Translations under genes and position numbers: made by a program
DNA from: Sulfuricaulis sp.
GTDB lineage: Bacteria; Pseudomonadota; Gammaproteobacteria; Acidiferrobacterales; Sulfurifustaceae
Direction: 5' to 3'
NCBI RefSeq assembly: GCF_024653915.1
Contig: NZ_JANLGY010000022.1
Span: 62,001 to 126,000, forward strand
Length of the DNA: 64,000 nt
Notes under the pieces: generated by a model
Databases searched by the model: none
What the model saw: only the letters and a program-made list of their open reading frames with translations
What the model was told of the DNA's origin: nothing
In this document: one piece after another, positions 1 to 64,000 of the stretch
Position numbering within the stretch: position 1 is the first letter of the stretch
Layout: every line of letters starts with the position of its first letter

Positions 1-80
1 TCGGATAGCTTTCCTACGCCGGGACTAACCGGTTCAGGTTCGAAGGGTGTATCTCAGCTGGCCACCGGCCAGCACCCCTA
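1..80 (-). promoter_or_regulatory. TPP riboswitch (THI element)
   Basis: Read on the minus strand, this stretch carries the conserved thiamine pyrophosphate aptamer blocks in order: GGGGTGC (about 78-72), CTGAGA (about 58-53), ACCCTTCGAACCTGA, and the CCGG..CCGGCGTAGG segment near 25-10. It should control a thiamine biosynthesis or transport gene (often thiC in gammaproteobacteria) starting beyond the left edge of the window. The regulated gene and the expression platform are not visible, so the mode of control (translation or termination) cannot be read here. Confidence 0.93.
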
Positions 81-296
81 GCTCATACAGATGGATTCAC
101 GCTAAAGGATTCATGGGGGGAATGCAACAACAATGAGATATTTACCGGCTGGATTGCGTTATTCGCCGAGCTACAATCTAAGACAATCCATGGGGCGATT
201 TTGTGAGGCAACAACAAAGCAGGCGTCAATGACGTTCGAGGCAGACGACTCCCTGGACGGTTTCTCCGGCCCGGGGCCATGGAGCATGAAGGCCGG
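81..296. other. intergenic region between the riboswitch and the phosphoesterase
   Basis: This is a divergent intergenic stretch. It should hold the promoter of the minus-strand TPP-riboswitch transcript and that of the plus-strand phosphoesterase gene. I see no convincing coding sequence, RNA gene or strong hairpin. Short open frames here lack a plausible ribosome binding site or family signature. Confidence 0.5.
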
Positions 297-1178
297 ATGA
301 AACTCTCTCGCGTTTATTATTTGCTGTTTCTGATCCTCTCCGCGTGCGCCACCCCGACACAGGAACCACAGAGACCACAGGAACCGGCGCGGCTGGAGGA
401 AGCGGTGTTGGTGGGCGCGGGCGACATCGCGTCGTGCCATTCGGATGACGATGAGCAGACCGCACTCCTCCTGGACCGGATTCCGGGAGTGGTATTTGCC
501 GTCGGCGACACTGCCTACCGCGCCGGTTCGCCCGCTGAATTTACCAGCTGTTACGAGCCGTCCTGGGGACGCCATAAGGCGCGCACGCGGCCGGCCGTGG
601 GGAATCATGAATACCTGACGCGCGACGCCGCCGGCTATTTCGCCTATTTCGGCGACCAGGCAGGGCCGCCAGGCCGGGGTTATTACAGCTATGACCTGGC
701 GCAATGGCACATCGTGGTGATCAACAGCATGCTGGAGCACATCGACCCCCTCGCCCAGGAGCGGTGGCTTGCGTCCGACCTGGCCGCGCATCCGGCCCGG
801 TGCACGCTGGCTTACTGGCATCACCCCCGCTTCAGCTCCGGCCATCACGGTAACCACCCGCAGATGCGGAGGATCTGGAAAATTCTTTACACGCATGGCG
901 CGGACGTGGTGATTTCCGGGCACGATCATTTATACGAACGCTTCGCGTCGCAGACAGCGGACGGTATCGCCGACCCGAAGCGCGGCATTCGCCAGTTCAT
1001 TGCCGGCACCGGCGGCTTCCGACTGTACGAATTTCACGATCCGAAGCCGAACAGCGAGGCGCGAAACAATACCGCGTTCGGAGTATTAAAGATGACGCTC
1101 AAACCGGGAACTTACGCCTGGGAATTTATCGCGGTCCCGGGCGTGGTGTTGGATTCGGGGGAAGACAGCTGCCACTGA
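297..1178 (+). CDS. lipoprotein metallophosphoesterase (calcineurin-like)
   Basis: A 293-residue predicted exported phosphoesterase. The N-terminus is a lipoprotein signal with lipobox L-S-A-C, which favours the ATG at 297 over one 18 bases upstream. The calcineurin-like metal motifs follow in order: GDIA near the start of the domain, VGDTAY, GNHEY, a tandem HH in WHHPRFS, and GHDHLYERF. These residues bind a dinuclear metal centre in the family. The pattern resembles secreted purple-acid-phosphatase-like enzymes, so hydrolysis of phosphate esters outside the cytoplasm is likely. The substrate is unknown. It stands alone, transcribed away from the thiamine riboswitch, with no obvious functional partner. 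Confidence 0.85.
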   Translation: MKLSRVYYLLFLILSACATPTQEPQRPQEPARLEEAVLVGAGDIASCHSDDDEQTALLLDRIPGVVFAVGDTAYRAGSPAEFTSCYEPSWGRHKARTRPAVGNHEYLTRDAAGYFAYFGDQAGPPGRGYYSYDLAQWHIVVINSMLEHIDPLAQERWLASDLAAHPARCTLAYWHHPRFSSGHHGNHPQMRRIWKILYTHGADVVISGHDHLYERFASQTADGIADPKRGIRQFIAGTGGFRLYEFHDPKPNSEARNNTAFGVLKMTLKPGTYAWEFIAVPGVVLDSGEDSCH

Positions 1179-1272
1179 GTCGCGCGCGCCAAATAACTGC
1201 CACAGCTTGCGTGCCCCCGCCAAACTGCTTTAGGCTAGGCGCCCGTTTACCCGTACGACCTGTAAGCAATAT

Positions 1273-1935
1273 ATGTCTTCCCCAAATTTCGACGTCACGC
1301 GCCGGACCATGATTGACAGTCAGATCCGCACGTGGGACGTGCTCGATGAGCGCGTGCTGGAACTGGTCGGGCGCCTGCCGCGCGAGGACTACCTGCCCAA
1401 GGCGCACCGCAATCTCGCCTTCGTCGACATGAACATCCCGCTCGGCCACGGCGAAGTGATGATGGCGCCCAAGCTTGAGGCGCGCCTGCTGCAGGAGCTG
1501 GAGATTAACCCCACCGACAAGATTTTGGAGATCGGCACCGGCAGCGGCTACATGACGGCGCTGCTGGCGGCGCTCGGGAAGCATGTAATCAGTGTCGAGA
1601 TCCGCCCCGAATTCACGGCCGAGGCCGCCACGAAGTTGGCGCACCACGGCGTGCACAACATCACACTCGAAAACGGCGACGGCGCGCGCGGCTGGGAGCG
1701 GCAGAAACCTTATGATGTCATTCTGCTCACCGGCTCGACACCGCTGCTGCCCGAGGCGTTTCAGCAAAGCCTCACGGTCGGCGGCAGAATGATCGCCATC
1801 GTGGGCACGGCCCCGGCGATGGACGTGCGGCGCCTCCGCCGTATCGGCGAATATTCCTTCGAGACCGATTCGATGTTCGAAACGGTCCTACCCAAACTGC
1901 AAAACGCCCTCGAACCCGCGAAGTTCGTATTTTAG
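1273..1935 (+). CDS. pcm: protein-L-isoaspartate O-methyltransferase family
   Basis: A 220-residue class I SAM-dependent methyltransferase. The SAM-binding motif I appears as LEIGTGSGYMTALLA at about residues 81-95, preceded by the PCMT-type segment with MIDSQIRT and a PKLEARLLQ helix. The family repairs L-isoaspartyl residues in damaged proteins. In some members outside the canonical E. coli Pcm the substrate is less certain. The next gene, a rhodanese, begins 8 bases downstream of the stop, so the two are probably co-transcribed. Length is normal for the family. Confidence 0.85.
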   Translation: MSSPNFDVTRRTMIDSQIRTWDVLDERVLELVGRLPREDYLPKAHRNLAFVDMNIPLGHGEVMMAPKLEARLLQELEINPTDKILEIGTGSGYMTALLAALGKHVISVEIRPEFTAEAATKLAHHGVHNITLENGDGARGWERQKPYDVILLTGSTPLLPEAFQQSLTVGGRMIAIVGTAPAMDVRRLRRIGEYSFETDSMFETVLPKLQNALEPAKFVF

Positions 1936-1943
1936 GTTGCGCC

Positions 1944-2267
1944 ATGATCCGGCAATTGACCGTCAGTGAGCTGAAGCAAAAGCTCGACCAGGAACCCGAC
2001 AAGCTGGTGGTGCTGGACGTGCGCGAGCCATGGGAGCGCAACGTCTGTGAACTGCCGGACACCCTCACCATCCCGATGCGCGAAGTCCCGGCGCGCACGG
2101 CCGAGCTGCCGAAGGATGTCGAGATCGCGGTGCTGTGCCATCACGGCATCCGCAGCCAGCAGGTGGCGCTGTACCTCGAGCGCGTGGGCTTCGACAAGCT
2201 CCACAACGTGGTGGGCGGCATCGCCGCCTGGGCGCGCGAAGTCGACACCAAGATGCCGACTTACTGA
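1944..2267 (+). CDS. single-domain rhodanese-like sulfurtransferase
   Basis: A 107-residue cytoplasmic protein formed by one rhodanese domain, with no signal peptide. The active-site loop is CHHGIRS, with the catalytic cysteine near residue 68. The VLDVREPWE motif near the N-terminus and the VVGGIAAWA C-terminal segment are typical. The family forms a cysteine persulfide and passes sulfur to acceptors. The start follows the pcm stop by 8 bases, which suggests one transcript. The loop resembles the GlpE/YgaP-type group rather than the arsenate reductase/Cdc25 type. The physiological acceptor is unknown. Confidence 0.85.
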   Translation: MIRQLTVSELKQKLDQEPDKLVVLDVREPWERNVCELPDTLTIPMREVPARTAELPKDVEIAVLCHHGIRSQQVALYLERVGFDKLHNVVGGIAAWAREVDTKMPTY

Positions 2268-2310
2268 ATATGCTTCCGCACCCCATGGCACAAATCAACG
2301 ACTGGCGGCA

Positions 2311-2727
2311 ATGAGCGAGAAAAAATTCGAAACCCCGCAGGAGGCCGAGGCCGCCTTCTATGCCGCCTTCATCAAGCGCGACGTGGACGCGATGATGGAC
2401 GTGTGGGCCGCGGACGACGACGTCAGCTGCATCCATCCGTTCGGCTCGATCCTCCTCGGGCGCGCCGCCGTCCGCGATTCGTGGCTGACGATTTTCCGCA
2501 ACTCGCCGGACATGCAGATCATGATCAACGGACGCTCGCGCGGGCAGGACGGCACGTTTGCGGTTCACCTCGTGGAGGAACATATCCGCGCCGGCAATGA
2601 ACCGCCGGGCACACCGATGCACGCTACCAACGTTTACCGCCTCACCGACACCGGCTGGCGCATGGTGTTGCACCACGCTTCGCCTTCACGTCCGCCGTCA
2701 AAGACCGACTCGCCGACGTTACATTGA
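2311..2727 (+). CDS. SnoaL-like / ketosteroid-isomerase-fold protein
   Basis: A 138-residue small cytoplasmic protein of the NTF2-like cone fold. It has an N-terminal helix with FYAAFIKRDVDAMMDVWA, then the DDVSCIHPFG and LLGRAAVRDSW segments and a C-terminal W-R-M-V-L-H-H strand, as in SnoaL/DUF4440 proteins. The open frame extends further upstream through the rhodanese gene, but the homologous part begins at the ATG at 2311. Members of this fold act as isomerases, hydrolases or ligand carriers; the function here is unknown. It ends at a convergent hairpin shared with waaA. Confidence 0.75.
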   Translation: MSEKKFETPQEAEAAFYAAFIKRDVDAMMDVWAADDDVSCIHPFGSILLGRAAVRDSWLTIFRNSPDMQIMINGRSRGQDGTFAVHLVEEHIRAGNEPPGTPMHATNVYRLTDTGWRMVLHHASPSRPPSKTDSPTLH

Positions 2728-2740
2728 AAAAACGAATGAA

Positions 2741-2808
2741 CAGGATTAACAGGATTTTTCAGGATTTACAGGATTAAAGATTTTCAGAATTAATCCTGTG
2801 AATCCTGT
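2741..2808. terminator. convergent hairpin built from an ACAGGAT-type repeat
   Basis: The 89-base gap between two convergent genes contains repeated CAGGATT units (2741, 2751, 2760, 2770). Their complement follows at 2790-2807. Arms 2760-2777 and 2790-2807 pair over 18 bp with one mismatch, leaving a 12-base loop, and are followed by a T-rich tract on the plus strand. It probably works as a bidirectional terminator for the SnoaL-like gene and waaA. Similar ATCCTGT-rich hairpins occur as dispersed repeats in many environmental genomes; that is from general knowledge, not tested here. Confidence 0.65.
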
Positions 2809-2816
2809 CTATTTCT

Positions 2817-4088
2817 TTATTTAATTAACTGTTCAATCAACCGCATGTTGGCCGTGAGCGCGCCGCGGTTTTCCTCCACCATCTTGCGGCCGGCCTCGCC
2901 GACGCTGTCGCGGCGATTGGCATTCCCCAGAAAATCCGATACCGCGGCAGAGAGCTGATCCAGGGACTGGACCTGCACGCCGGCGCCGCGATCCAGCGTC
3001 ATCTGGCTGATTTCCTGAAAGTTGAACATGTGCGGACCGAATACCACCGGCTTGCCCAAGGCCGAGGCCTCGAGCAGATTGTGGCCACCGGTCGGTACCA
3101 GGCTACCGCCGATGAAGGCGACGTCGGCCGCGCCATAAAATAATTGCAGCTCACCCATGGTGTCGCCGACGAGGACCTCGGTCGCGGGATCGATGGCGCC
3201 GGGGGTTTCACTGCGCAGCGCAATACGAAAGTTCTTTTTGCACAGCCGGGCCACGGCCGTGAAACGCTCCGGGTGGCGCGGCACCAGCACCAGCAGCATG
3301 TTGGCGAAGCGCGGTTGGGTCTTGAGTGCCGCGAGTGCCATGAGCACCGTCTCTTCTTCGCCTTCGTGGGTGCTGGCCGCGAGCCACACCGGGCGGTCCT
3401 GACCCCAGGTAAGGCGCAGCACCTCGGCGGCTTCGCGCATGCTGGCGCCGATGTTGAGTTCGAACTTGATGCTGCCGGTGACGGTCACTGTTTCCGGAGC
3501 GGCGCCGAGGTTCATCAACCGGTTCGCGTCCGCCGGCGACTGCGCCGCAAAGCGGGATACTTGCAACAGGGTTGCGCGCGCCAGGCTGGCGAAGCGCTGG
3601 TACTTGCGCATCGAAAAATCCGACATGCGCACGTTGGTGACAAATACCGGAATACCGCGCTCGCGGCACAGGTGAAAAATGTTCGGCCACAGCTCGGTTT
3701 CCATGACGATGGTCATCACCGGCTTGGTGCGATCGAGGAAGCGCCGGATCGCCGAAGGGTAATCATAGGGCGCATAGCAATGCGCTACTTTGTCGACGAA
3801 CAGCGCGCGCACCTGCGCCGAGCCGGTTGGCGTCATGGTGGTGATCAGCAGGGAATGATAGGGATAGTGTTCGCTGAGTTCGCGCACCAGCGGCGCGCTG
3901 GCGCGCACCTCGCCCACCGACACGGCGTGTATCCAGATCACGCGCTGCTTGGTCACGGGCTCGATGAACCCGAAACGCTCCGGGATGCGCTGCCAGTAAT
4001 CCGGGTTGCGCAGCCCGCGCCACGCCAGCCGCACCAGCACCACCGGCAACATCAGGCGCAGGAACCAGAGATAGACGAGGCGATTCAT
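2817..4088 (-). CDS. waaA: 3-deoxy-D-manno-octulosonic acid (Kdo) transferase
   Basis: A 423-residue inner-membrane enzyme that transfers Kdo from CMP-Kdo to the lipid A precursor, the first step of LPS core assembly. An N-terminal hydrophobic anchor (about residues 4-22) precedes the GT30 N-domain, with WIHAVSVGEVRA and ETELWPN motifs. The C-domain has a GGSLVPTGGHNLLE nucleotide-sugar-binding loop. The start at 4088 is set by the anchor MNRLVYLWF and by an ATGA overlap with the waaC stop (4085-4088); a longer open frame upstream only overlaps waaC. Length is typical. Whether it adds one or two Kdo residues cannot be read from sequence. Confidence 0.95.
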   Translation of the reverse strand: MNRLVYLWFLRLMLPVVLVRLAWRGLRNPDYWQRIPERFGFIEPVTKQRVIWIHAVSVGEVRASAPLVRELSEHYPYHSLLITTMTPTGSAQVRALFVDKVAHCYAPYDYPSAIRRFLDRTKPVMTIVMETELWPNIFHLCRERGIPVFVTNVRMSDFSMRKYQRFASLARATLLQVSRFAAQSPADANRLMNLGAAPETVTVTGSIKFELNIGASMREAAEVLRLTWGQDRPVWLAASTHEGEEETVLMALAALKTQPRFANMLLVLVPRHPERFTAVARLCKKNFRIALRSETPGAIDPATEVLVGDTMGELQLFYGAADVAFIGGSLVPTGGHNLLEASALGKPVVFGPHMFNFQEISQMTLDRGAGVQVQSLDQLSAAVSDFLGNANRRDSVGEAGRKMVEENRGALTANMRLIEQLIK

Positions 4089-5056
4089 GTCCCCAGCAAA
4101 CCCAGACCCGTGAGCGCCTGTTTGATGGCCACCGGTTCCGGCACGCGGCCGACATCGCCAAGATTGCACACGTTCCCGGACTTCGGGGCGACCACGCCGG
4201 TCAGCGCCGGCGTGGAATCGGTGTAGATCGCCACCGTCGGGCGGCCGAGCGCAGCGGCGAGGTGCACGAGGCCGGTGTCCACGCCCACCACCGCCAGCGC
4301 GCGGCCCATGAGCGTGGCGAGTTCATGCAGCTTTAGCGGCGGCAGCACGGTGGCATTCTTCAAATAATGTGCGATTTCTCCGGCATGCTGCTCCTCCTCG
4401 GCGCTGCCCCACGGCAGGAGCAATTTGATTTCCTGGGCGTGCAGCTCCTGGCCGAACGCGATCCAATGATCCACCGGCCAACGCTTGCTGTCGCGACTGG
4501 TGGCATGCAGGCCCAACACGAATTTTTTCGGGACGCTGAAGGACAACTTGGCTTTGGGCGCCTTGATACCGTAATCGGGCGGACCATCCGGCAGCGGATA
4601 GCCCAGCGCCTGCGCCACGAGATCGCGGTTGCGCACGATGGCATGCCGGCTGCGCGCCACGGGAAAGCGCTGCTGATAAAAAAACGCCGCCAGCGCCTCG
4701 CGCGCGCTGTTACTGTCCTGCCCGCAGGACGACCCGCGTGCCAGGCGCGCCAGCCAGGCGCTTTTTACCAGCCCCTGGGTGTCAATGATCTTGTCGTAGG
4801 TTTCGGACTGAAGCTCGCGGCGAAACCGGGAGAAATCGCGCCACGTGGCCGGGTCGAAGATACCGCGGCGCCAGCGCCGCAATGCCACGGGAATTACCCG
4901 GCGCACCCGCGGATGCAGATGGGGAATTTCGGCAAAGCTTTCCTCCACCACCCAGTCGATGACGACGTCGGGAACGCGGGCGACGATGTCGGAAATCACC
5001 GGCAGATTGTGGACCACGTCCCCGAGCGAGGAGGTTTTTATTATCAATAAACGCAC
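4085..5056 (-). CDS. waaC: LPS heptosyltransferase I
   Basis: A 323-residue GT9 enzyme that adds the first L-glycero-D-manno-heptose to Kdo at the inner membrane cytosolic face. The N-terminal motif is LLIIKTSSLGDVVHNLP. The C-terminal ADP-heptose site has GVDTGLVHLAAALGRPTVAIY and TDST. I chose the GTG at 5056 because the family begins with VRLLIIK; the frame stays open upstream to 5125 without homology. It overlaps waaA by ATGA, so the two are translationally coupled. Its 5' leader is one copy of a 28-base direct repeat that recurs before the GT2 gene at 5847. Confidence 0.95.
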   Translation of the reverse strand: MRLLIIKTSSLGDVVHNLPVISDIVARVPDVVIDWVVEESFAEIPHLHPRVRRVIPVALRRWRRGIFDPATWRDFSRFRRELQSETYDKIIDTQGLVKSAWLARLARGSSCGQDSNSAREALAAFFYQQRFPVARSRHAIVRNRDLVAQALGYPLPDGPPDYGIKAPKAKLSFSVPKKFVLGLHATSRDSKRWPVDHWIAFGQELHAQEIKLLLPWGSAEEEQHAGEIAHYLKNATVLPPLKLHELATLMGRALAVVGVDTGLVHLAAALGRPTVAIYTDSTPALTGVVAPKSGNVCNLGDVGRVPEPVAIKQALTGLGLLGT

Positions 5057-5058
5057 TT

Positions 5059-5086
5059 GAAGATTTTCGCATAGAATAGCGCCATG
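5059..5086 (+). repeat. 28-base direct repeat, copy 1 (waaC leader)
   Basis: This segment matches 5822-5849 at 26 of 28 positions, including the block CATAGAATAGCGCCATG. Copy 1 lies directly upstream of the waaC GTG start on the other strand. On the plus strand its ATG (5084) opens a 16-codon frame that ends by overlapping the start of the GT2 gene at 5128. The two copies bracket that GT2 gene. Confidence 0.8.
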
Positions 5087-5127
5087 TCCGAATCGTTCCC
5101 GGTGGCCACTGTTATTCAGCCGCATTC

Positions 5128-5811
5128 ATGCTGAATACCGAGCTAACCATTGTCTGCGTCACGTACCAGCGCTACCGTCACATCCACGTACTGCTCAACT
5201 CCTTTCTGTGCCAGACGTTCGAAAAATGGAAGCTCATCGTCATCCATGACGGGCCTGATGAAACCATGGAACGGATTGTCGGCGATTATCAGCACAGGGA
5301 TGCGCGCATCTCCTATCAACAAACCGACCGCCGTTACAATGATTATGGCTACTCGTTACGTGAAATCGGGCTTAATCAGGCCGATGCAGAATTCATCATG
5401 TTTACCAACGACGACAACTACTACGCCCCGAAATTCCTGCAATACATGTTTGAAGCCATTCATCGCGATGATCTCGATCTGGTGCTGTGCAACATGATCC
5501 ACAGCCACAAGCGCCCCGGCAAGTACAAACAGGACGATTACCACCTCTTTGAATCCTTTCCAAAACGAAAATATATCGACATTGGAAACTTTATCTTGCG
5601 CACGCGCCTGGCTCAGTCGGTGGGCTTCAAGAAAAAAGGTTACACCGCCGACGGTGATTTTATTGACCGCCTCGTCGCCGGTTGCAATGTTGAAAACCTT
5701 ATTCGCTACTGGAAATGGCAACTGTACCTGTGGCTTACACAGAAACACAAACCCGGTGCGCCGCGTTTGCGCATCGGCAAAGTCGATCGCATATTATTCA
5801 TTCACAACTAA
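5128..5811 (+). CDS. family 2 glycosyltransferase
   Basis: A 227-residue cytosolic GT2 enzyme. The GT-A fold motifs are visible: the N-terminal strand LTIVCVTYQRY, the HDGPDE acceptor region near residue 40, and TNDDNYY in place of the DXD metal site near residue 92. It lacks membrane segments and is short for the family. It probably transfers a sugar in LPS core or a related glycan, but donor and acceptor are unknown. It sits between waaC and a waaE-like gene and is bracketed by two 28-base direct repeats. Its codon use looks more AT-rich than its neighbours, which is consistent with later acquisition. Confidence 0.8.
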   Translation: MLNTELTIVCVTYQRYRHIHVLLNSFLCQTFEKWKLIVIHDGPDETMERIVGDYQHRDARISYQQTDRRYNDYGYSLREIGLNQADAEFIMFTNDDNYYAPKFLQYMFEAIHRDDLDLVLCNMIHSHKRPGKYKQDDYHLFESFPKRKYIDIGNFILRTRLAQSVGFKKKGYTADGDFIDRLVAGCNVENLIRYWKWQLYLWLTQKHKPGAPRLRIGKVDRILFIHN

Positions 5812-5821
5812 AAACGTGTGC

Positions 5822-5849
5822 GAAAATTTTCACATAGAATAGCGCCATG
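5822..5849 (+). repeat. 28-base direct repeat, copy 2 (leader and start of the waaE-like gene)
   Basis: This copy is 26/28 identical to 5059-5086. Its final ATG (5847-5849) is the start codon of the waaE-like glycosyltransferase, so it is the leader of that gene. The copies are 763 bases apart and enclose exactly one gene. Confidence 0.8.
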
Positions 5850-6644
5850 GCAGAACCATTAATAAGGAAAGACGAGCAAGCGCCTCGAACAGAGCTGCCT
5901 TTATCCGCTGTCATCATCACCCGCAACGCGGCCTCCCGGATCGAACCCTGCCTGCAAAGCCTCGCCTTTGCCGACGAAATCCTGATTGTCGATTCCGGCA
6001 GCACCGACACCACGCTCGACATCGCCAGGCGTTACGGCGCGCGGATCCTTCAGCAGGAGTGGCTGGGCTACGGCAAACAGAAGGAATTCGCCACGCGCCA
6101 GGCCAAGAACAACTGGGTACTGTCACTCGACGCGGACGAGCGCGTGAGCGAGGAACTGCGGCAAAGCATCCAGGAAGCACTGGTGGCGCCACGCTTTCAG
6201 GCCGGTCGCATGGCGCGCCGCAACCGCTTCATGGGCCGGTGGTTGCGCCACGGCGAGGGCTATCCCGACTGGAGCCTGCGGCTGTATCACCGCGAGCATG
6301 CGCGCTGGAGCGACGACTCGGTGCACGAAAAAGTGATGACGGATGGCAAAACGATCACGCTGCACGGCGACCTGTTGCACGAATCGGAACAGGGCCTTGC
6401 CGACTATCTCGCCAAGCAGAACCGCTATACCACCCTGCAGGCCGAAGCGCTGCACCGCGCCGGCCGGCGCGTCAATCCCTTCAAGCTGGTATTGAGCCCG
6501 CTGTTTCGTTTCTTCAAATTTTATTTTATACGGCTGGGATTTCTCGATGGCGTGCCGGGGCTGATTCACATCTCGATCGGCTGTTTCAACAGTTTTTGCA
6601 AATACGCAAAGCTGATCGAGCTTGCGCGCAGTGCTAAACGCTGA
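5847..6644 (+). CDS. WaaE/KdtX-like family 2 glycosyltransferase
   Basis: A 265-residue GT2 enzyme related to the beta-1,4-glucosyltransferases (WaaE/KdtX) that decorate heptose in LPS core. It shows LSAVIITRNAASRIEPCL, the IVDSGSTDTT motif, LSLDADERVS as the DXD-like site (about residue 96), and the RNRFMGRWLRHGEGYPDW and HEKV segments typical of this subgroup. A C-terminal hydrophobic stretch with FFKFYFIRLGFLDG suggests membrane association. It overlaps the convergent O-antigen ligase-like gene by 11 bases at the 3' ends. The precise linkage formed is inferred, not shown. Confidence 0.85.
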   Translation: MAEPLIRKDEQAPRTELPLSAVIITRNAASRIEPCLQSLAFADEILIVDSGSTDTTLDIARRYGARILQQEWLGYGKQKEFATRQAKNNWVLSLDADERVSEELRQSIQEALVAPRFQAGRMARRNRFMGRWLRHGEGYPDWSLRLYHREHARWSDDSVHEKVMTDGKTITLHGDLLHESEQGLADYLAKQNRYTTLQAEALHRAGRRVNPFKLVLSPLFRFFKFYFIRLGFLDGVPGLIHISIGCFNSFCKYAKLIELARSAKR

Positions 6645-7866
6645 GCCTTCGCGCCACCTGTCGTTCTGACCCGAGATACATCGCCAGTACCACCATTGCC
6701 AGGAGTGCGTGCTCCTGATACCACGGCGTTGCAAAAAAACCAGCAATCACAGGAACGGCCAACGCACCAATCCCCGCCATCCACAACCAGTGTTGCCAAC
6801 GATTATCGCGACGATCGCGCGCCAGTTTCACAAGAACCAACCAGAAGAAGAACAGTAATGCAGCGAGTCCGAGAATACCCTCTTCGACTAATTTGTTGAG
6901 GAACATATTATGAGCGTGGTTAAGCCGCCCTGGATTGATGGTAAGCGGAGGGTCGAAGTGCATCTTGGCCTGGTCTATCGCGGCAAAGTTGCGTGGGCCA
7001 ATGCCCAGCACCAGACTATCTCCCTGTGCGATACGACGTATCGCGATACGCCAATTGTCGTAACGTTCCTGGTCAGCCGCGACCAAGGCAACCGTAGCAA
7101 TGGTCTGCCAAGTTTTTTCAAGCGCGCGGTGTTGAGAGAAACGATCAGGCAGCGCGACGGCTAGAGCGAGCGCCACCCCAACTAAACCGGTCAACACCAG
7201 CCAGAGATGGCGCTTGCCAGCCATGATCGCGAGCACAAAACCCGTAATCAGTACCGCGGCGATGGGCCCGCGACTACCCATCAGGAATAATCCAATAACC
7301 ATGACAACCGTGCCCAGCCACCACAACACTCTTATTCGCCGGGTAATTACCATCGCGACATCACCCCATGCCACTGCGAGTGTCATGATGAATGCCACAC
7401 CAAGATAGATTGCCGATTGCGAGACAATACCAGCTGAGTGGAACTGGAGCTGCCCTTGCCCAAACTGCAACACGTTGACGATACCCCAGCCAAGACCAAA
7501 CACTACGCCCACTGCAACCAGCGCTGCGAGGCCATAGTTCTTCTTATCAGAATACCCTGCACGGTAGATGAGCCAAAACACGAGCACCTGCGATAGCGTA
7601 TCTTTCAGGCCCTTCAGACCGTTGACGAGCGGCCAATTGATGGCGGTGCTCAAAATACATACCGCAAGGATGAACAGCAGACTGGTCTCGACCCGGTCTG
7701 GCCACCGCCATGTGATATCGCGGCCCACGATCCGAATCACCGTCAGCAGAAGCAACAGAAACAGGATGAGATTCTTGGGCATTTCGAGGATGGGAAGAAC
7801 CAGCGCCAGCGCGCACAACAGGAAATATTCGGCGCGATCGAGACGCGCCATGCCGGCCGCCCTCAT
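6634..7866 (-). CDS. O-antigen ligase / Wzy-like polytopic membrane protein
   Basis: A 410-residue integral membrane protein with about 10-12 hydrophobic segments. A large periplasmic loop lies near residues 250-310 (LGIGPRNFAAIDQ ... LNHAHNMFLNKLVEEGILG). The H-A-H-N and the glycine-rich turn after it are hallmarks of the Wzy_C/O-antigen ligase superfamily. WaaL members join polymer to lipid A-core at the periplasmic face; Wzy polymerases share the fold, so the exact role is not fixed. I start at 7866 because that ATG overlaps the preceding small frame by ATGA; 7851 is an alternative. The location within the core locus favours ligase. Confidence 0.8.
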   Translation of the reverse strand: MRAAGMARLDRAEYFLLCALALVLPILEMPKNLILFLLLLLTVIRIVGRDITWRWPDRVETSLLFILAVCILSTAINWPLVNGLKGLKDTLSQVLVFWLIYRAGYSDKKNYGLAALVAVGVVFGLGWGIVNVLQFGQGQLQFHSAGIVSQSAIYLGVAFIMTLAVAWGDVAMVITRRIRVLWWLGTVVMVIGLFLMGSRGPIAAVLITGFVLAIMAGKRHLWLVLTGLVGVALALAVALPDRFSQHRALEKTWQTIATVALVAADQERYDNWRIAIRRIAQGDSLVLGIGPRNFAAIDQAKMHFDPPLTINPGRLNHAHNMFLNKLVEEGILGLAALLFFFWLVLVKLARDRRDNRWQHWLWMAGIGALAVPVIAGFFATPWYQEHALLAMVVLAMYLGSERQVARRLSV

Positions 7867-8108
7867 GCCTGGACTTCCGACGGCACATTGCGACCGTTTA
7901 CGGTGCAAGCACCGGCCAGCATACATCGGTGAATGACCGTGCGCGCCACGCTGGCGGCAGACGCCGCGATCAGGCAAACTTCGCCTGTTTTCAGGAGAGA
8001 CCACCGCGGCGCCGTAAAGATCATTCGTCGCGTGCTCATGCTCAGGCGCACGAACACCACGATACCGAGCGACATGTGTGCCAGCAACCTGAAAAGCGCG
8101 CAGATCAT
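7863..8108 (-). CDS. small hypothetical membrane-associated ORF (uncertain)
   Basis: An 81-codon frame whose stop overlaps the ligase start by ATGA, which is the main reason to list it. The first 20 residues are hydrophobic and could form one membrane helix; the rest has four cysteines and no motif I recognise. The frame could also be a remnant of an older gene, or chance. No clear ribosome binding site was identified. Confidence 0.3.
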   Translation of the reverse strand: MICALFRLLAHMSLGIVVFVRLSMSTRRMIFTAPRWSLLKTGEVCLIAASAASVARTVIHRCMLAGACTVNGRNVPSEVQA

Positions 8109-8132
8109 TAATAACTAAGAGAGTCCCCGGAA

Positions 8133-8753
8133 ATGAGATTATATCGCTCGAAGTTCGAAGAAGTCGTGCAGCTTCTCGATCCGAACACCCTTACGCTGCT
8201 CGACGTCGGCTGCCGTGACGGCCGGATGAAAAAATACCTTCCGCCGACCATAGAGTACAGCGGCATCGATCTCTTTCCCGGGCCGTTCGTAAGCAAGGTT
8301 TGTAATATCGAACAGGGCATCCCTTACCCGGACAACGCATTCGATACTGTGGTGGCACTCGATATTCTCGAGCATACCGACAATATCTGGTTTTCCTTCA
8401 GCGAGCTGGTGCGGATTTCTCGCCGCCAGCTCATGGTGATCCTGCCAAATTCTTACCACTGGAAAGAGCGCCTGCGTTTCCTGCGGGGAAAGGAAGGCGG
8501 CAAACACATTATGCCCCCCGAACCCATTCAGGACCGGCATCGCTGGCTGCCCTCGTATACCACCTCGTATGCATTCGCCACGCACATGGCGCACAAGTTC
8601 GACCTGTTGCTGCCGACGGTATCCATGATGGTGGATGACCGGCGCAATGTGCTGCGCGAACTCGCGGCCAAGCTGTTCCCACCGAACCTGATGAGCGTCA
8701 ACGTCATGTTCCTGTTCGAAAAACCACCCACGTCGACCGCGAAAACCGCCTGA
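8133..8753 (+). CDS. class I SAM-dependent methyltransferase in the LPS locus
   Basis: A 206-residue methyltransferase of the Methyltransf_11/23 type. SAM motif I is LLDVGCRDGRMKKYLP (about residues 22-37). The acidic GIDLFPG follows, then the YPDNAFDTVVALDILEHTDN post-motif with ALDILEH typical of the group. The C-terminal half (RWLPSYTTSYAFATHMA) is less conserved. Position among glycosyltransferases suggests methylation of a sugar or lipid-linked glycan, but this is inference. It is transcribed opposite to both neighbours. Confidence 0.75.
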   Translation: MRLYRSKFEEVVQLLDPNTLTLLDVGCRDGRMKKYLPPTIEYSGIDLFPGPFVSKVCNIEQGIPYPDNAFDTVVALDILEHTDNIWFSFSELVRISRRQLMVILPNSYHWKERLRFLRGKEGGKHIMPPEPIQDRHRWLPSYTTSYAFATHMAHKFDLLLPTVSMMVDDRRNVLRELAAKLFPPNLMSVNVMFLFEKPPTSTAKTA

Positions 8754-8823
8754 ACTATCGCGCGGGCGATCCAGCCCGGCCACGGTTTCACGCATTCCCT
8801 GATTGGCGAGCCTGCAGTGGCAC

Positions 8824-10014
8824 TCAAGCCTGCGACAGAGCCTCCAAAAACTCATGGTAGCGCCGCGCGCGCTCCTCATAGGAATATTGCCTTACCCATG
8901 CGCGGGCGCGGGCGGCCAGGCGGGCGGCCAACTCTGGCGCAGTCATGAGCCGACTCACCGCATCAGCCATTTCACGCGCCGAGTCCGGACCGACCATGAG
9001 CACTTCCTCGCCGTCTCGCACCAGGCTCAGGGTGGTCGGCTGACGCGCCACCACCATCGGCACCCCGCTCGCGGCGTATTCGAACAGTTTCATCGGTGAA
9101 GTGAAATAGCGGGACTGGACATTATTTCCCAGCGGCAGCAGCAGCGCATTCGCCTGCATCAGGAAGGCCGGGACATCCTTCGGCGACAGGAAACCCACAT
9201 AGTGAGCCCGCCGCTCGACACCATGACGTCGTGCCACCACTTCGATCGCATGGCGTGTCTGTTCCTCGGCGCCGGGCTTTCCGCCGGCCAGTTCGAGGAT
9301 AACTGACGACGGCAAATATTTAATGGCCTCGATCATGATATCGGTGTTCTTCCACGCCAAAAACTGGCCAGCGTAGCGCAGGTGAAAACGTCCATCGCCT
9401 GCCGTGGTCGCGCTGGAGGCATTCTCAAATGCAGGAAGATCGACACCGTTGGGAAGCACCGCGACACGTGCGTGCGCCGGGAAAATTTCTTTTAACAGCG
9501 TCTCCTGCGATCCCACCGTGGCGACAATACCATCCACCTCTCGCAGCACGTGTCGTTCGCTGCGCCGGCTGAACCATGCCCGCACGCGCCGTCCGCGCTC
9601 GCGGTAAACCATGTGCGGGAAAGCACCTTCATGCAGTTCGATAATCACCCGGACCGGCTGGCGGTGCGTGCGCCGACGCAGAGCCAGCGCCAGGCGCGCA
9701 TGGTCCATCGTGCGCACGGCAATCACAACAGGAAGGTCGCTTTTCTCCATCAGCGAATCGGCGGCGCGGAACAAGCGGCGTTTTCCGCCGAACCCCTCCG
9801 AAATACAGTGAAATTTCAGGGGCGTCTCCGCTGTCAGTCCGTGCCGTGATGCCGCCTCCGCCAGCTCGGCATCGGACAACGCACGGGGGGCGCGGTAAAA
9901 CACATGCACCTCGTAACCGAGGCGTGCGAGGGAATCGTAATCGCGCAAGACCTGGATGGTCTGGCCCGAGCCCGTGAACTCCAGGCGGTGCAGATAAATG
10001 ATCCGGCATTTCAT
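8824..10014 (-). CDS. family 4 glycosyltransferase (GT-B)
   Basis: A 396-residue GT-B glycosyltransferase. The N-domain begins with CRIIYLHRLEFTGSGQTIQVLRD, a common donor/acceptor loop start. The C-domain holds the GT4 pattern LRYAGQFLAWKNTD, then LLPLGNNVQSRYFTSPMKLFEYAASGVPMVVARQ, containing the E-x7-E-like motif that binds the nucleotide sugar. It lies 21 bases downstream of another GT4 gene in the same direction and probably shares its transcript. Sugar specificity is not evident. Confidence 0.82.
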   Translation of the reverse strand: MKCRIIYLHRLEFTGSGQTIQVLRDYDSLARLGYEVHVFYRAPRALSDAELAEAASRHGLTAETPLKFHCISEGFGGKRRLFRAADSLMEKSDLPVVIAVRTMDHARLALALRRRTHRQPVRVIIELHEGAFPHMVYRERGRRVRAWFSRRSERHVLREVDGIVATVGSQETLLKEIFPAHARVAVLPNGVDLPAFENASSATTAGDGRFHLRYAGQFLAWKNTDIMIEAIKYLPSSVILELAGGKPGAEEQTRHAIEVVARRHGVERRAHYVGFLSPKDVPAFLMQANALLLPLGNNVQSRYFTSPMKLFEYAASGVPMVVARQPTTLSLVRDGEEVLMVGPDSAREMADAVSRLMTAPELAARLAARARAWVRQYSYEERARRYHEFLEALSQA

Positions 10015-10035
10015 GTGTGGGCGTGGCGAGATAAT

Positions 10036-11133
10036 CTAATGGCGCGGCGCGGCGATAGCGCCGGCAAACACCTTTTCCATTTTGTCGAGCATCAGATCCA
10101 GCCTGAAATGCGCCTGCGCAAACCGCCGCGCCTCCGTTCCCAGCCGGTTGCGCAGACTGGCATCCGCCGCGAGCTTTTCGAGCGCTTGCCACAGATCGTC
10201 GGAGTCCTTCGGCTTGACCATCAGGCCGGTGGAATCGTGCGTGACGATCTCACCGATGCTGCCGATCGGGGTCGTTACCACCGGCAGCGCGCACAACATC
10301 GCCTGCATGATGGCCTGCGGCACGCCTTCGTTGGCATAGGACGGCAGCACGAAAATATCCATGGCCTGCAACCAGGGCAGAACCTCGGGCTGATCGCCTT
10401 GCATAAACACGCGATCTTGCAGGCCCAGGGTTTGCACGCGTTGATGCAGTGCCTCACGCTGTGGGCCGTCGCCCAGGATGACCAGCCGGGACGGTTGCGC
10501 GGACAAGCGGCTGAAGGCGTCAATCAGGTATTCATGCCCCTTCCAGCTGCGCAGGGTCGCAACGATCCCGACTATCAATGTGTTGCTGTCGAGGTGCAGC
10601 TGCGCACGTCGAGCAGCGCGAATACCGGGAACAAAGTATTCAGTGTCCATTCCCGTCGGCACCGAGGTGATGGTGGCAGGATCGTAGCCATTCTCCATGG
10701 CAAGCTGCAGGCGCAGCTTTTCGCCGGTGGTGACGATGTGCGTCGTGGCTTTCTGGTACAGCCAACGCGTCAGCCGGTTCTTCGGTACCGGTGCCGATAT
10801 GTGGCGGGTGCGCACCAGTGGCGGCGGACGCTCCAGCAACAATGAAGCCAACGCGACCAGCCATGTGTCCGTTGAGCTGTGTGTATTGACTACATCGGCC
10901 GACGTTGCCTTGAGCCATCGGCGCAGTGCCAAGACGCCTTGCAAACGCTTGCGCCCGATGGGCAGTGCCACGGCAGGAATTTTGCGCTGCTGCGCCTCGA
11001 CGAGAATACGCGCTTCGGGCGGACATAACAGCGTGACCCGGTGCCCGCGGCGGAGCATTCCCCCTGCCTCGGTGAGGATGCGGATCTCCTGCCCGCCCCA
11101 GCCGCACGAGGCCTCGGTGTGAACGATATGCAT
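10036..11133 (-). CDS. family 4 glycosyltransferase (GT-B)
   Basis: A 365-residue GT-B enzyme. It starts at MHIVHTEASCGWGGQEIR, a typical GT4 opening with the GGQE glycine loop, so I use the ATG at 11133 rather than the longer frame to 11373. The C-domain contains GIVATLRSWKGHEYLI and ILGDGPQ, then the EGVPQAIMQAMLCALPVVTT nucleotide-sugar motif (EGVPQAIMEAMA-like). The gene begins 4 bases past the stop of the gene at 11138-12100. Likely involved in LPS core or surface glycan extension; the donor is unknown. Confidence 0.85.
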   Translation of the reverse strand: MHIVHTEASCGWGGQEIRILTEAGGMLRRGHRVTLLCPPEARILVEAQQRKIPAVALPIGRKRLQGVLALRRWLKATSADVVNTHSSTDTWLVALASLLLERPPPLVRTRHISAPVPKNRLTRWLYQKATTHIVTTGEKLRLQLAMENGYDPATITSVPTGMDTEYFVPGIRAARRAQLHLDSNTLIVGIVATLRSWKGHEYLIDAFSRLSAQPSRLVILGDGPQREALHQRVQTLGLQDRVFMQGDQPEVLPWLQAMDIFVLPSYANEGVPQAIMQAMLCALPVVTTPIGSIGEIVTHDSTGLMVKPKDSDDLWQALEKLAADASLRNRLGTEARRFAQAHFRLDLMLDKMEKVFAGAIAAPRH

Positions 11134-11137
11134 GGGA

Positions 11138-12100
11138 TCAATCCGCCGGTGCGGCACGGCTTTGCGCCCGCGCCTTCCATTCCCGTGCGGCCGCCACCAT
11201 CGTCCGGGCTCGGTGCTCATAGGTATGCTCCCGGAGCACGCGCCGGTGGGCCTGCTCGGCGATAGCGCGCACCTCCGGAAAGTTCGCCAGATAATGCCTG
11301 ACCTTGCCGACGCAATCTTCCATGCTCGAAAAATCCACCCACTCCTTGCCGATATCGAAATCCCTCGCGGCATGCTCGCGCGTCTCGCTCAGCAGGAAAC
11401 CGCCGCACGCCGGCACGCCGTAGCAGCGCTCGGGCAGGCCCCAGCTTTTCTCGGGACCGTCATCGCAGGCGGCGCCGAAATTCAGGTTGATCCGGCTGCG
11501 CTGGATCAATTCGATCTGATCCTTGAGCGGCATGTTCTTGCCGTGACGGAACCACATCGAGACGCCAAAACCGGTCAGGCGCCGCTCCAGCTCGGCAAAG
11601 AATTTCGCGCGTTCAGTGAACTCGGGATATTTCTGCGCGTCCAGGGTTCCGACAAACGAAACATCATAGCGGTAGCGCTGCGAGTCACGCAGCTCATCAA
11701 GCGTACGGCCCGCCAGGTTGTAGCGCGCGACCCACGCGGCATTGGGCAGGTAGTGGGCAGCGGATGTAAACGCCGCAGCCCCCTGAAGACTGTGCGCCAT
11801 GTAGATATCCAGCACGCGCAATTTTCGGAACCACCACAGACGCCGGCGCTTGGCGCCCTTGTTCCACGGCGCATCGCGATTCCATCCGATCAGCGGAATC
11901 CGGCGCTGGCGCAAACGTGATTTGAGCCGCAGTGTGTCCCATGGGCGCTTCATGGCGTCATACATGTCCAGCAGATAGCCGTCGCAATCCTGTAGTTGCT
12001 CATCCGTCGGATTCCACAGATTTTCGTAAACGGTATAGCCGCTGCTCTCCAGACCTTCGCGAATGGGGATGAAGTTGCGGTAATTGACGATGAACTTCAT
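11138..12100 (-). CDS. CgeB-like / glycosyltransferase family 1 protein
   Basis: A 320-residue protein resembling the CgeB/Glyco_trans_1_2 group seen in surface glycan loci. The C-terminal part has SRINLNFGAACDDGPEKSWGLPERCYGVPACGGFLLSE, matching the conserved region with R-x-[YF]-E-V-x-A-x-G-x-x-L-L. The start at 12100 (MKFIVNYRN) is supported by an ATGA overlap with the waaG-like stop. Catalytic activity is presumed rather than shown, since members of this family are poorly characterised. Confidence 0.7.
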   Translation of the reverse strand: MKFIVNYRNFIPIREGLESSGYTVYENLWNPTDEQLQDCDGYLLDMYDAMKRPWDTLRLKSRLRQRRIPLIGWNRDAPWNKGAKRRRLWWFRKLRVLDIYMAHSLQGAAAFTSAAHYLPNAAWVARYNLAGRTLDELRDSQRYRYDVSFVGTLDAQKYPEFTERAKFFAELERRLTGFGVSMWFRHGKNMPLKDQIELIQRSRINLNFGAACDDGPEKSWGLPERCYGVPACGGFLLSETREHAARDFDIGKEWVDFSSMEDCVGKVRHYLANFPEVRAIAEQAHRRVLREHTYEHRARTMVAAAREWKARAQSRAAPAD

Positions 12101-13224
12101 GGCTTCGCGAGCAGTTCGCGGTAGAGCCGCACCAGACTGTCGCTCATGGCCGTGAGCGTCAGTGGCTCCACAGTTTGGCGCGCGGCCCATCCGATACGCC
12201 GCCGGGTTTCCGCATCGAGCAGGGTACGCATAAACGCCGTCTGGTTTTCGACATCCAGGGCATCACAGGCAAAACCGTTTTTTCCATTCTCGATCAACTC
12301 CGCCGCGCCGCACTTGAGGCTGGTGACAACGGGCAACCCACTGGCCATCGCCTCCAGCACCGCGTTGGGGAACGGATCGTAAAGCGTGGGCAATGTCAGC
12401 ACATCGGCCGCACCATAATAAAGCCTGACGCCCTCCCGCACCCCGGCAAAAATCACGCGCCGCGAAAGGCCGAGCGCATGGGCACGTTGCTGAAACCGGT
12501 CCGCCTGCTTGTCGCGGCCCACCACCAGCAAAAAAGCATTCTCCGGAAGTCTGGCCATGGCTTGCAGCAGCACGGACATGCCCTTGCGTTCAAACCCGGA
12601 GCCGACAAACAAATAAAGCGTGGCATCGGACGGAACGCCATGACGCGCGCGGATGGCGTCGCGGTGCGCCTTCAGGTCGGGATGATAAACCGCCGTGTCC
12701 ACGCCGTTGTAGATCACGGGCAATCTGTCGTCGGGCAGATGAAAATACTGCTTGATCTCGTCCCGTACCATGCGTGAATTGCAGATCACCGCCTTGAGTC
12801 GCGGGCCGGTGAACATGCCCTTTTCCGCCGCTTTCACATAGGCATGATAGGGATTGAGCGCGAGGCGCAAGCGGCCGGCCCAACCGAGGGCGCGGGCACG
12901 TTGTTTCAGCCATTCGCGGTGCACGCCATCCCCGGCGCGGTAGATATCACAACAGGCGATGCGCTCGTGCGACTGAACCAGGTCAAATTTTTTTTGCGCC
13001 AACGTCCTGCAGACACAACGTGCAAAGGCGTAATCACGCCACAAGCTTCCAACATGAAACGGCCGGCACGTCAGCACCTCGAACCCATCGCCACCGCTCC
13101 ATTCACGCGTCACCAGCGTAACGCGGACGTCCTGTGTCTTGAGCGCATCGATGGCGCGAGCCACGAAACGCTCCGCGCCGCCGTCTTGCGCATAGCGCTG
13201 GCGTATGAGAGCAATTTTCAGCAT
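12097..13224 (-). CDS. waaG: WaaG-like LPS core glycosyltransferase
   Basis: A 375-residue GT4 enzyme matching WaaG, which adds the first glucose to heptose II of the core. Diagnostic segments are LKIALIRQRYAQDGGAERF at the N-terminus, LVQSHERIACCDIYRAGDGVHREWL, VIYNGVDTAVYHP, and the C-terminal PTLYDPFPNAVLEAMASGLPVVTS, which holds the nucleotide-sugar-binding glutamates. I start at the ATG at 13224; six extra upstream codons run toward the inverted repeat at 13234. The downstream gene overlaps by ATGA. The GxxExxY cassette separates it from waaQ. Confidence 0.88.
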   Translation of the reverse strand: MLKIALIRQRYAQDGGAERFVARAIDALKTQDVRVTLVTREWSGGDGFEVLTCRPFHVGSLWRDYAFARCVCRTLAQKKFDLVQSHERIACCDIYRAGDGVHREWLKQRARALGWAGRLRLALNPYHAYVKAAEKGMFTGPRLKAVICNSRMVRDEIKQYFHLPDDRLPVIYNGVDTAVYHPDLKAHRDAIRARHGVPSDATLYLFVGSGFERKGMSVLLQAMARLPENAFLLVVGRDKQADRFQQRAHALGLSRRVIFAGVREGVRLYYGAADVLTLPTLYDPFPNAVLEAMASGLPVVTSLKCGAAELIENGKNGFACDALDVENQTAFMRTLLDAETRRRIGWAARQTVEPLTLTAMSDSLVRLYRELLAKP

Positions 13225-13233
13225 TTGATTGCG

Positions 13234-13252
13234 AACCGCCAAGACGCCAAGA
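13234..13252 (+). repeat. 19-base terminal inverted repeat, left copy
   Basis: AACCGCCAAGACGCCAAGA. Its reverse complement with one difference lies at 13686-13704. A third CGCCAAG unit follows directly at 13254. The pair encloses the GxxExxY gene. Confidence 0.85.
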
Positions 13253-13260
13253 ACGCCAAG

Positions 13261-13707
13261 TTATTTAGAATAAACAATTCGTTGAATACCTTGGCTCAAC
13301 ACAGGAACGTTAAAGTTCATGAGCAAGCCGAGTTGATGGCCAGTCGCTTTTAAATAAGAGATGACCTGAGCTTTATGAACCGGATGTAAGGCATCAACCG
13401 CCTTCAGCTCAACAACAAGTGCTCCGTCAATCAGAAAGTCCAGACGTCCTTGTCCCACTGACTGTCCTTTGTATCTGACTGGAATTGAAATTTGGCGTAC
13501 GAACGGCAAATTACGTAACGTCAGCTCGACTGCCAAGGCTTCTTCATAAATAGACTCAAGGTAACCTGGGCCAAGATACCTATGAACCTCAAGTGCCGCA
13601 TCTACGATTACGCTCGCAAGCTGATCGAGCCTTTTGTCAGGTTCTATTCTGGATTTTTTCAAGTTTTGACCGCCTTTTTCTGGCGTCTTGGCGTCTTGGC
13701 AGTTCAT
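13261..13707 (-). CDS. GxxExxY protein
   Basis: A 148-codon frame of the GxxExxY family. The namesake motif is GPGYLESIYEEAL, followed by LDFLIDGALVVELKAV, a nuclease-like E-x-K segment, and QVISYLKATGHQLGLLMNFN. The D...E-x-K arrangement resembles PD-(D/E)XK nucleases, but no function is established for the family. The ATG at 13707 overlaps the waaQ stop (ATGA), and its first ten codons are the inverted repeat itself. A TTG at codon 16 would give a 133-residue protein and may be the original start. Codon use is AT-richer than the flanking waa genes. Confidence 0.8.
   Translation of the reverse strand: MNCQDAKTPEKGGQNLKKSRIEPDKRLDQLASVIVDAALEVHRYLGPGYLESIYEEALAVELTLRNLPFVRQISIPVRYKGQSVGQGRLDFLIDGALVVELKAVDALHPVHKAQVISYLKATGHQLGLLMNFNVPVLSQGIQRIVYSK
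13686..13704 (-). repeat. 19-base terminal inverted repeat, right copy
   Basis: On the minus strand it reads AACTGCCAAGACGCCAAGA, one base different from the left copy at 13234-13252. It lies inside the 5' codons of the GxxExxY frame and abuts the waaQ stop codon. Confidence 0.85.
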
Positions 13708-14780
13708 TTTTTAATTAGCTCATTTATCGCGTTCAGGACATCATCTACAGATATATCGGTCAGACATTCACTGATCTTTCCGCCACCGCAGCCGTCAATG
13801 CCACAGGGCCGGCAGGAATACGGCAGCGTCAACACACGGTGACTCACCTGCCACGGACCCCAAATCAGCTCGTTGCTCGGCCCGAACATCGCGACGCAGG
13901 GAGTCTGCACCGCCGCCGCGATGTGCATGGGCACGGAGTCCACGCCGACAAAACATTTGGCCTGCGCCGTCAGCGCGGCAAGCTGCTTGAGGTTGAGCTT
14001 GCCGGACAAGTCCACCACCGGCTTCTTCAGCTGCGCGGTGATGCGCGCGGCATACTGGAGCTCGGGATCGCTGGGCGCAGCAGTAAGCACCACCGACTCG
14101 CCCGACTGCTGCAAGGCAGTAATGAGCGCGGCGTTCTTGTCCGTGTCCCAGCTTTTGAACATCCAGCGCGATGTGGGATGCAGGTGGATAAACCCCCTGG
14201 TTGCCAATCCGTGGCGCGCCAGCAAATCGCGCACCGAGCGCTCGGCCTCGGCGCCCGGGACCAACACCAACCGGCGCTCGTCCGCACCCGGGCATACGCC
14301 AAGGCGACGCAGGGCATCGAGATGCATTTCCACCGTATGGCGCCGACTCGGTGACGGGTAGAGATGGGTAAAACTGTTGCGCCACAGACGCCCACGCTTG
14401 GCGGGGTAATCGCGCGCGACACTATAAGGCGGCTTCAGCAACAGACTGAGCACCGCGCCGCGAGAATTTTCCGTGAGATGGATGATCAGATCATAGTGAC
14501 GCTTGCGCAGATTACGCAGCAGGCGCCACTCGTGTGCCAAACGCGACGTTGAATCTTCCTGCTTCCAGTCGCGGTCGATAGTGAAGATGTTGGTGATGGC
14601 GGGATGGCCCGACAGCATCGGTTCAGTATCACGGTACACCAGCGTATCGATCTCGAGATGCGGGGCATGATTCTTGAGGACCGTGAAAACCGGAGAGGTC
14701 AGGAGCACATCGCCGAGGTGGCGGAGCTTGATCACCAACACGCGGTGCAGGGCGGAAAGGTCGACGGCGTCCTTGAGCAT
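13704..14780 (-). CDS. waaQ: LPS heptosyltransferase III (WaaQ-like)
   Basis: A 358-residue GT9 enzyme. It opens with VLVIKLRHLGDVLLTSPVF. The ADP-heptose pocket has CFVGVDSVPMHIAAAVQTPCVAMFGPSNE. The C-terminal cysteine-containing segment PYSCRPCGIDGCGGGKISECL is characteristic of WaaQ-type enzymes, which add the branching heptose III to heptose II. It follows waaF by 30 bases. Its stop overlaps the GxxExxY start by ATGA, so if the cassette is an insertion it landed exactly at the 3' end without disrupting the gene. Confidence 0.88.
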   Translation of the reverse strand: MLKDAVDLSALHRVLVIKLRHLGDVLLTSPVFTVLKNHAPHLEIDTLVYRDTEPMLSGHPAITNIFTIDRDWKQEDSTSRLAHEWRLLRNLRKRHYDLIIHLTENSRGAVLSLLLKPPYSVARDYPAKRGRLWRNSFTHLYPSPSRRHTVEMHLDALRRLGVCPGADERRLVLVPGAEAERSVRDLLARHGLATRGFIHLHPTSRWMFKSWDTDKNAALITALQQSGESVVLTAAPSDPELQYAARITAQLKKPVVDLSGKLNLKQLAALTAQAKCFVGVDSVPMHIAAAVQTPCVAMFGPSNELIWGPWQVSHRVLTLPYSCRPCGIDGCGGGKISECLTDISVDDVLNAINELIKK

Positions 14781-14810
14781 CGCGCCAACGATAGCAGATT
14801 TTTTTCCGGC

Positions 14811-15824
14811 TTACCCCTTGAGCGCCGCCGCTACGCGCTCCGGCCCGATCTGTCGCAAACAATTAAGGTGTCCCAGCGGACATTCGCGCTCGAAGCACGG
14901 ACTGCACGAGAGGCCAAGGTAAAGCACGGTGGCCTTGCTGCTCATGGGCGGCGTATGCTTCGGGTCCGAGGAACCGTAGAGGGCCACGACCGGCCGCAAG
15001 AGCGCCGCGGCCACGTGCATCAACCCGGAGTCATTGGTCACCACGGCGGCGGTCAATGACAACAGATCGATGGCCTCCTCCAGCGTGGTCTTGCCGGCAA
15101 GATCGAAGCAACGGTTTTGAGTGAGCGATTGAACGGCGTCCGTTTCAGGCTTGTCCTTGTTGGAACCGAACAGCCACACCTCCCAGCCCTTCGCGAGTCC
15201 TGCCTTCGCCACTTCGGCAAAATTTTCCGCCGGCCAGCGTTTGGCCGGACCGTATTCAGCACCGGGACACAGGCCCAGTACCGGCGTCGCTGGCAATGGA
15301 TGATTCAGACGCGACAGCGTGGCGCGGGCCTTGTCCGTATCCGGCTTCAGCCGCGGCAAGGGGATGTCCGGCAGCTCTTCATCAGGAGACAGCGCCAGCG
15401 CCACGAACCGGTCCACGGTACGCGGGAGTTTCCGTTTGTCCAGCCTGCGGATGTCATTGAGCAATCCGTAGCGCCACTCGCCGATGAAACCGGAACGAAC
15501 GCGGGCGCGCGCCACGAAAGGAACGATCGTGGACTTTAACGAATTGGGCAGGACAATGGCGCGATCGTAATCGCGTGTCCGCAAATGGCGTCCAAGCCGA
15601 TAGCGCACGCCCAAATCGAGTCGGCCATGAACAAAGGGAGCAGCGACTGCCTCGTCGACCTCCGGCATGCGCGCCAACAACGGGTGCGTCCAGGCGGGCG
15701 CAAGCACATCGAGACGCGAATCCGGATGACGTTGCTTGAGGAGTTTGAACAGGCTTTGCGCGAGCACCATGTCGCCGACCCAGGACGGTCCAACGATCAG
15801 GAAACGTGGAGGATTTTTTTCCAA
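14811..15824 (-). CDS. waaF: LPS heptosyltransferase II
   Basis: A 337-residue GT9 enzyme that adds heptose II to heptose I. Motifs typical of WaaF are FLIVGPSWVGDMVLAQSLF at the N-terminus, CPGAEYGPAKRWPAENFAEVA in mid-protein, VVTNDSGLMHVAAALLRPVVALYGSSDPKHTPP, and the Cys-rich tail SCSPCFERECPLGHLNCLRQI. Length is normal. It is the first gene of the minus-strand waaF-waaQ-...-GT4 run, so its promoter should lie in 15825-16000. Confidence 0.95.
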   Translation of the reverse strand: MEKNPPRFLIVGPSWVGDMVLAQSLFKLLKQRHPDSRLDVLAPAWTHPLLARMPEVDEAVAAPFVHGRLDLGVRYRLGRHLRTRDYDRAIVLPNSLKSTIVPFVARARVRSGFIGEWRYGLLNDIRRLDKRKLPRTVDRFVALALSPDEELPDIPLPRLKPDTDKARATLSRLNHPLPATPVLGLCPGAEYGPAKRWPAENFAEVAKAGLAKGWEVWLFGSNKDKPETDAVQSLTQNRCFDLAGKTTLEEAIDLLSLTAAVVTNDSGLMHVAAALLRPVVALYGSSDPKHTPPMSSKATVLYLGLSCSPCFERECPLGHLNCLRQIGPERVAAALKG

Positions 15825-15969
15825 GCGCGGCGTTATCGTCCGTTGTGTCGCAGGACGAAAGTCATCGGCTGAATCCCGGCGGGCATTCCTCGCATCCCGG
15901 CGATTCTAGGCAGGTGTGAAGGCGGCATCAACCACGCCAGCGGTCCGCCAGAATCGACGGAATCGCCTT

Positions 15970-15978
15970 TGCTATACT
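15970..15978 (+). promoter_or_regulatory. predicted extended -10 promoter
   Basis: TGCTATACT is an extended -10 element (TGn-TATACT) about 31 bases before the ATG at 16009. A good -35 is not visible, as is common for extended -10 promoters. It would drive the two small membrane protein genes that follow. Confidence 0.4.
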
Positions 15979-16008
15979 GGCCCGGAAACACGGCCACAGG
16001 AGACTGAC

Positions 16009-16248
16009 ATGCCGGAAAAGAATTCCCTGTTGTTTCCACCCGTTCTTCTCATTCTCGACATCATCGGAACCGCACTGCTGGGTCTCGGACTGGCAAACTA
16101 TGTCGCGGGCGTCGACATTCTCCCGGCGTCATGGCGGTTTGATCATTACGGTCCCGTTTTCATCGGCATCGGTGCCGCCCTGATGTTGCCGTTCATGGTA
16201 CATGTCATCAAGAATGCGGCAGGGAACAAACAAGAGAGACATTCCTGA
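16009..16248 (+). CDS. small two-helix membrane protein, unknown
   Basis: A 79-residue protein with two predicted transmembrane helices (about residues 8-30 and 46-66) joined by a short periplasmic or cytosolic loop, and a charged tail (KNAAGNKQERHS). A good Shine-Dalgarno (CAGGAG) lies 7 bases before the ATG. I do not recognise the family. It precedes the DUF456 gene by 40 bases in the same direction, so the two may be expressed together. Confidence 0.65.
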   Translation: MPEKNSLLFPPVLLILDIIGTALLGLGLANYVAGVDILPASWRFDHYGPVFIGIGAALMLPFMVHVIKNAAGNKQERHS

Positions 16249-16288
16249 GCACGCCGTTGAAACCAATTTCATCTGATCGGCCAAACTC

Positions 16289-16786
16289 GTGACGACCGTC
16301 ACCATCCTGTTGTGGGTGCTTGCCGTGGCGCTTATGCTCGTGGGACTCGCGGGCCTGTTCTTCCCGGTCATTCCCGGTGCCGTGCTGGTGTTCGCCGGTC
16401 TTGTGGTTGCCGCCTGGGTTGACAATTTCGCGTACGTCGGCTGGGGCACGCTGGCGGTGTTGGGCATACTCGCGCTGCTCACCTATCCGGCCGATCTCAT
16501 GGCCAGCGCCTTCGGCGCCAAACGCTATGGCGCCTCTCCACGCGCCATCACCGGTGCCGTAATGGGTGCTGTCATAGGTATTTTCTTCGGTCTTCCCGGG
16601 GTGCTGCTGGGACCCTTTTTCGGAGCAGCTATCGGAGAGTTTTCCACTCAGCGCCACCTGGGGAAAGCCGGTCGCGCCGGCTTCGGCGCCACCGTGGGAA
16701 TCGTGCTCGGAACCGCCGCCAAGCTGGCAATTGCCTTCACCATGCTGGGGATCTTCGCCATCGCCCGTTTTGCCGGGGGAAACTAG
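16289..16786 (+). CDS. DUF456 family membrane protein
   Basis: A 165-residue polytopic membrane protein with a GTG start. The DUF456 signature is clear: an N-terminal GLAGLFFPVIPGAVLVFAG helix, DLMASAFGAKRYGAS, then glycine-rich MGAVIGIFFGLPGVLLGPFFGAAIGE. The glycine-zipper-like repeats resemble those of membrane-inserting proteins. The family has no established function. Confidence 0.85.
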   Translation: MTTVTILLWVLAVALMLVGLAGLFFPVIPGAVLVFAGLVVAAWVDNFAYVGWGTLAVLGILALLTYPADLMASAFGAKRYGASPRAITGAVMGAVIGIFFGLPGVLLGPFFGAAIGEFSTQRHLGKAGRAGFGATVGIVLGTAAKLAIAFTMLGIFAIARFAGGN

Positions 16787-16870
16787 TTTTCCTGCAAAAG
16801 TTGAATTATGTCAATTACCGGACACGCAGATTCGCATATATAGGAGAGAATTCCACTATAAGGTGTCAGA

Positions 16871-17668
16871 ATGAACGCATCGATTCCAGAACAAGTGAAC
16901 ACCATGAACTGCTGCTATGCCGGAAAAGAAAATGACCGGGAAAAGGCATTCAAAGCTATCTGGTCAAATGAAATCAATGCCGTGTTCTCCGACGTCGCGC
17001 GTTATTACGACCGCGCCAATATCTTTGCCAGTCTCGGCATGCTGAACCGGCTGCGCGACCGGTTCATCTCCACCATCGACATCCAGCCCCATCACAAGGT
17101 GCTGGACGTGTGCGCCGGCACCAATGTAATCGGGATCAGTCTTTTGAAAAAACAACCGGGACTCGACGTGTACGCGGCGGACCGAAGCATCGCGATGCAG
17201 CAGGTCGGCCGGGACCGCGCTCAAAATCACGGATTTCGAATCAAGTCATTCATCTGCGACGTGCACCGTCTGCCTTTCCCGGACAACTATTTCGATGTGG
17301 TGACACTGCAATGGGCGACTCGGCACCTGCGCGTCATCGACGTCTTTTCCGAGATCAACCGGGTACTCAAGCCCGGCGGCCATTTCCACCATTGCGACAT
17401 GCTGCGGCCGGCCAACAAGCTGGTGGAGCAGGCCTACTACCTATACTTAAAAGTCCTCATGGGGGTAATCCCCCGGCTGTTCCGCAGCGGACCAGCGTCG
17501 ATGAAATGCCGCGATTACTTCATCCAGACCATCCGCCTGTTCTATTCGACGGAAGAGCTGTCCGCCCTGCTCGTGGATCTGGGATTCAAAAATGTCATCG
17601 GGAATTCGGTACTTGGAGGAACGGTGGGATTCCATAAGGCACACAAGCCGCAGCTTGGCGCTGCCTAG
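16871..17668 (+). CDS. UbiE/MenG-like SAM-dependent methyltransferase
   Basis: A 265-residue methyltransferase. After a 45-residue N-terminal extension with a CC pair, it shows VFSDVARYYDRANIF, similar to the start of UbiE/COQ5 proteins. SAM motif I is KVLDVCAGTNVIGISLL, where the usual G-x-G is A-G-T. Then come LPFPDNYFDVVTLQWATRHL and the INRVLKPGGHFHHCDM post-motif. UbiE methylates quinone rings, but here the motif I change and the extension suggest a paralogue with another substrate. A canonical ubiE would be expected elsewhere in the genome. Confidence 0.75.
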   Translation: MNASIPEQVNTMNCCYAGKENDREKAFKAIWSNEINAVFSDVARYYDRANIFASLGMLNRLRDRFISTIDIQPHHKVLDVCAGTNVIGISLLKKQPGLDVYAADRSIAMQQVGRDRAQNHGFRIKSFICDVHRLPFPDNYFDVVTLQWATRHLRVIDVFSEINRVLKPGGHFHHCDMLRPANKLVEQAYYLYLKVLMGVIPRLFRSGPASMKCRDYFIQTIRLFYSTEELSALLVDLGFKNVIGNSVLGGTVGFHKAHKPQLGAA

Positions 17669-17690
17669 TTTCCGCCAACAACCAGATGGT

Positions 17691-17897
17691 TTATTTGTCC
17701 TTGAGGACGTACACCGCCCCGCAGTAGGGACAGCGCTCTTCGCCGCTGTCTTCGATGGGCAAATACACCCGCGGGTGCGAATTCCACAGCGACATGCCCG
17801 GCATCGGACAGGACAACGGCAGATCGGCGCGCGTGACCTCGTAGCGCATCTGCGCGTTGGGCTCGATCAGCTTTTCTTCTTTCATGCTGGCTGCCAC
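17691..17897 (-). CDS. zinc-finger domain protein (zf-CHCC)
   Basis: A 68-residue protein of the short zf-CHCC family, related to the C-terminal zinc domain of mitochondrial NDUFS6. Candidate zinc ligands are Cys in LSCPMPGMSLWNSHPRV (C and H) and the pair in ERCPYCGAVYVL. A GTG start at 17897 has a good Shine-Dalgarno (GAGGAAG); an ATG at 17885 is the alternative. It follows ilvE by 10 bases, an arrangement often seen in proteobacteria. Its partner is unknown. Confidence 0.8.
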   Translation of the reverse strand: MAASMKEEKLIEPNAQMRYEVTRADLPLSCPMPGMSLWNSHPRVYLPIEDSGEERCPYCGAVYVLKDK

Positions 17898-17907
17898 GGC
17901 AACTTCC

Positions 17908-18831
17908 TCACGCCACCGGTGTCAGCCAGTCGGCGTATTTGGCGTTGCGGCCGTGCACGATGTCGAAATACAGCGATTGCAGTTTTTCAGTCACCGGCCC
18001 GCGCTTGCCGGTGCCGATGGCGCGCCCGTCAACCTCGCGGATCGGCGTAACCTCGGCGGCAGTGCCGGTGAAGAAGGCCTCGTCGGCGATGTAGACCTCG
18101 TCACGGGTGATGCGCTTTTCCAGCACCTTGATGCCGAGATCGCCGGCCAGCTGCATGACGGTGGCGCGCGTGATGCCGTCCAGCGCCGAGGTGAGATCGG
18201 GCGTGTAGATGACACCGTCACGCACGATGAAAATGTTCTCGCCGCTGCCCTCGGAAACGTAACCTTCGGTATCGAGCAACATGGCCTCGTCGCAGCCGGC
18301 GGACAGGGCCTCGCGCAGCGCCAGCATTGAATTCATGTAATTGCCGTTGGCCTTGGCGCGGCACATGTTGATGTTGACGTGATGGCGATTGAGCGACGCG
18401 GTGCGCACCTTGATGCCGTTCTTGATGCCGTCCTCGCCCATGTACGAACCCCACGACCAGGCCGCCACAATCACGTGCACCTTGAGTCCCTCGGCGCGCA
18501 GGCCCATGCCCTCGGCGCCGTAGAAACACATGGGGCGGATATAGCCGGATTCGAGCTTGTTTTCGCGCACCGCCGCGCGAATCGCCTCATTGAGCGTTTT
18601 CTTGTCGTAGGGAATTTTCATATCGAGGATATGCGCCGAGCGGAACAGGCGGTCGGTGTGTGCCTGCAGCCGGAAAATCGCCGCACCCTTGGGAGTTTTA
18701 TACGCGCGCACACCTTCGAACACGCCCATGCCGTAATGCAGGGTGTGGGTCAGTACATGGGTGGTGGCCTCGCGCCACGGCACCAGTTTGCCGTCGTACC
18801 AGATGACACCGTCACGATCCGCCATCGACAT
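17908..18831 (-). CDS. ilvE: branched-chain amino acid aminotransferase
   Basis: A 307-residue class IV PLP enzyme that interconverts leucine, isoleucine and valine with their 2-oxo acids. It has the ADRDGVIWYDGKLVPWREA start, THTLHYGMGVFEGVRAY, RASLNRHH-type lysine region (KANGNYMNS, with the PLP lysine), EGSGENIFIV and FFTGTAAEVTPIREVDGR. All are diagnostic of IlvE. I choose the ATG at 18831; an in-frame ATG exists 6 bases downstream and a longer frame to 18861 lacks homology. It lies downstream of glnE in the same direction, separated by a palindromic repeat. Confidence 0.95.
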   Translation of the reverse strand: MSMADRDGVIWYDGKLVPWREATTHVLTHTLHYGMGVFEGVRAYKTPKGAAIFRLQAHTDRLFRSAHILDMKIPYDKKTLNEAIRAAVRENKLESGYIRPMCFYGAEGMGLRAEGLKVHVIVAAWSWGSYMGEDGIKNGIKVRTASLNRHHVNINMCRAKANGNYMNSMLALREALSAGCDEAMLLDTEGYVSEGSGENIFIVRDGVIYTPDLTSALDGITRATVMQLAGDLGIKVLEKRITRDEVYIADEAFFTGTAAEVTPIREVDGRAIGTGKRGPVTEKLQSLYFDIVHGRNAKYADWLTPVA

Positions 18832-18858
18832 CGAAGTTATCTCCAAGATATTAAATTT

Positions 18859-18932
18859 CACCGCAGAGCGCGCAGAGGACGCAGAGAAATCCCAATTTCA
18901 AAAACTCAGCGTGCTCTGCGATCTCAGCGGTT
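18859..18932. repeat. imperfect palindrome of CGCAGAG units between glnE and ilvE
   Basis: Left arm 18859-18886 and right arm 18905-18932 are imperfect inverted repeats about 28 bases long, built from (C/A)ACCGC-GAG-CGCAGAG-ACGC-GAG blocks with an 18-base loop. On the minus strand this sits between the glnE stop and the ilvE start. Such GCAGAG palindromes are dispersed in many environmental genomes (general knowledge). It could form an RNA hairpin that separates expression of the two genes. Confidence 0.7.
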
Positions 18933-18939
18933 CAAACTC

Positions 18940-21816
18940 TTAATCAAATACTTCCTTCCAAACCTCTCGCACTCTTTCCGGCCAGTCGCCGAGTTCCGCG
19001 GGATTGGCCAGCGCACCGCGCTCCATCAGCTTGAGGCGATGCTCCACGGAAAGATAACGGCGGTAAGCCTCCGTGAGCAACTGCGCCCGTGCCGGTTCCA
19101 GCAGACCCTCGGCCTTGAGGGCTTCCAGGAGTTGGATATTTTCCGTGTGGCGGGTGAGCCCGGGATGATTGTGCGCCCACCGCAAGACCCAGTATTGCAC
19201 CATAAATTCGATATCCACGATACCACCCGGGTCATGCTTCACATCGGCCTGGGTCGTATCGTGATCCACTTTTTCCGCCACCATCTTCCCCCGCATCTCC
19301 CGCACTTCCGTCTTGAGCTTGGCAAGATCGCGTGGACGGCACAGGATTTCCTCGCGAACTTCGGCAAACTGTCGTGCCAGCCCCGGCCTACCGGCTACCG
19401 GCCGCGCCCGTACCAGGGCCTGATGCTCCCAGGTCCAGGCATGGTCACGCTGGTAATCGCGGAAGGCGGTCAGGCTCGTCACCAGCGGACCGCTCTTGCC
19501 GCTCGGACGCAGGCGCATGTCCACCTCGTAAAGGATGCCACCGGGCGTGCGTGTGGTGAGAATGTGGATCAGTCGCTGGCCGAGGCGCGCAAAGAAGGCT
19601 TCGTTCGGAAGCGGGCGCGACCCGCGGGTAGCGCCGTCTGCGCATCCTTCATACAGGTAAATCATGTCGAGATCGGAACCGTAACCGAGCTCACGACTTC
19701 CAAGCTTGCCATAACCGATGACGGCAAAGCCGGGTGGCGTCTCCCTGCCCGGGCATTGCGGTGCACCGTGCTTGCGTTCGAGATCGCGTGCCGCCAGATC
19801 CAGTGCCGCCGTGACCATGCTTTCCGCCACCGCCGCCAGCGCCGCGCCGGTCTGCTCCGGCGCCAGGCCCGGGCCGACATCGGACGCCGCCACGCGCAAT
19901 ACATGCCCATGACGAAACTCACGCAACACTTCCATTTGCAGTTCGAGGTCCTCTTCCGGAATATGTGCCAACCGCTGCCGCAACTCATCCTGCAACGCCT
20001 CCGGTGTCGGCAACTCGTATAGCGTCGGATCGAGCAACTCATCGAGCACGATCGGATGCTGCGCGATCCAGTTGGCGATCCACGGGCTCGCGCCGCCGAG
20101 CCGCACCAGCTGGGTCAGCACCTGCGGATTCTCTGCCATGAGCGAGAAGTAAACCGTGCGCCGGCCGACGGCCTCGAGCAGATGTACCAACCGCTGCAAG
20201 GTCGTCAGCGATTCGTCGCTTTTGCCCGCCGCCTCGAGCACCAGCGGCACCACGCGGTCCATGCGTGCACGGGCACCTGTTGAAAACGCCGCCACCATCG
20301 GCCCCTCGCGCAGCCCGTTTACCAGACTGAGTGCCTCTTCCGATTGTGCATAACCACTGTCACGCAGTATCTGTTTCGCGATCTCGGCATCGGCCGTACC
20401 CAGCCAGACTGATGCGAGCTTGTCGGTTTCGTGCTCACCGGTGGCTTCGCCTTCGGTGCGAAACAGTTGCGCAAAATGCCGATGCACATTGTCACGCTGC
20501 CGTTCGAGCTCAACGGCCAGGCTTTTGACATCGGCGAAACCGCTGGCGAAGGCCAGCTTCAGCTGCGCGGTTTCGTCGGTGGGCAGTTGCTGGGTTTGCT
20601 GATCGGCCACCATTTGCAGGCGATGTTCGACATTGCGCAGTAACACATAGGCCTGCATCAGCTCATCTCCTGTGCCAGGGTCCATGCAACCCGCCGCTAC
20701 CATGCGCGGCAGTACCGCCAGCAGATGGCGCTCCTGTAACTGCGGTTCGCGGCCGCCGCGGATCAGCTGCTGTGTCTGGGCAATGAACTCGATCTCGCGG
20801 ATGCCGCCGCTCCCAAGCTTGATGTTGCCATGCATGCCCTTGCGCACCATCTCACGCTCGATCATGCCTTTCATGTTGCGTATCGATTCAATGGTCCCGT
20901 AGTCGAGGTACTTGCGGTACACGAACGGCTTCAGCGTCTTGAGCAACTCCTCGCCCGCCGCCTTGTCACCGGCAATGACTCGCGCCTTGATGAAGGCATA
21001 GCGCTCCCACTCACGTCCGTGCGTCTGGTAGTAGTGCTCCATGGCCGCGAACGACAACGCCAGTGGGCCGCTGGCGCCGTTCGGGCGCAGGCGCATGTCC
21101 ACGCGGAACACGAAACCGTCGGCGGTATTTTCATTCAACACATTGATCAGTGATTGGCCGAGGCGAAGGAAAAATTCGTGGTTGCTCAGCGCCGGCGGAC
21201 CTTGTATCTCGCCCTCTTCCGGATAAGCAAAAATGAGATCAATGTCGGAGGAAAAATTGAGTTCCTGTCCGCCGAGCTTGCCCAGGGCCAGCACCACCAA
21301 CTTTGGGGGCTTGCCGCTTTGTTCGCCGCGTGGTTCTCCGCTTTTCTCCACCGCCCAGGCATGGAGTTTCGCGAGTGCGCCGTCGACACAGGCATCGGCG
21401 AACTCCGAAAGTGTGGCGAGGGTTTCCCTGAGATCGGCCCAGCCGGCCAGATCACGCCAGGCCATACGCACCATCTCGCGCCGGCGCAACTGCCGCAGCC
21501 GGGTTTTCAGCGCCAGCTCGTCCGCGGCCTCCGCCAGTGACTTGGCCACGCGCGCCGCCAGATCGCCGGCCGGATAGGGACGCAGCAGGTCGCCGGAAGA
21601 AATCAGATCATTTAACAGCGCCGACTGCTGGACACAGGCACGGGCGACGAATTCACTCGTGGCAAATACGCGCGGCAGGGTTTCGAGCCACTTTCCCGGC
21701 GGAAGTTGCGCCACCTCCGGCGCGAGTTCCTGCCAATGGGCGGACACCTGGGCCCGCAATGGTTCAGGAATCGCAGCGAGGGCCACATCGAACGTTTGTT
21801 TGGCGGAGTTGTTCAT
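18940..21816 (-). CDS. glnE: bifunctional glutamine synthetase adenylyltransferase/deadenylase
   Basis: A 958-residue enzyme that adenylylates and deadenylylates glutamine synthetase in response to PII signalling. Two nucleotidyltransferase domains are visible: the N-terminal deadenylase-type site LGKLGGQELNFSSDIDLIFAY (about residues 190-210) and the C-terminal adenylylase site GYGKLGSRELGYGSDLDMIYLY (about 690). Each is followed by an FxxRxDxRLRP segment (RVDMRLRPNG, EVDMRLRPSG). GIREIEF and GGIVDIEFMVQ regulatory helices follow. The start at 21816 is chosen from MNNSAKQTF; upstream codons add no homology. Length is normal. Confidence 0.97.
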   Translation of the reverse strand: MNNSAKQTFDVALAAIPEPLRAQVSAHWQELAPEVAQLPPGKWLETLPRVFATSEFVARACVQQSALLNDLISSGDLLRPYPAGDLAARVAKSLAEAADELALKTRLRQLRRREMVRMAWRDLAGWADLRETLATLSEFADACVDGALAKLHAWAVEKSGEPRGEQSGKPPKLVVLALGKLGGQELNFSSDIDLIFAYPEEGEIQGPPALSNHEFFLRLGQSLINVLNENTADGFVFRVDMRLRPNGASGPLALSFAAMEHYYQTHGREWERYAFIKARVIAGDKAAGEELLKTLKPFVYRKYLDYGTIESIRNMKGMIEREMVRKGMHGNIKLGSGGIREIEFIAQTQQLIRGGREPQLQERHLLAVLPRMVAAGCMDPGTGDELMQAYVLLRNVEHRLQMVADQQTQQLPTDETAQLKLAFASGFADVKSLAVELERQRDNVHRHFAQLFRTEGEATGEHETDKLASVWLGTADAEIAKQILRDSGYAQSEEALSLVNGLREGPMVAAFSTGARARMDRVVPLVLEAAGKSDESLTTLQRLVHLLEAVGRRTVYFSLMAENPQVLTQLVRLGGASPWIANWIAQHPIVLDELLDPTLYELPTPEALQDELRQRLAHIPEEDLELQMEVLREFRHGHVLRVAASDVGPGLAPEQTGAALAAVAESMVTAALDLAARDLERKHGAPQCPGRETPPGFAVIGYGKLGSRELGYGSDLDMIYLYEGCADGATRGSRPLPNEAFFARLGQRLIHILTTRTPGGILYEVDMRLRPSGKSGPLVTSLTAFRDYQRDHAWTWEHQALVRARPVAGRPGLARQFAEVREEILCRPRDLAKLKTEVREMRGKMVAEKVDHDTTQADVKHDPGGIVDIEFMVQYWVLRWAHNHPGLTRHTENIQLLEALKAEGLLEPARAQLLTEAYRRYLSVEHRLKLMERGALANPAELGDWPERVREVWKEVFD

Positions 21817-21876
21817 AGCCTTGACGCCGGCACACGTTGGCGCCCGCCCGGCCATGATACCCAAAGCACTGGCGGA

Positions 21877-22578
21877 TTACCGCCGCCGCGGCCACAGGCA
21901 ACGCCTGAACACCATATATATCATCTTGCTGCCCGCAAGCACCGTCCCCTTGATGGTCCCGGAAATTTTCGATTGCCCGATGCGCTTGCGGTAACGCATG
22001 GGCACCTCCATGACCTTGAGACCCAGACGCCAGGCCTTGGCCTGCATCTCGACGGTCCAGCCGTAGTTCAGGTCCCGCATGTCGAGTTTGCGCAGCGCGT
22101 CGTAACGGATCGCGCGGAACGGGCCGAGATCGGTGTAGCGCGAACCAGACAGGAGATTCATCAGGAACACCACCAGCTTGTTGCCGTAGATGACGTGCGG
22201 TCCCAGCGATTCTTTATCGAGCAGCGGATTCAAACGGGTGCTCAATACGAGGTCGTAACCTTCCTCGACAATCGGCTGCACCAGCCGTCCCATCTCCGCT
22301 GGATAATCGCTGTAATCGCCGTCGAGGAAGACCACGATGTCCACCGGATGCCGCGCAAAATATTCCAGGCCCGTGAGCATGACGCGCCCGTAGCCCGGCC
22401 GCTGTTCATTGATCACTACCGCGCCGTGCGCGCGGGCGATCTCTGCGGTGCGGTCGGTGCTGCGGTTGTTGACCACGACCACACACGGAGAGAGATCCGC
22501 CGGGATGTCGCGCAGGACATGCGCGATCGAATCCTCTTCGTCGCGCGCGGGGATGATAACTCCGATTTTCGGTGACAT
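21877..22578 (-). CDS. DPM1-like family 2 glycosyltransferase
   Basis: A 233-residue GT2 resembling dolichol/polyprenyl-phosphate sugar synthases. It shows IGVIIPARDEEDSIAHVL, VNNRSTDRTAEIA, FLDGDYSDYPAE as the DXD-like site (about residue 88), and a C-terminal basic YRKRIGQSKISGTIKG segment typical of the group. It lacks the C-terminal membrane domain found in some members. It should load a sugar onto a polyprenyl phosphate for use by a GT-C enzyme; the GT-C gene lies in the same operon. It starts 3 bases after the DUF547 stop. Confidence 0.85.
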   Translation of the reverse strand: MSPKIGVIIPARDEEDSIAHVLRDIPADLSPCVVVVNNRSTDRTAEIARAHGAVVINEQRPGYGRVMLTGLEYFARHPVDIVVFLDGDYSDYPAEMGRLVQPIVEEGYDLVLSTRLNPLLDKESLGPHVIYGNKLVVFLMNLLSGSRYTDLGPFRAIRYDALRKLDMRDLNYGWTVEMQAKAWRLGLKVMEVPMRYRKRIGQSKISGTIKGTVLAGSKMIYMVFRRCLWPRRR

Positions 22579-22581
22579 AAG

Positions 22582-23433
22582 TCAGCGCCCGTCGTTGAGG
22601 GCCCAGTCGTATTCCAGATAAGCCAGCCCGAACTTTCCCTGGCGCAGAAATTCACGATCTTCGGCATTGGCGTAACGATAAACCCAGGTGAGCGAACCCA
22701 CCGCCGCGTGCGGGTAACGGGCGAAGATCGCGGCGGTCTGCGCATCGGGTGTGAAATCCCCGGCGAACCAGTTAAAGATCTGCGGCAAGCGCACGGCGTT
22801 GCCTGCCTTGTCGATCTGTACCTTGCGGTCGCGGTAGATGTAGTTGACCGCCGCCCGGTCCAGCCGTTGTTCCAGATATTCCGCGTCGAAGGCGCGGCTT
22901 TCGAGCAAAGGGCAGCCCATCGAGGCGCACACCAGCACGAAGTGTATGCGCGGCTCTATCAGTTCCTGGCGCAGAATGGTGTGCTCCATGTGGTCGAGCG
23001 TGAATTTGCTTCCCATGACCGGCCATTTCCGCCAACCCCATACACCGGGTATCTGGCGGATGCTGTCGGCGGGATAACGGCGCAGGGGGTCGGCGAAGAT
23101 CGAGCGCGTGACGGGATAATGATCCACGATCACGCGCAGGGTGTAGGCGTTGTAGGCGTTAATCCAGAAGGCCAGCATCTGCTGGCGCGTCCAGCCCTCG
23201 TAAGCCTTGGGGTCCACGCCAGCGAGCGTCTGGAAATAACGATTGAGCGTTTCCTGATCGGCCTGAAGCGCGCGGTAATTCACCAGACCGTTCTCGACAT
23301 GTTTTTGCAGCACCTGGTCGAGCAGCGCATGTCGGTGATCGAAAGGCGCCGTGGACGGGGGGGGCGCCTCAGTGCACCCGGCCAGCCATAATCCCCCGGC
23401 TACGATCAGCGCGGTAACAAGATTGCGTTTCAT
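22582..23433 (-). CDS. DUF547 lipoprotein
   Basis: A 283-residue predicted lipoprotein, with lipobox LAGC at about residues 17-20. DUF547 follows: MLAFWINAYNAYTLRVIVDHYP, then the FTLDHMEHTILR and RIHFVLVCASMGCPLL segments, all strongly conserved in the family. The conserved Cys and His suggest a thiol-related or ligand-binding role, but the function is not established. The start at 23433 overlaps the GT-C stop as TGATG, so the genes are coupled. Confidence 0.85.
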   Translation of the reverse strand: MKRNLVTALIVAGGLWLAGCTEAPPPSTAPFDHRHALLDQVLQKHVENGLVNYRALQADQETLNRYFQTLAGVDPKAYEGWTRQQMLAFWINAYNAYTLRVIVDHYPVTRSIFADPLRRYPADSIRQIPGVWGWRKWPVMGSKFTLDHMEHTILRQELIEPRIHFVLVCASMGCPLLESRAFDAEYLEQRLDRAAVNYIYRDRKVQIDKAGNAVRLPQIFNWFAGDFTPDAQTAAIFARYPHAAVGSLTWVYRYANAEDREFLRQGKFGLAYLEYDWALNDGR

Positions 23434-24761
23434 CACTGCGACTCTCCACGGTTCGCCGCGGCCAGAAACCCGGCGGCGCGCGTCCGCTGGCTGCGCCACA
23501 TATCGACCAGCAGCAGGGAAAAGAACGGTACATAGATGGCGAGCTTGACCCACGGACTTTCCTCCCACACGCCTTCGGCGGCATAACGGATCAGCACATG
23601 GTACGAAAGCGCGACGAGCCCCGTGAACAGGATCCACGCGCGTTGCGGATAGAAACACAGAAACGGCAGCAGCCACAGCAGATACCAAGGATGCAGCGTG
23701 CTGGTGAGCAGAAGCGCCGTGCCCATCAGCCACAGCGCGCCTTTCAGTACCGGCATATCGCTACGGTAAACCAGGATCGCGACACCAGCAAAAATCGCCG
23801 CCGCGATCGCCTTGGAGACGTCCGCTGAACCCGTGACGAAGTTCAGAAGCGCGAACAGGCCGTCGTTGAAACGCCAGTAGGTACCGACCGTGAACACGCT
23901 GGCAAAATGCTGGTCGAGCGCGCTGGCAAACGGAGCGAACAGCAGCGCCAGGCCGAGCGGCAGGATCAGCCATTTGGCCCGGTCAAGGCGCTTCCACATG
24001 GCGGGCAGGAACAGCAACGCGAAATACTTGGCGGCGATGGCGCCGACAAGTCCCGCGGCGGACAGGCGGCCGTGCCCGCGCATCAATAAATAGATCGCGC
24101 CCAGCAGCAGCAAAATGGCGGCAGTGTCGTTATGCCCGCTGCCGGCGACTTCCACCACCGCGAGTGGATTCCAGGCGTAGATCAGCACGAGGCTTCGCGG
24201 TTTGCCTGCGATGTCCAGCAGACGCAGCAACAAGAGAACGATCAAACCGTCGAAAAGCACAAATGGGATTTTCATCACATACACAGAGTGCGCGACATTC
24301 TGCACGGCGGCGAACACGCCCATCAGCACCGGCCCGTAGGGCGTGCCGACGCCCTGGTGATTGATATGCCCGTGGAGTGCATCGCGCAACGGGGCCAGCT
24401 CCGGCGCGCCCGGAGCATATTGATAAGGGTTGATGCCGTGATTAACCAGTATTCCGTCCCACACGTAGCGATAGATGTCGTCCGAAAGACTTGGGGCGCT
24501 GAAAAAAAGCGTCAGGCGGAACAACAAGGCTAAACCCACGATTACAAATATTGCCGCCGGAGTCGAAAAAGCCCTGGCGTCCGCGAGAATCTTGCGCACC
24601 ACCCAGGCATAGGCGGCGAAGGCAAGAAAATACAGCAGCAGGAAAGTTGGCACCGCGTGCTTCAGATCGCCCAGCGCCAGCATGCCGGCAAACAGGATTA
24701 CCAGCGCCATGCCATGGAGAAAAATCTTTCCAGTCGGATTGCGAATCATGGCAAGACTCAT
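23433..24761 (-). CDS. GT-C family polytopic glycosyltransferase (GT87/DUF2029-like)
   Basis: A 442-residue integral membrane protein with about 11-12 hydrophobic helices. After the second helix, SDDIYRYVWDGILVNHGINPYQYAP carries the D-D/E-type motif of GT-C enzymes, on the outer loop. AWNPLAVVEVAGSGHNDTAA and LHPWYLLWLLPFL are also typical of the polyprenyl-phosphate-sugar-dependent mannosyltransferase group. It probably transfers a sugar from a lipid carrier to a periplasmic acceptor. The ATG at 24761 overlaps the upstream GT2 stop by ATGA, which fixes the start; the frame is open further upstream without homology. Confidence 0.82.
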   Translation of the reverse strand: MSLAMIRNPTGKIFLHGMALVILFAGMLALGDLKHAVPTFLLLYFLAFAAYAWVVRKILADARAFSTPAAIFVIVGLALLFRLTLFFSAPSLSDDIYRYVWDGILVNHGINPYQYAPGAPELAPLRDALHGHINHQGVGTPYGPVLMGVFAAVQNVAHSVYVMKIPFVLFDGLIVLLLLRLLDIAGKPRSLVLIYAWNPLAVVEVAGSGHNDTAAILLLLGAIYLLMRGHGRLSAAGLVGAIAAKYFALLFLPAMWKRLDRAKWLILPLGLALLFAPFASALDQHFASVFTVGTYWRFNDGLFALLNFVTGSADVSKAIAAAIFAGVAILVYRSDMPVLKGALWLMGTALLLTSTLHPWYLLWLLPFLCFYPQRAWILFTGLVALSYHVLIRYAAEGVWEESPWVKLAIYVPFFSLLLVDMWRSQRTRAAGFLAAANRGESQ

Positions 24762-26266
24762 GGCGCCGGAATATCCTGACTTAGCTGCCATCTGCCGGCA
24801 CGCCACCGGCCCGCATTCTGCCGCAGCGAGACCAAGGACACATAGGCATAACCGGAGAAGAAAATGAACAGGAACGGCGCGGGGATGTACAACCGCTGCG
24901 CCATGGCGAAGACGAAGGCGACAAGAAAATAAGCGGACAGCAGCAACTCGCCCGCCGTAACGGCATCCAACCTGCCGCGATAAACCTTGCTTGCCGGGAA
25001 ATCCGCGCCAGTCTGTATTCCGTGCTTCGGTGTGCGCCGGAACTCGGATTCGCGTCCCAGCCATCCCTCCAGCACCGCCCGTGCGGCATTGAGCGCCATG
25101 CCCGTTCCCAATGCCATCAGCAGGGGGACGCGACCGAGACTGCACCACCCGCCGACGCCGGCGGCGCGCTGCGCCGTGACATAGAATAAAGCCGCAGAAG
25201 GCGCCGCCAATACGAACAACGGCAGCTCAATCCAGGCCGCCATTTGCCAACCGAGACTCTGGCGAATTAGCACGGACGGCAGCAGTGCCACGGAGAAAAA
25301 CACCAGCAGCAGCATCGCGACGTTGTTGGTGAGATGAAAAAACGCCTCGACTTTAACTTTCCAGGAGAAGGGGCTTGCGATTACGGCGACCAGCAACTTG
25401 CGTGCGGTCTGAATCGAGCCCTTGGCCCAGCGGTGCTGTTGCAGACGGAAAGACGTCATTTCCACCGGGAGTTCCGACGGTGCGATCACGTCCGCGGCGA
25501 ACACGAAGTGCCAACCGCGCAGCTGGGCGCGGTAGCTGATGTCGAGATCCTCGGTCAGCGTGTCGGCCATCCAGCCGCCGGCATCTATCAGGCAGCTTTT
25601 GCGCCACACACCGGCGGTGCCGTTGAAATTGAAGAAGCGTCCGGAACGGTGGCGCGCGAGATGCTCGATCAGGAAATGCGCGTCCAGGAAAATGGACTGC
25701 AACCGCGTCAACAGGGAGTAATCGCCGTTGAGGAATCCCCAGCGGGCCTGGACCATGCCGATGTTCGCGTCCGTGAAATACGGCAGCATACGCCGCAGGA
25801 AATCCGGTGGCGGCAGAAAATCGGCGTCGAAGATTGCGACAAACTCGCCGTCGGCCTGCTCCAGCCCCTCGGCCAGCGCGCCGGCCTTGTAGCCACGGCG
25901 GTTCCCGCGACACGTGTGCGTCACGCGCCACCCTTCCGCGCGAAGGCGCGCGATCACCGGTTCGAGCCGCAACGTGGTGTCGTCGGTGGAATCGTCCAGC
26001 ACCTGCACCTCCAGGCGGTCGCGCGGATAATCCAGCCACCGGATCGCCTCGAGCAACCTTGGGGCGACGTAGCGCTCGTTATAAATGGGCAGCTGAACAG
26101 TAACCGTCGGCCAGTCGCGGACAGGCGCAGTCAGGGGCGGACGATCCCGGTACCGATAGCGCAGATACACGAGGTGATAGCGGTGCAGGCCGTAGAGACA
26201 GAGCAGGCCGAGTGCGAGGAAATAGACGGCCAGAAATCCCCCCTGCAAAAATCCGGCGAATGACAT
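24758..26266 (-). CDS. processive family 2 glycosyltransferase, membrane-bound
   Basis: A 502-residue GT2 with cellulose-synthase-like architecture. There is one N-terminal membrane helix, then a catalytic domain with VQLPIYNERYV, VLDDSTDDT, FDADFLPP (DXD, about residue 147), TEDLDISYR (TED) and QQHRWAKGS (QxxRW). Four or more C-terminal helices complete it. This set is shared by BcsA, hyaluronan synthase and ceramide glucosyltransferase-type enzymes. No PilZ domain is seen. It begins directly after the radical SAM stop (TGA ATG, no gap). Product unknown: a short glycolipid or a polymer. Confidence 0.85.
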   Translation of the reverse strand: MSFAGFLQGGFLAVYFLALGLLCLYGLHRYHLVYLRYRYRDRPPLTAPVRDWPTVTVQLPIYNERYVAPRLLEAIRWLDYPRDRLEVQVLDDSTDDTTLRLEPVIARLRAEGWRVTHTCRGNRRGYKAGALAEGLEQADGEFVAIFDADFLPPPDFLRRMLPYFTDANIGMVQARWGFLNGDYSLLTRLQSIFLDAHFLIEHLARHRSGRFFNFNGTAGVWRKSCLIDAGGWMADTLTEDLDISYRAQLRGWHFVFAADVIAPSELPVEMTSFRLQQHRWAKGSIQTARKLLVAVIASPFSWKVKVEAFFHLTNNVAMLLLVFFSVALLPSVLIRQSLGWQMAAWIELPLFVLAAPSAALFYVTAQRAAGVGGWCSLGRVPLLMALGTGMALNAARAVLEGWLGRESEFRRTPKHGIQTGADFPASKVYRGRLDAVTAGELLLSAYFLVAFVFAMAQRLYIPAPFLFIFFSGYAYVSLVSLRQNAGRWRAGRWQLSQDIPAP

Positions 26267-27745
26267 TCAGCGGGCTCCGAAGCGCGCGCGATGGCGCCGC
26301 TGGTGCAGCTCGAATACCGACTCGACTAAATCATCGAGGCGCAGCGTTCTGAAAAAGCCAGCGAGGGCGCGTCCAGTGTCGCGCGGGCTACTGAGCAGCG
26401 CCAGCAGCAGCGAGCCGTAAAATCGCAGGTTGCGCCAGCGCAGGTAATTGCGCACAAAGAAGCGGTTCTGGAACCGTCGGCGTATCGCGGCAAGCTTCTC
26501 GGGAGAATGCTCGATCGCCATGATCGGCACGGCGGCCTGCCGGTGCGTGAAGCGCTCCTCGGCGATCAGCTTGGGGTCTATCCAGGCGTTCTGTACCGCC
26601 ATGTTGTAGATCGGGGTCCCGGGATAGGGCGTGAGGAAATAGAAAGCCGTGTAGTCCGCGTTGATCTCCTTGGCAAGCCGGTAGGTTTCTTCCATGTCCT
26701 CCTCGGTCTCGCCGGGGAAGCCGAGGATGAAGGTGGCGCAGGCGCGCATTTTCATCCGATGCATCAACGCAAACGCGGCGCGCGCCTCGTCCGCGGTTGC
26801 CTTCTTTTTCATGGTCTTCAGCGTCTTGTCCGAACCGCTCTCCACGCCGAAGTCGAGCTGCACGCAGCCGGCCTGTTTCATCGGGCGCAGCATTTCCTCG
26901 TCCACGTAGTCCACGCGCGACTGGCAGGCCCAGCGCAAGCCAAGATTTTTCTCCGCGAGCTGGCGGGAGAATTCCATCATCCACTCGCGGTCGCCCGTGA
27001 CGAGGTCGTCACAGAAGTAAAAGCCGCGGATGCGGTAATCGCGCACGAGCGATTCGATCTCGGCGACCACGTTGGCCGCCGTGCGGCGCCGCACCTTTTT
27101 TCCCTGCACGATGTGGCTGGCGCAATAGGTGCAGGGGTAAGGGCAACCGCGACTGGTGAAGATGGTGGTCACGCACTCCATCGCGTAGCCACGGATCATG
27201 CCCGGCGGAACAAGATATGGACGGTAGTCGAGCAGATGACGCGCCGGAAAGGGAAGGGAATCGAGTTCATCGATCAGATCGGGCGGGCCGGTGTGGGCAA
27301 TTTCGCCGTCCTTCCAGTAATAGAGCCCCTTGATGGAGGGTATTTCCTGGTGAGAACCGGACTCCAGACATCCCACCAACTGGCTCATCGAACGCTCGCC
27401 CTCAGCGTACACCAGGTAGTCCACTTTCAGTTCGCGGATGGTTTCCTGCGGTTTCGCCGTAGCATGGACGCCGCCACAGACAAAGATCGCCTGCGGCAAC
27501 TCCTGTTTCAGCTTTGCGACCAGACGCCGCGCCTTCGGATAGGTATTGGTATAACAGCCGATGCCGACAATATGCGGTGAAAATTTCCTGACTTGATCGA
27601 TGCACGGGGAAACGTCCGGATCAATATCGAATACCTGGATCTCATTCCCCTGTTGTTCCAGAACCGCGGCGATATAAAGTATGCCGAGGGGCGGCACGAT
27701 ATTATTGCCCTCGGATATCTGCACATTGATCAGGCTGATTCTCAT
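26267..27745 (-). CDS. B12-binding domain radical SAM protein (BchE-like)
   Basis: A 492-residue enzyme. An N-terminal cobalamin-binding-like domain (residues about 1-135, PPLGILYIAAVLEQQGNEIQVFD ... VGIGCYTNTYPKARR) is followed by a radical SAM barrel with the CPYPCTYC cluster motif (C-x3-C-x2-C, about residue 217). A C-terminal extension follows. The family includes Mg-protoporphyrin cyclases, methyltransferases and hopanoid-modifying enzymes such as HpnP. The precise reaction cannot be assigned. It is the first gene of the five-gene minus-strand operon. I start at MRISLINVQ (27745) rather than 51 bases upstream. Confidence 0.82.
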   Translation of the reverse strand: MRISLINVQISEGNNIVPPLGILYIAAVLEQQGNEIQVFDIDPDVSPCIDQVRKFSPHIVGIGCYTNTYPKARRLVAKLKQELPQAIFVCGGVHATAKPQETIRELKVDYLVYAEGERSMSQLVGCLESGSHQEIPSIKGLYYWKDGEIAHTGPPDLIDELDSLPFPARHLLDYRPYLVPPGMIRGYAMECVTTIFTSRGCPYPCTYCASHIVQGKKVRRRTAANVVAEIESLVRDYRIRGFYFCDDLVTGDREWMMEFSRQLAEKNLGLRWACQSRVDYVDEEMLRPMKQAGCVQLDFGVESGSDKTLKTMKKKATADEARAAFALMHRMKMRACATFILGFPGETEEDMEETYRLAKEINADYTAFYFLTPYPGTPIYNMAVQNAWIDPKLIAEERFTHRQAAVPIMAIEHSPEKLAAIRRRFQNRFFVRNYLRWRNLRFYGSLLLALLSSPRDTGRALAGFFRTLRLDDLVESVFELHQRRHRARFGAR

Positions 27746-28022
27746 CGGCTGCCGTCCCCGCGGACTATCTCGGCCACCTTCGTCCGGCAAAGACATAGTA
27801 AAACACCTGCCGGATTAAGGCATTGGCTCAATTCCTTCCCTGCCAAGAAGTAGCTGCTTGACAAGGTCTAAAAATTCTATATTCTTTTAATCAAGTGATT
27901 ACTTTATTAGTATAAGAACTCCCTGATATTGTCAATATAAGGCTGGCATTTCAGGTGATGGATAACAAAACGTATTTCAGGGAAGCGGCCAACGCCGCTT
28001 TCTGTTTGTGAGGGGGTTATAG
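27746..28022. other. AT-rich divergent promoter region
   Basis: 277 bases between the radical SAM operon (minus) and the sulfur/molybdoenzyme cluster (plus). It is clearly richer in A+T than its surroundings, particularly at 27860-27945. It should contain promoters for both directions. No coding sequence was seen. Confidence 0.6.
27858..27885 (+). promoter_or_regulatory. predicted sigma-70 promoter for the YedE-DsrE cluster
   Basis: TTGACA at 27858-27863 and TATTCT at 27880-27885, with a 16-base spacer. This is a near-consensus pair, and the leader to the ATG at 28023 would be about 130 bases. Confidence 0.45.
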
Positions 28023-29489
28023 ATGAGCACGGCAGTGATAACAGGTCTGGTGATCGGCGGTTTGTACGGCTATATCGCCCAGCGCGGGGCATTCTGCCTC
28101 AATTCCGGTTTCCGTTTCGTCATTACCAAGCGCGATTACACCAAGGTCAAGGCCCTGGGGCTCGCGATTGCGGTACAGATGATCGCCATGCCGGCAGTGT
28201 TCGCGCTGGGGTGGGCACAACCGACCTTTCCTTCTTTTTTTCCCGTGGGCGCCATTCTGGGCGGCCTGCTCTTCGGCGTCGCCATGCATTGGGCGGCGGG
28301 TTGCGCCGCCGGGGTATGGTTCAAATCCGGCGCGGGCAACCTGGGTGCGGTGGCGGGCGTCATCGGCCTGATGCTGGGCGCCACCCTGTTCGAAGTGGGA
28401 CCGCTGAAAGGTTTGCGTGATGCCGTTCACGGCCTTGGCGCGGTATCGTTCAACGCCACGTCGCTCGGTCTGCCGCTGTGGGCACTGCTGGTCCCGCTGG
28501 GCGTGTTGCTGCTCGTATTCCTTATGCGCACAGAAACCACAAAGGCCGGCGCCTGGACCTGGCGGCGCACGGGATTGTTGTTGGGGTCGGTCGGCGTGAT
28601 GGCATGGCCGCTGTCGGCGCTGGTCGAGCGCCAGTTTGGCATGTCGGTAATCGGAGGCGCCGTGGATCTCACACGCCTCACGAGCGGCGCCTCGATTCCG
28701 GCCAAGGGTTTCGGCGGCTGGGACATTCTCTTCGTGCTCGGCCTGCCGCTCGGCGCTTACTTCGCCGCGCGCAAGGAAGGCCCCATGAAACTGTCCATCC
28801 CCAAGCCGGAGGAATTCGCCAAGATGTTCGCGGGCGGCGTTGGCCTCGGTGTCGGCGCCTCGCTCGCCGCAGGCTGCACCGTCGGCCACGGCCTCACTGG
28901 TGTCCCGCTGCTGGCGCCGGGCAGCATCGTCACGCTCGCCGCCATCTTCGTAGGCAGTGCGTTGACCGGTTATTACACCCTCGCGCAGGCGAAAAAGGTT
29001 CCACAAACCGGCAGTTCCGGGAGGCCCATCATGAGCGGAGACTGTTCCGGCCGTCCGGTTCCCGAGGGTCTGAAGAAAATGCTGTCCAGCTGCGGCGATT
29101 CGCCCGCGGTTGAACCGGCGCCGGCGGGAAACGGCGCCAAGACCATCACCATCATCATCCAGAACCCACCCTACAAGGGCGACAACAAGGCATGGCATGC
29201 GCTGCGTTTCGCGGGCGCTTCGATCGCAGAAGGCATGAACGTGCACGTGCATCTGCTGGACGACGGCGTGGAAGTCGGCAAGCGCGGCCAGAAACCGCCG
29301 GAGGGCGTGGTGAATCTGGAGGAATTATTGAAAGAACTTATGGAGTACGGACTCGAGGTCAATGCCTGCGGGCTGGCGCTCGACGGCTGCCGCATTCCGG
29401 AAGGCGAGATGATCGACGGCATCCCGCGTGGATCCATGAAGACACTCGCGAGCTGGGTGAGCAGCAGCGATCTCGTAGTGACGTTCTGA
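28023..29489 (+). CDS. YeeE/YedE (TsuA-like) transporter fused to a DsrE domain
   Basis: A 488-residue fusion. Residues about 1-325 form a polytopic YeeE/YedE module with the three conserved cysteines of the thiosulfate-channel family (RGAFC25, AAGC94, AAGC285). Known relatives (TsuA) pass thiosulfate through a cysteine relay. Residues about 375-488 form a DsrE/DsrF-like domain (TIIIQNPPYKGDNKAWHALRFA ... VNACGLALDGCRIP) with Cys449 and Cys456, joined by a Pro/Ser-rich linker. DsrE proteins accept sulfane sulfur. A transporter welded to a sulfur acceptor suggests direct hand-off of imported sulfur. It leads the cluster that ends in TusA. Topology of the DsrE domain as cytosolic is inferred. 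Confidence 0.85.
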   Translation: MSTAVITGLVIGGLYGYIAQRGAFCLNSGFRFVITKRDYTKVKALGLAIAVQMIAMPAVFALGWAQPTFPSFFPVGAILGGLLFGVAMHWAAGCAAGVWFKSGAGNLGAVAGVIGLMLGATLFEVGPLKGLRDAVHGLGAVSFNATSLGLPLWALLVPLGVLLLVFLMRTETTKAGAWTWRRTGLLLGSVGVMAWPLSALVERQFGMSVIGGAVDLTRLTSGASIPAKGFGGWDILFVLGLPLGAYFAARKEGPMKLSIPKPEEFAKMFAGGVGLGVGASLAAGCTVGHGLTGVPLLAPGSIVTLAAIFVGSALTGYYTLAQAKKVPQTGSSGRPIMSGDCSGRPVPEGLKKMLSSCGDSPAVEPAPAGNGAKTITIIIQNPPYKGDNKAWHALRFAGASIAEGMNVHVHLLDDGVEVGKRGQKPPEGVVNLEELLKELMEYGLEVNACGLALDGCRIPEGEMIDGIPRGSMKTLASWVSSSDLVVTF

Positions 29490-29506
29490 CGAAGGATATC
29501 TGAGAT

Positions 29507-29935
29507 ATGAAAAACAGAATCACGTTGTTACTGGTCACGCTGGCGATGGTGTTTGCCGTGGACCTGGCGCTGGCGGAGACGATGAAGGGGCGCATACTCG
29601 GCGAGAAGTGCGCCCAGCTCGGCAAGATCGGCGAGTGCTACCTGCAATGGGCCGATCCGATGGTCTTCTGGACGCAGGAAGGCGATTACTTCCACATCAA
29701 GCTCGCCGGCAAAAACCTTGACAAGGCTTCGCTCGACAAGCAACTCGGCCAGGAAAAAGATCCTAACACGTTCGCCGGCAAGGACCTCGACCAGCTATCG
29801 CTCGACAAGGCCTTCGGGCTGGAGGTCGAGCTGGAAGGCAAGATCCTGGACCAGGGCCAGGACAAGGGCAAGATCGAGGTGGCGAAACTGACCATCCTCA
29901 ATCCGCCCGGCAAGAAGGAATTCTTCAAGGGTTGA
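29507..29935 (+). CDS. small exported protein, unknown
   Basis: A 142-residue protein with a Sec signal peptide (about 1-23, LAMVFAVDLALA). The mature part has two cysteines near its start (EKCAQLGKIGEC), a WADPMVFWTQEGDYFHIKLAG segment, and a lysine/aspartate-rich middle with repeated LDK/LDQ-SLDK units (residues about 71-105). I do not recognise the family. It lies 17 bases after the transporter and upstream of an exported rhodanese, so a periplasmic role in the same pathway is likely. Confidence 0.7.
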   Translation: MKNRITLLLVTLAMVFAVDLALAETMKGRILGEKCAQLGKIGECYLQWADPMVFWTQEGDYFHIKLAGKNLDKASLDKQLGQEKDPNTFAGKDLDQLSLDKAFGLEVELEGKILDQGQDKGKIEVAKLTILNPPGKKEFFKG

Positions 29936-29947
29936 CTGTAAATCCGC

Positions 29948-29964
29948 GGCCCCCGGCGGGGGCC
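29948..29964. repeat. GC-rich inverted repeat after the small exported protein
   Basis: GGCCCCCGGCGGGGGCC, a 7-bp stem with a 3-base loop, 12 bases past the stop. It lacks a T-run on the plus strand (A-rich instead), so it is not a canonical terminator, but it may stabilise the upstream mRNA or reduce read-through into the rhodanese gene. Confidence 0.4.
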
Positions 29965-30056
29965 CAGGAAAAAAGGCTGCAAGAAGCAAATCGTGAATTG
30001 TAATTCGTAAATCAGACGAACTGATTGATGGCACAAACAAACGGGGGCAAGAAGTC

Positions 30057-30953
30057 ATGTATTTAATGAAACGTATGCAAACGATTTTGGCGGCGATCCT
30101 GGTGCTGTTTTTAGCGTCGCCCGCGTGGGCGGCAAAAGGCTACTCACGTCCGGAGTTGCTGATCGAGACGGATGAGCTGGTCAAAATCATGAATCAGCCC
30201 AACGTCCGCGTGGTGGACGCGGTGGACCCGGGAACCTTCCAGCGCGCGCATATTCCGGGCTCGGTAAACATTTTTTACCAGCTGCTGGCGACGCTGAAAA
30301 CGCGCAAGGAGAACGGCTATCCCGCCAGCCCGCAGGACGCCGAAAAAATATTCGGCGCGGCGGGCATCGATAACAGCACCCTGGTCGTCGTCTACGACGG
30401 CGGCGAGGGCCCGCTCGCCTCGGCCGTGTGGTTCTCTCTCGACTTTTTTGGGCACAAAAACGTGAAGGTGCTGAACGGCGGCTTCCGCAAGTGGATGAAG
30501 GAGAACCGTCCGGTAACACAGGAAGCGGTGAAGGTGGAAAAGAAGAAATTCACCGCCACGCCGCGCCCGGAACTCGTGGTGACGCTGGCGGACGTGAAAA
30601 AACGCGACCGGAAAACGGTGCTCGCGGACACGCGTTCGTTCAAGGAATTCATCGGTCAGGATCTCGTTCCAGGCGCGGCGCGCGGCGGTCACATCCCCGG
30701 TGCCGTGTTTCTGGAGTGGACCGAATTCGCCGACAGCTTGGAGACGTTCAAATCGGCGGACGATATAAAAAAGGTTCTCGAAAAGAAGGGCATCTCCAAG
30801 GACACCAAGGTGATCACCTATTGCCAGATCGGACTCGGCCGCTCCACGATGATGGCCATGGCGATGAAGCTCGCTGGCTACGACAACGTGCTCGAATACT
30901 CCGGCTCTTGGGAAGAGTGGTCCGCCGACCCGCGCCTGCCGCTGGAGAAATAG
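30057..30953 (+). CDS. exported thiosulfate sulfurtransferase (tandem rhodanese)
   Basis: A 298-residue protein with a signal peptide (about 1-26, ending SPAWA-A) and two rhodanese domains. The second carries the catalytic loop C256QIGLGRST; the first has a non-cysteine loop (YDGGEG), as in SseA/TST-type enzymes. GGHIPGAVFLEW is typical. It probably transfers sulfane sulfur in the periplasm. An ATG at 30066 is an alternative start. It stands 21 bases upstream of the TlpA-like gene, within the sulfur cluster. Confidence 0.88.
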   Translation: MYLMKRMQTILAAILVLFLASPAWAAKGYSRPELLIETDELVKIMNQPNVRVVDAVDPGTFQRAHIPGSVNIFYQLLATLKTRKENGYPASPQDAEKIFGAAGIDNSTLVVVYDGGEGPLASAVWFSLDFFGHKNVKVLNGGFRKWMKENRPVTQEAVKVEKKKFTATPRPELVVTLADVKKRDRKTVLADTRSFKEFIGQDLVPGAARGGHIPGAVFLEWTEFADSLETFKSADDIKKVLEKKGISKDTKVITYCQIGLGRSTMMAMAMKLAGYDNVLEYSGSWEEWSADPRLPLEK

Positions 30954-30974
30954 ACAGCACAGAGAGTTGATGCC

Positions 30975-31523
30975 ATGACCACCTCGACCACCAGACTCGG
31001 GCTGATCGCACTGTTCCTGTCAGCGTTCAGTGTTGCCACGGTCACCACCACGGCCGGGGAATTGCGGCAGGTGAAAAATCCGGTCCCGGCGAGCGCCTTC
31101 ATGCTGCGGAACCTGGACGGAAAACTCGTGAGCCTCCGCGACTTCGAAGACAAGGTGGTGCTGCTCAATTTCTGGGCCACGTGGTGCGCCAACTGCCGCA
31201 AGGAAATGCCGGCGATGGAACGGCTCTATCAGTCCCTGCGCACCGACGGTTTCGAGATCGTGGCCATATCCGTGGATCAGGCCTCGACCGAAAAGGTCAA
31301 GGCCTTCGCGGAAGAATTGAAACTCACCTTTCCCGTGCTGCACGACCGCGACAGCATTATCAGCAATCTCTACAGCAACCCGGGGGTACCGGTCTCGTAT
31401 CTCATCGACCGGCAGGGACGGATTACCCATCGCGTGCTGGGCGAATACGACTGGTTCTCGCCCGAGGGGCGCGACACCGTGAAGACGCTTTTGCAGGAGT
31501 CTCGCAAGAACAACGAGGGATGA
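30975..31523 (+). CDS. TlpA-like periplasmic thioredoxin
   Basis: A 182-residue thioredoxin-fold protein with an N-terminal signal or anchor (about 1-28). The redox site is WATWC71ANC74RKEMP and the cis-Pro segment is NPGVPVSYLID. This TlpA/ResA group reduces disulfides or handles heme-binding cysteines. It could supply reductant to the exported rhodanese or assist cytochrome c maturation of the fused heme subunit; both are inference. The molybdoenzyme gene begins 4 bases downstream. Confidence 0.85.
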   Translation: MTTSTTRLGLIALFLSAFSVATVTTTAGELRQVKNPVPASAFMLRNLDGKLVSLRDFEDKVVLLNFWATWCANCRKEMPAMERLYQSLRTDGFEIVAISVDQASTEKVKAFAEELKLTFPVLHDRDSIISNLYSNPGVPVSYLIDRQGRITHRVLGEYDWFSPEGRDTVKTLLQESRKNNEG

Positions 31524-31527
31524 GCGC

Positions 31528-34365
31528 ATGACCACAAGACGCGATTTTCTCAAATACTCCGGCAGCCTGTGCGCCCTGAAGCTCGGCCTGCCGCTCGATG
31601 CGCTGGCCAAGATCGTGACGGTGGACGACCCGCTCCAGGGTTATCCCAACCGCGCCTGGGAGGATTTCTACCGCCGGGAATTCGCCGCCACGCGCGGCGA
31701 TGCGCAGGGGTTCGCGTTCCACTGCTCCAACTGCCAGGGCAATTGCGCCTTTAAGATCTTTGCCAAGGACGGCATGGTGACGCGCGAGGAGCAGTTGGCG
31801 CAGTATCCGCAGATCGCCTTGGATATCCCCGACGCCAATCCACGCGGCTGCAACAAGGGCACGATTCACTCGCAGGCGATGTACGAGAAGGACCGCCTGC
31901 TGTATCCGATGAAGCGCGCAGGCAGCCGCGGCGAAGGCAAATGGACGCGCATTCCCTGGGACCAGGCCATCGCCGAAATCAGCGAAAAGACGGTGGACAC
32001 GCTCGCCCAGCACGGCCCCGGCGGCGTCATGGTCTACTGCGGCACAGGCATCCTGTCCCAGGGCCGGCGTGCGGGCCCGCTGCGGCTCGGCTCGCTACTC
32101 GGTTCCACCCGGCTCTATCCCTCGAGCGCCGTGGGCGACATGTTCACCGGTGCCACGCTGGCCTACGGCATCCCCAACGTCGGCACCTCGCTCGATGCCT
32201 GGTTCGAAATGGATTACATCGTGCTGTGGAGCTTCAACCCCAACGTTACCCGCATCCCGGACGCACATTACCTGTGGGAGGCGAAGTGGCGCGGCGCCAA
32301 GATCGTCGTGATCGCGCCGGACTACAACCCGACCGCGATCCATGCCGATCAGTGGATCTCGATCAATCCCGGCAGCGACAGTTTTCTGGCCATGTCGCTG
32401 GTGCACGTGGTGCTCAAGGAAAAACTTTATAAGGAGGCGTTCATCCGCGAGCAGACCGACCTGCCGTTCCTGGTGCGCCTCGACAACCGCAAGCTGCTGC
32501 GCGCCAGCGATCTCCTGCACGAGGCCAAGGCACCTCCCGTCAAGAAGACGGGCGAAGAAGCGAAAGAAGGGGGGCCCGAAGTTAAGGAAAACAATGATGA
32601 AATCTTTTATGTCTGGGACCGGACGACGCAGCGGGCCGTGGCCGCGCCCGGCACACGCGGCAGCAAGCGCGGTACCCTGCGCCTGGGCAAGATCGACCCG
32701 GCGCTGAAGGGCCGTTTCACGGTCAAGGACAAAAATGGCAAATCGGTCAAGGTCACGACGGTGTTCGAGCTGGTGGCGCAGGAGGCCGCAAAATTTTCAC
32801 CCGAGAAGACGCAGAAATACACCGGTATCCACCCGAGCCTCGTGCGCCAGCTGGCGCACGAGTATTCGCGGGCGCACGATCCCGGACTCACGATCGGATT
32901 TTCCCTGCACAAGTATGCCTGGGGCATCCTCACCAACTGGGCGCAGGCGCTGTTCTGCGCGCTCACCGGCCATGACGTCGTGGACACCGAGCACCAGTGG
33001 AGCCTGGGCGGGATCGGCCCGCTCTCGACCCCCAAGCCGGCGCGCTTCGAGTCAGGCTTCCTCGGGGAGTGGCTGTCCGGAAAAATGTGGGAGACATTCC
33101 ACAAGCACTACGATGACGCACGGGAATTCCAGCGCCGCGCGGGATTGAGTCCGGACGACCTGGTGAAGCTGGCCGAACGGAGTCGCGACGAGAAATGGAT
33201 GGCCAATTACGGCGAGCCGAAGGCGCGCATCCTGTTCGCGGACAACATATTCCGGCGCAACAAATCCTCGGAGCACTATAAAAAGTCTGTGCTCGACGCG
33301 ACCGAGCTCTACGTCAACGTCAACTTCCGCATGGACTCCTCGGCCGAGCTCGCCGACTACGTGTTACCGGCCATCAGCCATTACGAGGGCTGGGACATCC
33401 GCGGCGAAGTGGGTTACCACCGCTTCGTCAACCTCACCGTGCCACCGCCGGGCCTGAAGCCTGTCGGCGAGACGAAATCGGAGTGGGAAATCTGCCGGCT
33501 GTTCGCGGAGGGAATCGAAGCGGCTGCCAAAAAACGCGGCATTACCAAGCTCACCGACACGGAGTTCACGGTGAAAGTGGACGACAAGGACATGCCGGTC
33601 ACGCGCGATCTCGACACGCTGCACAAAGACTACACCATGGACGGCAAGCTCAACACCGACAAGGACGTGGTGAAGTGGCTCGTCGAGAACGTCCCGGCGT
33701 TCCAGCCGTGGAAGTTCGAGGACGCGGTGGAGCGCGGCTTTCTCATCCTCAACACCAACGCCGGGCTCACCTCGCCGTTGTACGCGAACAAACCCTACCG
33801 TTCCTTCGAGCAGCAGTTCTACCTGCGCCGGCCCTACACCACGCTTTCCGGCCGGCAGACGTTCTACATCGACCACGAGGTGTTCCTGCAGCTGGGCGCG
33901 GCCGTGCCCACGGCGCGCGAATCGCTGCACCCCGCGAAATTCCCGCTCAAGTTCTACTCGCCACACACGCGTTGGGGCATCCACTCCACGTGGCGCTCCA
34001 ACAAATACATGCTGCGGCAGCAGCGCGGCGTGCCGCACGTGAACCTCAGCCTCGCGGACGCCGCCGCGCGCGGCATCCGCGACGGCGATACCGTGCGCAT
34101 ATTCAATGACGTCGGTGAGTTCACGGCGATGGCCAAGCTGCTGCCGGGCGTGCGCCCCGGCACGCTCATGATGGATCACGCCTGGGAGCCGCATCAGTTC
34201 CGGAAGCGCGTGGGCATGGACGCGCCGGTGGCGGGTGTGCTGTCGCCCCTGGAGCTGGCCGGCGGCTGGGGGCATCTCAAGTTCGGCGCCGAGTGGGACG
34301 GCAACCAGATCGCCTACGAATCCACGGTGGACGTGGCGAAGGCGGAGGGCGGCAACCATGTCTAA
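31528..34365 (+). CDS. type II molybdopterin oxidoreductase, catalytic (alpha) subunit
   Basis: A 945-residue DMSO-reductase-family enzyme. A Tat motif (TTRRDFLKYSG) directs folded export. The FS0 cluster is bound by H65-x3-C69-x3-C73 and C108, the His-containing pattern of type II enzymes (NarG, SerA, DdhA, EbdA, ClrA). NPRGC108NKG and MYEKDRLLYPMKR follow. D204 in AVGDMFTG is in the position of the Asp that binds Mo; no Cys or Sec ligand is seen. It contains an insertion rich in K/E near residues 335-360. The substrate is unknown; neighbours suggest sulfur (or selenium) oxyanions. The beta gene overlaps by 8 bases. No TorD/NarJ-like chaperone is adjacent. Confidence 0.92.
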   Translation: MTTRRDFLKYSGSLCALKLGLPLDALAKIVTVDDPLQGYPNRAWEDFYRREFAATRGDAQGFAFHCSNCQGNCAFKIFAKDGMVTREEQLAQYPQIALDIPDANPRGCNKGTIHSQAMYEKDRLLYPMKRAGSRGEGKWTRIPWDQAIAEISEKTVDTLAQHGPGGVMVYCGTGILSQGRRAGPLRLGSLLGSTRLYPSSAVGDMFTGATLAYGIPNVGTSLDAWFEMDYIVLWSFNPNVTRIPDAHYLWEAKWRGAKIVVIAPDYNPTAIHADQWISINPGSDSFLAMSLVHVVLKEKLYKEAFIREQTDLPFLVRLDNRKLLRASDLLHEAKAPPVKKTGEEAKEGGPEVKENNDEIFYVWDRTTQRAVAAPGTRGSKRGTLRLGKIDPALKGRFTVKDKNGKSVKVTTVFELVAQEAAKFSPEKTQKYTGIHPSLVRQLAHEYSRAHDPGLTIGFSLHKYAWGILTNWAQALFCALTGHDVVDTEHQWSLGGIGPLSTPKPARFESGFLGEWLSGKMWETFHKHYDDAREFQRRAGLSPDDLVKLAERSRDEKWMANYGEPKARILFADNIFRRNKSSEHYKKSVLDATELYVNVNFRMDSSAELADYVLPAISHYEGWDIRGEVGYHRFVNLTVPPPGLKPVGETKSEWEICRLFAEGIEAAAKKRGITKLTDTEFTVKVDDKDMPVTRDLDTLHKDYTMDGKLNTDKDVVKWLVENVPAFQPWKFEDAVERGFLILNTNAGLTSPLYANKPYRSFEQQFYLRRPYTTLSGRQTFYIDHEVFLQLGAAVPTARESLHPAKFPLKFYSPHTRWGIHSTWRSNKYMLRQQRGVPHVNLSLADAAARGIRDGDTVRIFNDVGEFTAMAKLLPGVRPGTLMMDHAWEPHQFRKRVGMDAPVAGVLSPLELAGGWGHLKFGAEWDGNQIAYESTVDVAKAEGGNHV

Positions 34366-35542
34366 ACGCCAGATCGCGATGGTGATGGACCTCAACAAGT
34401 GCATCGGCTGCCAGACCTGCACCACGGCCTGCAAGACCCAGTGGACCAACCGCAACGGCCGCGAGTACATGTACTGGAACAACGTCGAAACCCATCCGGG
34501 CAACGGCTACCCGCGCAAGTGGGAGGAATCGGGCGGCGGGTTCGATGACGCCGGGAACCTCAAGCCCGGACGTATTCCGGATCTCCATCAGGACTACGGC
34601 GCGCCGTTCGAACTCAACTACGAAGAAGCCTTGGGTTGCGTAACCGTGGACAAGCATTCCGCCTGCGCCGGAAATGAGCGGCCGGAGCTGAAGCCCGTCA
34701 CGCCGCCCGTCAACGGTCCCAACTGGGACGAGGACCAGGGCGCGGGCGAACATCCCAACAGCTACTATTTTTATCTGCCGCGCATCTGCAACCATTGCAC
34801 CAACGCGGCCTGCCTCGCCGCCTGCCCGCGCCAGGCGATTTACAAGCGCGAGGAAGACGGGATCGTGCTCATCGACCAGGAGCGCTGCCGCGGCTACCAG
34901 CACTGTGTCGCCGCCTGCCCGTACAAGAAGATTTACTTCAATCCCGTCACCAACAAGTCCGAGAAGTGCATCTTCTGCTATCCGCGGATCGAACAAGGCC
35001 TGGCGACGGCCTGCGCGCAGCAGTGCGTGGGGCGCATTCGCTTCATCGGTTATCTGGATGATGTGGACGGACCGGTCCACAAGCTTGTCGAAAAATGGAA
35101 AGTGGCGTTGCCGCTGCACGCGGAGTATGGCACTCAGCCGAATGTTTATTACGTTCCGCCCCTTTCGCCTCCCAAATACGACGCGCAAGGCCGGATGACG
35201 GGCGAGCGCCGCATTCCGGATGCGTTTCTCACTGGGCTCCTGGGTCCGCGCGTGCCGGAGGTGCTGAAGCGGCTGGAGCAGGAGCGCGAGAAAAAACGCC
35301 GCGGCAAGGAATCGGAGCTGATGGACCTGCTCATCGCCTACCGTCACGAGGAGATGTTCAAGCTGGACGCGGACTACTACCGCAAACCGGGCGCGCCCCA
35401 ACCGCCCGCCGCGGCCGCGTCTCCCGGTGGCCGTTCCCGGCGCGTGATTCCAATCGTTGCCCTCAACAAAAAGGAGAGCCTGGAAGACAAGCTCGACAAT
35501 CTCGAGGTGGCGGCCGGCAATTACACGGGAGAAACGACATGA
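34358..35542 (+). CDS. type II molybdoenzyme iron-sulfur (beta) subunit
   Basis: A 394-residue four-cluster ferredoxin. The Cys groups in order are CIGCQTCTTAC (about 15-25), CNHCTNAACLAACP, CRGYQHCVAACP (Tyr/Gln where the fourth Cys would be, as for the [3Fe-4S] site of NarH/DdhB), and CIFCYPRIEQGLATACAQQC. VMDLNKCIGCQTC and YMYWNNVETHPG are shared with SerB/DdhB/EbdB. It transfers electrons from alpha to gamma. It has no Tat signal, so it should ride with alpha. Its long C-terminus (about 330-394, rich in R/E/K/P) is less conserved. ATGA overlap with the gamma gene. Confidence 0.93.
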   Translation: MSKRQIAMVMDLNKCIGCQTCTTACKTQWTNRNGREYMYWNNVETHPGNGYPRKWEESGGGFDDAGNLKPGRIPDLHQDYGAPFELNYEEALGCVTVDKHSACAGNERPELKPVTPPVNGPNWDEDQGAGEHPNSYYFYLPRICNHCTNAACLAACPRQAIYKREEDGIVLIDQERCRGYQHCVAACPYKKIYFNPVTNKSEKCIFCYPRIEQGLATACAQQCVGRIRFIGYLDDVDGPVHKLVEKWKVALPLHAEYGTQPNVYYVPPLSPPKYDAQGRMTGERRIPDAFLTGLLGPRVPEVLKRLEQEREKKRRGKESELMDLLIAYRHEEMFKLDADYYRKPGAPQPPAAAASPGGRSRRVIPIVALNKKESLEDKLDNLEVAAGNYTGETT

Positions 35543-36606
35543 CCTTCGGAGACGGCATGATCCGCCAATGGGGGCGCGTGTTGCCCGCGCTGTTGGTTGT
35601 CGCTTTCTCTTTCGCGGGCGTCGTGGCGCTGGCGGAGCGTGACGATGGCGCGATTCTCGCGAAGCAGGCTTCCGCTCCGTTGCCGCTCGATCCGGACGAT
35701 GCCTTGTGGCAGACCGCGCCGGCAACGACGGTCCGCGTCTACCCGCAGAACACGATACGTCTGCCGGGCGAGATCGCCGAGGCCGGCACCGTGACCGTGC
35801 GCGCGCTGTACAGCGCGGAAGAGCTGGCGCTGCGGCTCGAATGGTCCGATGCCTCGGTGGAGAAAACGCGCGGCGTCGGCAAGTTCGCAGACGCGGCGGC
35901 GGTGCAATGGCCGATGCAATATGGGCCCGGCGTGCGCTTGCCCTATATCGGCATGGGAAATCCGGGCGCGCCCGTGACGATGTGGCTGTGGCGCGCCGAC
36001 GGAACAACAGAGACGCTCGCCGCCGAGGGTTTTGGCACGCTCACCGTGCAAGCCTCCGACGGCATACAGGCGAAAGGCGTTTTGAAGGACGGCCGGTGGC
36101 GCGTGGTGTTCCGGCGCAAACTTGCCGCCGGCGGTGAATATTGCGTGCGCGTCGATTCTGCCAAACAGGGATTGGTGCCGGTGGCGCTGGCGTTCTGGAA
36201 CGGCGCACAGGCGGAGCGCGACGGCGCCAAGCGCCTGTCCGCCTGGCAGGTGCTGCGTTTTGAGAAGGGCGCGGCGGATGAACACTATGCGCGGCAACTT
36301 GTGTCATCGGTGACCGGCGATCCCGCCACGGGCAAACGCCTGATGATGGAAAAAGGCTGCGCCGCCTGCCACGCCTTCCCCGGCAATCCCGCGCAGCCCG
36401 CAGTGGGCCCCAGCCTCTCTTACGCCGGCGGCATCCATCACGCCGATTATCTGCTCGAATCGATCGCGGAACCTTCGAAGCTTGTCGTGCCTGGCAAGGG
36501 GTACTCGATGGTGCAGGACGGGAAAAAAGTTTCACTCATGCCGCCGTTCCAGGGAACGGAACAGGAACAGCGCGACATCGCCGCGTTTCTACAGGCGCTG
36601 CGCTGA
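35539..36606 (+). CDS. heme (gamma) subunit fused to a cytochrome c domain
   Basis: A 355-residue exported protein. After a signal (about 1-33), an ethylbenzene-dehydrogenase-like heme b domain spans about 45-242. It has DPDDALWQTAP, LRLEWSD, FADAAAVQWP, YIGMGNPGAPVTMWLWRADG and KRLSAWQVLRF. In EbdC/DdhC a Met and a Lys bind heme b; M139 and a Lys near 231 are candidates. A C-terminal cytochrome c (about 255-355) has CAACH at 274-278 and a Met-containing loop (SLMPPFQ). Families with this gamma are normally single-domain, so the fusion gives a built-in electron exit to periplasmic carriers. ATGA overlap with beta. Confidence 0.88.
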   Translation: MTFGDGMIRQWGRVLPALLVVAFSFAGVVALAERDDGAILAKQASAPLPLDPDDALWQTAPATTVRVYPQNTIRLPGEIAEAGTVTVRALYSAEELALRLEWSDASVEKTRGVGKFADAAAVQWPMQYGPGVRLPYIGMGNPGAPVTMWLWRADGTTETLAAEGFGTLTVQASDGIQAKGVLKDGRWRVVFRRKLAAGGEYCVRVDSAKQGLVPVALAFWNGAQAERDGAKRLSAWQVLRFEKGAADEHYARQLVSSVTGDPATGKRLMMEKGCAACHAFPGNPAQPAVGPSLSYAGGIHHADYLLESIAEPSKLVVPGKGYSMVQDGKKVSLMPPFQGTEQEQRDIAAFLQALR

Positions 36607-36616
36607 GTAACCGAAC

Positions 36617-37054
36617 ATGCCCGGACATGCCGTAAAACTCGGGGAAACGCAGACGCTGGATCATCTCAAGGATGCCTACCGGCGCGAGGCCCAGGCCAAC
36701 ATGCGCTATCACTTCGGCGCGCGCCTCGCGGACATGGCGCGGCGACCCGACATCGCGCAGGTGCTGCGCGCCGCCGCGGACGAGGAAAGAGGACACGCGC
36801 TCGAGTTCCTCGATCTGCTCGTCGAGCACGGCGCCGAGACGCCGGAGCTTGTCTGCGGAAAGCTCGAGGACGATCTTACGGCCGCGATCGAGGCGGAACT
36901 CCACGAGTTCACCGCGCTCTACACGCGCTACGCCGAGGTTGCGGCGCAGGAAGACTTTCCCGAAATCGCACGCTGGTTCGTGGAGCTGGCCAAGGCCGGG
37001 CGCACTCATGCCCTGTGGCTGCAACAATGCCTGGACGGACTGAAGAAGCCATGA
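36617..37054 (+). CDS. rubrerythrin / ferritin-like domain protein
   Basis: A 145-residue four-helix ferritin-like protein without a rubredoxin domain. The first diiron half-site is visible as E-A-Q-A-N-M-R-Y and DEERGH (E-x2-H). In the second half, ELHEFTALY is present, but the expected E-x2-H is replaced by AGRTH, so one Glu ligand seems missing. The site may bind one metal or have changed role. It begins 10 bases after gamma and overlaps the Mrp gene by ATGA, so it belongs to the molybdoenzyme operon. Possible roles are protection of FeS clusters from peroxide or metal delivery. Confidence 0.8.
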   Translation: MPGHAVKLGETQTLDHLKDAYRREAQANMRYHFGARLADMARRPDIAQVLRAAADEERGHALEFLDLLVEHGAETPELVCGKLEDDLTAAIEAELHEFTALYTRYAEVAAQEDFPEIARWFVELAKAGRTHALWLQQCLDGLKKP

Positions 37055-37845
37055 CCGCGCCGGAGGCGGGCCGGGCGCCCGCGCCACGGCACGTCATCGC
37101 CGTGGCGAGCGGCAAGGGCGGGGTGGGCAAGTCCACCGTCGCCGTGAACCTTGCCGCGGCACTCGCCCAAGCGGGCGCGCGTTGTGGGCTGCTCGACGCC
37201 GATTTCTACGGGCCCAGCGTCCCGCTCATGATGGGACTGCGCGACGGGCGCCTGCGCACCGGCGCAGAAGGACGCATCCGGCCGCTCGAGATCCACGGGA
37301 TCAAGATCGTCTCGATCGGCTTCATGGTTCCCGAAGGCGAGGCGCTGATGTGGCGCGGCGCCATCCTGCACAAGCTTATCCACGACTTCATCCACGACGT
37401 GGACTGGGGCGAGTGCGATTACCTGATCGTGGATCTGCCGCCCGGCACCGGCGACGTTCCTCTCTCGCTGCATCAGGCGATCCCCTTCCGCGGCGCGCTG
37501 CTCGTGACGACCCCGCAGGCGGTGGCCTTGGCCGACGCCACACGCGCCGCCGCGCTTTGCCGCGAACTCGGCATCCCCCTGCTCGGGCTCATCGAGAACA
37601 TGAGCGGGCTCGTCTGTCCGCACTGCCAGGGTCACGTGGATCTGTTTACCCCCGGCGGAGCGCAGGACCTGAGCGAACAGCTCGGCATACCGCTGCTGGG
37701 CCGCATTCCGTTCGATCCGCAGATCGGCCTGTGCGGAGACCTGGGGCTGCCGCCGGTGCTGGCGCAGCCGGATTCGCCGACGGCCACGACCTTCCGGGAA
37801 ATCGTCCTGCACCTGACGCACCAACTCTCGGTAGTTGCGGCATAA
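37051..37845 (+). CDS. Mrp/NBP35-type FeS cluster carrier ATPase
   Basis: A 264-residue P-loop ATPase with deviant Walker A SGKGGVGKST (about residues 22-31). LLDADFYGPSVPLMMG and LIVDLPPGTGDVPLSLHQ are characteristic of Mrp/ApbC/NBP35. A C-terminal CPHC motif (GLVCPHCQG) can hold a bridging [4Fe-4S] cluster. It lacks the N-terminal DUF59 domain of many Mrp proteins. The start at 37051 is fixed by ATGA overlap with the preceding gene. In context it may load the FeS clusters of the molybdoenzyme. Confidence 0.9.
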   Translation: MTAPEAGRAPAPRHVIAVASGKGGVGKSTVAVNLAAALAQAGARCGLLDADFYGPSVPLMMGLRDGRLRTGAEGRIRPLEIHGIKIVSIGFMVPEGEALMWRGAILHKLIHDFIHDVDWGECDYLIVDLPPGTGDVPLSLHQAIPFRGALLVTTPQAVALADATRAAALCRELGIPLLGLIENMSGLVCPHCQGHVDLFTPGGAQDLSEQLGIPLLGRIPFDPQIGLCGDLGLPPVLAQPDSPTATTFREIVLHLTHQLSVVAA

Positions 37846-37908
37846 CGCCGCGCGATCCGATTAAGTTCCTTAAAACACCACACTAAAACCAAGAGAGGAG
37901 AGAAAACG

Positions 37909-38139
37909 ATGACCGCTTTTAACAAAGAACTCGATGCTTCCGGCCTGCATTGCCCGATGCCCGTCTTGCGCTCCAAGAAGGCGCTGGATGGCATGGCCAG
38001 TGGCGAGGTTCTGCATATCATTTCCACTGACCCGGCCTCGAAAAACGACATCCCGTCGTTCGCCAAAACGACGAGGAACGAACTGCTCGAGGCCAAGGAG
38101 GAAGGTGAAAAGTTCCATTACTACATTCGAAAAACCTGA
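37909..38139 (+). CDS. tusA: TusA-like sulfur carrier protein
   Basis: A 76-residue TusA/SirA-fold protein. The conserved motif is LDASGLHC15PMPVLRSKKAL, with Cys15 the persulfide-bearing residue. TusA carries sulfane sulfur to thiouridylation, molybdenum cofactor maturation or dissimilatory sulfur oxidation. A strong Shine-Dalgarno (AGAGGAGAG) precedes the ATG. It closes the sulfur cluster 64 bases after mrp and lies just before selA. With DsrE domains at both ends of the region it supports a DsrE-to-TusA sulfur relay; this is inference. Confidence 0.92.
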   Translation: MTAFNKELDASGLHCPMPVLRSKKALDGMASGEVLHIISTDPASKNDIPSFAKTTRNELLEAKEEGEKFHYYIRKT

Positions 38140-38210
38140 TCTAAACCGGTGTGGCGGGAGGGAGTGTGTCGAGTCATGTCAATCCAGGGGACCTCTGCGA
38201 TAATCGACCC

Positions 38211-39596
38211 ATGCCCAAACCCTCCCCTCTTCGATCACTGCCCGCCGTCCATCAGGTTCTGGAACATCCGCTGATTGCATCGCTCAGGCCGCGCGTGGCA
38301 CACGAGTATCTCGTCGCCGAAATCCAGCACCACCTTGAAAATCACCGCGAAGCACTGCGCCAGGACGGCGGCGCGGCGCCTGATGTGAATATGCTCGCCA
38401 GCGAAGTAGCCGAGGCAGTGGGTTCCTGGTTCAACCCACGGCTGCAATCCGTCATCAATCTCACCGGCACTCTGTTGCATACCAATCTCGGACGTGCCCC
38501 GCTCTCCGAGGCCGCCGTAGCGGCCATGGCCGCTGCCGCCGGCACAGTGAATCTCGAATACGATCTCGACGCGGGCCAGCGCGGCAATCGCGACACGCTG
38601 GTGGAGGAACTGCTGTGCCGCCTGAGTGGGGCCGAGGCGGCGACCGTGGTGAACAACAATGCCGCCGCGGTGTATCTCGCGCTCAACACACTCGGCGACC
38701 GCAAGCGCGTTGTCGTCAGCCGCGGCGAGCTGGTGGAGATTGGCGACAGTTTCCGCATTCCCGATATCGTAAAGAAGAGTGGCTGCAAGCTCATGGAAAT
38801 CGGCACCACCAACCGCACGCATCTGTCGGATTACCGCCACGCGCTGGAGGAAGGCGCAGTGGTTCTGCTCAAGGTACACGCCAGCAACTACCGCGTGCAG
38901 GGATTCACCCACGAGGTATCGCTCGCGGAACTTGTCGCGCTGGGGCGCAAGCACAATGTGCCCGTCGTCACGGATCTGGGGAGCGGGGCATTCGTGGACA
39001 TGCGGCGCTGGGGGCTTGCGGGCGAGCCCACCGTGCAGGAATCCATTGCCGCGGGTGCGGATGTCGTCACCTTCAGCGGCGACAAATTGCTCGGCGGCCC
39101 GCAGGCCGGGCTGATCGTGGGGCGTGCCGAGGCGATCAAACGCATCAAGCGCAATCCGATGAAACGCGCGCTGCGCTGCGACAAACTCATCCTCGCCGCG
39201 CTCGACGCCACGCTGCGCGCCTATCTCTCGCCAGCCACGATCGAGCAATCATTACCGGCGTATGCATTGATCGGACGCAGTCTGGATGAAATCCAGAAAC
39301 TCGTGGATACCGTGCGCCCGCACGTCGAGCGCTGGGCGCAGAATCGTGCGACGGTGACGGTCGAGCCCGGACACTCGCAGATCGGCAGCGGCTCGTTGCC
39401 TGACCAGACCCTGGAAACCCGGCTCATTGCGCTCACGCCGTTGCGCGGCAGCCCCGAAGCCTTGGCGAAAGCGCTGCGCGAATTGCGCCCGCCGGTGATC
39501 GGACGCGTGCACGGCGGCAAGGTGCTGCTCGACTTGCGCGGATTGTTCGAAGTGCAACCGCTGATCGGGGCGATCGAAACGGCCACCCGGCCATGA
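38211..39596 (+). CDS. selA: L-seryl-tRNA(Sec) selenium transferase
   Basis: A 461-residue PLP enzyme that converts seryl-tRNA(Sec) to selenocysteinyl-tRNA(Sec) using selenophosphate. It shows NLTGTLLHTNLGRAPLSEAA, TVVNNNAAAVYLALN, RGELVEIGDSFRIPDI, DLGSGAF and the PLP lysine (about K292) in SGDKLLGGPQAG. The start at 38211 (MPKPSPLRSLPAVHQ) matches the family; the upstream 20 codons do not. It overlaps selB by ATGA and is the first gene of a selA-selB-selD operon. Confidence 0.97.
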   Translation: MPKPSPLRSLPAVHQVLEHPLIASLRPRVAHEYLVAEIQHHLENHREALRQDGGAAPDVNMLASEVAEAVGSWFNPRLQSVINLTGTLLHTNLGRAPLSEAAVAAMAAAAGTVNLEYDLDAGQRGNRDTLVEELLCRLSGAEAATVVNNNAAAVYLALNTLGDRKRVVVSRGELVEIGDSFRIPDIVKKSGCKLMEIGTTNRTHLSDYRHALEEGAVVLLKVHASNYRVQGFTHEVSLAELVALGRKHNVPVVTDLGSGAFVDMRRWGLAGEPTVQESIAAGADVVTFSGDKLLGGPQAGLIVGRAEAIKRIKRNPMKRALRCDKLILAALDATLRAYLSPATIEQSLPAYALIGRSLDEIQKLVDTVRPHVERWAQNRATVTVEPGHSQIGSGSLPDQTLETRLIALTPLRGSPEALAKALRELRPPVIGRVHGGKVLLDLRGLFEVQPLIGAIETATRP

Positions 39597-41494
39597 TCAT
39601 CGGCACGGCCGGACACATCGACCACGGCAAAACAGCGCTCATCCGGCGCCTGACCGGCATCGATACCGACCGGCTGCCGGAGGAAAAGCGCCGCGGCATG
39701 ACCATCGACCTTGGCTTTGCGCATCTCGATCTCGAAGGCGTGGGCCGCGTGGGCATTGTGGACGTGCCAGGCCACGAGCGCTTCGTCCACAACATGGTGG
39801 CGGGCGCAGGCGGCATGGATCTGGTGCTGCTGGTGGTCGCGGCCGACGACGGCGTAATGCCGCAAACGCGCGAACATGTCGAGATCATCGCGCTGCTCGG
39901 CATCCGCCACGCCGTGGTGGCGCTCAACAAAAGTGACCTCGTTGCATCGGATCGAATTGAGGCGGTGAGCGGAGAAATCCGTGCGCTCGCGGACGTGGCG
40001 CCGTTCCTGCACACAGCACCGATCGTCCCGGTGTCGGCGCACACCGGCGCGGGCATCGAGGCGTTGCGCCGGGAACTGACTCGGGCGCTGCGCGTCATTC
40101 CGCCGCGTGACGATCGCGGCTGGTTCCGTCTGGCGATCGACCGCGCCTTCACCCTGCCCGGCTTCGGGCTGGTGGTGACGGGCACGGTGGCCTCCGGGCA
40201 TGTGCACCGCGACGACAGCGTGCGGATTCTGCCGGGCGGACAGATCGTGCGCGTGCGCGGCCTGCAACAGCACGGCGAAGCCGTTGAGAGCGTGGCGGCG
40301 GGCAATCGCTGCGCCATGAATCTCGCGGGCGTTGAAAAAGACGCGCTCGCCCGCGGCATGGTAATCGGCGACCCGCGCCTCGAGCGCATCGCGCACACCG
40401 TGGACGTCTCCCTGCGGCTGGCGCACGGATTGAAACAGACGCCGCGCGACCGCCGGCGAGTGCGTTTCCACTGCGGCGCGGCGGAAAGGTTCGCGCGTCT
40501 GATATGGATCAGAGAAACGCCGCAAGACGGCGCGGGCCAGGCGCAACTGCGGCTGGAGCAAGGCATGCCGTTGTTGTATGGCGACCGCTTCATCCTGCGC
40601 AACGAATCGGCGGAGGTCACCGTCGGTGGCGGCGCCGTGCTCGATCCATTTGCCACCCGTCGCGCCGTCGCACGGCCCGAGCGACGCGCGCGCCTGCAAC
40701 GTCTGCAAACCGGGAATGTCGACGAGGCGTTACAGGCATGGCTCGAGGCGCGCGGCGCCGACGGCTGGCATGTGTCGGAACTGGCGGAACAACTGGCGCA
40801 AACGCCGGAGCAACTGCGCGAGCGCCTGGCGGCGCAAACCGACCTGGTGCACGAGGAAATCGGCGACGATATCTGGGTCGCGCCGTCTGCCGCCCTGGAC
40901 GCTCAGCTCGACCACCTGCACACCGCCATCATCGATTACCTGCACGCGCATCCGCGTGCCACCGCCATGCCGCCGGCAACCCTGCACGAGCAGGCCTGTC
41001 CGCGCCTCGATACGCGCGTCTTCCGCGCGCTCATCGCCCGACTGCTCGCCGCCGGGCGCGTACAGCAGACATCCGACGGCTTGTGCTTGGCGGGGCATCG
41101 ACAGCAATTCTCCGCGGCAGAAATCCTGCTGGCCGATCGCATCGAATCCACGTTGGAGTTTCGCGGCAAACCGCTGCCGAAACTCGAGGCGCTGGCGCGT
41201 GTCGTGGGCCAGCCGGCGCCGCGCCTCACCCGCTTTCTCGGCGAGCTGGAGCGCGCCGGGCGCGTGGTGAAGCTCGCGCCCGATCTTTATGTCACGCGCG
41301 GAGATGCCGAGATCTGGCGACGCCGGCTCGACGAATTGCTCGCGCAACAGGGCAGCGTAACGCTCCCCCAGTTCCGCGACGCCATCGGCGCCGGACGGGA
41401 ATTCACCGTGCATTTGCTCGATTATTTCGATCGCGCGGGCGTGACGCGCCGCCAGGGCGAAACGCGCGTCGCGGCGCAGGCGCAGCAGGCATGA
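39593..41494 (+). CDS. selB: selenocysteine-specific elongation factor
   Basis: A 633-residue GTPase that delivers Sec-tRNA(Sec) at UGA codons with a SECIS. The G1 loop is GTAGHIDHGKTALI, G3 is VDVPGHERF and G4 NKSD. EF-Tu-like domains II and III follow, then four winged-helix domains at the C-terminus (about 370-633) that bind the SECIS RNA, including the basic final helix. It overlaps both selA and selD by ATGA. Confidence 0.97.
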   Translation: MIIGTAGHIDHGKTALIRRLTGIDTDRLPEEKRRGMTIDLGFAHLDLEGVGRVGIVDVPGHERFVHNMVAGAGGMDLVLLVVAADDGVMPQTREHVEIIALLGIRHAVVALNKSDLVASDRIEAVSGEIRALADVAPFLHTAPIVPVSAHTGAGIEALRRELTRALRVIPPRDDRGWFRLAIDRAFTLPGFGLVVTGTVASGHVHRDDSVRILPGGQIVRVRGLQQHGEAVESVAAGNRCAMNLAGVEKDALARGMVIGDPRLERIAHTVDVSLRLAHGLKQTPRDRRRVRFHCGAAERFARLIWIRETPQDGAGQAQLRLEQGMPLLYGDRFILRNESAEVTVGGGAVLDPFATRRAVARPERRARLQRLQTGNVDEALQAWLEARGADGWHVSELAEQLAQTPEQLRERLAAQTDLVHEEIGDDIWVAPSAALDAQLDHLHTAIIDYLHAHPRATAMPPATLHEQACPRLDTRVFRALIARLLAAGRVQQTSDGLCLAGHRQQFSAAEILLADRIESTLEFRGKPLPKLEALARVVGQPAPRLTRFLGELERAGRVVKLAPDLYVTRGDAEIWRRRLDELLAQQGSVTLPQFRDAIGAGREFTVHLLDYFDRAGVTRRQGETRVAAQAQQA

Positions 41495-42537
41495 CCGTGC
41501 CGGAAAAAATCCGTCTGACCCAATGGGCGAGCTGCGCCGGTTGCGCGGCGAAAATGGACGCCGGCCGGCTGGCCGATGTTCTCGCGCGACTTCCGCGCAG
41601 CACCGACCCCGATCTTCTGGTCGGTCCGGAAACCTCGGACGACGCGGGCGTGTATCGCATCGCGGACAATCTCGCGCTGCTCAACACCGTGGATTTCTTC
41701 CCGCCCATCGTGGACGATCCCTACACCTACGGGCAGATCGCTGCTGCCAATGCCCTTTCCGACATCTACGCCATGGGCGGTCGGCCGGTGACCGCGCTCA
41801 ATCTGGTGGCCTTCCCACGCAATGGTCTGCCGCTATCGGTGTTACACGATATACTGCGTGGCGGATCTGACAAGCTCGCAGAAGCCGGTGTCGCACTCGT
41901 GGGCGGGCACACGGTGGCCGATCAGGAAGTGAAATACGGCATGGCCATTACCGGCCTGATCGATCCCGCGCGTCTCATCCGCAATGGCGGCGCACAACCG
42001 GGCGATCGCCTGATTCTCGCCAAACCCATCGGGGTCGGGATTATCACCACCGCGCTCAAACAGGAGTGCGCCGAGGCAGCGCTCGTGGAACGCGCGGCCA
42101 CCGTGATGCGCCGGCTCAACCGCGCGGAGGCGGAGGCGATGTTGCTGCACGACGTGCACGCCTGCACCGACATCACCGGCTACGGGTTGCTCGGACATGC
42201 ACTCGAAATGGCGCGCGCCAGTGGCGTGCGTCTTCGCATCGAACACCAGAAAGTGCCGCACTTCCCGGAGGCACTGGATCTGTGCGCGCGTGGTATCCGG
42301 CCGAGCGGACTCGCAAGCAATCGCCAGGCGTTTTCCGAAAGCGTCCGGTTCGACGACGCGGTGCCCGAGGTGTGGCGTGAGTTACTGTTCGATCCCCAGA
42401 CCTCGGGCGGGCTGTTGATCGCACTGCCCGAAGCGGATGCGCCACGCCTGCTGTTTCGCCTGTGTGAAAACGACATTGAGGCGTTCACCATCGGTCACGT
42501 CACGGAACGCGGCAGGGGTGAGATATTGGTTGTCTAA
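41491..42537 (+). CDS. selD: selenide, water dikinase (selenophosphate synthase)
   Basis: A 348-residue enzyme that makes selenophosphate from selenide and ATP. The catalytic segment is LTQWASCAGCAAKMDAG; Cys in the GC position aligns with the active Cys/Sec of SelD, and K follows three residues later, so this is the Cys form. The usual GCGCK is GCAAK here. DDAGVY, NTVDFFPPIVDDPY, GGHTVADQEVKYG and ITGYGLLGHALEMA follow. The start at 41491 overlaps selB by ATGA. It is followed 11 bases later by tRNA-Sec. Confidence 0.96.
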   Translation: MTVPEKIRLTQWASCAGCAAKMDAGRLADVLARLPRSTDPDLLVGPETSDDAGVYRIADNLALLNTVDFFPPIVDDPYTYGQIAAANALSDIYAMGGRPVTALNLVAFPRNGLPLSVLHDILRGGSDKLAEAGVALVGGHTVADQEVKYGMAITGLIDPARLIRNGGAQPGDRLILAKPIGVGIITTALKQECAEAALVERAATVMRRLNRAEAEAMLLHDVHACTDITGYGLLGHALEMARASGVRLRIEHQKVPHFPEALDLCARGIRPSGLASNRQAFSESVRFDDAVPEVWRELLFDPQTSGGLLIALPEADAPRLLFRLCENDIEAFTIGHVTERGRGEILVV

Positions 42538-42548
42538 AAATTGTGCAC

Positions 42549-42644
42549 GGAGAGGATGATGGCCCGGTGGCATCCTCGGACTTCAAATCCGATGAGAGGC
42601 AGCAAACCTGTCTCTGGTGGGTTCGACTCCTACCCTCTCCGCCA
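42549..42644 (+). tRNA. selC: tRNA-Sec (anticodon UCA)
   Basis: A 96-base tRNA with acceptor arms GGAGAGG/CCTCTCC, an anticodon loop CTTCAAA containing TCA, a long variable arm (GAGAGGCAGCAAACCTGTCTC), a GGTTCGACTCC T-arm and an encoded CCA end. The long extra arm and UCA anticodon identify a selenocysteine tRNA. It sits directly after selD, so all Sec machinery genes form one locus. Confidence 0.97.
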
Positions 42645-42698
42645 TTTTTAGACTTAACGGCATATGTTGATTGAACAGGCTATGGAGGTGTCACTGAC

Positions 42699-44084
42699 AT
42701 GATTTCGAAGATTTTTACAAAACCCTGGTCCTTTGTTTGGGGCGGATTCCTCGTGGGGCTCGCCGAGGTCATTCATTATCTTAAATACAAGTACCCAATC
42801 CCGGTCACCACGGGCCTGGCACAAATGTTCGGTTCAGTGGAAGAACACATTACCAAAACGGATTTCGTAAAAAGAGCCTATGGCTATGACATCTACTGGA
42901 TCATCATCGGCATATTTCTGGGGGCCGTACTTGTAACCATTCTTGAGCGGGAGAACAAAGCCTGGGTCAAGTATCCCTGGCGTGTTTCGGTACTTGCATT
43001 TTCCGGCGGAGCCATCTTTGGTTTTGGCACCAGGCTCGCGCAGGGGTGCACAACATGGCACTACCTCGGTGGCATTCCCGCCATGAGCCTCACCTCCATC
43101 GTTGTTGCGCTCGTCAGCGTCCCCTTCGCATTTCTTGCGTTTTATCTGATGTCAAAAATGGGTGTGAGTGGATTCCTGAAACATCAGGAGTCAAAAGCAA
43201 CCGTTCTTAAAAGTGTAGAGCTTGGGTACAAGACTGATACCCTGGGTTTTGACGCCAGCTACCAGCCATACAAGGATCCTTTACGCCTAATCCTGATGGC
43301 ATTTTTATTTACCGTATTACTATCTTCTTTGTGGACGGCATTCCAGGGTGCCTCTGCCAGCAGTATTGGGCACATGTCCACGCTGGACATATTCCTTAAT
43401 ACGCTGGTTGGTTCCATGCTCGGCTTCGGTATCGCAAAATCCGGTTTCGGAACGGAGTGCGCCGTCATGGCGCCGCACGCGCTTCATATGAAGCCAAAGC
43501 AGTTTGAGTCATTGGGCGTTGCGCGGGTTGCCCGGACCATGTTTACGGGACTCATGCCATTTGTGGGGCTGATTATTGCCGTGCTCATGTTGAATATTGC
43601 AATACTTGTTACCTGGATAGGCTTTGGCTGGCCCATTCCAATCGTAGTGGAATCGGGCGCGTACAATTGGGGGTTTCATCTGGGCCATCTTGTTGGCGGC
43701 CCACTCCTGGGCATAGGCAGTGTTCTGATGCTCGGCTGCGAGATCAGAACCTATGCCAGGACAGGCATGGGGTACATGACAGGTCTGGCCGCCCTGCCTG
43801 GTTTTTTCTTTGGCTACCTTCCCTACACGCTTTATCAAAAACAGTTTGATGAAGTCTTCTTTGGCACAGGCTTTATAAGAGAAAAGAATATACTCGAGTT
43901 TCTTCCGAATACTCCTTTTATCCAGTACGGTTTTGCATTGCTTTATACAGCGGTTTTGATAGCGCTGTTGATATGGGGAATAAAGAAGGGTTCGCAGATG
44001 GTAAAAATAACCCCGACAGAATACGCCACCAAAACTGTAGACGATATATTCATCAAAGGACTTGAGAGGACCTCGAATAAATAA
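42699..44084 (+). CDS. YeeE/YedE family membrane transporter, low GC
   Basis: A 461-residue polytopic protein with about 10-12 helices and the YeeE/YedE conserved cysteines: RLAQGC117TTWHYLGG, FGTEC254AVMAPH and MLGC347EIRTYARTG. This family includes thiosulfate transporters and the selenium-linked YedE/FdhT proteins found beside selenium genes. Position right after tRNA-Sec supports a selenium (selenite or selenide precursor) or sulfur role. Its base composition is noticeably AT-richer than neighbours, suggesting separate origin. It differs from the fused copy at 28023, which has a DsrE domain. Confidence 0.82.
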   Translation: MISKIFTKPWSFVWGGFLVGLAEVIHYLKYKYPIPVTTGLAQMFGSVEEHITKTDFVKRAYGYDIYWIIIGIFLGAVLVTILERENKAWVKYPWRVSVLAFSGGAIFGFGTRLAQGCTTWHYLGGIPAMSLTSIVVALVSVPFAFLAFYLMSKMGVSGFLKHQESKATVLKSVELGYKTDTLGFDASYQPYKDPLRLILMAFLFTVLLSSLWTAFQGASASSIGHMSTLDIFLNTLVGSMLGFGIAKSGFGTECAVMAPHALHMKPKQFESLGVARVARTMFTGLMPFVGLIIAVLMLNIAILVTWIGFGWPIPIVVESGAYNWGFHLGHLVGGPLLGIGSVLMLGCEIRTYARTGMGYMTGLAALPGFFFGYLPYTLYQKQFDEVFFGTGFIREKNILEFLPNTPFIQYGFALLYTAVLIALLIWGIKKGSQMVKITPTEYATKTVDDIFIKGLERTSNK

Positions 44085-44277
44085 TTGTGTATCTAAACGC
44101 GAAATTGGCTCAAACATCTGAAGCTAATGATGGGTGTAACCACTATGCGTCGGATACTGTTGTTTTCTTCCTGATGCCATCCAAAATCTGCCGTCGTTGC
44201 CCAATTCCTCATGCATAAGACGCACTGCCCCAGGTTACGTCACCGATCTTACCCTCCTCGCCATTTCCCGTGCTGTA
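44085..44277. other. convergent intergenic region without recognised feature
   Basis: 193 bases between the plus-strand YeeE/YedE gene and the minus-strand SQR-like gene. No clear hairpin with T-run, RNA gene or coding frame was recognised. Confidence 0.5.
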
Positions 44278-45432
44278 TCAGAACCATTTGAACAACCAGT
44301 ATTTCTCGTAGGCGATCTTGCCCCAATGCCGCCAGCGACTGGGCGGGTGGAGGGCCACCTGCGGTTTCGGCTCGGCGTAGAAATTGCCGCTGCCGAAACC
44401 GGCGCGGCCGTCGCCGATTTCGACGAAGCACTCGCCGTACCCTTCGAATGTTTGCACCTCGCCTTGGCCGGTAATAGCGCACGCGATGTTGTGCGCGACG
44501 ACCTCGGCTTCTTTATGGGCGAATACACCGGCCTTGGGCAGCGGCTTGCCGATCGCGAGCGCGATGCCGGTGACATCGCCGATGGCATAAACGCCGGGAA
44601 ATTTCGTTTCGAGGTTGAACCGGTTCACCGGTACCCAGCCGGATTCGCCGCACAGGCCGGCATCGCGCACCGCCTGCGGCGCGCGATGCGGCGGGACATA
44701 GGCCAGAAGATCGAATTTCACTGTGGCGTTATTGGTGAAGTAAATTTGCCGTTCTTGCGAATCAACCTTGGTGACCACATGTTCGGGGTAATAGGCGATG
44801 TCTTTACTTTCCACCATCTGCCGCAGCATGGCCGAAACTTCCGGGCCGGCCGTGCCCATCGGCCCGGGTTCAGGCGAGTAGATAGCCACGCTGACGCGCT
44901 CGCGCAAACCACGCCGACGCAAATCGGATTCCAGCAGCATCGCGGCCTCATACGGCGCCGCCGGACACTTGAAGGGAACGCCGCCTACTAGCACGACCAG
45001 CTTTCCTTCATTCAGTCTCAAGCGCGCATCGCGCAGCGCCTGTGCGCCCGCGAGCGAATAGAAGTTGTGCCCGGCCTCGCTCAGCCCGGGAATGGTTTCG
45101 GGCGCGAGCTCCGCGCCCAGCGCGATGACGAGATAGTCGCCCGTCAATTCGGTTCCATTCACCTGTACCGCCCGCCGCGCGGGGTCGATGCGTTCGATGT
45201 CTCCCCGCACCAGCTCGATGCCGCGCTTCTTGAGCGCATCGACCGGGCGGGAAATATTTTCCGGCGTGCGGCTTCCGGTCATGAGCCACAGCAGGGACGG
45301 CTGGAACACATGGCGCTCCTCGCGCTCCACCAGCACCACGCGATGTGCGCGCGGCAATGCCTTGCGCAGCAGGCTCGCGGCAACGATGCCGCCGATTCCG
45401 GCGCCGAGGATCACAATAGTCTTGGAGTCCAT
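44278..45432 (-). CDS. SQR/FCSD-like FAD flavoprotein
   Basis: A 384-residue flavoprotein of the sulfide:quinone oxidoreductase/flavocytochrome c-flavoprotein group, without a signal peptide. The N-terminal FAD motif is VILGAGIGGIVAAS, and YAIGDVTGI marks the second FAD site. Cys156 in FKCPAAPYE and Cys335 in YGECFVEIG align with the two redox cysteines that attack sulfide; the third Cys of classical SQR (about 128) is absent. A C-terminal hydrophobic-aromatic tail (KYWLFKWF) may bind the membrane. It should oxidise sulfide to sulfane sulfur with electrons to quinone. Last gene of the minus-strand operon. Confidence 0.85.
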   Translation of the reverse strand: MDSKTIVILGAGIGGIVAASLLRKALPRAHRVVLVEREERHVFQPSLLWLMTGSRTPENISRPVDALKKRGIELVRGDIERIDPARRAVQVNGTELTGDYLVIALGAELAPETIPGLSEAGHNFYSLAGAQALRDARLRLNEGKLVVLVGGVPFKCPAAPYEAAMLLESDLRRRGLRERVSVAIYSPEPGPMGTAGPEVSAMLRQMVESKDIAYYPEHVVTKVDSQERQIYFTNNATVKFDLLAYVPPHRAPQAVRDAGLCGESGWVPVNRFNLETKFPGVYAIGDVTGIALAIGKPLPKAGVFAHKEAEVVAHNIACAITGQGEVQTFEGYGECFVEIGDGRAGFGSGNFYAEPKPQVALHPPSRWRHWGKIAYEKYWLFKWF

Positions 45433-45468
45433 CAGCTCTCTCCTTCGATCTTCACGGGATTTCCCTTC

Positions 45469-45702
45469 TCAGCTTTCGAGGTCACGCTTCTTCTGCTCGA
45501 ATTCGTCCTTGTCGATCTCGCCGCGGGCGTAGCGCTCCTTAAGGATGTCGAGCGCGGACTTGCCGCGTGGCGCATCACCCGAACGATCGAAAAACCATTT
45601 CCCGAGCGCCACGATCGCCACGATGATCAGCACCCAGAACAACAGCATGGGAAGCGGGCCGAAACCCCACCCCCAACCGTGATTGCCCATATCGCTCCAC
45701 AT
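45469..45702 (-). CDS. SHOCT domain membrane protein
   Basis: A 77-residue protein with an N-terminal glycine/tryptophan-rich start, one transmembrane helix (about 19-36) and a C-terminal SHOCT motif (LDILKERYARGEIDKDEFEQKKRDL). SHOCT is an oligomerisation element of unknown specific role. It lies between the DsrE and SQR-like genes with gaps of 36-37 bases. Confidence 0.85.
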   Translation of the reverse strand: MWSDMGNHGWGWGFGPLPMLLFWVLIIVAIVALGKWFFDRSGDAPRGKSALDILKERYARGEIDKDEFEQKKRDLES

Positions 45703-45739
45703 TGTTTCCTCCTTCGCCGGTTGCGTGTCGCCAGGTTCC

Positions 45740-46150
45740 CTAAAAGGTCAGATTCATGTCAGCCGGGATGACAACTTCCTTGTAGTACTTTGCCGGGTCG
45801 GCCACCTTGACGCCGTCCACGAGGTCGCGCTCCGCCATTCCGAAGACCGAGAGATTGAGCGGACAGGCCAGCACGGTGGCGCCTTCCGCGATCAGCATGA
45901 CGAACATGTCCTCGAGGAGTGGCAGGTCCAATTCGTCCATCCTTTTCATAATCATCTGGCCGACCTCGGGTGGCGCGTCCGGCAGGCAGGTGAGCGCCAT
46001 GTACTTCTCGCGGTGCACGGCATTGATGCCGCGCGAGCCGAAGAACAGCGTCACCTTCGCGCCTTCTCGCAAGAGGCTCAGCGCCGTCATCAGGGCGTTA
46101 AACACCAGGCACAGCTCGTCGTGGAAACACATCACGGATACTTTTTTCAT
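45740..46150 (-). CDS. DsrE/DsrF-like family protein
   Basis: A 136-residue cytosolic protein of the DsrE fold, starting KKVSVMCFHDELCLVFNALMTALSLLREGAKVTLFFG. A candidate active Cys lies in MLIAEGATVLACPLNLS (about residue 97), in the position used by DsrE-like sulfur acceptors. The N-terminal Cys pair may also be involved. Overlap with the preceding amidotransferase is ATGA. It is likely to receive or relay sulfur from the SQR-like enzyme. Confidence 0.82.
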   Translation of the reverse strand: MKKVSVMCFHDELCLVFNALMTALSLLREGAKVTLFFGSRGINAVHREKYMALTCLPDAPPEVGQMIMKRMDELDLPLLEDMFVMLIAEGATVLACPLNLSVFGMAERDLVDGVKVADPAKYYKEVVIPADMNLTF

Positions 46151-46995
46151 GGCGGCCCTCCGTTCTTGAGCGGCGCGGGCCGCCCGGTATCGGACACAAT
46201 AGACTTGATGCGCAGCGCGTCCTCGCCGGACTCCATGGCGCGCGGGTGGGTGATGAACTGTGCGATCTGCTGCCCGGCGCGGTAGACGCGCAGTTCGCCG
46301 GGTTCAAAGGCGATCCAGCCCGGGCCTTCGGTCAATGGCTCGGTGGCGATGACCACCGTCTCGGTCGCGGCATCGAGCCGAAACGTGGCGCGCGCGTCGG
46401 CAAGGCTGTGCAACCGGTCGTGGCCGTAGGCGATAAGGTGCACGCCGTCCGACATCAGGAAGTTGAAGCGGCCGTGGGAGGCGAGCATCTCGGCCGCCCG
46501 CGCGAGCGCATCGAGCCAATCATGGCCTTGCGTCGCGTCCGATGAGGAGAAAGCCGCCGCGATACGGTCCAGCACCACGCAGAAGGCGTGCTCGGAATCC
46601 GTGTCGCCCGACGGCGCGCACAGGTGCAGCGTGTTCGGCAGAACGAGTCCGACCGTGTCGGGAAGGATGCCGTTATGTGCGAACACCCATTCACGCCCGC
46701 AGCAGGCGCGGCGAAACGGGTGGGTGTTCGCGAGCACCAGCGCAGTGGGCGGGTTGGCCTTGCGCACATGCCCGAGGATCAGCGAAGAATGCGTCTGCCC
46801 GCACAGTTGCTGGAAGCGGGTGCTGCGGGCCGCGGCAATCGGTTCTTTCGTCAGACGAAATGCGCCGTCATCGAGCGTGGCGAGGCCCCAGCCGTCAGGG
46901 TTGTCGGCGGTGTCACCGCCGCGCGCGCCGAAGCGGCAGAGCAATTCCTCCGCTTGCACCGGCCGGTTGCTGCTGAGCCCGAACAATTCGCACAT
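46147..46995 (-). CDS. class II glutamine amidotransferase (YafJ-like)
   Basis: A 282-residue protein with the Ntn hydrolase nucleophile at Cys2 (MCELFGLSSNRP). WGLATLDDG, GHVRKANPPTA, EWVFAHNGIL and SGDTDSEHAF segments follow, as in the GATase_4/YafJ family. It releases ammonia from glutamine for an unknown acceptor, and no synthetase domain is fused. YafJ-like proteins have been linked to ergothioneine-type or gamma-glutamyl chemistry in some contexts, but that is not shown here. Overlaps DsrE by ATGA. Confidence 0.85.
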   Translation of the reverse strand: MCELFGLSSNRPVQAEELLCRFGARGGDTADNPDGWGLATLDDGAFRLTKEPIAAARSTRFQQLCGQTHSSLILGHVRKANPPTALVLANTHPFRRACCGREWVFAHNGILPDTVGLVLPNTLHLCAPSGDTDSEHAFCVVLDRIAAAFSSSDATQGHDWLDALARAAEMLASHGRFNFLMSDGVHLIAYGHDRLHSLADARATFRLDAATETVVIATEPLTEGPGWIAFEPGELRVYRAGQQIAQFITHPRAMESGEDALRIKSIVSDTGRPAPLKNGGPP

Positions 46996-47013
46996 GGTCG
47001 TGTCCTCAGAAGA

Positions 47014-47109
47014 TCAAAACGATATCGCCTTCGAACGCTGGACACGGCGCACATACTCGCCGGGAGCCGGCGGCGCGAGGGGCAATTTCCCGGCGGTGCT
47101 CGAGGTCAT
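47014..47109 (-). CDS. 31-residue small ORF between the TVP38-rhodanese and amidotransferase genes
   Basis: A 31-codon frame starting at 47109 whose ATG overlaps the upstream TVP38-rhodanese stop as ATGA, with GGGGA about 9 bases before it. It ends 18 bases before the amidotransferase start. The peptide is Pro/Gly/Arg-containing with no motif or membrane helix. The overlap makes it a plausible translated coupling peptide or small protein, but chance is not excluded. Confidence 0.4.
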   Translation of the reverse strand: MTSSTAGKLPLAPPAPGEYVRRVQRSKAISF

Positions 47110-48131
47110 GATGGGTTCCCCGATTGAGACAGGGAAGCCATTTCGGGAAAGCCGCCGTACTCCACCGGATATCCCTCCTTGTTCCAGGCCGTCATGCCGC
47201 CGCGTATCAGCCGCAAGTTGTTGCCGAATCCGGCCTGTTGCAGCAGTCCCAAGGCCTGGGCCGAGCGCCGGGCAGTGCGACAGATGACGGCAACGGTGCG
47301 GTCGGTGCCGTCGCGGAGCTCTTCCAGGCGCCGTCCGAGTTCTGCGATCGGAATCAATTTCGCGTCGCGTATATGCCCCAGCGGGCCGCTGTATTCCTCG
47401 GGGCTGCGGACATCCAGCACCAGGATGTTCTCGCTCCGGTCCAGCCGCTGCTTGAGTTCGGTGACGCTCAATGACGGCGGGGCGGGGCGGCGCAGGCGGC
47501 GGATGAGCCGCGGCAGGAATGCCACCACCGCGAGCAGCGCAAGCGCGAGCAGCCCTTTCTGGATCAGGCCCTCGCCGCCGGCCACGGCCTCGCGCCCGGC
47601 GTAGCCGAGATAGGTATAGGCCAGCGCACCCGGCAACATGAACAGGTAAGAGGCGATGACGTAATGCAAGAGCTTGATGCGTGACAAGCCCAGGGCATAG
47701 TTGAGTAAGTTGAACGGAAACAACGGGACCAGACGTGTGAAGGCCACGAACTGCCAGCCTTCTTTTTCCACGCCCTCGATCATCTGCTTCAGCCTTCCGC
47801 CGGTTTTCCGCGTCACCCAGTCGGAGGCGAGATAGCGCGCGACGAGGAAGGCGAGGGTCGCGCCGAGGGTCGCGCCCGTGAGGTTGTAAAATGTCCCGGC
47901 CACCGGCCCGAACAACGCGCCACCGGCGAGCGTCAGTACCGAGCCCGGCAGAAACAGCACGGTGGCCAGCGCATAAATTCCCATGAACATAAGCGGACCG
48001 AGGATACCGGCCTGCCGGATCGAGGCATCGAGCGTCTCCAGGCTCAGCCGGTCGCGGTAGTAAAACGCCACGGCGACAGCAGCCGCGAGGGCCAGCACCA
48101 GCGCGATGCGTATCCATCGAGCCGCATTCAT
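47106..48131 (-). CDS. TVP38/VTT (DedA-like) membrane protein fused to a rhodanese domain
   Basis: A 341-residue fusion. Residues about 5-220 form a VTT/TVP38 domain with several membrane helices and the LPGSVLTLAGGALFGPVAGTFYNLTGATLGATLAF signature. Residues about 225-325 are a rhodanese domain with catalytic loop VICRTARRSAQA, Cys present. The start at 48131 is fixed by the ATGA overlap with the upstream gene. VTT proteins handle lipid or small-molecule movement, so the fusion suggests sulfur transfer at the membrane. Substrate unknown. Confidence 0.88.
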   Translation of the reverse strand: MNAARWIRIALVLALAAAVAVAFYYRDRLSLETLDASIRQAGILGPLMFMGIYALATVLFLPGSVLTLAGGALFGPVAGTFYNLTGATLGATLAFLVARYLASDWVTRKTGGRLKQMIEGVEKEGWQFVAFTRLVPLFPFNLLNYALGLSRIKLLHYVIASYLFMLPGALAYTYLGYAGREAVAGGEGLIQKGLLALALLAVVAFLPRLIRRLRRPAPPSLSVTELKQRLDRSENILVLDVRSPEEYSGPLGHIRDAKLIPIAELGRRLEELRDGTDRTVAVICRTARRSAQALGLLQQAGFGNNLRLIRGGMTAWNKEGYPVEYGGFPEMASLSQSGNPS

Positions 48132-48979
48132 TTGGCCGGCCCCCATTCGCGACGGTTGATGGCGTAGTCCGTCACCTTGCCGCGGAACGGAATCGCCAGC
48201 ATGCCGGGAAGGCGGTCAGCCACCCTCGGCTCGCGGAAATCGCGGATTCCGATGGTCATCCTTTCATGACCCTCTTCGGGTTGGTCGCGGTAGGTGCCGA
48301 AAAGACGGTCCCACCACGGCAGATTGAAACCGAAATTGCTGTTGGTTTCATGAGCGTGGATCGAGTGATGCACGCGGTGCATATCAGGCGTCACGACGAG
48401 CAGCCGCAATACGCGGTCGAGCGCAAGCGGCAGTCGCACGTTGCTGTGATTGAACATGGCGGTGGCGTTGAGCAGCACCTCGAACACAATCACCGCGAGC
48501 ACCGGCGCGCCCAGCACCACGATCACCGCGAACTTGATGAGCACGGAGAGAACGATCTCGATCGGATGAAAGCGCGCCCCGGTGGTGACATCGAAATCGA
48601 GGTCGGCGTGATGCATGCGGTGGAGCCGCCACAGCGCCGGCACCGCATGGAACATGACGTGCTGCAGGTAGATGGCGAAATCCAGGGCGACCACCGACAG
48701 CACGACCGCTACCACATACGGAACTGTGAAATGATTGAACAACCCCCAGCCCTCACTGGCCGCGAACACCGCCACGCCCACGGCCCCTGCGGGGAAGATC
48801 AGGCGCAGGATCACGCTGTTCAGGAAAACAATTCCCAGATTCGCGGTCCAGCGCGCCGGGCGGGCGAGGATCAGGGCGCGGCGCGGCGCCAGGAATTCCC
48901 ATCCCGCCATGGCCGCCAGAATCCCGAGGAAAAAGCTCAACCTTATGGTCGGCTCGTAATTCAAAATGAATTCCGTCAT
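48128..48979 (-). CDS. fatty acid hydroxylase / sterol desaturase superfamily protein
   Basis: A 283-residue integral membrane protein with about 4-5 helices and the eight-His diiron pattern: HVMFH, HRMHH, then NHSN, and MHRVHHSIH...N. These clusters define the family, which hydroxylates or desaturates lipids using O2. I use ATG 48979 (MTEFIL), which has GGAG nearby, rather than the TTG two codons upstream. It is the first gene of the minus-strand operon, transcribed away from the palindromic operator. Confidence 0.85.
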   Translation of the reverse strand: MTEFILNYEPTIRLSFFLGILAAMAGWEFLAPRRALILARPARWTANLGIVFLNSVILRLIFPAGAVGVAVFAASEGWGLFNHFTVPYVVAVVLSVVALDFAIYLQHVMFHAVPALWRLHRMHHADLDFDVTTGARFHPIEIVLSVLIKFAVIVVLGAPVLAVIVFEVLLNATAMFNHSNVRLPLALDRVLRLLVVTPDMHRVHHSIHAHETNSNFGFNLPWWDRLFGTYRDQPEEGHERMTIGIRDFREPRVADRLPGMLAIPFRGKVTDYAINRREWGPAK

Positions 48980-49134
48980 ACACAATCACTCCACAGGTTG
49001 GTCTCGATTTGACCTTAATATTTTCTCTCCCGGCGCAGTTATTGCCGGCTTTTCTCCCGGAATAACTTGTTTTTCCCGTTAGGGAATATATAATTCAATT
49101 AGTTTATTGAATAGTTTATAGAGCCATTTCCAAC
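48980..49134. other. AT-rich divergent intergenic region
   Basis: 155 bases between the hydroxylase and ArsR-rhodanese starts. Its right half is markedly AT-rich (GGGAATATATAATTCAATTAG), carrying the palindrome and plausible -10 elements in both directions. No gene seen. Confidence 0.6.
49093..49112. promoter_or_regulatory. palindromic candidate operator (ATTCAAT-N6-ATTGAAT)
   Basis: A perfect 7-base inverted repeat ATTCAAT (49093-49099) and ATTGAAT (49106-49112) with a 6-base spacer. It lies 22 bases before the ArsR-rhodanese start and 113 bases before the divergent hydroxylase start. ArsR-type repressors bind AT-rich imperfect palindromes of about this size, so it is a good candidate autoregulatory site controlling both directions. 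Confidence 0.6.
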
Positions 49135-49809
49135 GTGTCAAACCTGAGCTTTAAAAAACAGTTGTACGTCCAGATCGCCCGACTTGGTAAGGCGGTCGGA
49201 AACGGTCACCGTCTGGAACTGCTGGAATACCTGGCCCAGGGGGAACGCACGGTCGAAGTTCTAGCCAAACTAACCGGGTTATCGGTCGCGAACACTTCAC
49301 AACATCTGCAGATACTGCGCCAGTCGGGACTCGTCAACACGCGGCGCGAAGGACTCTACATTCATTACCGGCTGGCCGAGCCACAAGTGGTCCAACTGAT
49401 CGAAGTGATGGGCAGGCTCGCTGCCAGCCAGTTGGCCGAAGTGGAGCGCTTGGTGCAGAACTACCTGACCAAAAAGGACGACATGGAACCGGTGCCGCGG
49501 GCCGAACTGCTCGCCCGTGTTCGCGATGGGATTGTGACGGTGCTCGATGTGCGCCCGCGAGAAGAATACGATGCGGGGCATGTGTCTGGTGCAATCAATA
49601 TTCCGCTGAAAGAGCTGGAGGAACATCTGGAGAGCCTGCCGCGGCAACAGGATGTTGTCGCCTACTGCCGCGGGCCCTATTGCGTGCTGGCGTACGATGC
49701 GGTGGCAAGGCTCCGGCAAAAAGGCTTCAAGGCGCGCCGCCTGGAAGGCGGATATCCAGAATGGAAACTGGCTGGATTGCCGGTCGAGGAGACCAACAAG
49801 AAAAGCTGA
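49135..49809 (+). CDS. ArsR-family regulator fused to a rhodanese domain
   Basis: A 224-residue fusion with a GTG start. Residues about 10-90 form a winged-helix ArsR domain (LYVQIARLGKAVGNGHRLELLEYL ... LTGLSVANTSQHLQILRQSGLV). Residues about 118-220 form a rhodanese with active loop YC178RGPYC183. The DNA-binding part has no cysteine, so the sensing Cys pair of BigR/SqrR-type ArsR repressors is lacking there; the rhodanese Cys are the only ones. It may sense persulfide through that loop. It lies before the MBL-fold gene (gap 73 bases) and divergently from the SQR-type operon. Confidence 0.9.
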   Translation: MSNLSFKKQLYVQIARLGKAVGNGHRLELLEYLAQGERTVEVLAKLTGLSVANTSQHLQILRQSGLVNTRREGLYIHYRLAEPQVVQLIEVMGRLAASQLAEVERLVQNYLTKKDDMEPVPRAELLARVRDGIVTVLDVRPREEYDAGHVSGAINIPLKELEEHLESLPRQQDVVAYCRGPYCVLAYDAVARLRQKGFKARRLEGGYPEWKLAGLPVEETNKKS

Positions 49810-49882
49810 AAAATATCAGCCATTCTCCCCGCGAGAGCTTTCTTCTGACCCAACCCTTGTTTTATACCGAGGAGTCAAACAG

Positions 49883-50809
49883 ATGACCCAATCTCTGGCA
49901 AAGTTTGCACTGTTTTCTGCGCTGCTGATATACATCACTCCCCTATTCGCGGCACCATTGCAGGTGCAGAAAGTCACCGACGGCGTGTACGCGCTGGTTG
50001 GCGACATCGGTCAACGCTCACCCGAAAATTTTGGCAACAGTGCCACCTTCGGTGTGATTGTCACACGCGACGGCGTCGTGCTGGTGGACCCGGGCGGCAG
50101 CTACAACGGCGCCAAGCAGATCCATGAGGCGATCCGATCCATTACCAAGCAGCCCGTCCGGGTCGTCATCAATACCGGCGGACAGGACCACCGTTGGCTC
50201 GGCAACGGCTACTTCAAGGCGCAAGGCGCGCGCATCATCGCCTCGGCAGCTGCGGTCGCGGATCAGCGTGCCCGCACCACTGACCAGCTGATCACCCTGA
50301 ACAGATTAGTCGGCGAGAAACTCATGGCGGGGACCGAAGCGGTGCATGCCGGGGAAACGTTTGAAAATCGTCTCGAACTCGAGGTCGGCGGCGTGCGCCT
50401 GGTGCTGCGTCACACGGGAACGGCACACACCCCGGGCGATAGCTTCGTGTGGCTGCCGCAGAAGAAGGTGGTCTTCGCCGGCGACATCGTCTATGTCGAG
50501 CGCCTGCTCGTCGTGACCGCCGAGTCGCGCAGCCGATCGTGGATCAAGGCGTTTGAGGAGATGGCGGCGCTCAATCCCGAACACGTCGTCCCCGGCCACG
50601 GGCCGGCGACCACGCTCGCGCGGGCACGCGCCGATACCTACGACTATCTGGTCGCGCTGCGGACGCAAGTCAAGGCGTTCATGGACGGCGGCGGCGAGAT
50701 TTATGACGTCGGGAAGATAGACCAGTCACGCTTTCGGCATATCAAACTTTACGAAGAACTCAAGGGCCGCAATGCGCAGCAGGTCTTTCAGGAAATGGAG
50801 TGGGAGTAA
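49883..50809 (+). CDS. exported MBL-fold hydrolase-like protein with altered metal motif
   Basis: A 308-residue protein with a signal peptide (about 1-23, ending PLFAA). The MBL fold is clear, but the normal HxHxDH (motif 2) is T98-G-G-Q-D102-H103; the first two His are missing. H182 (GTAHTPGD), D201 (AGDIV) and H239 (VPGHGPAT) remain. One zinc site is thus probably lost, the second kept. The sequence is closest in style to SoxH/quinoprotein-associated hydrolases. It may handle sulfur compounds in the periplasm, given the ArsR-rhodanese upstream. A GAGGAG Shine-Dalgarno precedes the ATG. Confidence 0.82.
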   Translation: MTQSLAKFALFSALLIYITPLFAAPLQVQKVTDGVYALVGDIGQRSPENFGNSATFGVIVTRDGVVLVDPGGSYNGAKQIHEAIRSITKQPVRVVINTGGQDHRWLGNGYFKAQGARIIASAAAVADQRARTTDQLITLNRLVGEKLMAGTEAVHAGETFENRLELEVGGVRLVLRHTGTAHTPGDSFVWLPQKKVVFAGDIVYVERLLVVTAESRSRSWIKAFEEMAALNPEHVVPGHGPATTLARARADTYDYLVALRTQVKAFMDGGGEIYDVGKIDQSRFRHIKLYEELKGRNAQQVFQEMEWE

Positions 50810-50866
50810 GAAGCGACCTACCCTAACCGATCACCCTCGCTCCACAGCGGAGACAACCAGACAGGA

Positions 50867-51532
50867 ATGAACCCAGGCGAGTACGAGGCGTGGTACCAAA
50901 CCGCGCGCGGGAGATGGATCGCCGACCGCGAATTCGACTTGATGATGCGCCTTTTGAATCCACCGACTGGCGCCACGCTGCTCGACGTCGGTTGCGGCAC
51001 CGGCCATTTCAGCCGCCGCTTCGCCACCGCCGGCCTGCGGGTTGCCGGGCTCGACCCCGATCCGGCCATGCTGGAATACGCGGGCCGCCTCGGTGGCGGC
51101 GTGAACTATCTGCGCGGCACGGCCACAGAGCTGCCGCTGCCCGATGGCGCGTATGACTACATCACCGCCGTGACCAGTCTTTGTTTCATCCCCGATGCGC
51201 CGGGCGCGTTGCGGGAGATGTGGCGGGTGGCGCGGCGCGCGGTGTTGCTCGGGCTGCTCAATCGCCGCAGCCTGCTCTACCGGCGGAAACACGATCGCGG
51301 TGCCTATCGCGGCGCACGTTGGGACGTATCCGCGGAGCTGAGGCGCTGGGCCCAGACACTCGAACCCGCGCCACGGATCACGGTGCGCAGCGCAATTTTT
51401 CTGCCCGGCGGCGGTGCTTTCGCGCACGTGGCCGAGGCGGTGCTCCCCGACGTATTGCCGTGGGGCGGGTTTCTGGCGGTAATCTTGCGTAAACCGGACC
51501 ACCAGATATATTCCGCATCGCAGGGAAATTAA
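50867..51532 (+). CDS. class I SAM-dependent methyltransferase
   Basis: A 221-residue methyltransferase. SAM motif I is LLDVGCGTGHFSRRF (about 38-52), the acidic residue lies in VAGLDPDPAMLEYA, and ELPLPDGAYDYITAVTSL is the post-motif. The middle is Arg-rich (RRSLLYRRKHDRGAYRGARW), which could contact a phosphorylated or nucleic-acid substrate. Substrate not known. It is the first of three methyltransferases grouped with the PiT transporter. Confidence 0.8.
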   Translation: MNPGEYEAWYQTARGRWIADREFDLMMRLLNPPTGATLLDVGCGTGHFSRRFATAGLRVAGLDPDPAMLEYAGRLGGGVNYLRGTATELPLPDGAYDYITAVTSLCFIPDAPGALREMWRVARRAVLLGLLNRRSLLYRRKHDRGAYRGARWDVSAELRRWAQTLEPAPRITVRSAIFLPGGGAFAHVAEAVLPDVLPWGGFLAVILRKPDHQIYSASQGN

Positions 51533-51596
51533 GCACAGGAACTTTCCCGGGATTCTTTTACTCTATGATCAAAACATCGCCGGGGGAAATCGCGTA

Positions 51597-52721
51597 ATGG
51601 AGCTGCTCGCCGCCGTTTTCTTTGGGGTGGCTCTCGCCTATGCTAACGGCGCCAACGACAACTTCAAAGGGGTCGCCACGCTCTTCGGGAGCGGAACCAC
51701 GGATTACCGCGTAGCGCTGGGCTGGGCGACGGCGATGACGTTCGTCGGCTCGCTCGTGGCCTTGGCACTTGCTTCGGAACTGTTACAAACCTTTTCCGGT
51801 AGAGGCTTGGTCCCGGAGTCGGTGTTGCAAACCCGGCAATTCCCCATGGCGGTTGCCTGCGCCGCGGCGTTCACGGTGTGGCTGGCGACCCGGCTCGGGT
51901 TGCCTGTCTCCACCACCCACGCGATCATGGGAGCGCTCGTGGGGGCGGGTCTGGCGGCGGCGCCCACGCAGATAAACTTCCTCAGGTTGGGATCGGACTT
52001 CTTTCTGCCATTGGTGCTCAGCCCCCTGCTCGCGCTGGGCGGGGTGATATTGCTGTGCCCCGCCTTCCAATGGATACGGACCCGGCTCGGGGTACAAAAG
52101 GAAATCTGCGTATGCGTGGGAACGGAGGTGATGGCGCGGTTTCCCGCGGGCACCACGCCGCCGCAGGCGATCGCGACAGCGGCGATGACCGTGCCCACGG
52201 TCAGGATCGCGGAGGAAAGAATTTGCCGCGAGCAGTATGCCGGCACATTCGTGGGCGTGAACGCCAAGACAGTTCTGGATGCCGCTCACTTCGCCAGCGC
52301 GGGCGCAGTCTGCTTTGCCCGCGCGGTGAACGATACGCCCAAGATCGCGGCGATTCTGCTGGCCAGCCAGGCACTATCATCGAACTTCGTCATCGCCGCC
52401 GTGGCGCTCGCGATGGCGTTCGGCGGTCTGATATCTTCCCGCCAGGTTGCGGAAACGATGGCGCATCGCGTCACGGCGATGAACGCCGGTCTGGGATTCA
52501 CGGCGAATCTTGTTACCAGCGTCCTGGTGCTGCTGGCATCAAAGTTCGGGCTGGCGGTTTCCACGACCCACGTGTCTTGCGGGGCACTCTTCGGAACCGG
52601 CGTGGTCAATGGACAGGCACGCTGGAAAACCATCGCTGGTATTATCGCCGCGTGGATCGTCACTTTGCCGGTCGCCGCCGCGTCGGCGGGGTTGGGTTTC
52701 TTCATTTTAGGCGGGGGTTAA
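51597..52721 (+). CDS. PiT family inorganic phosphate transporter
   Basis: A 374-residue membrane protein with about 10 helices and two PiT repeats. The first has LAYANGANDNFKGVATLFGSG and the second has ARAVNDTPKIAAILLASQ, the G-A-N-D and N-D-x-P signatures. LPVSTTHAIMGALVGAG and AVSTTHVSCGALFGTGVV are the paired STTH motifs. It should move phosphate (and arsenate as analogue) with cations. It precedes the ArsM gene by 2 bases, an arrangement that suggests handling of arsenic or phosphate together. Confidence 0.9.
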   Translation: MELLAAVFFGVALAYANGANDNFKGVATLFGSGTTDYRVALGWATAMTFVGSLVALALASELLQTFSGRGLVPESVLQTRQFPMAVACAAAFTVWLATRLGLPVSTTHAIMGALVGAGLAAAPTQINFLRLGSDFFLPLVLSPLLALGGVILLCPAFQWIRTRLGVQKEICVCVGTEVMARFPAGTTPPQAIATAAMTVPTVRIAEERICREQYAGTFVGVNAKTVLDAAHFASAGAVCFARAVNDTPKIAAILLASQALSSNFVIAAVALAMAFGGLISSRQVAETMAHRVTAMNAGLGFTANLVTSVLVLLASKFGLAVSTTHVSCGALFGTGVVNGQARWKTIAGIIAAWIVTLPVAAASAGLGFFILGGG

Positions 52722-52723
52722 AG

Positions 52724-53785
52724 ATGAATAGCGAAGCACAGATATTCGAGAATATAAGAGACTATTACGGGCGCGTGCTCAAGACCAACCGCGACCTGAA
52801 AACCGGCGTCTGTTGCAGCGGCGATTCGTTCGCGCCGCCGGCCCGGGAAATTCTCAAGCAGATTCACCCCGACGTCATCGCCAAATTCTACGGCTGCGGC
52901 TCGCCGATCCCGCCCGAGCTGACGGGCAGGACGGTGCTCGATTTGGGATCGGGTTCGGGAAGGGACTGCTTCATTCTCTCGAAGCTCGTCGGCCCCGGCG
53001 GGCATGTGATCGGCGTGGACATGACGCCGGAACAGCTCGACACCGCCCGCCGTCACGTCGGGTATCACATGGAAAAATTCGGCTTCGCGCGACCCAACGT
53101 CGAATTCCTGTCGGGCTACATCGAGGACCTGAAAAGTCTCGGCATCGAAAACGACTCGGTCGACGTCGTGGTTTCCAATTGCGTCATCAATCTCTCGCCG
53201 GACAAGGAGCGTGTATTTGCGGAAATTTTCCGCGTGCTCAAGCCGGGCGGTGAGCTGTATTTCTCCGACGTGTTTGCCGATCGCAGAATCCCGCCGCCGC
53301 TGGCCGAAGATCCGGTGTTGCTGGGCGAGTGTCTGGGCGGCGCGCTCTACCTCGAGGATTTCCGGCGGCTGCTGGCCAGGGTCGGGTGCCCCGATTACCG
53401 GATCGTGAGCAATTCAAAACTCGCGCTCACCGATCCCGCTATCGAACGCAAGGCCGGCATGATCGGTTTCCATTCGCTCACCGTGCGCGCCTTCAAGCTC
53501 GACCTCGAGGATCGTTGCGAGGATTACGGGCAAGTGGCACATTACCTCGGCACCGTTCCGGAGCACCCGCAGCGTTTCATGCTGGACGACCATCACGTGT
53601 TCGAGCCCGGCCGGCCGCATCCGGTCTGCGGTAACACCGCCGCGATGCTGAGCCAAACGCGCTACGCGCCACATTTCAAAATCATCGGTGACACACGCGT
53701 CCATTACGGTCTGTTCGGTTGCGAACCGAAGTCCGCTGCCACCGGACCGGGAGACAGCGCCACATCTGGCGGTTCCTGTTGCTGA
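52724..53785 (+). CDS. arsM: arsenite methyltransferase (ArsM-like)
   Basis: A 353-residue SAM-dependent methyltransferase with the ArsM cysteine pattern: C58 in FYGCGSPIP, C153 in VVVSNCVINLSPD and C203 in LGECLGGALYLEDF. In characterised ArsM these residues bind As(III). SAM motif I is VLDLGSGSGRDCFILSKL. An additional CC pair (C30-C31) lies near the N-terminus and a GGSCC tail ends the protein, a common feature. It follows the PiT gene directly. Its activity on arsenic is inferred from the cysteines. Confidence 0.85.
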   Translation: MNSEAQIFENIRDYYGRVLKTNRDLKTGVCCSGDSFAPPAREILKQIHPDVIAKFYGCGSPIPPELTGRTVLDLGSGSGRDCFILSKLVGPGGHVIGVDMTPEQLDTARRHVGYHMEKFGFARPNVEFLSGYIEDLKSLGIENDSVDVVVSNCVINLSPDKERVFAEIFRVLKPGGELYFSDVFADRRIPPPLAEDPVLLGECLGGALYLEDFRRLLARVGCPDYRIVSNSKLALTDPAIERKAGMIGFHSLTVRAFKLDLEDRCEDYGQVAHYLGTVPEHPQRFMLDDHHVFEPGRPHPVCGNTAAMLSQTRYAPHFKIIGDTRVHYGLFGCEPKSAATGPGDSATSGGSCC

Positions 53786-53801
53786 ACCAGAAAAACCGCT
53801 C

Positions 53802-54458
53802 GTGAAAGCGATAATCCCCAAAAGAATCGAAAAATACTGCCTGCGTCACACCAGCGTGGGCAGCAAGCTGCTGCGTGAACTGGAAAAATACACCCGGCGG
53901 CACTGCGACGATCCGCAGATGCTGATCGGGCCGCACGAGGGCGCGCTGCTCGCCATGCTCGTGCGCCTGTCCGGCGCGCGGCGCATCCTGGAAATCGGCA
54001 CCTTCACCGGCTATTCCGCGCTGTGCATGGCCGAAGCGCTGCCCAAAAACGGCAAGCTCATCAGCTGCGAACTTAAGCCGGAGCACGCCAAGATTGCGCG
54101 CACGTTTTTCAAACGCAGCCCGCACGGAAACAAGATCAGAATACGCCTCGGCCCTGCCCTGGAGACGCTTGCCGCCTTGCCGGCCTCGGCCAGGTTCGAT
54201 TTTGTTTTCATCGACGCCGACAAGGAAAACTACGTGAACTACTACAAGGCGGTCCTGCCACACCTGCGTCCCGGTGGCGTGATCGCGGCTGACAACGTGC
54301 TGTGGTCCGGACGGGTGCTCGCCCCGAAGAAAAAAGCCGACCGTGCCGTGGTCAAGTTCAACAAGCACGTCCACCGCGACCCGCGCGTCGAGTGCGTGAT
54401 GCTGCCTGTACGTGATGGCGTAAGTCTGATCAGAAAACGTTTACATCGACGGGCTTAA
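53802..54458 (+). CDS. catechol-O-methyltransferase-type O-methyltransferase
   Basis: A 218-residue SAM O-methyltransferase of the CCoAOMT/COMT type. GPHEGALLAMLVRLSGARRILEIGTFTGYSALCMA holds motif I, FDFVFIDADKENYVNYY contains the metal-binding Asp/Asn residues, and IAADNVLWSGRV is the following conserved block. The GTG at 53802 is the start with homology; the frame is open upstream through the arsM end. Enzymes of this group methylate catechols with Mg2+. Substrate unknown. It lies 16 bases after arsM. Confidence 0.85.
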   Translation: MKAIIPKRIEKYCLRHTSVGSKLLRELEKYTRRHCDDPQMLIGPHEGALLAMLVRLSGARRILEIGTFTGYSALCMAEALPKNGKLISCELKPEHAKIARTFFKRSPHGNKIRIRLGPALETLAALPASARFDFVFIDADKENYVNYYKAVLPHLRPGGVIAADNVLWSGRVLAPKKKADRAVVKFNKHVHRDPRVECVMLPVRDGVSLIRKRLHRRA

Positions 54459-54536
54459 TTAGCGTTGCCGTTTCTTCGGTGGCTTCGTTGTGCTGTTCGC
54501 GCCGATCGCATGCATTCGTTCCGGGCGGTCCGCCAT

Positions 54537-56645
54537 TCACTTGCTGCCGCCGTGACTCGAAACTAAGACCTCGACGCCTGCGCTCGCGCCACCAGCGCCA
54601 GCTTGCACAGACACAGACACTTCGACCTTTCCGCCGGCATTGACGATATTGCCATCGCCGCCAAAGGTCGTGGAACCTCCTGCCTTCACGCTGACTTCGG
54701 CAACGCCGCCGGGCGTGGACGCCTTGGCTTGTACGCCGGTAAAGACCGTCAGCTTGCCGTCGAAGGCATCGCCATATCCCGGCAAGTTAAGCTTGACATC
54801 CGGGTCGCGTCCGGCCTGCTTTTCGAGAAAGCGCTCCTTCGGGTCCTTGATGCGGGCGAAGCGCTGCGAGAATTCATAAGACACCTGTGAGAACAGACCC
54901 ACACCCCCCGGTGTCGAAACGCCAACCTCGATTTGTTCGCAGTTCGCTGATATTTCAAAAACCGATGCGCTGGCCTTGGCTTTTGCAGAGGCTTCACAAT
55001 CAGCTGCCATTTGTTTTAGTTCTGCGAACATTACGTCCATGGGTGTGTAGTTGGCTGCTTCACAGTATCTGATGACGCTTCGCAATGGTGTAACCTCCAT
55101 TAGCAATAATTCAAGAGAACTCACGGTGTATGCTCCAAGTAATAGTTTCGACCATTTCTTAAGCGCCGGGTCGCTAAAGTGCGCAGCCACAGCACTCGCC
55201 CGATAAAAAGATTCTGCATAGAGATTACGCACTGCCTGATCGTAAGCTTTCATAAAGGGTATAAGTTGAGAGGCATGTCCCTTGCCGAGCATGCAAATGG
55301 CGGAATTTTTTCGTAATTCGGCGAGCGACCTGCAGCTCGACGGATTCGTAAGTTTCTCGCAGGGTTTTATCTCGCGGTCATATTCCTTGATGATGGATTT
55401 ATAACGTTCAGACCATGTACGGCTCTGCTCAATCGTGGTGCCAATCAATCGCTTGTGAGTTTCGGCGGCGGCATCAGTCAAGGAGCGCATGTCGGGATCA
55501 GGATGTTGCGGATGCTTGTCGTCGCCTAACCATGTCTGATGGAACGCCATAATATGTACCGTATATTCATCGAGCGCATTGAGCAGGGCTTCGGCAAAAT
55601 CGGCCGTAAGAATACCGGATGTGTCTTGTTGCGCCCTCCAATGCATAAGGCGTTTGATAGCGTCTCCCTTGGCTTCGGCAGCCATCTCTTTAAAGTCTTT
55701 TTCAAGTGGTTTCGTTTGTTCTCGGAGATTATTGAGTTGTTTTGCGACGGCTTCGACCTGAGATGGATCAGACGCGTAGGGTACTGCCGGCAAGACACCG
55801 CGTTTGCCTTTGGATAAATCAATCACTTGGCCTAACGGCAGGCGCTCCGGTGTTTCTTCGCTATCGGTTGTTTCTTCTGTTATTTGTGGTGTTGTTTTTA
55901 AAACTGCTGCAGGCCGTCGTGTTTTGCTGGCGCGCAAATAACGTTTCGCTTGCGGGCACTTGTCCTGATCACCCAGTGAAAAGGCGAGGTTGTTGTAGGC
56001 TTCCGAAAGATCAGGCGCCAGCCGGATGGCTTCTTTCAGCGCGGCCTCTGCTTCCTGCGGGCGCCCGAGCGAATTCAGGGCGTAGCCCTTGTTGCTGAGC
56101 AACGCAGCGTGCTGGAATGCCGGCATCTTTTTCGCCAGCGGTTCGGCCTTCTGCGCGAACGCGAGCGCCTCGCGGTGCAACCCATAATAATTGGCAATGC
56201 CCGCGAGGTTGGCCAGAAACACTGGCTCGGTCGGGGCCGTTTCATGCGCCTTTACTGCAAGCGCCACGGTAGCCAGCGGTTTCTCTGCCGCCATGGCGAT
56301 GAAACCGAGCCGGGTTGCGGCGACCGGGTCCTTGGCAACCGGGTTCGCGTCGAGCGCGTTCATCGCCTTGGCGCTCACGCTGCCCTCAAGCGCGGCCTTG
56401 ATGTTACCGAGCGCCTGCGTGTAATTAAGTGAGGCTCCACCGACCAGCCCCTCGATCTCATGCGGCGCATCGGCCGATTTTGGCTCCGCCTCGGTCTTGG
56501 GGCATTCAAGCCCGGAGAGTCCGGGGATCAGGCGCAGGTCGGAAAGGGCGGATGGCAACGGCCCTGCGGCGGCCCCGGAGCCTGCGAACAGGCAGATTAT
56601 AAACGCCATCATTTTCAGATATTTCGGGTCAGTGCGCCAAGACAT
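54537..56645 (-). CDS. large exported TPR protein, unknown
   Basis: A 702-residue protein with a signal peptide (about 1-28, after a polar start). Residues about 140-240 hold tetratricopeptide-like repeats (ALLSNKGYALNSLGRPQEAEAALKEAIRLAPDLSEAYNNLAFSL). The middle, about 270-560, is helical with scattered cysteines and has lower GC at 55000-55900. The C-terminus is glycine-rich and beta-like, with STPGGV repeated twice (near 573 and 644) and a GGDGNIVNAGG segment. I recognise no family. It is the last gene of a run of exported proteins, 50 bases after the one at 56696. Confidence 0.65.
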   Translation of the reverse strand: MSWRTDPKYLKMMAFIICLFAGSGAAAGPLPSALSDLRLIPGLSGLECPKTEAEPKSADAPHEIEGLVGGASLNYTQALGNIKAALEGSVSAKAMNALDANPVAKDPVAATRLGFIAMAAEKPLATVALAVKAHETAPTEPVFLANLAGIANYYGLHREALAFAQKAEPLAKKMPAFQHAALLSNKGYALNSLGRPQEAEAALKEAIRLAPDLSEAYNNLAFSLGDQDKCPQAKRYLRASKTRRPAAVLKTTPQITEETTDSEETPERLPLGQVIDLSKGKRGVLPAVPYASDPSQVEAVAKQLNNLREQTKPLEKDFKEMAAEAKGDAIKRLMHWRAQQDTSGILTADFAEALLNALDEYTVHIMAFHQTWLGDDKHPQHPDPDMRSLTDAAAETHKRLIGTTIEQSRTWSERYKSIIKEYDREIKPCEKLTNPSSCRSLAELRKNSAICMLGKGHASQLIPFMKAYDQAVRNLYAESFYRASAVAAHFSDPALKKWSKLLLGAYTVSSLELLLMEVTPLRSVIRYCEAANYTPMDVMFAELKQMAADCEASAKAKASASVFEISANCEQIEVGVSTPGGVGLFSQVSYEFSQRFARIKDPKERFLEKQAGRDPDVKLNLPGYGDAFDGKLTVFTGVQAKASTPGGVAEVSVKAGGSTTFGGDGNIVNAGGKVEVSVSVQAGAGGASAGVEVLVSSHGGSK

Positions 56646-56695
56646 GTTCTTCTCCTGATTTTCTCGGAAACATTTTTATGGGTTCGTTGCAGGAC

Positions 56696-58030
56696 TCAAT
56701 CCCGCACCAGCGCGCGGCCGTTGATGACCAGGCGCCGCGGCCTCGGCAGCGCCTCGCCCGGCGGCACGTAGGCATTGAGTTGCCACACACGCCCGTCGCG
56801 GTCGCGCAAGGTGAGCGTGAAGTTCTCGTACGTATAAGTGCCGCTGTCACCAGCCAGCGCGCGGCGCGCCTCGGCGTCGCTCCAGCGCGCGAGCATCGCG
56901 TCGCCGTCCGGCGCCACGAGGTTCGTGGCCGAGCCGATCATGCGCAGGAAGTCGCCGCGGTCTTCGTAGCTGCCGTCGGCGCGCAGCACCAGGCGCGGCG
57001 CGACGGCATCGCGGTAATCGGCGCGGGCATACATACCGTCGAGGCGCTTGCCGCTGCTCGGGGCGATCCTCGCCCAGGGGCGACCGCGATCCGAAATGAG
57101 CGTGTTGTCGTTCTCGACGGTGTAGCTCGTGGTGTAGGCGCCGCGGCGCACGATGATTTTGTTGCCATTCCGCTGCCAAGTGCCCCACAGGTCCTTCTGC
57201 TGCCGGCGCTCCCAGTTTGGGTCGGACGCCAGCCCGCGTACTGGCAGGCGCCGACGGTAGGTGCCGTCCGGATAAAACACATCCACTTCCGCGTAGTCGC
57301 TGATTTGCGTCTGCACCGCGGGTGCGGTGCCGGTGTTCGAGGTCTCGTAGCGCCCGGTGGATTGGTTGAAGACCTGCTGCGGGCCGCTGCCGACGCCGGC
57401 ACTCGCGGAAAGACCGCGTTCGATGCCGACGTAAACACCCGAGATTCCCTTGCCGAAGGCCGTGTCCGGTTTGTGTGTCTTGAGAGCCGCGGCCTTGACC
57501 GGCGATCCAGACGGCGCCGTGGCGATTGCGGGCGGATGGCTGATGTCCTGCGCGCTCGCGATGGCGGTCCCGACCGCGTTCTTGTAGCGGTTAAACGTGT
57601 CGTCCAAATCGGCGAGCGCCCAGAAGCGCACGCGCAGATCGCCGCTATGGGCGACCGCGGTCTGTGCCGTGTAGTTCTTGCCTTCGAGCGTGGCGACGCC
57701 TACCCCCATGCGGAATACCCAGCCGTTGTCGAAGCGCTGCTCGACCGGCTCGCCCACCGCCCGCCACGGCCCGAGGTCTCGCAGCGCCTGTGCGTAGGCA
57801 ACGGCGAGCGATTCGTGAGATTTTGTCGCCGGTTCAACGAGCAGAAGCAGTTGCGCGCCCAGTGGAAGGTCGTCGGGTGAGACGGCGACAACGTCGTTTT
57901 CGACCGTGCGCGACCAGGCGGCGGGGACGTCGAGCCAGGGGGTAAGTTCATGTACGTCGGGCTGCTGCGCTGCCGTGGAAGCGGCGATCATGCAGCCAAG
58001 CAAAATCCCGCTGGCAGGCGCGTGTTTCAT
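56696..58030 (-). CDS. exported protein of unknown function (444 residues)
   Basis: A protein with a signal peptide (about 1-21, with Cys13 possibly a lipobox C, though the context is weak). The middle carries a Gly/Ser/Thr-rich stretch (GIERGLSASAGVGSGPQQ) and a beta-rich C-terminal half with VDVFYPDGTYRRRLPVRG and YTTSYTVENDNTLI. That half has strand-turn repeats similar to lipocalin-like or MORN-like sheets, but no firm assignment. The start overlaps the previous stop by ATGA. Confidence 0.65.
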   Translation of the reverse strand: MKHAPASGILLGCMIAASTAAQQPDVHELTPWLDVPAAWSRTVENDVVAVSPDDLPLGAQLLLLVEPATKSHESLAVAYAQALRDLGPWRAVGEPVEQRFDNGWVFRMGVGVATLEGKNYTAQTAVAHSGDLRVRFWALADLDDTFNRYKNAVGTAIASAQDISHPPAIATAPSGSPVKAAALKTHKPDTAFGKGISGVYVGIERGLSASAGVGSGPQQVFNQSTGRYETSNTGTAPAVQTQISDYAEVDVFYPDGTYRRRLPVRGLASDPNWERRQQKDLWGTWQRNGNKIIVRRGAYTTSYTVENDNTLISDRGRPWARIAPSSGKRLDGMYARADYRDAVAPRLVLRADGSYEDRGDFLRMIGSATNLVAPDGDAMLARWSDAEARRALAGDSGTYTYENFTLTLRDRDGRVWQLNAYVPPGEALPRPRRLVINGRALVRD

Positions 58031-60747
58031 GGCAGTCGTTCAACTTGGAGGTACAGCGTGTAGTCCCCACCGAACGTTCCGTCCGCAGCTGGATCATCTC
58101 TGTATCTGATAGCAACAATTCCGGGGGGGAGGCTGCTCGTGTTGCGTGCCGCGAGTTCTCTCTCGATTGCCTCGCGTGTAAGCACGATCACGCGTTCGAA
58201 ATAGGTATAGCTTCCCAAGGTAAAAATCGATTCCAGGGCGCTCCTGACCTGCGAGAATCCAATGGGTCGGTCCCCCGACAATTCGCTGTTCGTGATGTTG
58301 ATCCACGTCGCGCCAGTGGCGTGGGCAGCCGCATCCAGCGTAAGCACGTTCACTCGATCGGCCGTAAACTGCTGTATGACCGAATCGCGCTTGATTGCGC
58401 CATAGGTATTTGCAAAGCCATCGTTGTTGAAGTCCCCCAACCAATGGCTGAACCGCTCGCCGGCCTGTTCGCCGTCCCACTCCCAAATCGCGGGATAGAT
58501 GAGCAGGGCGCTCTTGCCGGCTTCTAGGTATCCGTCCCAAACGAAGAGCGGCAGATCAATCGATGAAGGCTCTCTCGATCGGGTCACCGGGTTGGCACCC
58601 GGATAGAGGTCACCGCGCCGCAATCCTCCGGATTCGCCCGCTCTACCGGCCATTACCCGGCTCTGAGCAGGAAAGCCGTTCTTGTCACCGAAAACCGGGC
58701 TCTTTACCAAAGCGTGGCCGCTGCGCGTCAGGTTAGTTCGGTCATACTCCTCGACCCTTAGGGCAAAGTAGACCTCGTCGCCTTTCCCGTCTCGCTGCAG
58801 TGGATCATCCATGGTCTCTTGGTCCACACGAAAGCCATTGATGGTGATCCGATAGCGCGCCCGGCCGGAGACATCGGCGGCGACGGTGGCGGAAACACGC
58901 GATGGATTCAAATCGTTGTAAACACCCGGCGGATAGACCGCGATCACGCTCCATTCGTGAGTGGCGGCGGCGAGATTGGAAACGGCGACGGCGGTGTTGG
59001 TGGTCTGCGTGCGCTGCAGATTACTGCCCTGCACCAGGTAATGGCTGGCGCCGGGGCTGGCTTCCCATTCCAGCCGTATCGCGCCGGGTCCGATGGCAGA
59101 GGTCTTCAAGCCCTTGGGATTTTCCGCCGCTGCCGTGGTTACGTTCTTCGGATCGCTGCTGCCGCGCTTGCCATCCGGATAATTCACGGTGACCCACACA
59201 CTGTGCTCCACACCGGGGACGAGACCCGATAATGGCGCGCTCAGGTCATTGGACATGCTCGCTGGCTGCTTCACTTCCGGCCCGGTGACGGAATGATTGA
59301 GGCCTTTGGCTGCGGCGTGGAGCGTGTAACCGCCCGCTCCGGCAAGCGGTTTCCATTTGAGTGTCAGCGTGGTGGCGGTCACATCGGTTACCGCCAGTAG
59401 CGTCGGTCCGGGGACGATGTTGCGCGTCGAAACCTCACGGTCCGCGGCGGCGGGGCGGTTCAGTTCGCGTGGCGCGCCGCCAATCCCCGATTGAGTTGAC
59501 GCGGTCTCACCGCCCGCCACCTGTACGCCCTGCGTCCCGCCAGTGACCAGCCGCGGCTCGCCGCTTCCCGCGGGCTGGGCCGTACCGGCTGTGGATGTCG
59601 TTGGTTTCACGGCGACCTCCGCCCCCACCGCCTTGCGCAAATCTTTGCGCGCAATGCCAGTGTCTACCGTATACCGGCCGGCATAGATAACCGTCTTCTC
59701 GTCCGGCATAAACAAGAGGATATGCAGGGGGCCGCTCGAGAAATTTCCGACCCCCCCGGATTTGGCCGGATCGAGCGGAATCTGGATAGCGATCTCATCG
59801 GGACCGTGACGCCCACGGATCGTAACGCTGGCCGACAGGGTCGGCGCCTTGGTGGTGTCGTTATTCGGATACCACAACGCCCGCACGCTGTCCGCGCTGG
59901 CGAACCGCGACCCCTTGAGGCGCGCAAATATGCCCCAGGGTCCGCTTGCGGGAGTGACGGTACCCGCCGGTACGGCTGCCGGTTTCTCTATCACCGCCCG
60001 GGCGCGGGCGGGCGGGGAATTGTCGGGAGTGAGCGCCGCACCCCCTTTGGATTGCGGCACCGTGGCCATCTGGTAGCACTGATACCTGGCGTCGTAGAGC
60101 GTCTTGTTGCCCTGCTTGTACGTATTGACGAGCTGACGCTCGCCGCGGGTGCAATTCTTCGGGCAAGGATTCACATTGACTTCGGGATCCTCCACGCGCG
60201 TTGTCCAGAAGGTGCCGCAGTTCGGTCCGCGTTTGCTGGCGGTCACATCCGCGCCCGGCGCCGGTGCGCCGGGGGTCGGTGCGCCCCGCGCCATCGGCCC
60301 TTCCTTGCGTCGTGGCGGAAGGCCAACGCCTTGGCCACCGGGTCCCGCACTTGGTCTTTTAGACGGCGCGCCGGGTTTCTCCGCGCCCTGCACGGTACGA
60401 CGCTCGATATCCAGGTCTTCAAATTCGTCTTCGTCGCCGGAACTGACCGACCCACCACCTGCTTTCCTGCCGACGTACAACTCATCCTCGGTCTGCGGCG
60501 TCTCTTCGCCGGGTTGCACCTCGCGCGGCGGGAGGCCGGATGGCAGCGGCGTGGCTCCGGTACGCGGGGTGGTATTCGTCGAGAGCGGCTGCGGACTGGT
60601 GCTTCCTCCCGGCGGCGCGATATGTGGCAGGGGCGCGCCGGGGTTGACCGTGTCGTCGTGCGACATGCCGGTCTCGCCGGCGTATGTGGCCGTTGGCGCG
60701 GCCAGCAAGAGAACACTGACAACGGCATGCGCAACGATCCTGTTCAT
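58027..60747 (-). CDS. large exported fibronectin-III-like protein, unknown
   Basis: A 906-residue protein with a signal peptide (about 1-23). Residues 30-165 are Pro/Gly/Ser-rich with an acidic block (GDEDEFEDLD). A four-cysteine segment follows (CGTFWTTRVED ... CPKNC ... YQCYQM, about 175-225). Two fibronectin-III-like domains occur near 450-545 (LLAVTDVTATTLTLKWKPL; YTLHAAAKG) and 550-630 (IRLEWEASPGASHYLV). A C-terminal region has a D-x-N-x-D-G calcium-type loop (GDFNNDGFANTYG). It suggests a surface or periplasmic adhesion or scaffold protein. No enzyme motif found. Confidence 0.65.
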   Translation of the reverse strand: MNRIVAHAVVSVLLLAAPTATYAGETGMSHDDTVNPGAPLPHIAPPGGSTSPQPLSTNTTPRTGATPLPSGLPPREVQPGEETPQTEDELYVGRKAGGGSVSSGDEDEFEDLDIERRTVQGAEKPGAPSKRPSAGPGGQGVGLPPRRKEGPMARGAPTPGAPAPGADVTASKRGPNCGTFWTTRVEDPEVNVNPCPKNCTRGERQLVNTYKQGNKTLYDARYQCYQMATVPQSKGGAALTPDNSPPARARAVIEKPAAVPAGTVTPASGPWGIFARLKGSRFASADSVRALWYPNNDTTKAPTLSASVTIRGRHGPDEIAIQIPLDPAKSGGVGNFSSGPLHILLFMPDEKTVIYAGRYTVDTGIARKDLRKAVGAEVAVKPTTSTAGTAQPAGSGEPRLVTGGTQGVQVAGGETASTQSGIGGAPRELNRPAAADREVSTRNIVPGPTLLAVTDVTATTLTLKWKPLAGAGGYTLHAAAKGLNHSVTGPEVKQPASMSNDLSAPLSGLVPGVEHSVWVTVNYPDGKRGSSDPKNVTTAAAENPKGLKTSAIGPGAIRLEWEASPGASHYLVQGSNLQRTQTTNTAVAVSNLAAATHEWSVIAVYPPGVYNDLNPSRVSATVAADVSGRARYRITINGFRVDQETMDDPLQRDGKGDEVYFALRVEEYDRTNLTRSGHALVKSPVFGDKNGFPAQSRVMAGRAGESGGLRRGDLYPGANPVTRSREPSSIDLPLFVWDGYLEAGKSALLIYPAIWEWDGEQAGERFSHWLGDFNNDGFANTYGAIKRDSVIQQFTADRVNVLTLDAAAHATGATWINITNSELSGDRPIGFSQVRSALESIFTLGSYTYFERVIVLTREAIERELAARNTSSLPPGIVAIRYRDDPAADGTFGGDYTLYLQVERLP

Positions 60748-60805
60748 ACGCTCCTCCCCTCGTTATTTCACCGGCGGGCGCCGGCGTTTCATGACGCGCG
60801 CGGCG

Positions 60806-61846
60806 TCAGAGCCCGAGTTCCTCTTCGAGCGATTTCTGGTCCTTCTTGAACTGGCCCTGGCGCTTGGTCTCGGCCTTCTCCTTTTCCGCCTCGTGGGACT
60901 CCTCCAGTTTCGAGGCCTTGTCGCCGAGTCCGGCAAGATTGTAATAATCTGCCGCGATTTGCTTTTCGCCCTTCTTCAGGTGGGCGTCTCCCAGGCGGCG
61001 CGCCTTGTCCTTGACCTTCTGGGCCCGCTTCTCCCTGAAGTCGTCAATCGGGAACGAGTAATAAGAGATCGCGAGCTCAAGCGATTTCCGGGAGTCGTCC
61101 GCCAGCAGGGTGTCGCCGCGCTTCACCGCCCGATCGTTCGCGCGATTCTCCTGTCCGAAGAGACCAAGCCAGTCTCTCGCCTTGTTTAGCTCGGCGAGCG
61201 TATTGCCCTTCGCTGCCACGGATGTTTTGCGCGCGTTAAAAATTTTGTCCTCGTCGGCCAGGAATTTCTCGCCATTTTTCGTCGCGATGGCGCGAAGCTT
61301 GTCGAGATGGCCGGGGATCGCATTGACGCGCGCATCGCGGTCGGCATCCATCGCCTCGGCGGTACTCCTGCTCAGGTATTTCTGCGTGTTGCGGAAGTAG
61401 TTGACGCCGGTGCGCACGGTCTCGAAATCGCCGGGCTTCGCCGTGGCGATTTTCATCTGCACCCGGTCCGCGGCGATTCCATGGTAGTACTCGCTGAAGT
61501 ACTTGTAGGCCTCGGTGAAGAGTCCCTTGCTCTCGGCCTGCTCGCCCAGCTTGAGGCTCGTTTTCCTGAGAACCGCCAATTTAGCTGCCTCCATGCGCCC
61601 AATCTCCTGCTTGTTATTGCTGGCGCAGTCGGGGACGAGGTTCTTGGCGGCATCGAAGGCCGCTTTTGTCCTCCCGGCCTTGTCGTGCGCAAGCATGTCC
61701 TCGTAAGTCTTCTTCGCCGCAATTTTCAATTTCACATGTTTCGGGTCGTGACAGTCCACCCCGAATTCGGCGAATACCGGCCTCACCAGCGTGGCGGACG
61801 CGAGCGCTATCGCCACGATAAAAGCATTTTTCATCATCGCATTCAT
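60806..61846 (-). CDS. exported helical protein, unknown
   Basis: A 346-residue protein with a signal peptide (about 1-26, ending PVFAE). The mature part is almost wholly helical and highly charged (K/E/D-rich), with tetratricopeptide-like hydrophobic spacing (AESKGLFTEAYKYFSEYYHG; KKGEKQIAADYYNLAGLGD). It ends in a coiled-coil-like KLEESHEAEKEKAETKRQG stretch. Only two Cys, near 32 and 74. No family assigned. In operon with the genes on both sides. Confidence 0.65.
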   Translation of the reverse strand: MNAMMKNAFIVAIALASATLVRPVFAEFGVDCHDPKHVKLKIAAKKTYEDMLAHDKAGRTKAAFDAAKNLVPDCASNNKQEIGRMEAAKLAVLRKTSLKLGEQAESKGLFTEAYKYFSEYYHGIAADRVQMKIATAKPGDFETVRTGVNYFRNTQKYLSRSTAEAMDADRDARVNAIPGHLDKLRAIATKNGEKFLADEDKIFNARKTSVAAKGNTLAELNKARDWLGLFGQENRANDRAVKRGDTLLADDSRKSLELAISYYSFPIDDFREKRAQKVKDKARRLGDAHLKKGEKQIAADYYNLAGLGDKASKLEESHEAEKEKAETKRQGQFKKDQKSLEEELGL

Positions 61847-61859
61847 GATCGTTCCCCAC

Positions 61860-62552
61860 CTACTTCAGAAGATCAACAGCGTCTTTCCAGCCGAAGCCAC
61901 TCTTCTTGCCCTTCTCTTTCGGTTGTTTGTTGTCATCCTTGTCGTCATCGCCCATCATCATCTTGCCGATACCACCCATGCCCATATCCATTTTGGTGTA
62001 ATCGGAAGGGATCTCGAACAGCGAAGAATCCTGCTTGCCAACCTTGAGGTTCTTGAGCTCGCTCTTGATGCGCTCCTTGCTCTTCTTGTCCACGGCAATG
62101 GCGTCCATCTTCACCACGATTCCTTCCTTCGTCCGCCACCCGAACCCGCCCAGCTTGTCCCCCTTGGGACCGGTCATGATCATCTTGCTCTTGGTGGTTT
62201 TCACGCCATTGACCGTCTCCGGCCCGACCGTGGTCGTTTCCATCTTGTAGCTGCTCAGATCATCCTTGCGGCCCCCCTTGGACATCTTCATCTCCATGTA
62301 CGTTTTGTCTTCGGGTTGCAGCATCCACATGACCTTCTTGTCGTGGCGCATGATCGTGATCATCTTCTCGCCCTGCTGCACGGATTCGCGCCGTTCCTTG
62401 CCGGGCGCGGAGTAGACCTTCCCCTCCATCGTCCCTTCGGCCGTCTCCATGTAGGAGTCGGCCGAGTACTCAACCTTGGGTCCTTCCGCCGCGGCGGCGA
62501 CACTGCCCGCCATGAACAGGCCGGCCACAAACATCAATGTTTTTGTGCGCAT
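61860..62552 (-). CDS. DUF4412-like exported protein
   Basis: A 230-residue exported protein (signal about 1-21). It resembles DUF4412/outer-membrane-lipoprotein-sorting-like folds: VEYSADSYMETAEGTMEGKVY, ITIMRHDKKVMWMLQPEDKTYMEM and a second sheet segment with MIMTGPKGDKLGGFGWRTKEGIVVKMDAI. The C-terminus has a Met/Gly/Asp-rich stretch (MGMGGIGKMMMGDDDKDD), reminiscent of metal-binding tails. First gene of the exported-protein run, downstream of the groL terminator. Confidence 0.7.
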   Translation of the reverse strand: MRTKTLMFVAGLFMAGSVAAAAEGPKVEYSADSYMETAEGTMEGKVYSAPGKERRESVQQGEKMITIMRHDKKVMWMLQPEDKTYMEMKMSKGGRKDDLSSYKMETTTVGPETVNGVKTTKSKMIMTGPKGDKLGGFGWRTKEGIVVKMDAIAVDKKSKERIKSELKNLKVGKQDSSLFEIPSDYTKMDMGMGGIGKMMMGDDDKDDNKQPKEKGKKSGFGWKDAVDLLK

Positions 62553-62670
62553 AGCTCCTCCTTAGGTGATTGGTTTGCCTTGAAAAGCAGCAGACGCGGG
62601 AAATCATCATCCAATTTGAAGGAAATTGCCAGCGACAGATATTCCAGGGGAGATGGGGAAGGGAAAAAAG

Positions 62671-62693
62671 AAAGGCCCCGTTGCCGGGGCCTT
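62671..62693 (-). terminator. rho-independent terminator after groL
   Basis: On the minus strand this reads as a 9- to 10-bp GC-rich stem (AAGGCCCCG / CGGGGCCTT) with a 4-base loop, then CTTTTTT. It lies 30 bases after the groL stop and should end that transcript. Confidence 0.9.
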
Positions 62694-62722
62694 TCGATTT
62701 ACCGCGTATGCCGGAACGGCAA

Positions 62723-64000
62723 TTACATATCCATCCCGCCCATGCCACCCATTCCGCCCATCCCGCCCATGCCACCACCGCCATGAGATTCTTCCTTCGG
62801 CGATTCGGCGACCATGGCTTCGGTCGTGATCATGAGGGCGGCGACGGAGGCCGCGTTTTGCAGCGCGGTACGCGTCACCTTGGTCGGGTCGAGGATACCC
62901 ATCTTCAGCATATCGCCGTACTCGTCGGTCGCGGCGTTATAACCGTAGTTGGTCTCCTTGCTCTCGGCGACCTTGTGGTACACCACCGAACCTTCGATAC
63001 CGCCGTTTTCCACGATCTGGCGCAACGGTTCCTGCATCGCGCGGATCGCGATCTGGATACCGACGTCCTGGTCATGGTTGTCACCCTTGAGCCCCTTGAT
63101 TGCCGTGACGGCACGCACCAGAGCCACACCACCGCCCGGGACAATACCTTCTTCCACCGCGGCACGGGTCGCGTGCAGCGCGTCTTCCACGCGCGCCTTC
63201 TTCTCTTTCATTTCCATTTCGGTCGCGGCGCCGACTTTGATCACGGCCACACCGCCGGCCAACTTGGCCATGCGTTCCTGCAGCTTTTCCTTGTCGTAAT
63301 CGGAGCTGGCCTCTTCGATCTGGGCCTTGATCTGCTTGATGCGCCCTTCGATGTCCACCTTTTTGCCGGCGCCATCGATGATCGTGGTGTTTTCCTTGTC
63401 CACCACCACGCGCTTGGCGGAACCGAGCAGGCTAACGTCAGCTTTCTCGAGACTCATGCCGAGCTCCTCGGAGATCACCGTGCCCGCCGTCAGGATAGCG
63501 ACATCCTGCAGCATGGCCTTGCGGCGATCGCCAAAGCCCGGGGCCTTCACGGCGCAGACCTTGAGGATGCCGCGAATGTTGTTGACCACCAGGGTCGCGA
63601 GCGCTTCGCCCTCGACGTCCTCGGAAACGATCAGCAACGGACGGCCCTGTTTGGCCACGCCTTCCAGGATCGGCAGCATTTCGCGGATGTTGGAGATTTT
63701 CTTGTCGTAAATCAGGATTGACGGATTCTCGAGCTCGGCGCTCATCGTCTCCTGCTTGTTGATGAAGTACGGCGACAGATAACCGCGGTCGAATTGCATG
63801 CCTTCCACGGTATCCAGTTCGTTATCGAGACCGGAACCTTCCTCAACCGTGATCACGCCTTCCTTGCCGACTTTGGCCATGGCATCGGCGATGATCTTGC
63901 CGATGGATTCATCGGCATTGGCGGAGATGGTGCCCACCTGGGCGATTTCCTTGGGGTCGGAACAGGGCTTGGAGATTTTCTTCAGCGCCGCGACCGCCGC
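62723..64000 (-). CDS. groL: chaperonin GroEL, C-terminal part (truncated by window)
   Basis: About 425 C-terminal residues of GroEL; the N-terminal part lies beyond 64000. The visible sequence starts at [23 protein letters not shown]. It includes the apical-domain segment [37 protein letters not shown], the [13 protein letters not shown] hinge region, and ends with the (GGM) tail [19 protein letters not shown]. GroEL folds non-native proteins in an ATP-driven double ring with GroES. groS should be upstream, off the window. Confidence 0.97.

Follow-up and report, generated by a model that had tools for sequence, protein, structure and literature searches.

Type II molybdoenzymes act on widely differing substrates, according to the accessible text of PMC10100899. 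The selenate/chlorate reductases SerABDC of Thauera selenatis and ClrABDC of Ideonella dechloratans, the nearest sister clade of the enzyme analysed here, likewise comprise a Tat-exported type II alpha subunit with an Asp ligand, an Fe-S beta subunit and a heme gamma subunit, and SerA is given as 83.6% identical to ClrA in the consulted part of PMC12724226. Transporters of the YeeE/YedE type (TsuA, SoxT, the selenium-linked YedE) have, as in our locus, a PF04143 permease near TusA/DsrE-type carriers; Lin et al. 2015 put forward a link of these transporters to selenium (PMC5322559, as excerpted), and YeeE/YedE proteins with selenocysteine (Sec) in the motif GUxSG have previously been listed (PMC13188914, as excerpted). 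Similar in content are the SoxT1A/SoxT1B sulfur-import modules of sulfur oxidisers, with a permease, a periplasmic thiol-disulfide protein, TusA/DsrE and a repressor (the available portion of PMC11582611), and the bacterial selA-selB-selD-selC clusters, whose full set our locus holds in one operon with tRNA-Sec. Here we compare with these systems a locus from Sulfuricaulis sp. (GCF_024653915.1, NZ_JANLGY010000022.1, positions 62,001-126,000 of the forward strand); this stretch of 64,000 nt is referred to as the window.

Organization of the operon

The operon starts with a YeeE/YedE-type permease fused to a DsrE domain (28023..29489; PF04143, Sulf_transp, and PF02635) and a small exported protein (29507..29935), followed by an exported two-domain rhodanese (30057..30953; PF00581, two stretches) and a TlpA/ResA-like exported thioredoxin-fold protein with a CxxC motif (30975..31523; PF00578, AhpC-TSA, the ResA/TlpA models being under cut-off). 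The enzyme itself consists of the alpha subunit with a Tat-type RR signal (31528..34365; Pfam molybdopterin and dinucleotide-binding domains), the multi-cluster Fe-S beta subunit (34358..35542; NCBIfam TIGR03478, 533.7 bits, over the cut-off of 480.7) and a gamma subunit of the EB_dh (heme b) type with a cytochrome c fused at its C terminus, where CxxCH occurs at residue 274 (35539..36606; PF09459 and PF00034). Then come a rubrerythrin/ferritin-like protein (Rbr, 36617..37054; PF02915), an Mrp/NUBPL-type P-loop ATPase, an Fe-S carrier (37051..37845; PF10609), and TusA (37909..38139; PF01206, 90.5 bits). The preliminary description had grouped all these genes, except that of the small exported protein, in one plus-strand cluster, and Pfam located each of them where it had been placed.

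The operon extends past TusA on the same strand to position 42644, with SelA (38211..39596, the ATG at 38211 taken as the start; PF03841, 505.5 bits), SelB (39593..41494; SelB wing domains), the Cys form of SelD (41491..42537; TIGR00476, 392.8 bits, cut-off 125) and tRNA-Sec with anticodon TCA (42549..42644; ARAGORN; Rfam RF01852, 64.8 bits), the complete Sec-decoding set. From YedE-DsrE to tRNA-Sec the intergenic gaps range from -8 to 121 nt, being 21 nt between the rhodanese and TlpA and 4 nt between TlpA and alpha. An Rfam search of window positions 27000-47000 found nothing beyond tRNA-Sec. A second YeeE/YedE-type permease follows on the plus strand in a GC-poorer stretch (42699..44084; PF04143, 78.6 bits). 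The sel genes, tRNA-Sec, this second permease and the gene of the small exported protein were missing from the preliminary description, and together they move the reading of the locus from sulfur towards selenium.

Further on, the minus strand carries an SQR/FCSD-like flavoprotein (44278..45432; the nearest model, "type III sulfide quinone reductase, selenoprotein subtype", is under cut-off), a DsrE2-like protein (45740..46150; PF13686) and two recurrent neighbours, a class II glutamine amidotransferase-like protein (46147..46995; PF13230) and a VTT membrane domain fused to a rhodanese (47106..48146; PF09335 and PF00581). An ArsR/SmtB-type regulator with a fused rhodanese lies on the plus strand (49135..49809; PF01022 and PF00581).

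The small exported protein has no Pfam or NCBIfam match; its alignment contains 13 invariant columns over 12 sequences, Cys 35 and Cys 44 being invariant. For its AlphaFold model (pLDDT 77.6) the fold search yielded no confident PDB match (best E 0.053).

Phylogeny of the alpha subunit

In the alignment and the tree, alpha aligns over its full length and groups with type II enzymes, having the HxxxCxxxC...C Fe-S ligands and the Asp ligand. The residues read from the sequence earlier (H65, C69, C73, C108, D204) are correct and align with their equivalents in other type II rows; an additional Cys66 is specific to the alpha clade. The scores of alpha against the type II model TIGR03479 (972.8 bits; cut-off 984.75) and of gamma against its own type II model (150.4 bits; cut-off 169.85) lie below the NCBIfam thresholds.

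It had been asked whether alpha would fall inside a characterised clade. In a tree covering the Clr, Pcr, Ebd-like and Nar groups, where SerA is placed in the ClrSer group through published identity only, alpha forms a separate clade (support 100/99). It lies apart from the Pcr, Ebd-like and Nar groups and is joined to its sister, Clr/Ser, at 100/100; the ClrSer group is itself closed at 100/100, and alpha is not inside it. Its identity is 39% to ClrA and 33-35% to the Ebd-like rows, from which it is separated on its own branch. By sequence, this alpha clade is well supported, adjoins the selenate/chlorate reductases and appears to be uncharacterised.

Conserved neighbourhood

The 18 named loci containing this alpha share a core of the small exported protein, the two-domain rhodanese, TlpA, alpha, beta and gamma, and these neighbours accompany alpha in Pseudomonadota, Nitrospirota and Nitrospinota. 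A rhodanese homolog precedes alpha in all 17 named loci where that place is visible, and TlpA is within the cluster in 17 of 18. The Rbr-Mrp pair is found in only two of the ten named loci with sequence running past gamma, and the head YedE-DsrE fusion has no counterpart in any other locus mapped. Conservation with alpha thus holds for the rhodanese, TlpA, beta and gamma, and also for the exported protein, but not for the fusion and hardly for Rbr-Mrp. Of the two outcomes that would have contradicted the preliminary description, placement of alpha in a characterised clade and a lack of conserved neighbours, neither was observed for the clades and loci covered here. Gamma has full-length matches in other main-group loci, the window gamma carrying the fused cytochrome c.

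Homologs of the SQR-like protein (54-68%) lie near alpha in loci L007, L008, L016 and L021, and in L008 and L009 the stretch separating SelA from Mrp or gamma holds a homolog of the DsrE2-like protein. The ArsR-rhodanese family (F1, 20 genes) is found repeatedly, at Clr/Ser-type loci as well as in alpha clusters. Many alpha loci come from groundwater and sulfur-bacteria MAGs, and some host MAGs bear the names of sulfur oxidisers (Sulfuricella, Sulfuritalea and Sulfurimicrobium).

Predicted selenocysteine in related permeases

Seven loci contain an added YeeE-type permease gene, and each of the seven has an in-frame TGA with open reading frame both before and after it. The codon falls in the motif GGF-U-PGTC; the position is otherwise a conserved Cys, and its flanks are conserved as well. 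The window YedE-DsrE, aligned to these proteins, has Cys there, as does a permease homolog (38%) in genome G015. Hence the YeeE/YedE permeases of the related clusters, and not that of the window, are predicted selenoproteins. SelA is present in four of the seven host genomes and SelB in a fifth (L022); in hosts G422 and G435, where SelA alone was sought, it was not found. Hairpins after the UGA are no better than in shuffled sequence (z +0.7 to -1.7).

The Sec permease surfaced in a genome scan of PF04143. In the window genome the scans of the PF00384, PF00581, PF00578 and PF04143 families gave no Sec residue, and a multi-stop PF04143 hit there coincides with an intact gene read in a different frame. 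Other candidates were rejected: no internal stop occurs among the PF00384 molybdoenzyme hits (window genome), the PF00581 rhodanese hits (five genomes) or the PF00578 peroxiredoxin/TlpA-type hits (six genomes); "1 TGA" flags on Clr/Ser-type alpha genes are the normal stop, overrun by the alignment; in the all-frames TGA scans of the loci the matches listed are mostly antisense noise; and tblastn matches to cluster proteins have their stops where genes end or where the sequence is not conserved.

Lineage of the selenocysteine genes

In the window and in L008, L009, L010 and L016, the cluster includes tRNA-Sec, at most about 1.6 kb downstream of SelB. The window SelA is 66-69% identical to SelA of L008-L010 and 82% to that of genome G008, compared to 41-53% for other SelA; the window SelB is 54-60% identical to cluster SelB and 39-41% to other full-length SelB. 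By these identities, the cluster SelA, SelB and tRNA-Sec belong to a distinct lineage linked to the alpha cluster. Genome G431 has, beside the cluster-lineage set, a second, different SelA-SelB-tRNA-Sec set elsewhere (L124). SelA occurs in 13 of 19 distinct alpha genomes versus 2 of 58 relatives without alpha.

Adjacent Sec genes of the cluster lineage are not seen in 14 of the 18 named loci, several of which are cut by contig ends. In G008 (same genus, 79% complete) the same Sec lineage occurs with SQR-like and DsrE2 genes, and no alpha was found in this incomplete genome; the 1.5 kb from its DsrE2 gene to the contig end hold a small rhodanese and no Mrp, Rbr or gamma. This Sec lineage without a detected alpha slightly lowered our confidence in the selenium reading.

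Co-occurrence with Ser/Clr-type operons

Among Rhodocyclaceae (n = 395) we observed a Ser/Clr-type alpha in at least 5 of 9 genomes with our alpha and in at least 4 of 386 others; these are lower bounds, with two candidates scored per genome, and the Fisher tests ignore kinship. Two genomes carry both loci on a single contig, with 16-23 kb between them. The two kinds of loci have in common the TlpA, DsrE, GATase, gamma-lyase-like, NifS-like and ArsR-rhodanese families. Of the four Ser/Clr loci whose genomes have no alpha, two (L115 and L116) show none of these families.

Chlorite dismutase was found in seven of eight perchlorate-type genomes and not found in eight of nine Ser/Clr-type genomes; hence most Ser/Clr-type operons of Rhodocyclaceae are probably selenate reductases. 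It was detected in one of the 12 alpha genomes tested and not in the window genome. ClrD homologs were seen, among the loci mapped, only at Clr/Ser-type loci and in no alpha cluster.

Proposed function

Our tentative reading, held at somewhat under even confidence, takes the operon to code for a periplasmic reductase of chalcogen oxyanions, selenium being the likeliest chalcogen, that would feed a thiol relay and an importer. Electrons would pass from a periplasmic cytochrome c through the heme gamma and Fe-S beta subunits to alpha (Mo-bisMGD, Asp ligand). There an oxidised chalcogen would be reduced; the likeliest candidate is an oxyanion of selenium, namely selenate, perhaps with further reduction. 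The product, reduced or zero-valent, may ride TlpA and the exported rhodanese as a per-sulfide or per-selenide and cross the membrane via the YeeE/YedE permease, whose relay residue would be Sec in the seven related clusters and Cys in the window fusion; DsrE/TusA would take it up and could supply SelD, SelA and tRNA-Sec of the same operon. We infer the substrate, the direction and every transfer step of this scheme; its computed support comprises the gene content, the separate alpha clade, the conserved core, the permease UGA, the Sec lineage and the Ser/Clr co-occurrence. Several results weigh against it: the Sec lineage of G008 without a detected alpha, the four family scans of the window genome that gave no Sec residue, the 14 named loci showing no adjacent Sec genes of this lineage, the missing companion families at L115 and L116, and the hairpins after the UGA, which do no better than shuffled sequence.

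If alpha instead oxidises or reduces a periplasmic sulfur compound, the rhodanese, TlpA, YeeE, DsrE and TusA would import sulfane sulfur for oxidation or signalling, as SoxT does, and the Sec genes would serve only a Sec-containing permease or another selenoprotein. This is a strong rival, to which we give a lower probability. The companions fit the scheme of SoxT, TusA, DsrE and an ArsR-type regulator (PMC11582611, available portion), the hosts bear names of sulfur oxidisers, and SQR-like and SoxH-related genes, both below model cut-offs, are close by. A selenoprotein permease would by itself account for the Sec genes, which could be present solely for that and are then silent on its cargo. 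However, they are also found in the window, with its Cys permease, and in L009, which lacks a permease between the rhodanese and TlpA; moreover, in a tree without DdhA the sister of alpha is the Clr/Ser clade and not a known sulfur enzyme, and alpha co-occurs with Ser/Clr-type operons in genomes mostly without detected chlorite dismutase. Thus, of the sulfur (or selenium) enzyme suggested in the preliminary description, the bracketed option is the better supported one, and "sulfur relay" overlooks the Sec genes and the selenoprotein permease.

It is rather improbable that alpha, beta and gamma act on another substrate (e.g. nitrite, dimethyl sulfide or another organic compound) and that the relay and Sec genes are separate, linked by transfer. 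The substrate range of the family, the 14 loci without adjacent Sec genes and the Sec part in G008 would agree with that, but the constancy of the rhodanese and TlpA across three phyla and the tight spacing of both with alpha in the window do not. The idea of a Clr/Pcr-type enzyme acting on chlorate or perchlorate, suggested by the identity to ClrA, is nearly refuted by the position of alpha outside both clades, the rarity of chlorite dismutase among the alpha genomes tested and the lack, in the alpha clusters mapped, of the ClrD that ClrABDC has.

The selenium reading has a stronger version, which we consider unlikely: a self-contained acquisition operon, where alpha would reduce a selenium oxyanion, the thiol relay would deliver it to a selenoprotein permease, and the dedicated SelA, SelB, SelD and tRNA-Sec would spend the selenium partly on more permease. 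If true, it would constitute a dedicated selenium uptake route. In any case, the cluster supplies named genes for testing how bacteria specifically take up selenium, and annotations as "sulfur relay" may conceal selenium traffic.

Comparison with known systems

The locus ties a type II enzyme to selenocysteine genes through a common operon, and in related loci such an enzyme is linked to a permease with predicted Sec. Unlike SerABDC and ClrABDC, the mapped alpha clusters lack ClrD and carry a rhodanese, TlpA and, in some loci, permease and Sec genes, the window gamma has its fused cytochrome c, and alpha is distant from ClrA. In contrast to known YeeE/YedE proteins, the permease of the related clusters has Sec at the conserved Cys position in the motif FUPGTC. 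Compared to the SoxT1A/SoxT1B modules, the alpha cluster includes a type II molybdoenzyme, and five loci add tRNA-Sec and SelB. Finally, the sel genes differ from other bacterial selA-selB-selD-selC clusters in forming a separate lineage linked to the alpha cluster, which in G431 exists beside the second set.

Gene content and extent of the operon

The genes of the sulfur-relay cluster named in the preliminary description are all present in the window annotation at 28023-38139, together with an additional gene for an exported protein (29507-29935). TusA is not the end of the operon; beyond it the Sec genes continue on the same strand, SelA (38211-39596) being followed by SelB, SelD, tRNA-Sec and then a second YeeE/YedE gene. 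From TusA to tRNA-Sec, neighbouring genes either overlap by 4 nt or are 11-71 nt apart, the 71 nt being reckoned to the SelA start ATG at 38211.

The second YeeE/YedE gene (42699-44084) is located in a region with a GC content of 0.537, compared to 0.54-0.68 elsewhere in the window, and has a codon-usage score that is low for its length (30.4); situated beside tRNA-Sec, it is perhaps a late arrival. Farther along (52724-53785) there is an ArsM-like methyltransferase, whose nearest models, all below the cut-off, include selenoprotein fusions. The contig piece bearing the Sec genes of G008, a genome of the same genus, ends in an 85% homolog of this methyltransferase (81 residues visible).

Conservation of the cluster

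One scan of GTDB contigs yielded 18 named alpha loci from Pseudomonadota, Nitrospirota and Nitrospinota, with identities of 56-79%, as well as one Planctomycetota-labelled contig that appears to be mis-binned. An alpha-bearing relative in the GTDB family of the host is MAG FW104_bin.7 (L008). The host assembly yielded no 16S rRNA gene; the host probably belongs to Acidiferrobacteraceae. The 3.3-kb contig L015 (JADYYE010000172.1), labelled Phycisphaerales, carries an alpha nearly identical to that of a Sulfuritalea MAG (L012) and is probably a binning error.

The neighbourhood that the preliminary description assigned to the molybdoenzyme is conserved in part. The conserved portion comprises the two-domain rhodanese (17/17 named loci where its place is visible), TlpA inside the cluster (17/18), beta (14/14) and gamma (12/13). 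The additional small exported protein is likewise present (15/15 visible loci, 14 by tblastn and L018 by clustering). The YedE-DsrE fusion at the cluster head is not part of it, having no match in other clusters by tblastn and clustering of the named loci, nor are Rbr and Mrp, present in two of the ten loci extending past gamma (L008, L016). A further family (F2, 16 genes, e.g. L008 4331-4780) recurs beside alpha clusters; its proteins are ~150 residues long and begin with a signal-like stretch. It has no Pfam or NCBIfam match, and no member was seen in the window at 26000-55000.

Phylogenetic position of the alpha subunit

Alpha (31528-34365) carries a Tat-type RR signal, H65/C69/C73/C108 and, by alignment, D204. 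It also has Cys66, next to the His ligand; each of the seven alpha-clade rows in the alignment shares this residue, as does L054, whereas the four Clr rows do not. In a tree of 48 alphas, a set without SerA and DdhA, 13 main-group and 5 L018-type rows form one branch (100/100; main group, 100/99), adjoined by the long-branched L054. The Clr/Ser group is the sister of the alpha branch (100/100); Pcr-type, Ebd-like and Nar rows fall elsewhere, the Pcr-type row L082 scoring 1751 bits against the PcrA structure. Thus, the separate clade envisaged earlier was recovered with respect to Clr, Pcr, Ebd-like and Nar. Since SerA is 83.6% identical to ClrA according to a 2025 paper (PMC12724226), while the window alpha is 39% identical to ClrA, SerA is placed with the Clr group on sequence identity.

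Outside the window, contig C11 of genome G000 (L068, L002) encodes an NxrA-like protein, which scores 801.6 bits against subunit A of nitrite oxidoreductase (7b04), and, a few kb from it, a further type II alpha (55% to L056, 47% to a PcrA-type row).

Sec genes associated with alpha

In the window and at L008, L009, L010 and L016, tRNA-Sec lies in the cluster, at most ~1.6 kb after SelB; at L016, SelB alone, not SelA, adjoins the cluster. The SelA proteins of the other four match at 64-69% among themselves, vs 49-57% to other SelA, a range that leaves out L125 (41-45%) and L061 of G008, which belongs to the cluster lineage (82% to the window SelA). The five cluster SelB match at 54-64%, vs 36-43% to other full-length SelB (the incomplete rows L059-L061 being left out). 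Genome G431 holds SelB of this lineage and tRNA-Sec in its cluster and a different SelA-SelB-tRNA-Sec set elsewhere.

Thirteen of the 19 non-redundant alpha genomes carry SelA above the cut-off (21 handles were examined, but G015 duplicates G423, and G175 contains just the 48% homolog). Among 60 relatives, it occurs in both alpha-bearing genomes (G000, G015) and in 2/58 without alpha; 13/19 vs 2/58 gives a Fisher value of 1.3e-8 for mixed taxa, with kinship ignored. In four alpha genomes not of the cluster lineage whose SelA surroundings were inspected (G426, G427, G432, G436), SelA belongs to the other lineage and does not adjoin alpha, and therefore Sec use there need not concern alpha.

A predicted selenocysteine-containing permease

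At seven of the 17 named loci with a visible rhodanese-to-alpha interval (L007, L008, L010, L016, L017, L020, L022), the stretch from rhodanese to TlpA also encodes a YeeE-type permease and a membrane-anchored rhodanese. Each of the seven permease frames contains a single TGA at a common position (GGF-U-PGTC) and is open on both sides of it, L017 showing a later frame break and L007 some N. A genome scan found this single TGA in G431, G015 and G425 as well. The window's YedE-DsrE and a 38% homolog in G015 have Cys in the aligned column. The bases 3' of the UGA can pair as a GCGGCC/GGCCGC hairpin, but the folding energies are no better than those of shuffles. The fraction of identical synonymous codons is 0.75 for codons 4-12 after the UGA vs 0.51-0.56 in later bins, but it is as high (0.76) for codons -15 to -5.

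Co-occurrence with Ser/Clr-type operons

Among 395 Rhodocyclaceae taken from a larger group (E<=1e-90; as a rule two candidates evaluated per genome, hence lower bounds), alpha occurs in at least nine genomes (two via partial genes), Ser/Clr-type alpha in at least nine, and both in at least five (Fisher 2e-7, kinship ignored); in G428 and G433 they share one contig. DsrE, GATase, TlpA, gamma-lyase-like, NifS-like, methyltransferase and ArsR-rhodanese families are common to both kinds of loci. For Ser/Clr loci in four genomes without alpha, some shared families are present at L113 and L114, and none at L115 and L116.

Chlorate respiration requires chlorite dismutase, which was not found in 8/9 Ser/Clr-type genomes (completeness not established); thus, Ser is the likelier identity for the majority of these operons. 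The dismutase is present in 7/8 perchlorate-type genomes (six of the eight assigned by tree) and 1/12 alpha genomes.

The Rhodocyclaceae Ser/Clr-type operons sit in an island (L104, L106-L107, L116, L118, L119; partly L115, L117) that also encodes a TtrA-like molybdoenzyme (372 bits against a cut-off of 1750), several heme proteins, one of them cytochrome c554-like, and an Alginate_exp-type porin; some islands have, by eye, a MoaA-like gene. This is perhaps a selenate respiration island.

Possible function

The most likely chain, whose direction and substrate we infer, would start with cytochrome c electrons passing via gamma and beta to alpha, which would reduce a chalcogen oxyanion, selenium being the best guess. 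TlpA and rhodanese would carry the product, the permease would bring it in, DsrE/TusA would accept it, and SelD could use the chalcogen so delivered.

Alternatively, alpha could be a sulfur enzyme with SoxT-like import, as the cluster companions resemble the SoxT sulfur-import module equally well (PMC11582611). Against selenium, the Sec lineage in G008 (79% complete) occurs together with SQR-like, DsrE2 and ArsR-rhodanese genes, and alpha was not found in that genome; the 1.5 kb from its DsrE2 gene to the contig end contain a small rhodanese and no Mrp, Rbr or gamma. Four family scans (PF00384, PF00581, PF00578, PF04143) revealed no selenoprotein in the window's genome. The role of the Sec genes may be to serve the permease, in which case they are silent on its cargo.

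Among the matches listed in a literature search, mostly outside subscription journals and at the level of titles, abstract openings and passages, we recognised no account of a type II molybdoenzyme sharing an operon with Sec genes. Sec-containing YeeE/YedE proteins are predicted in a 2022 review (PMC9312934) and, with the motif GUxSG, a 2026 review (PMC13188914). Thus, the permease is not new as a kind, although its motif and setting look different from the reviewed one.
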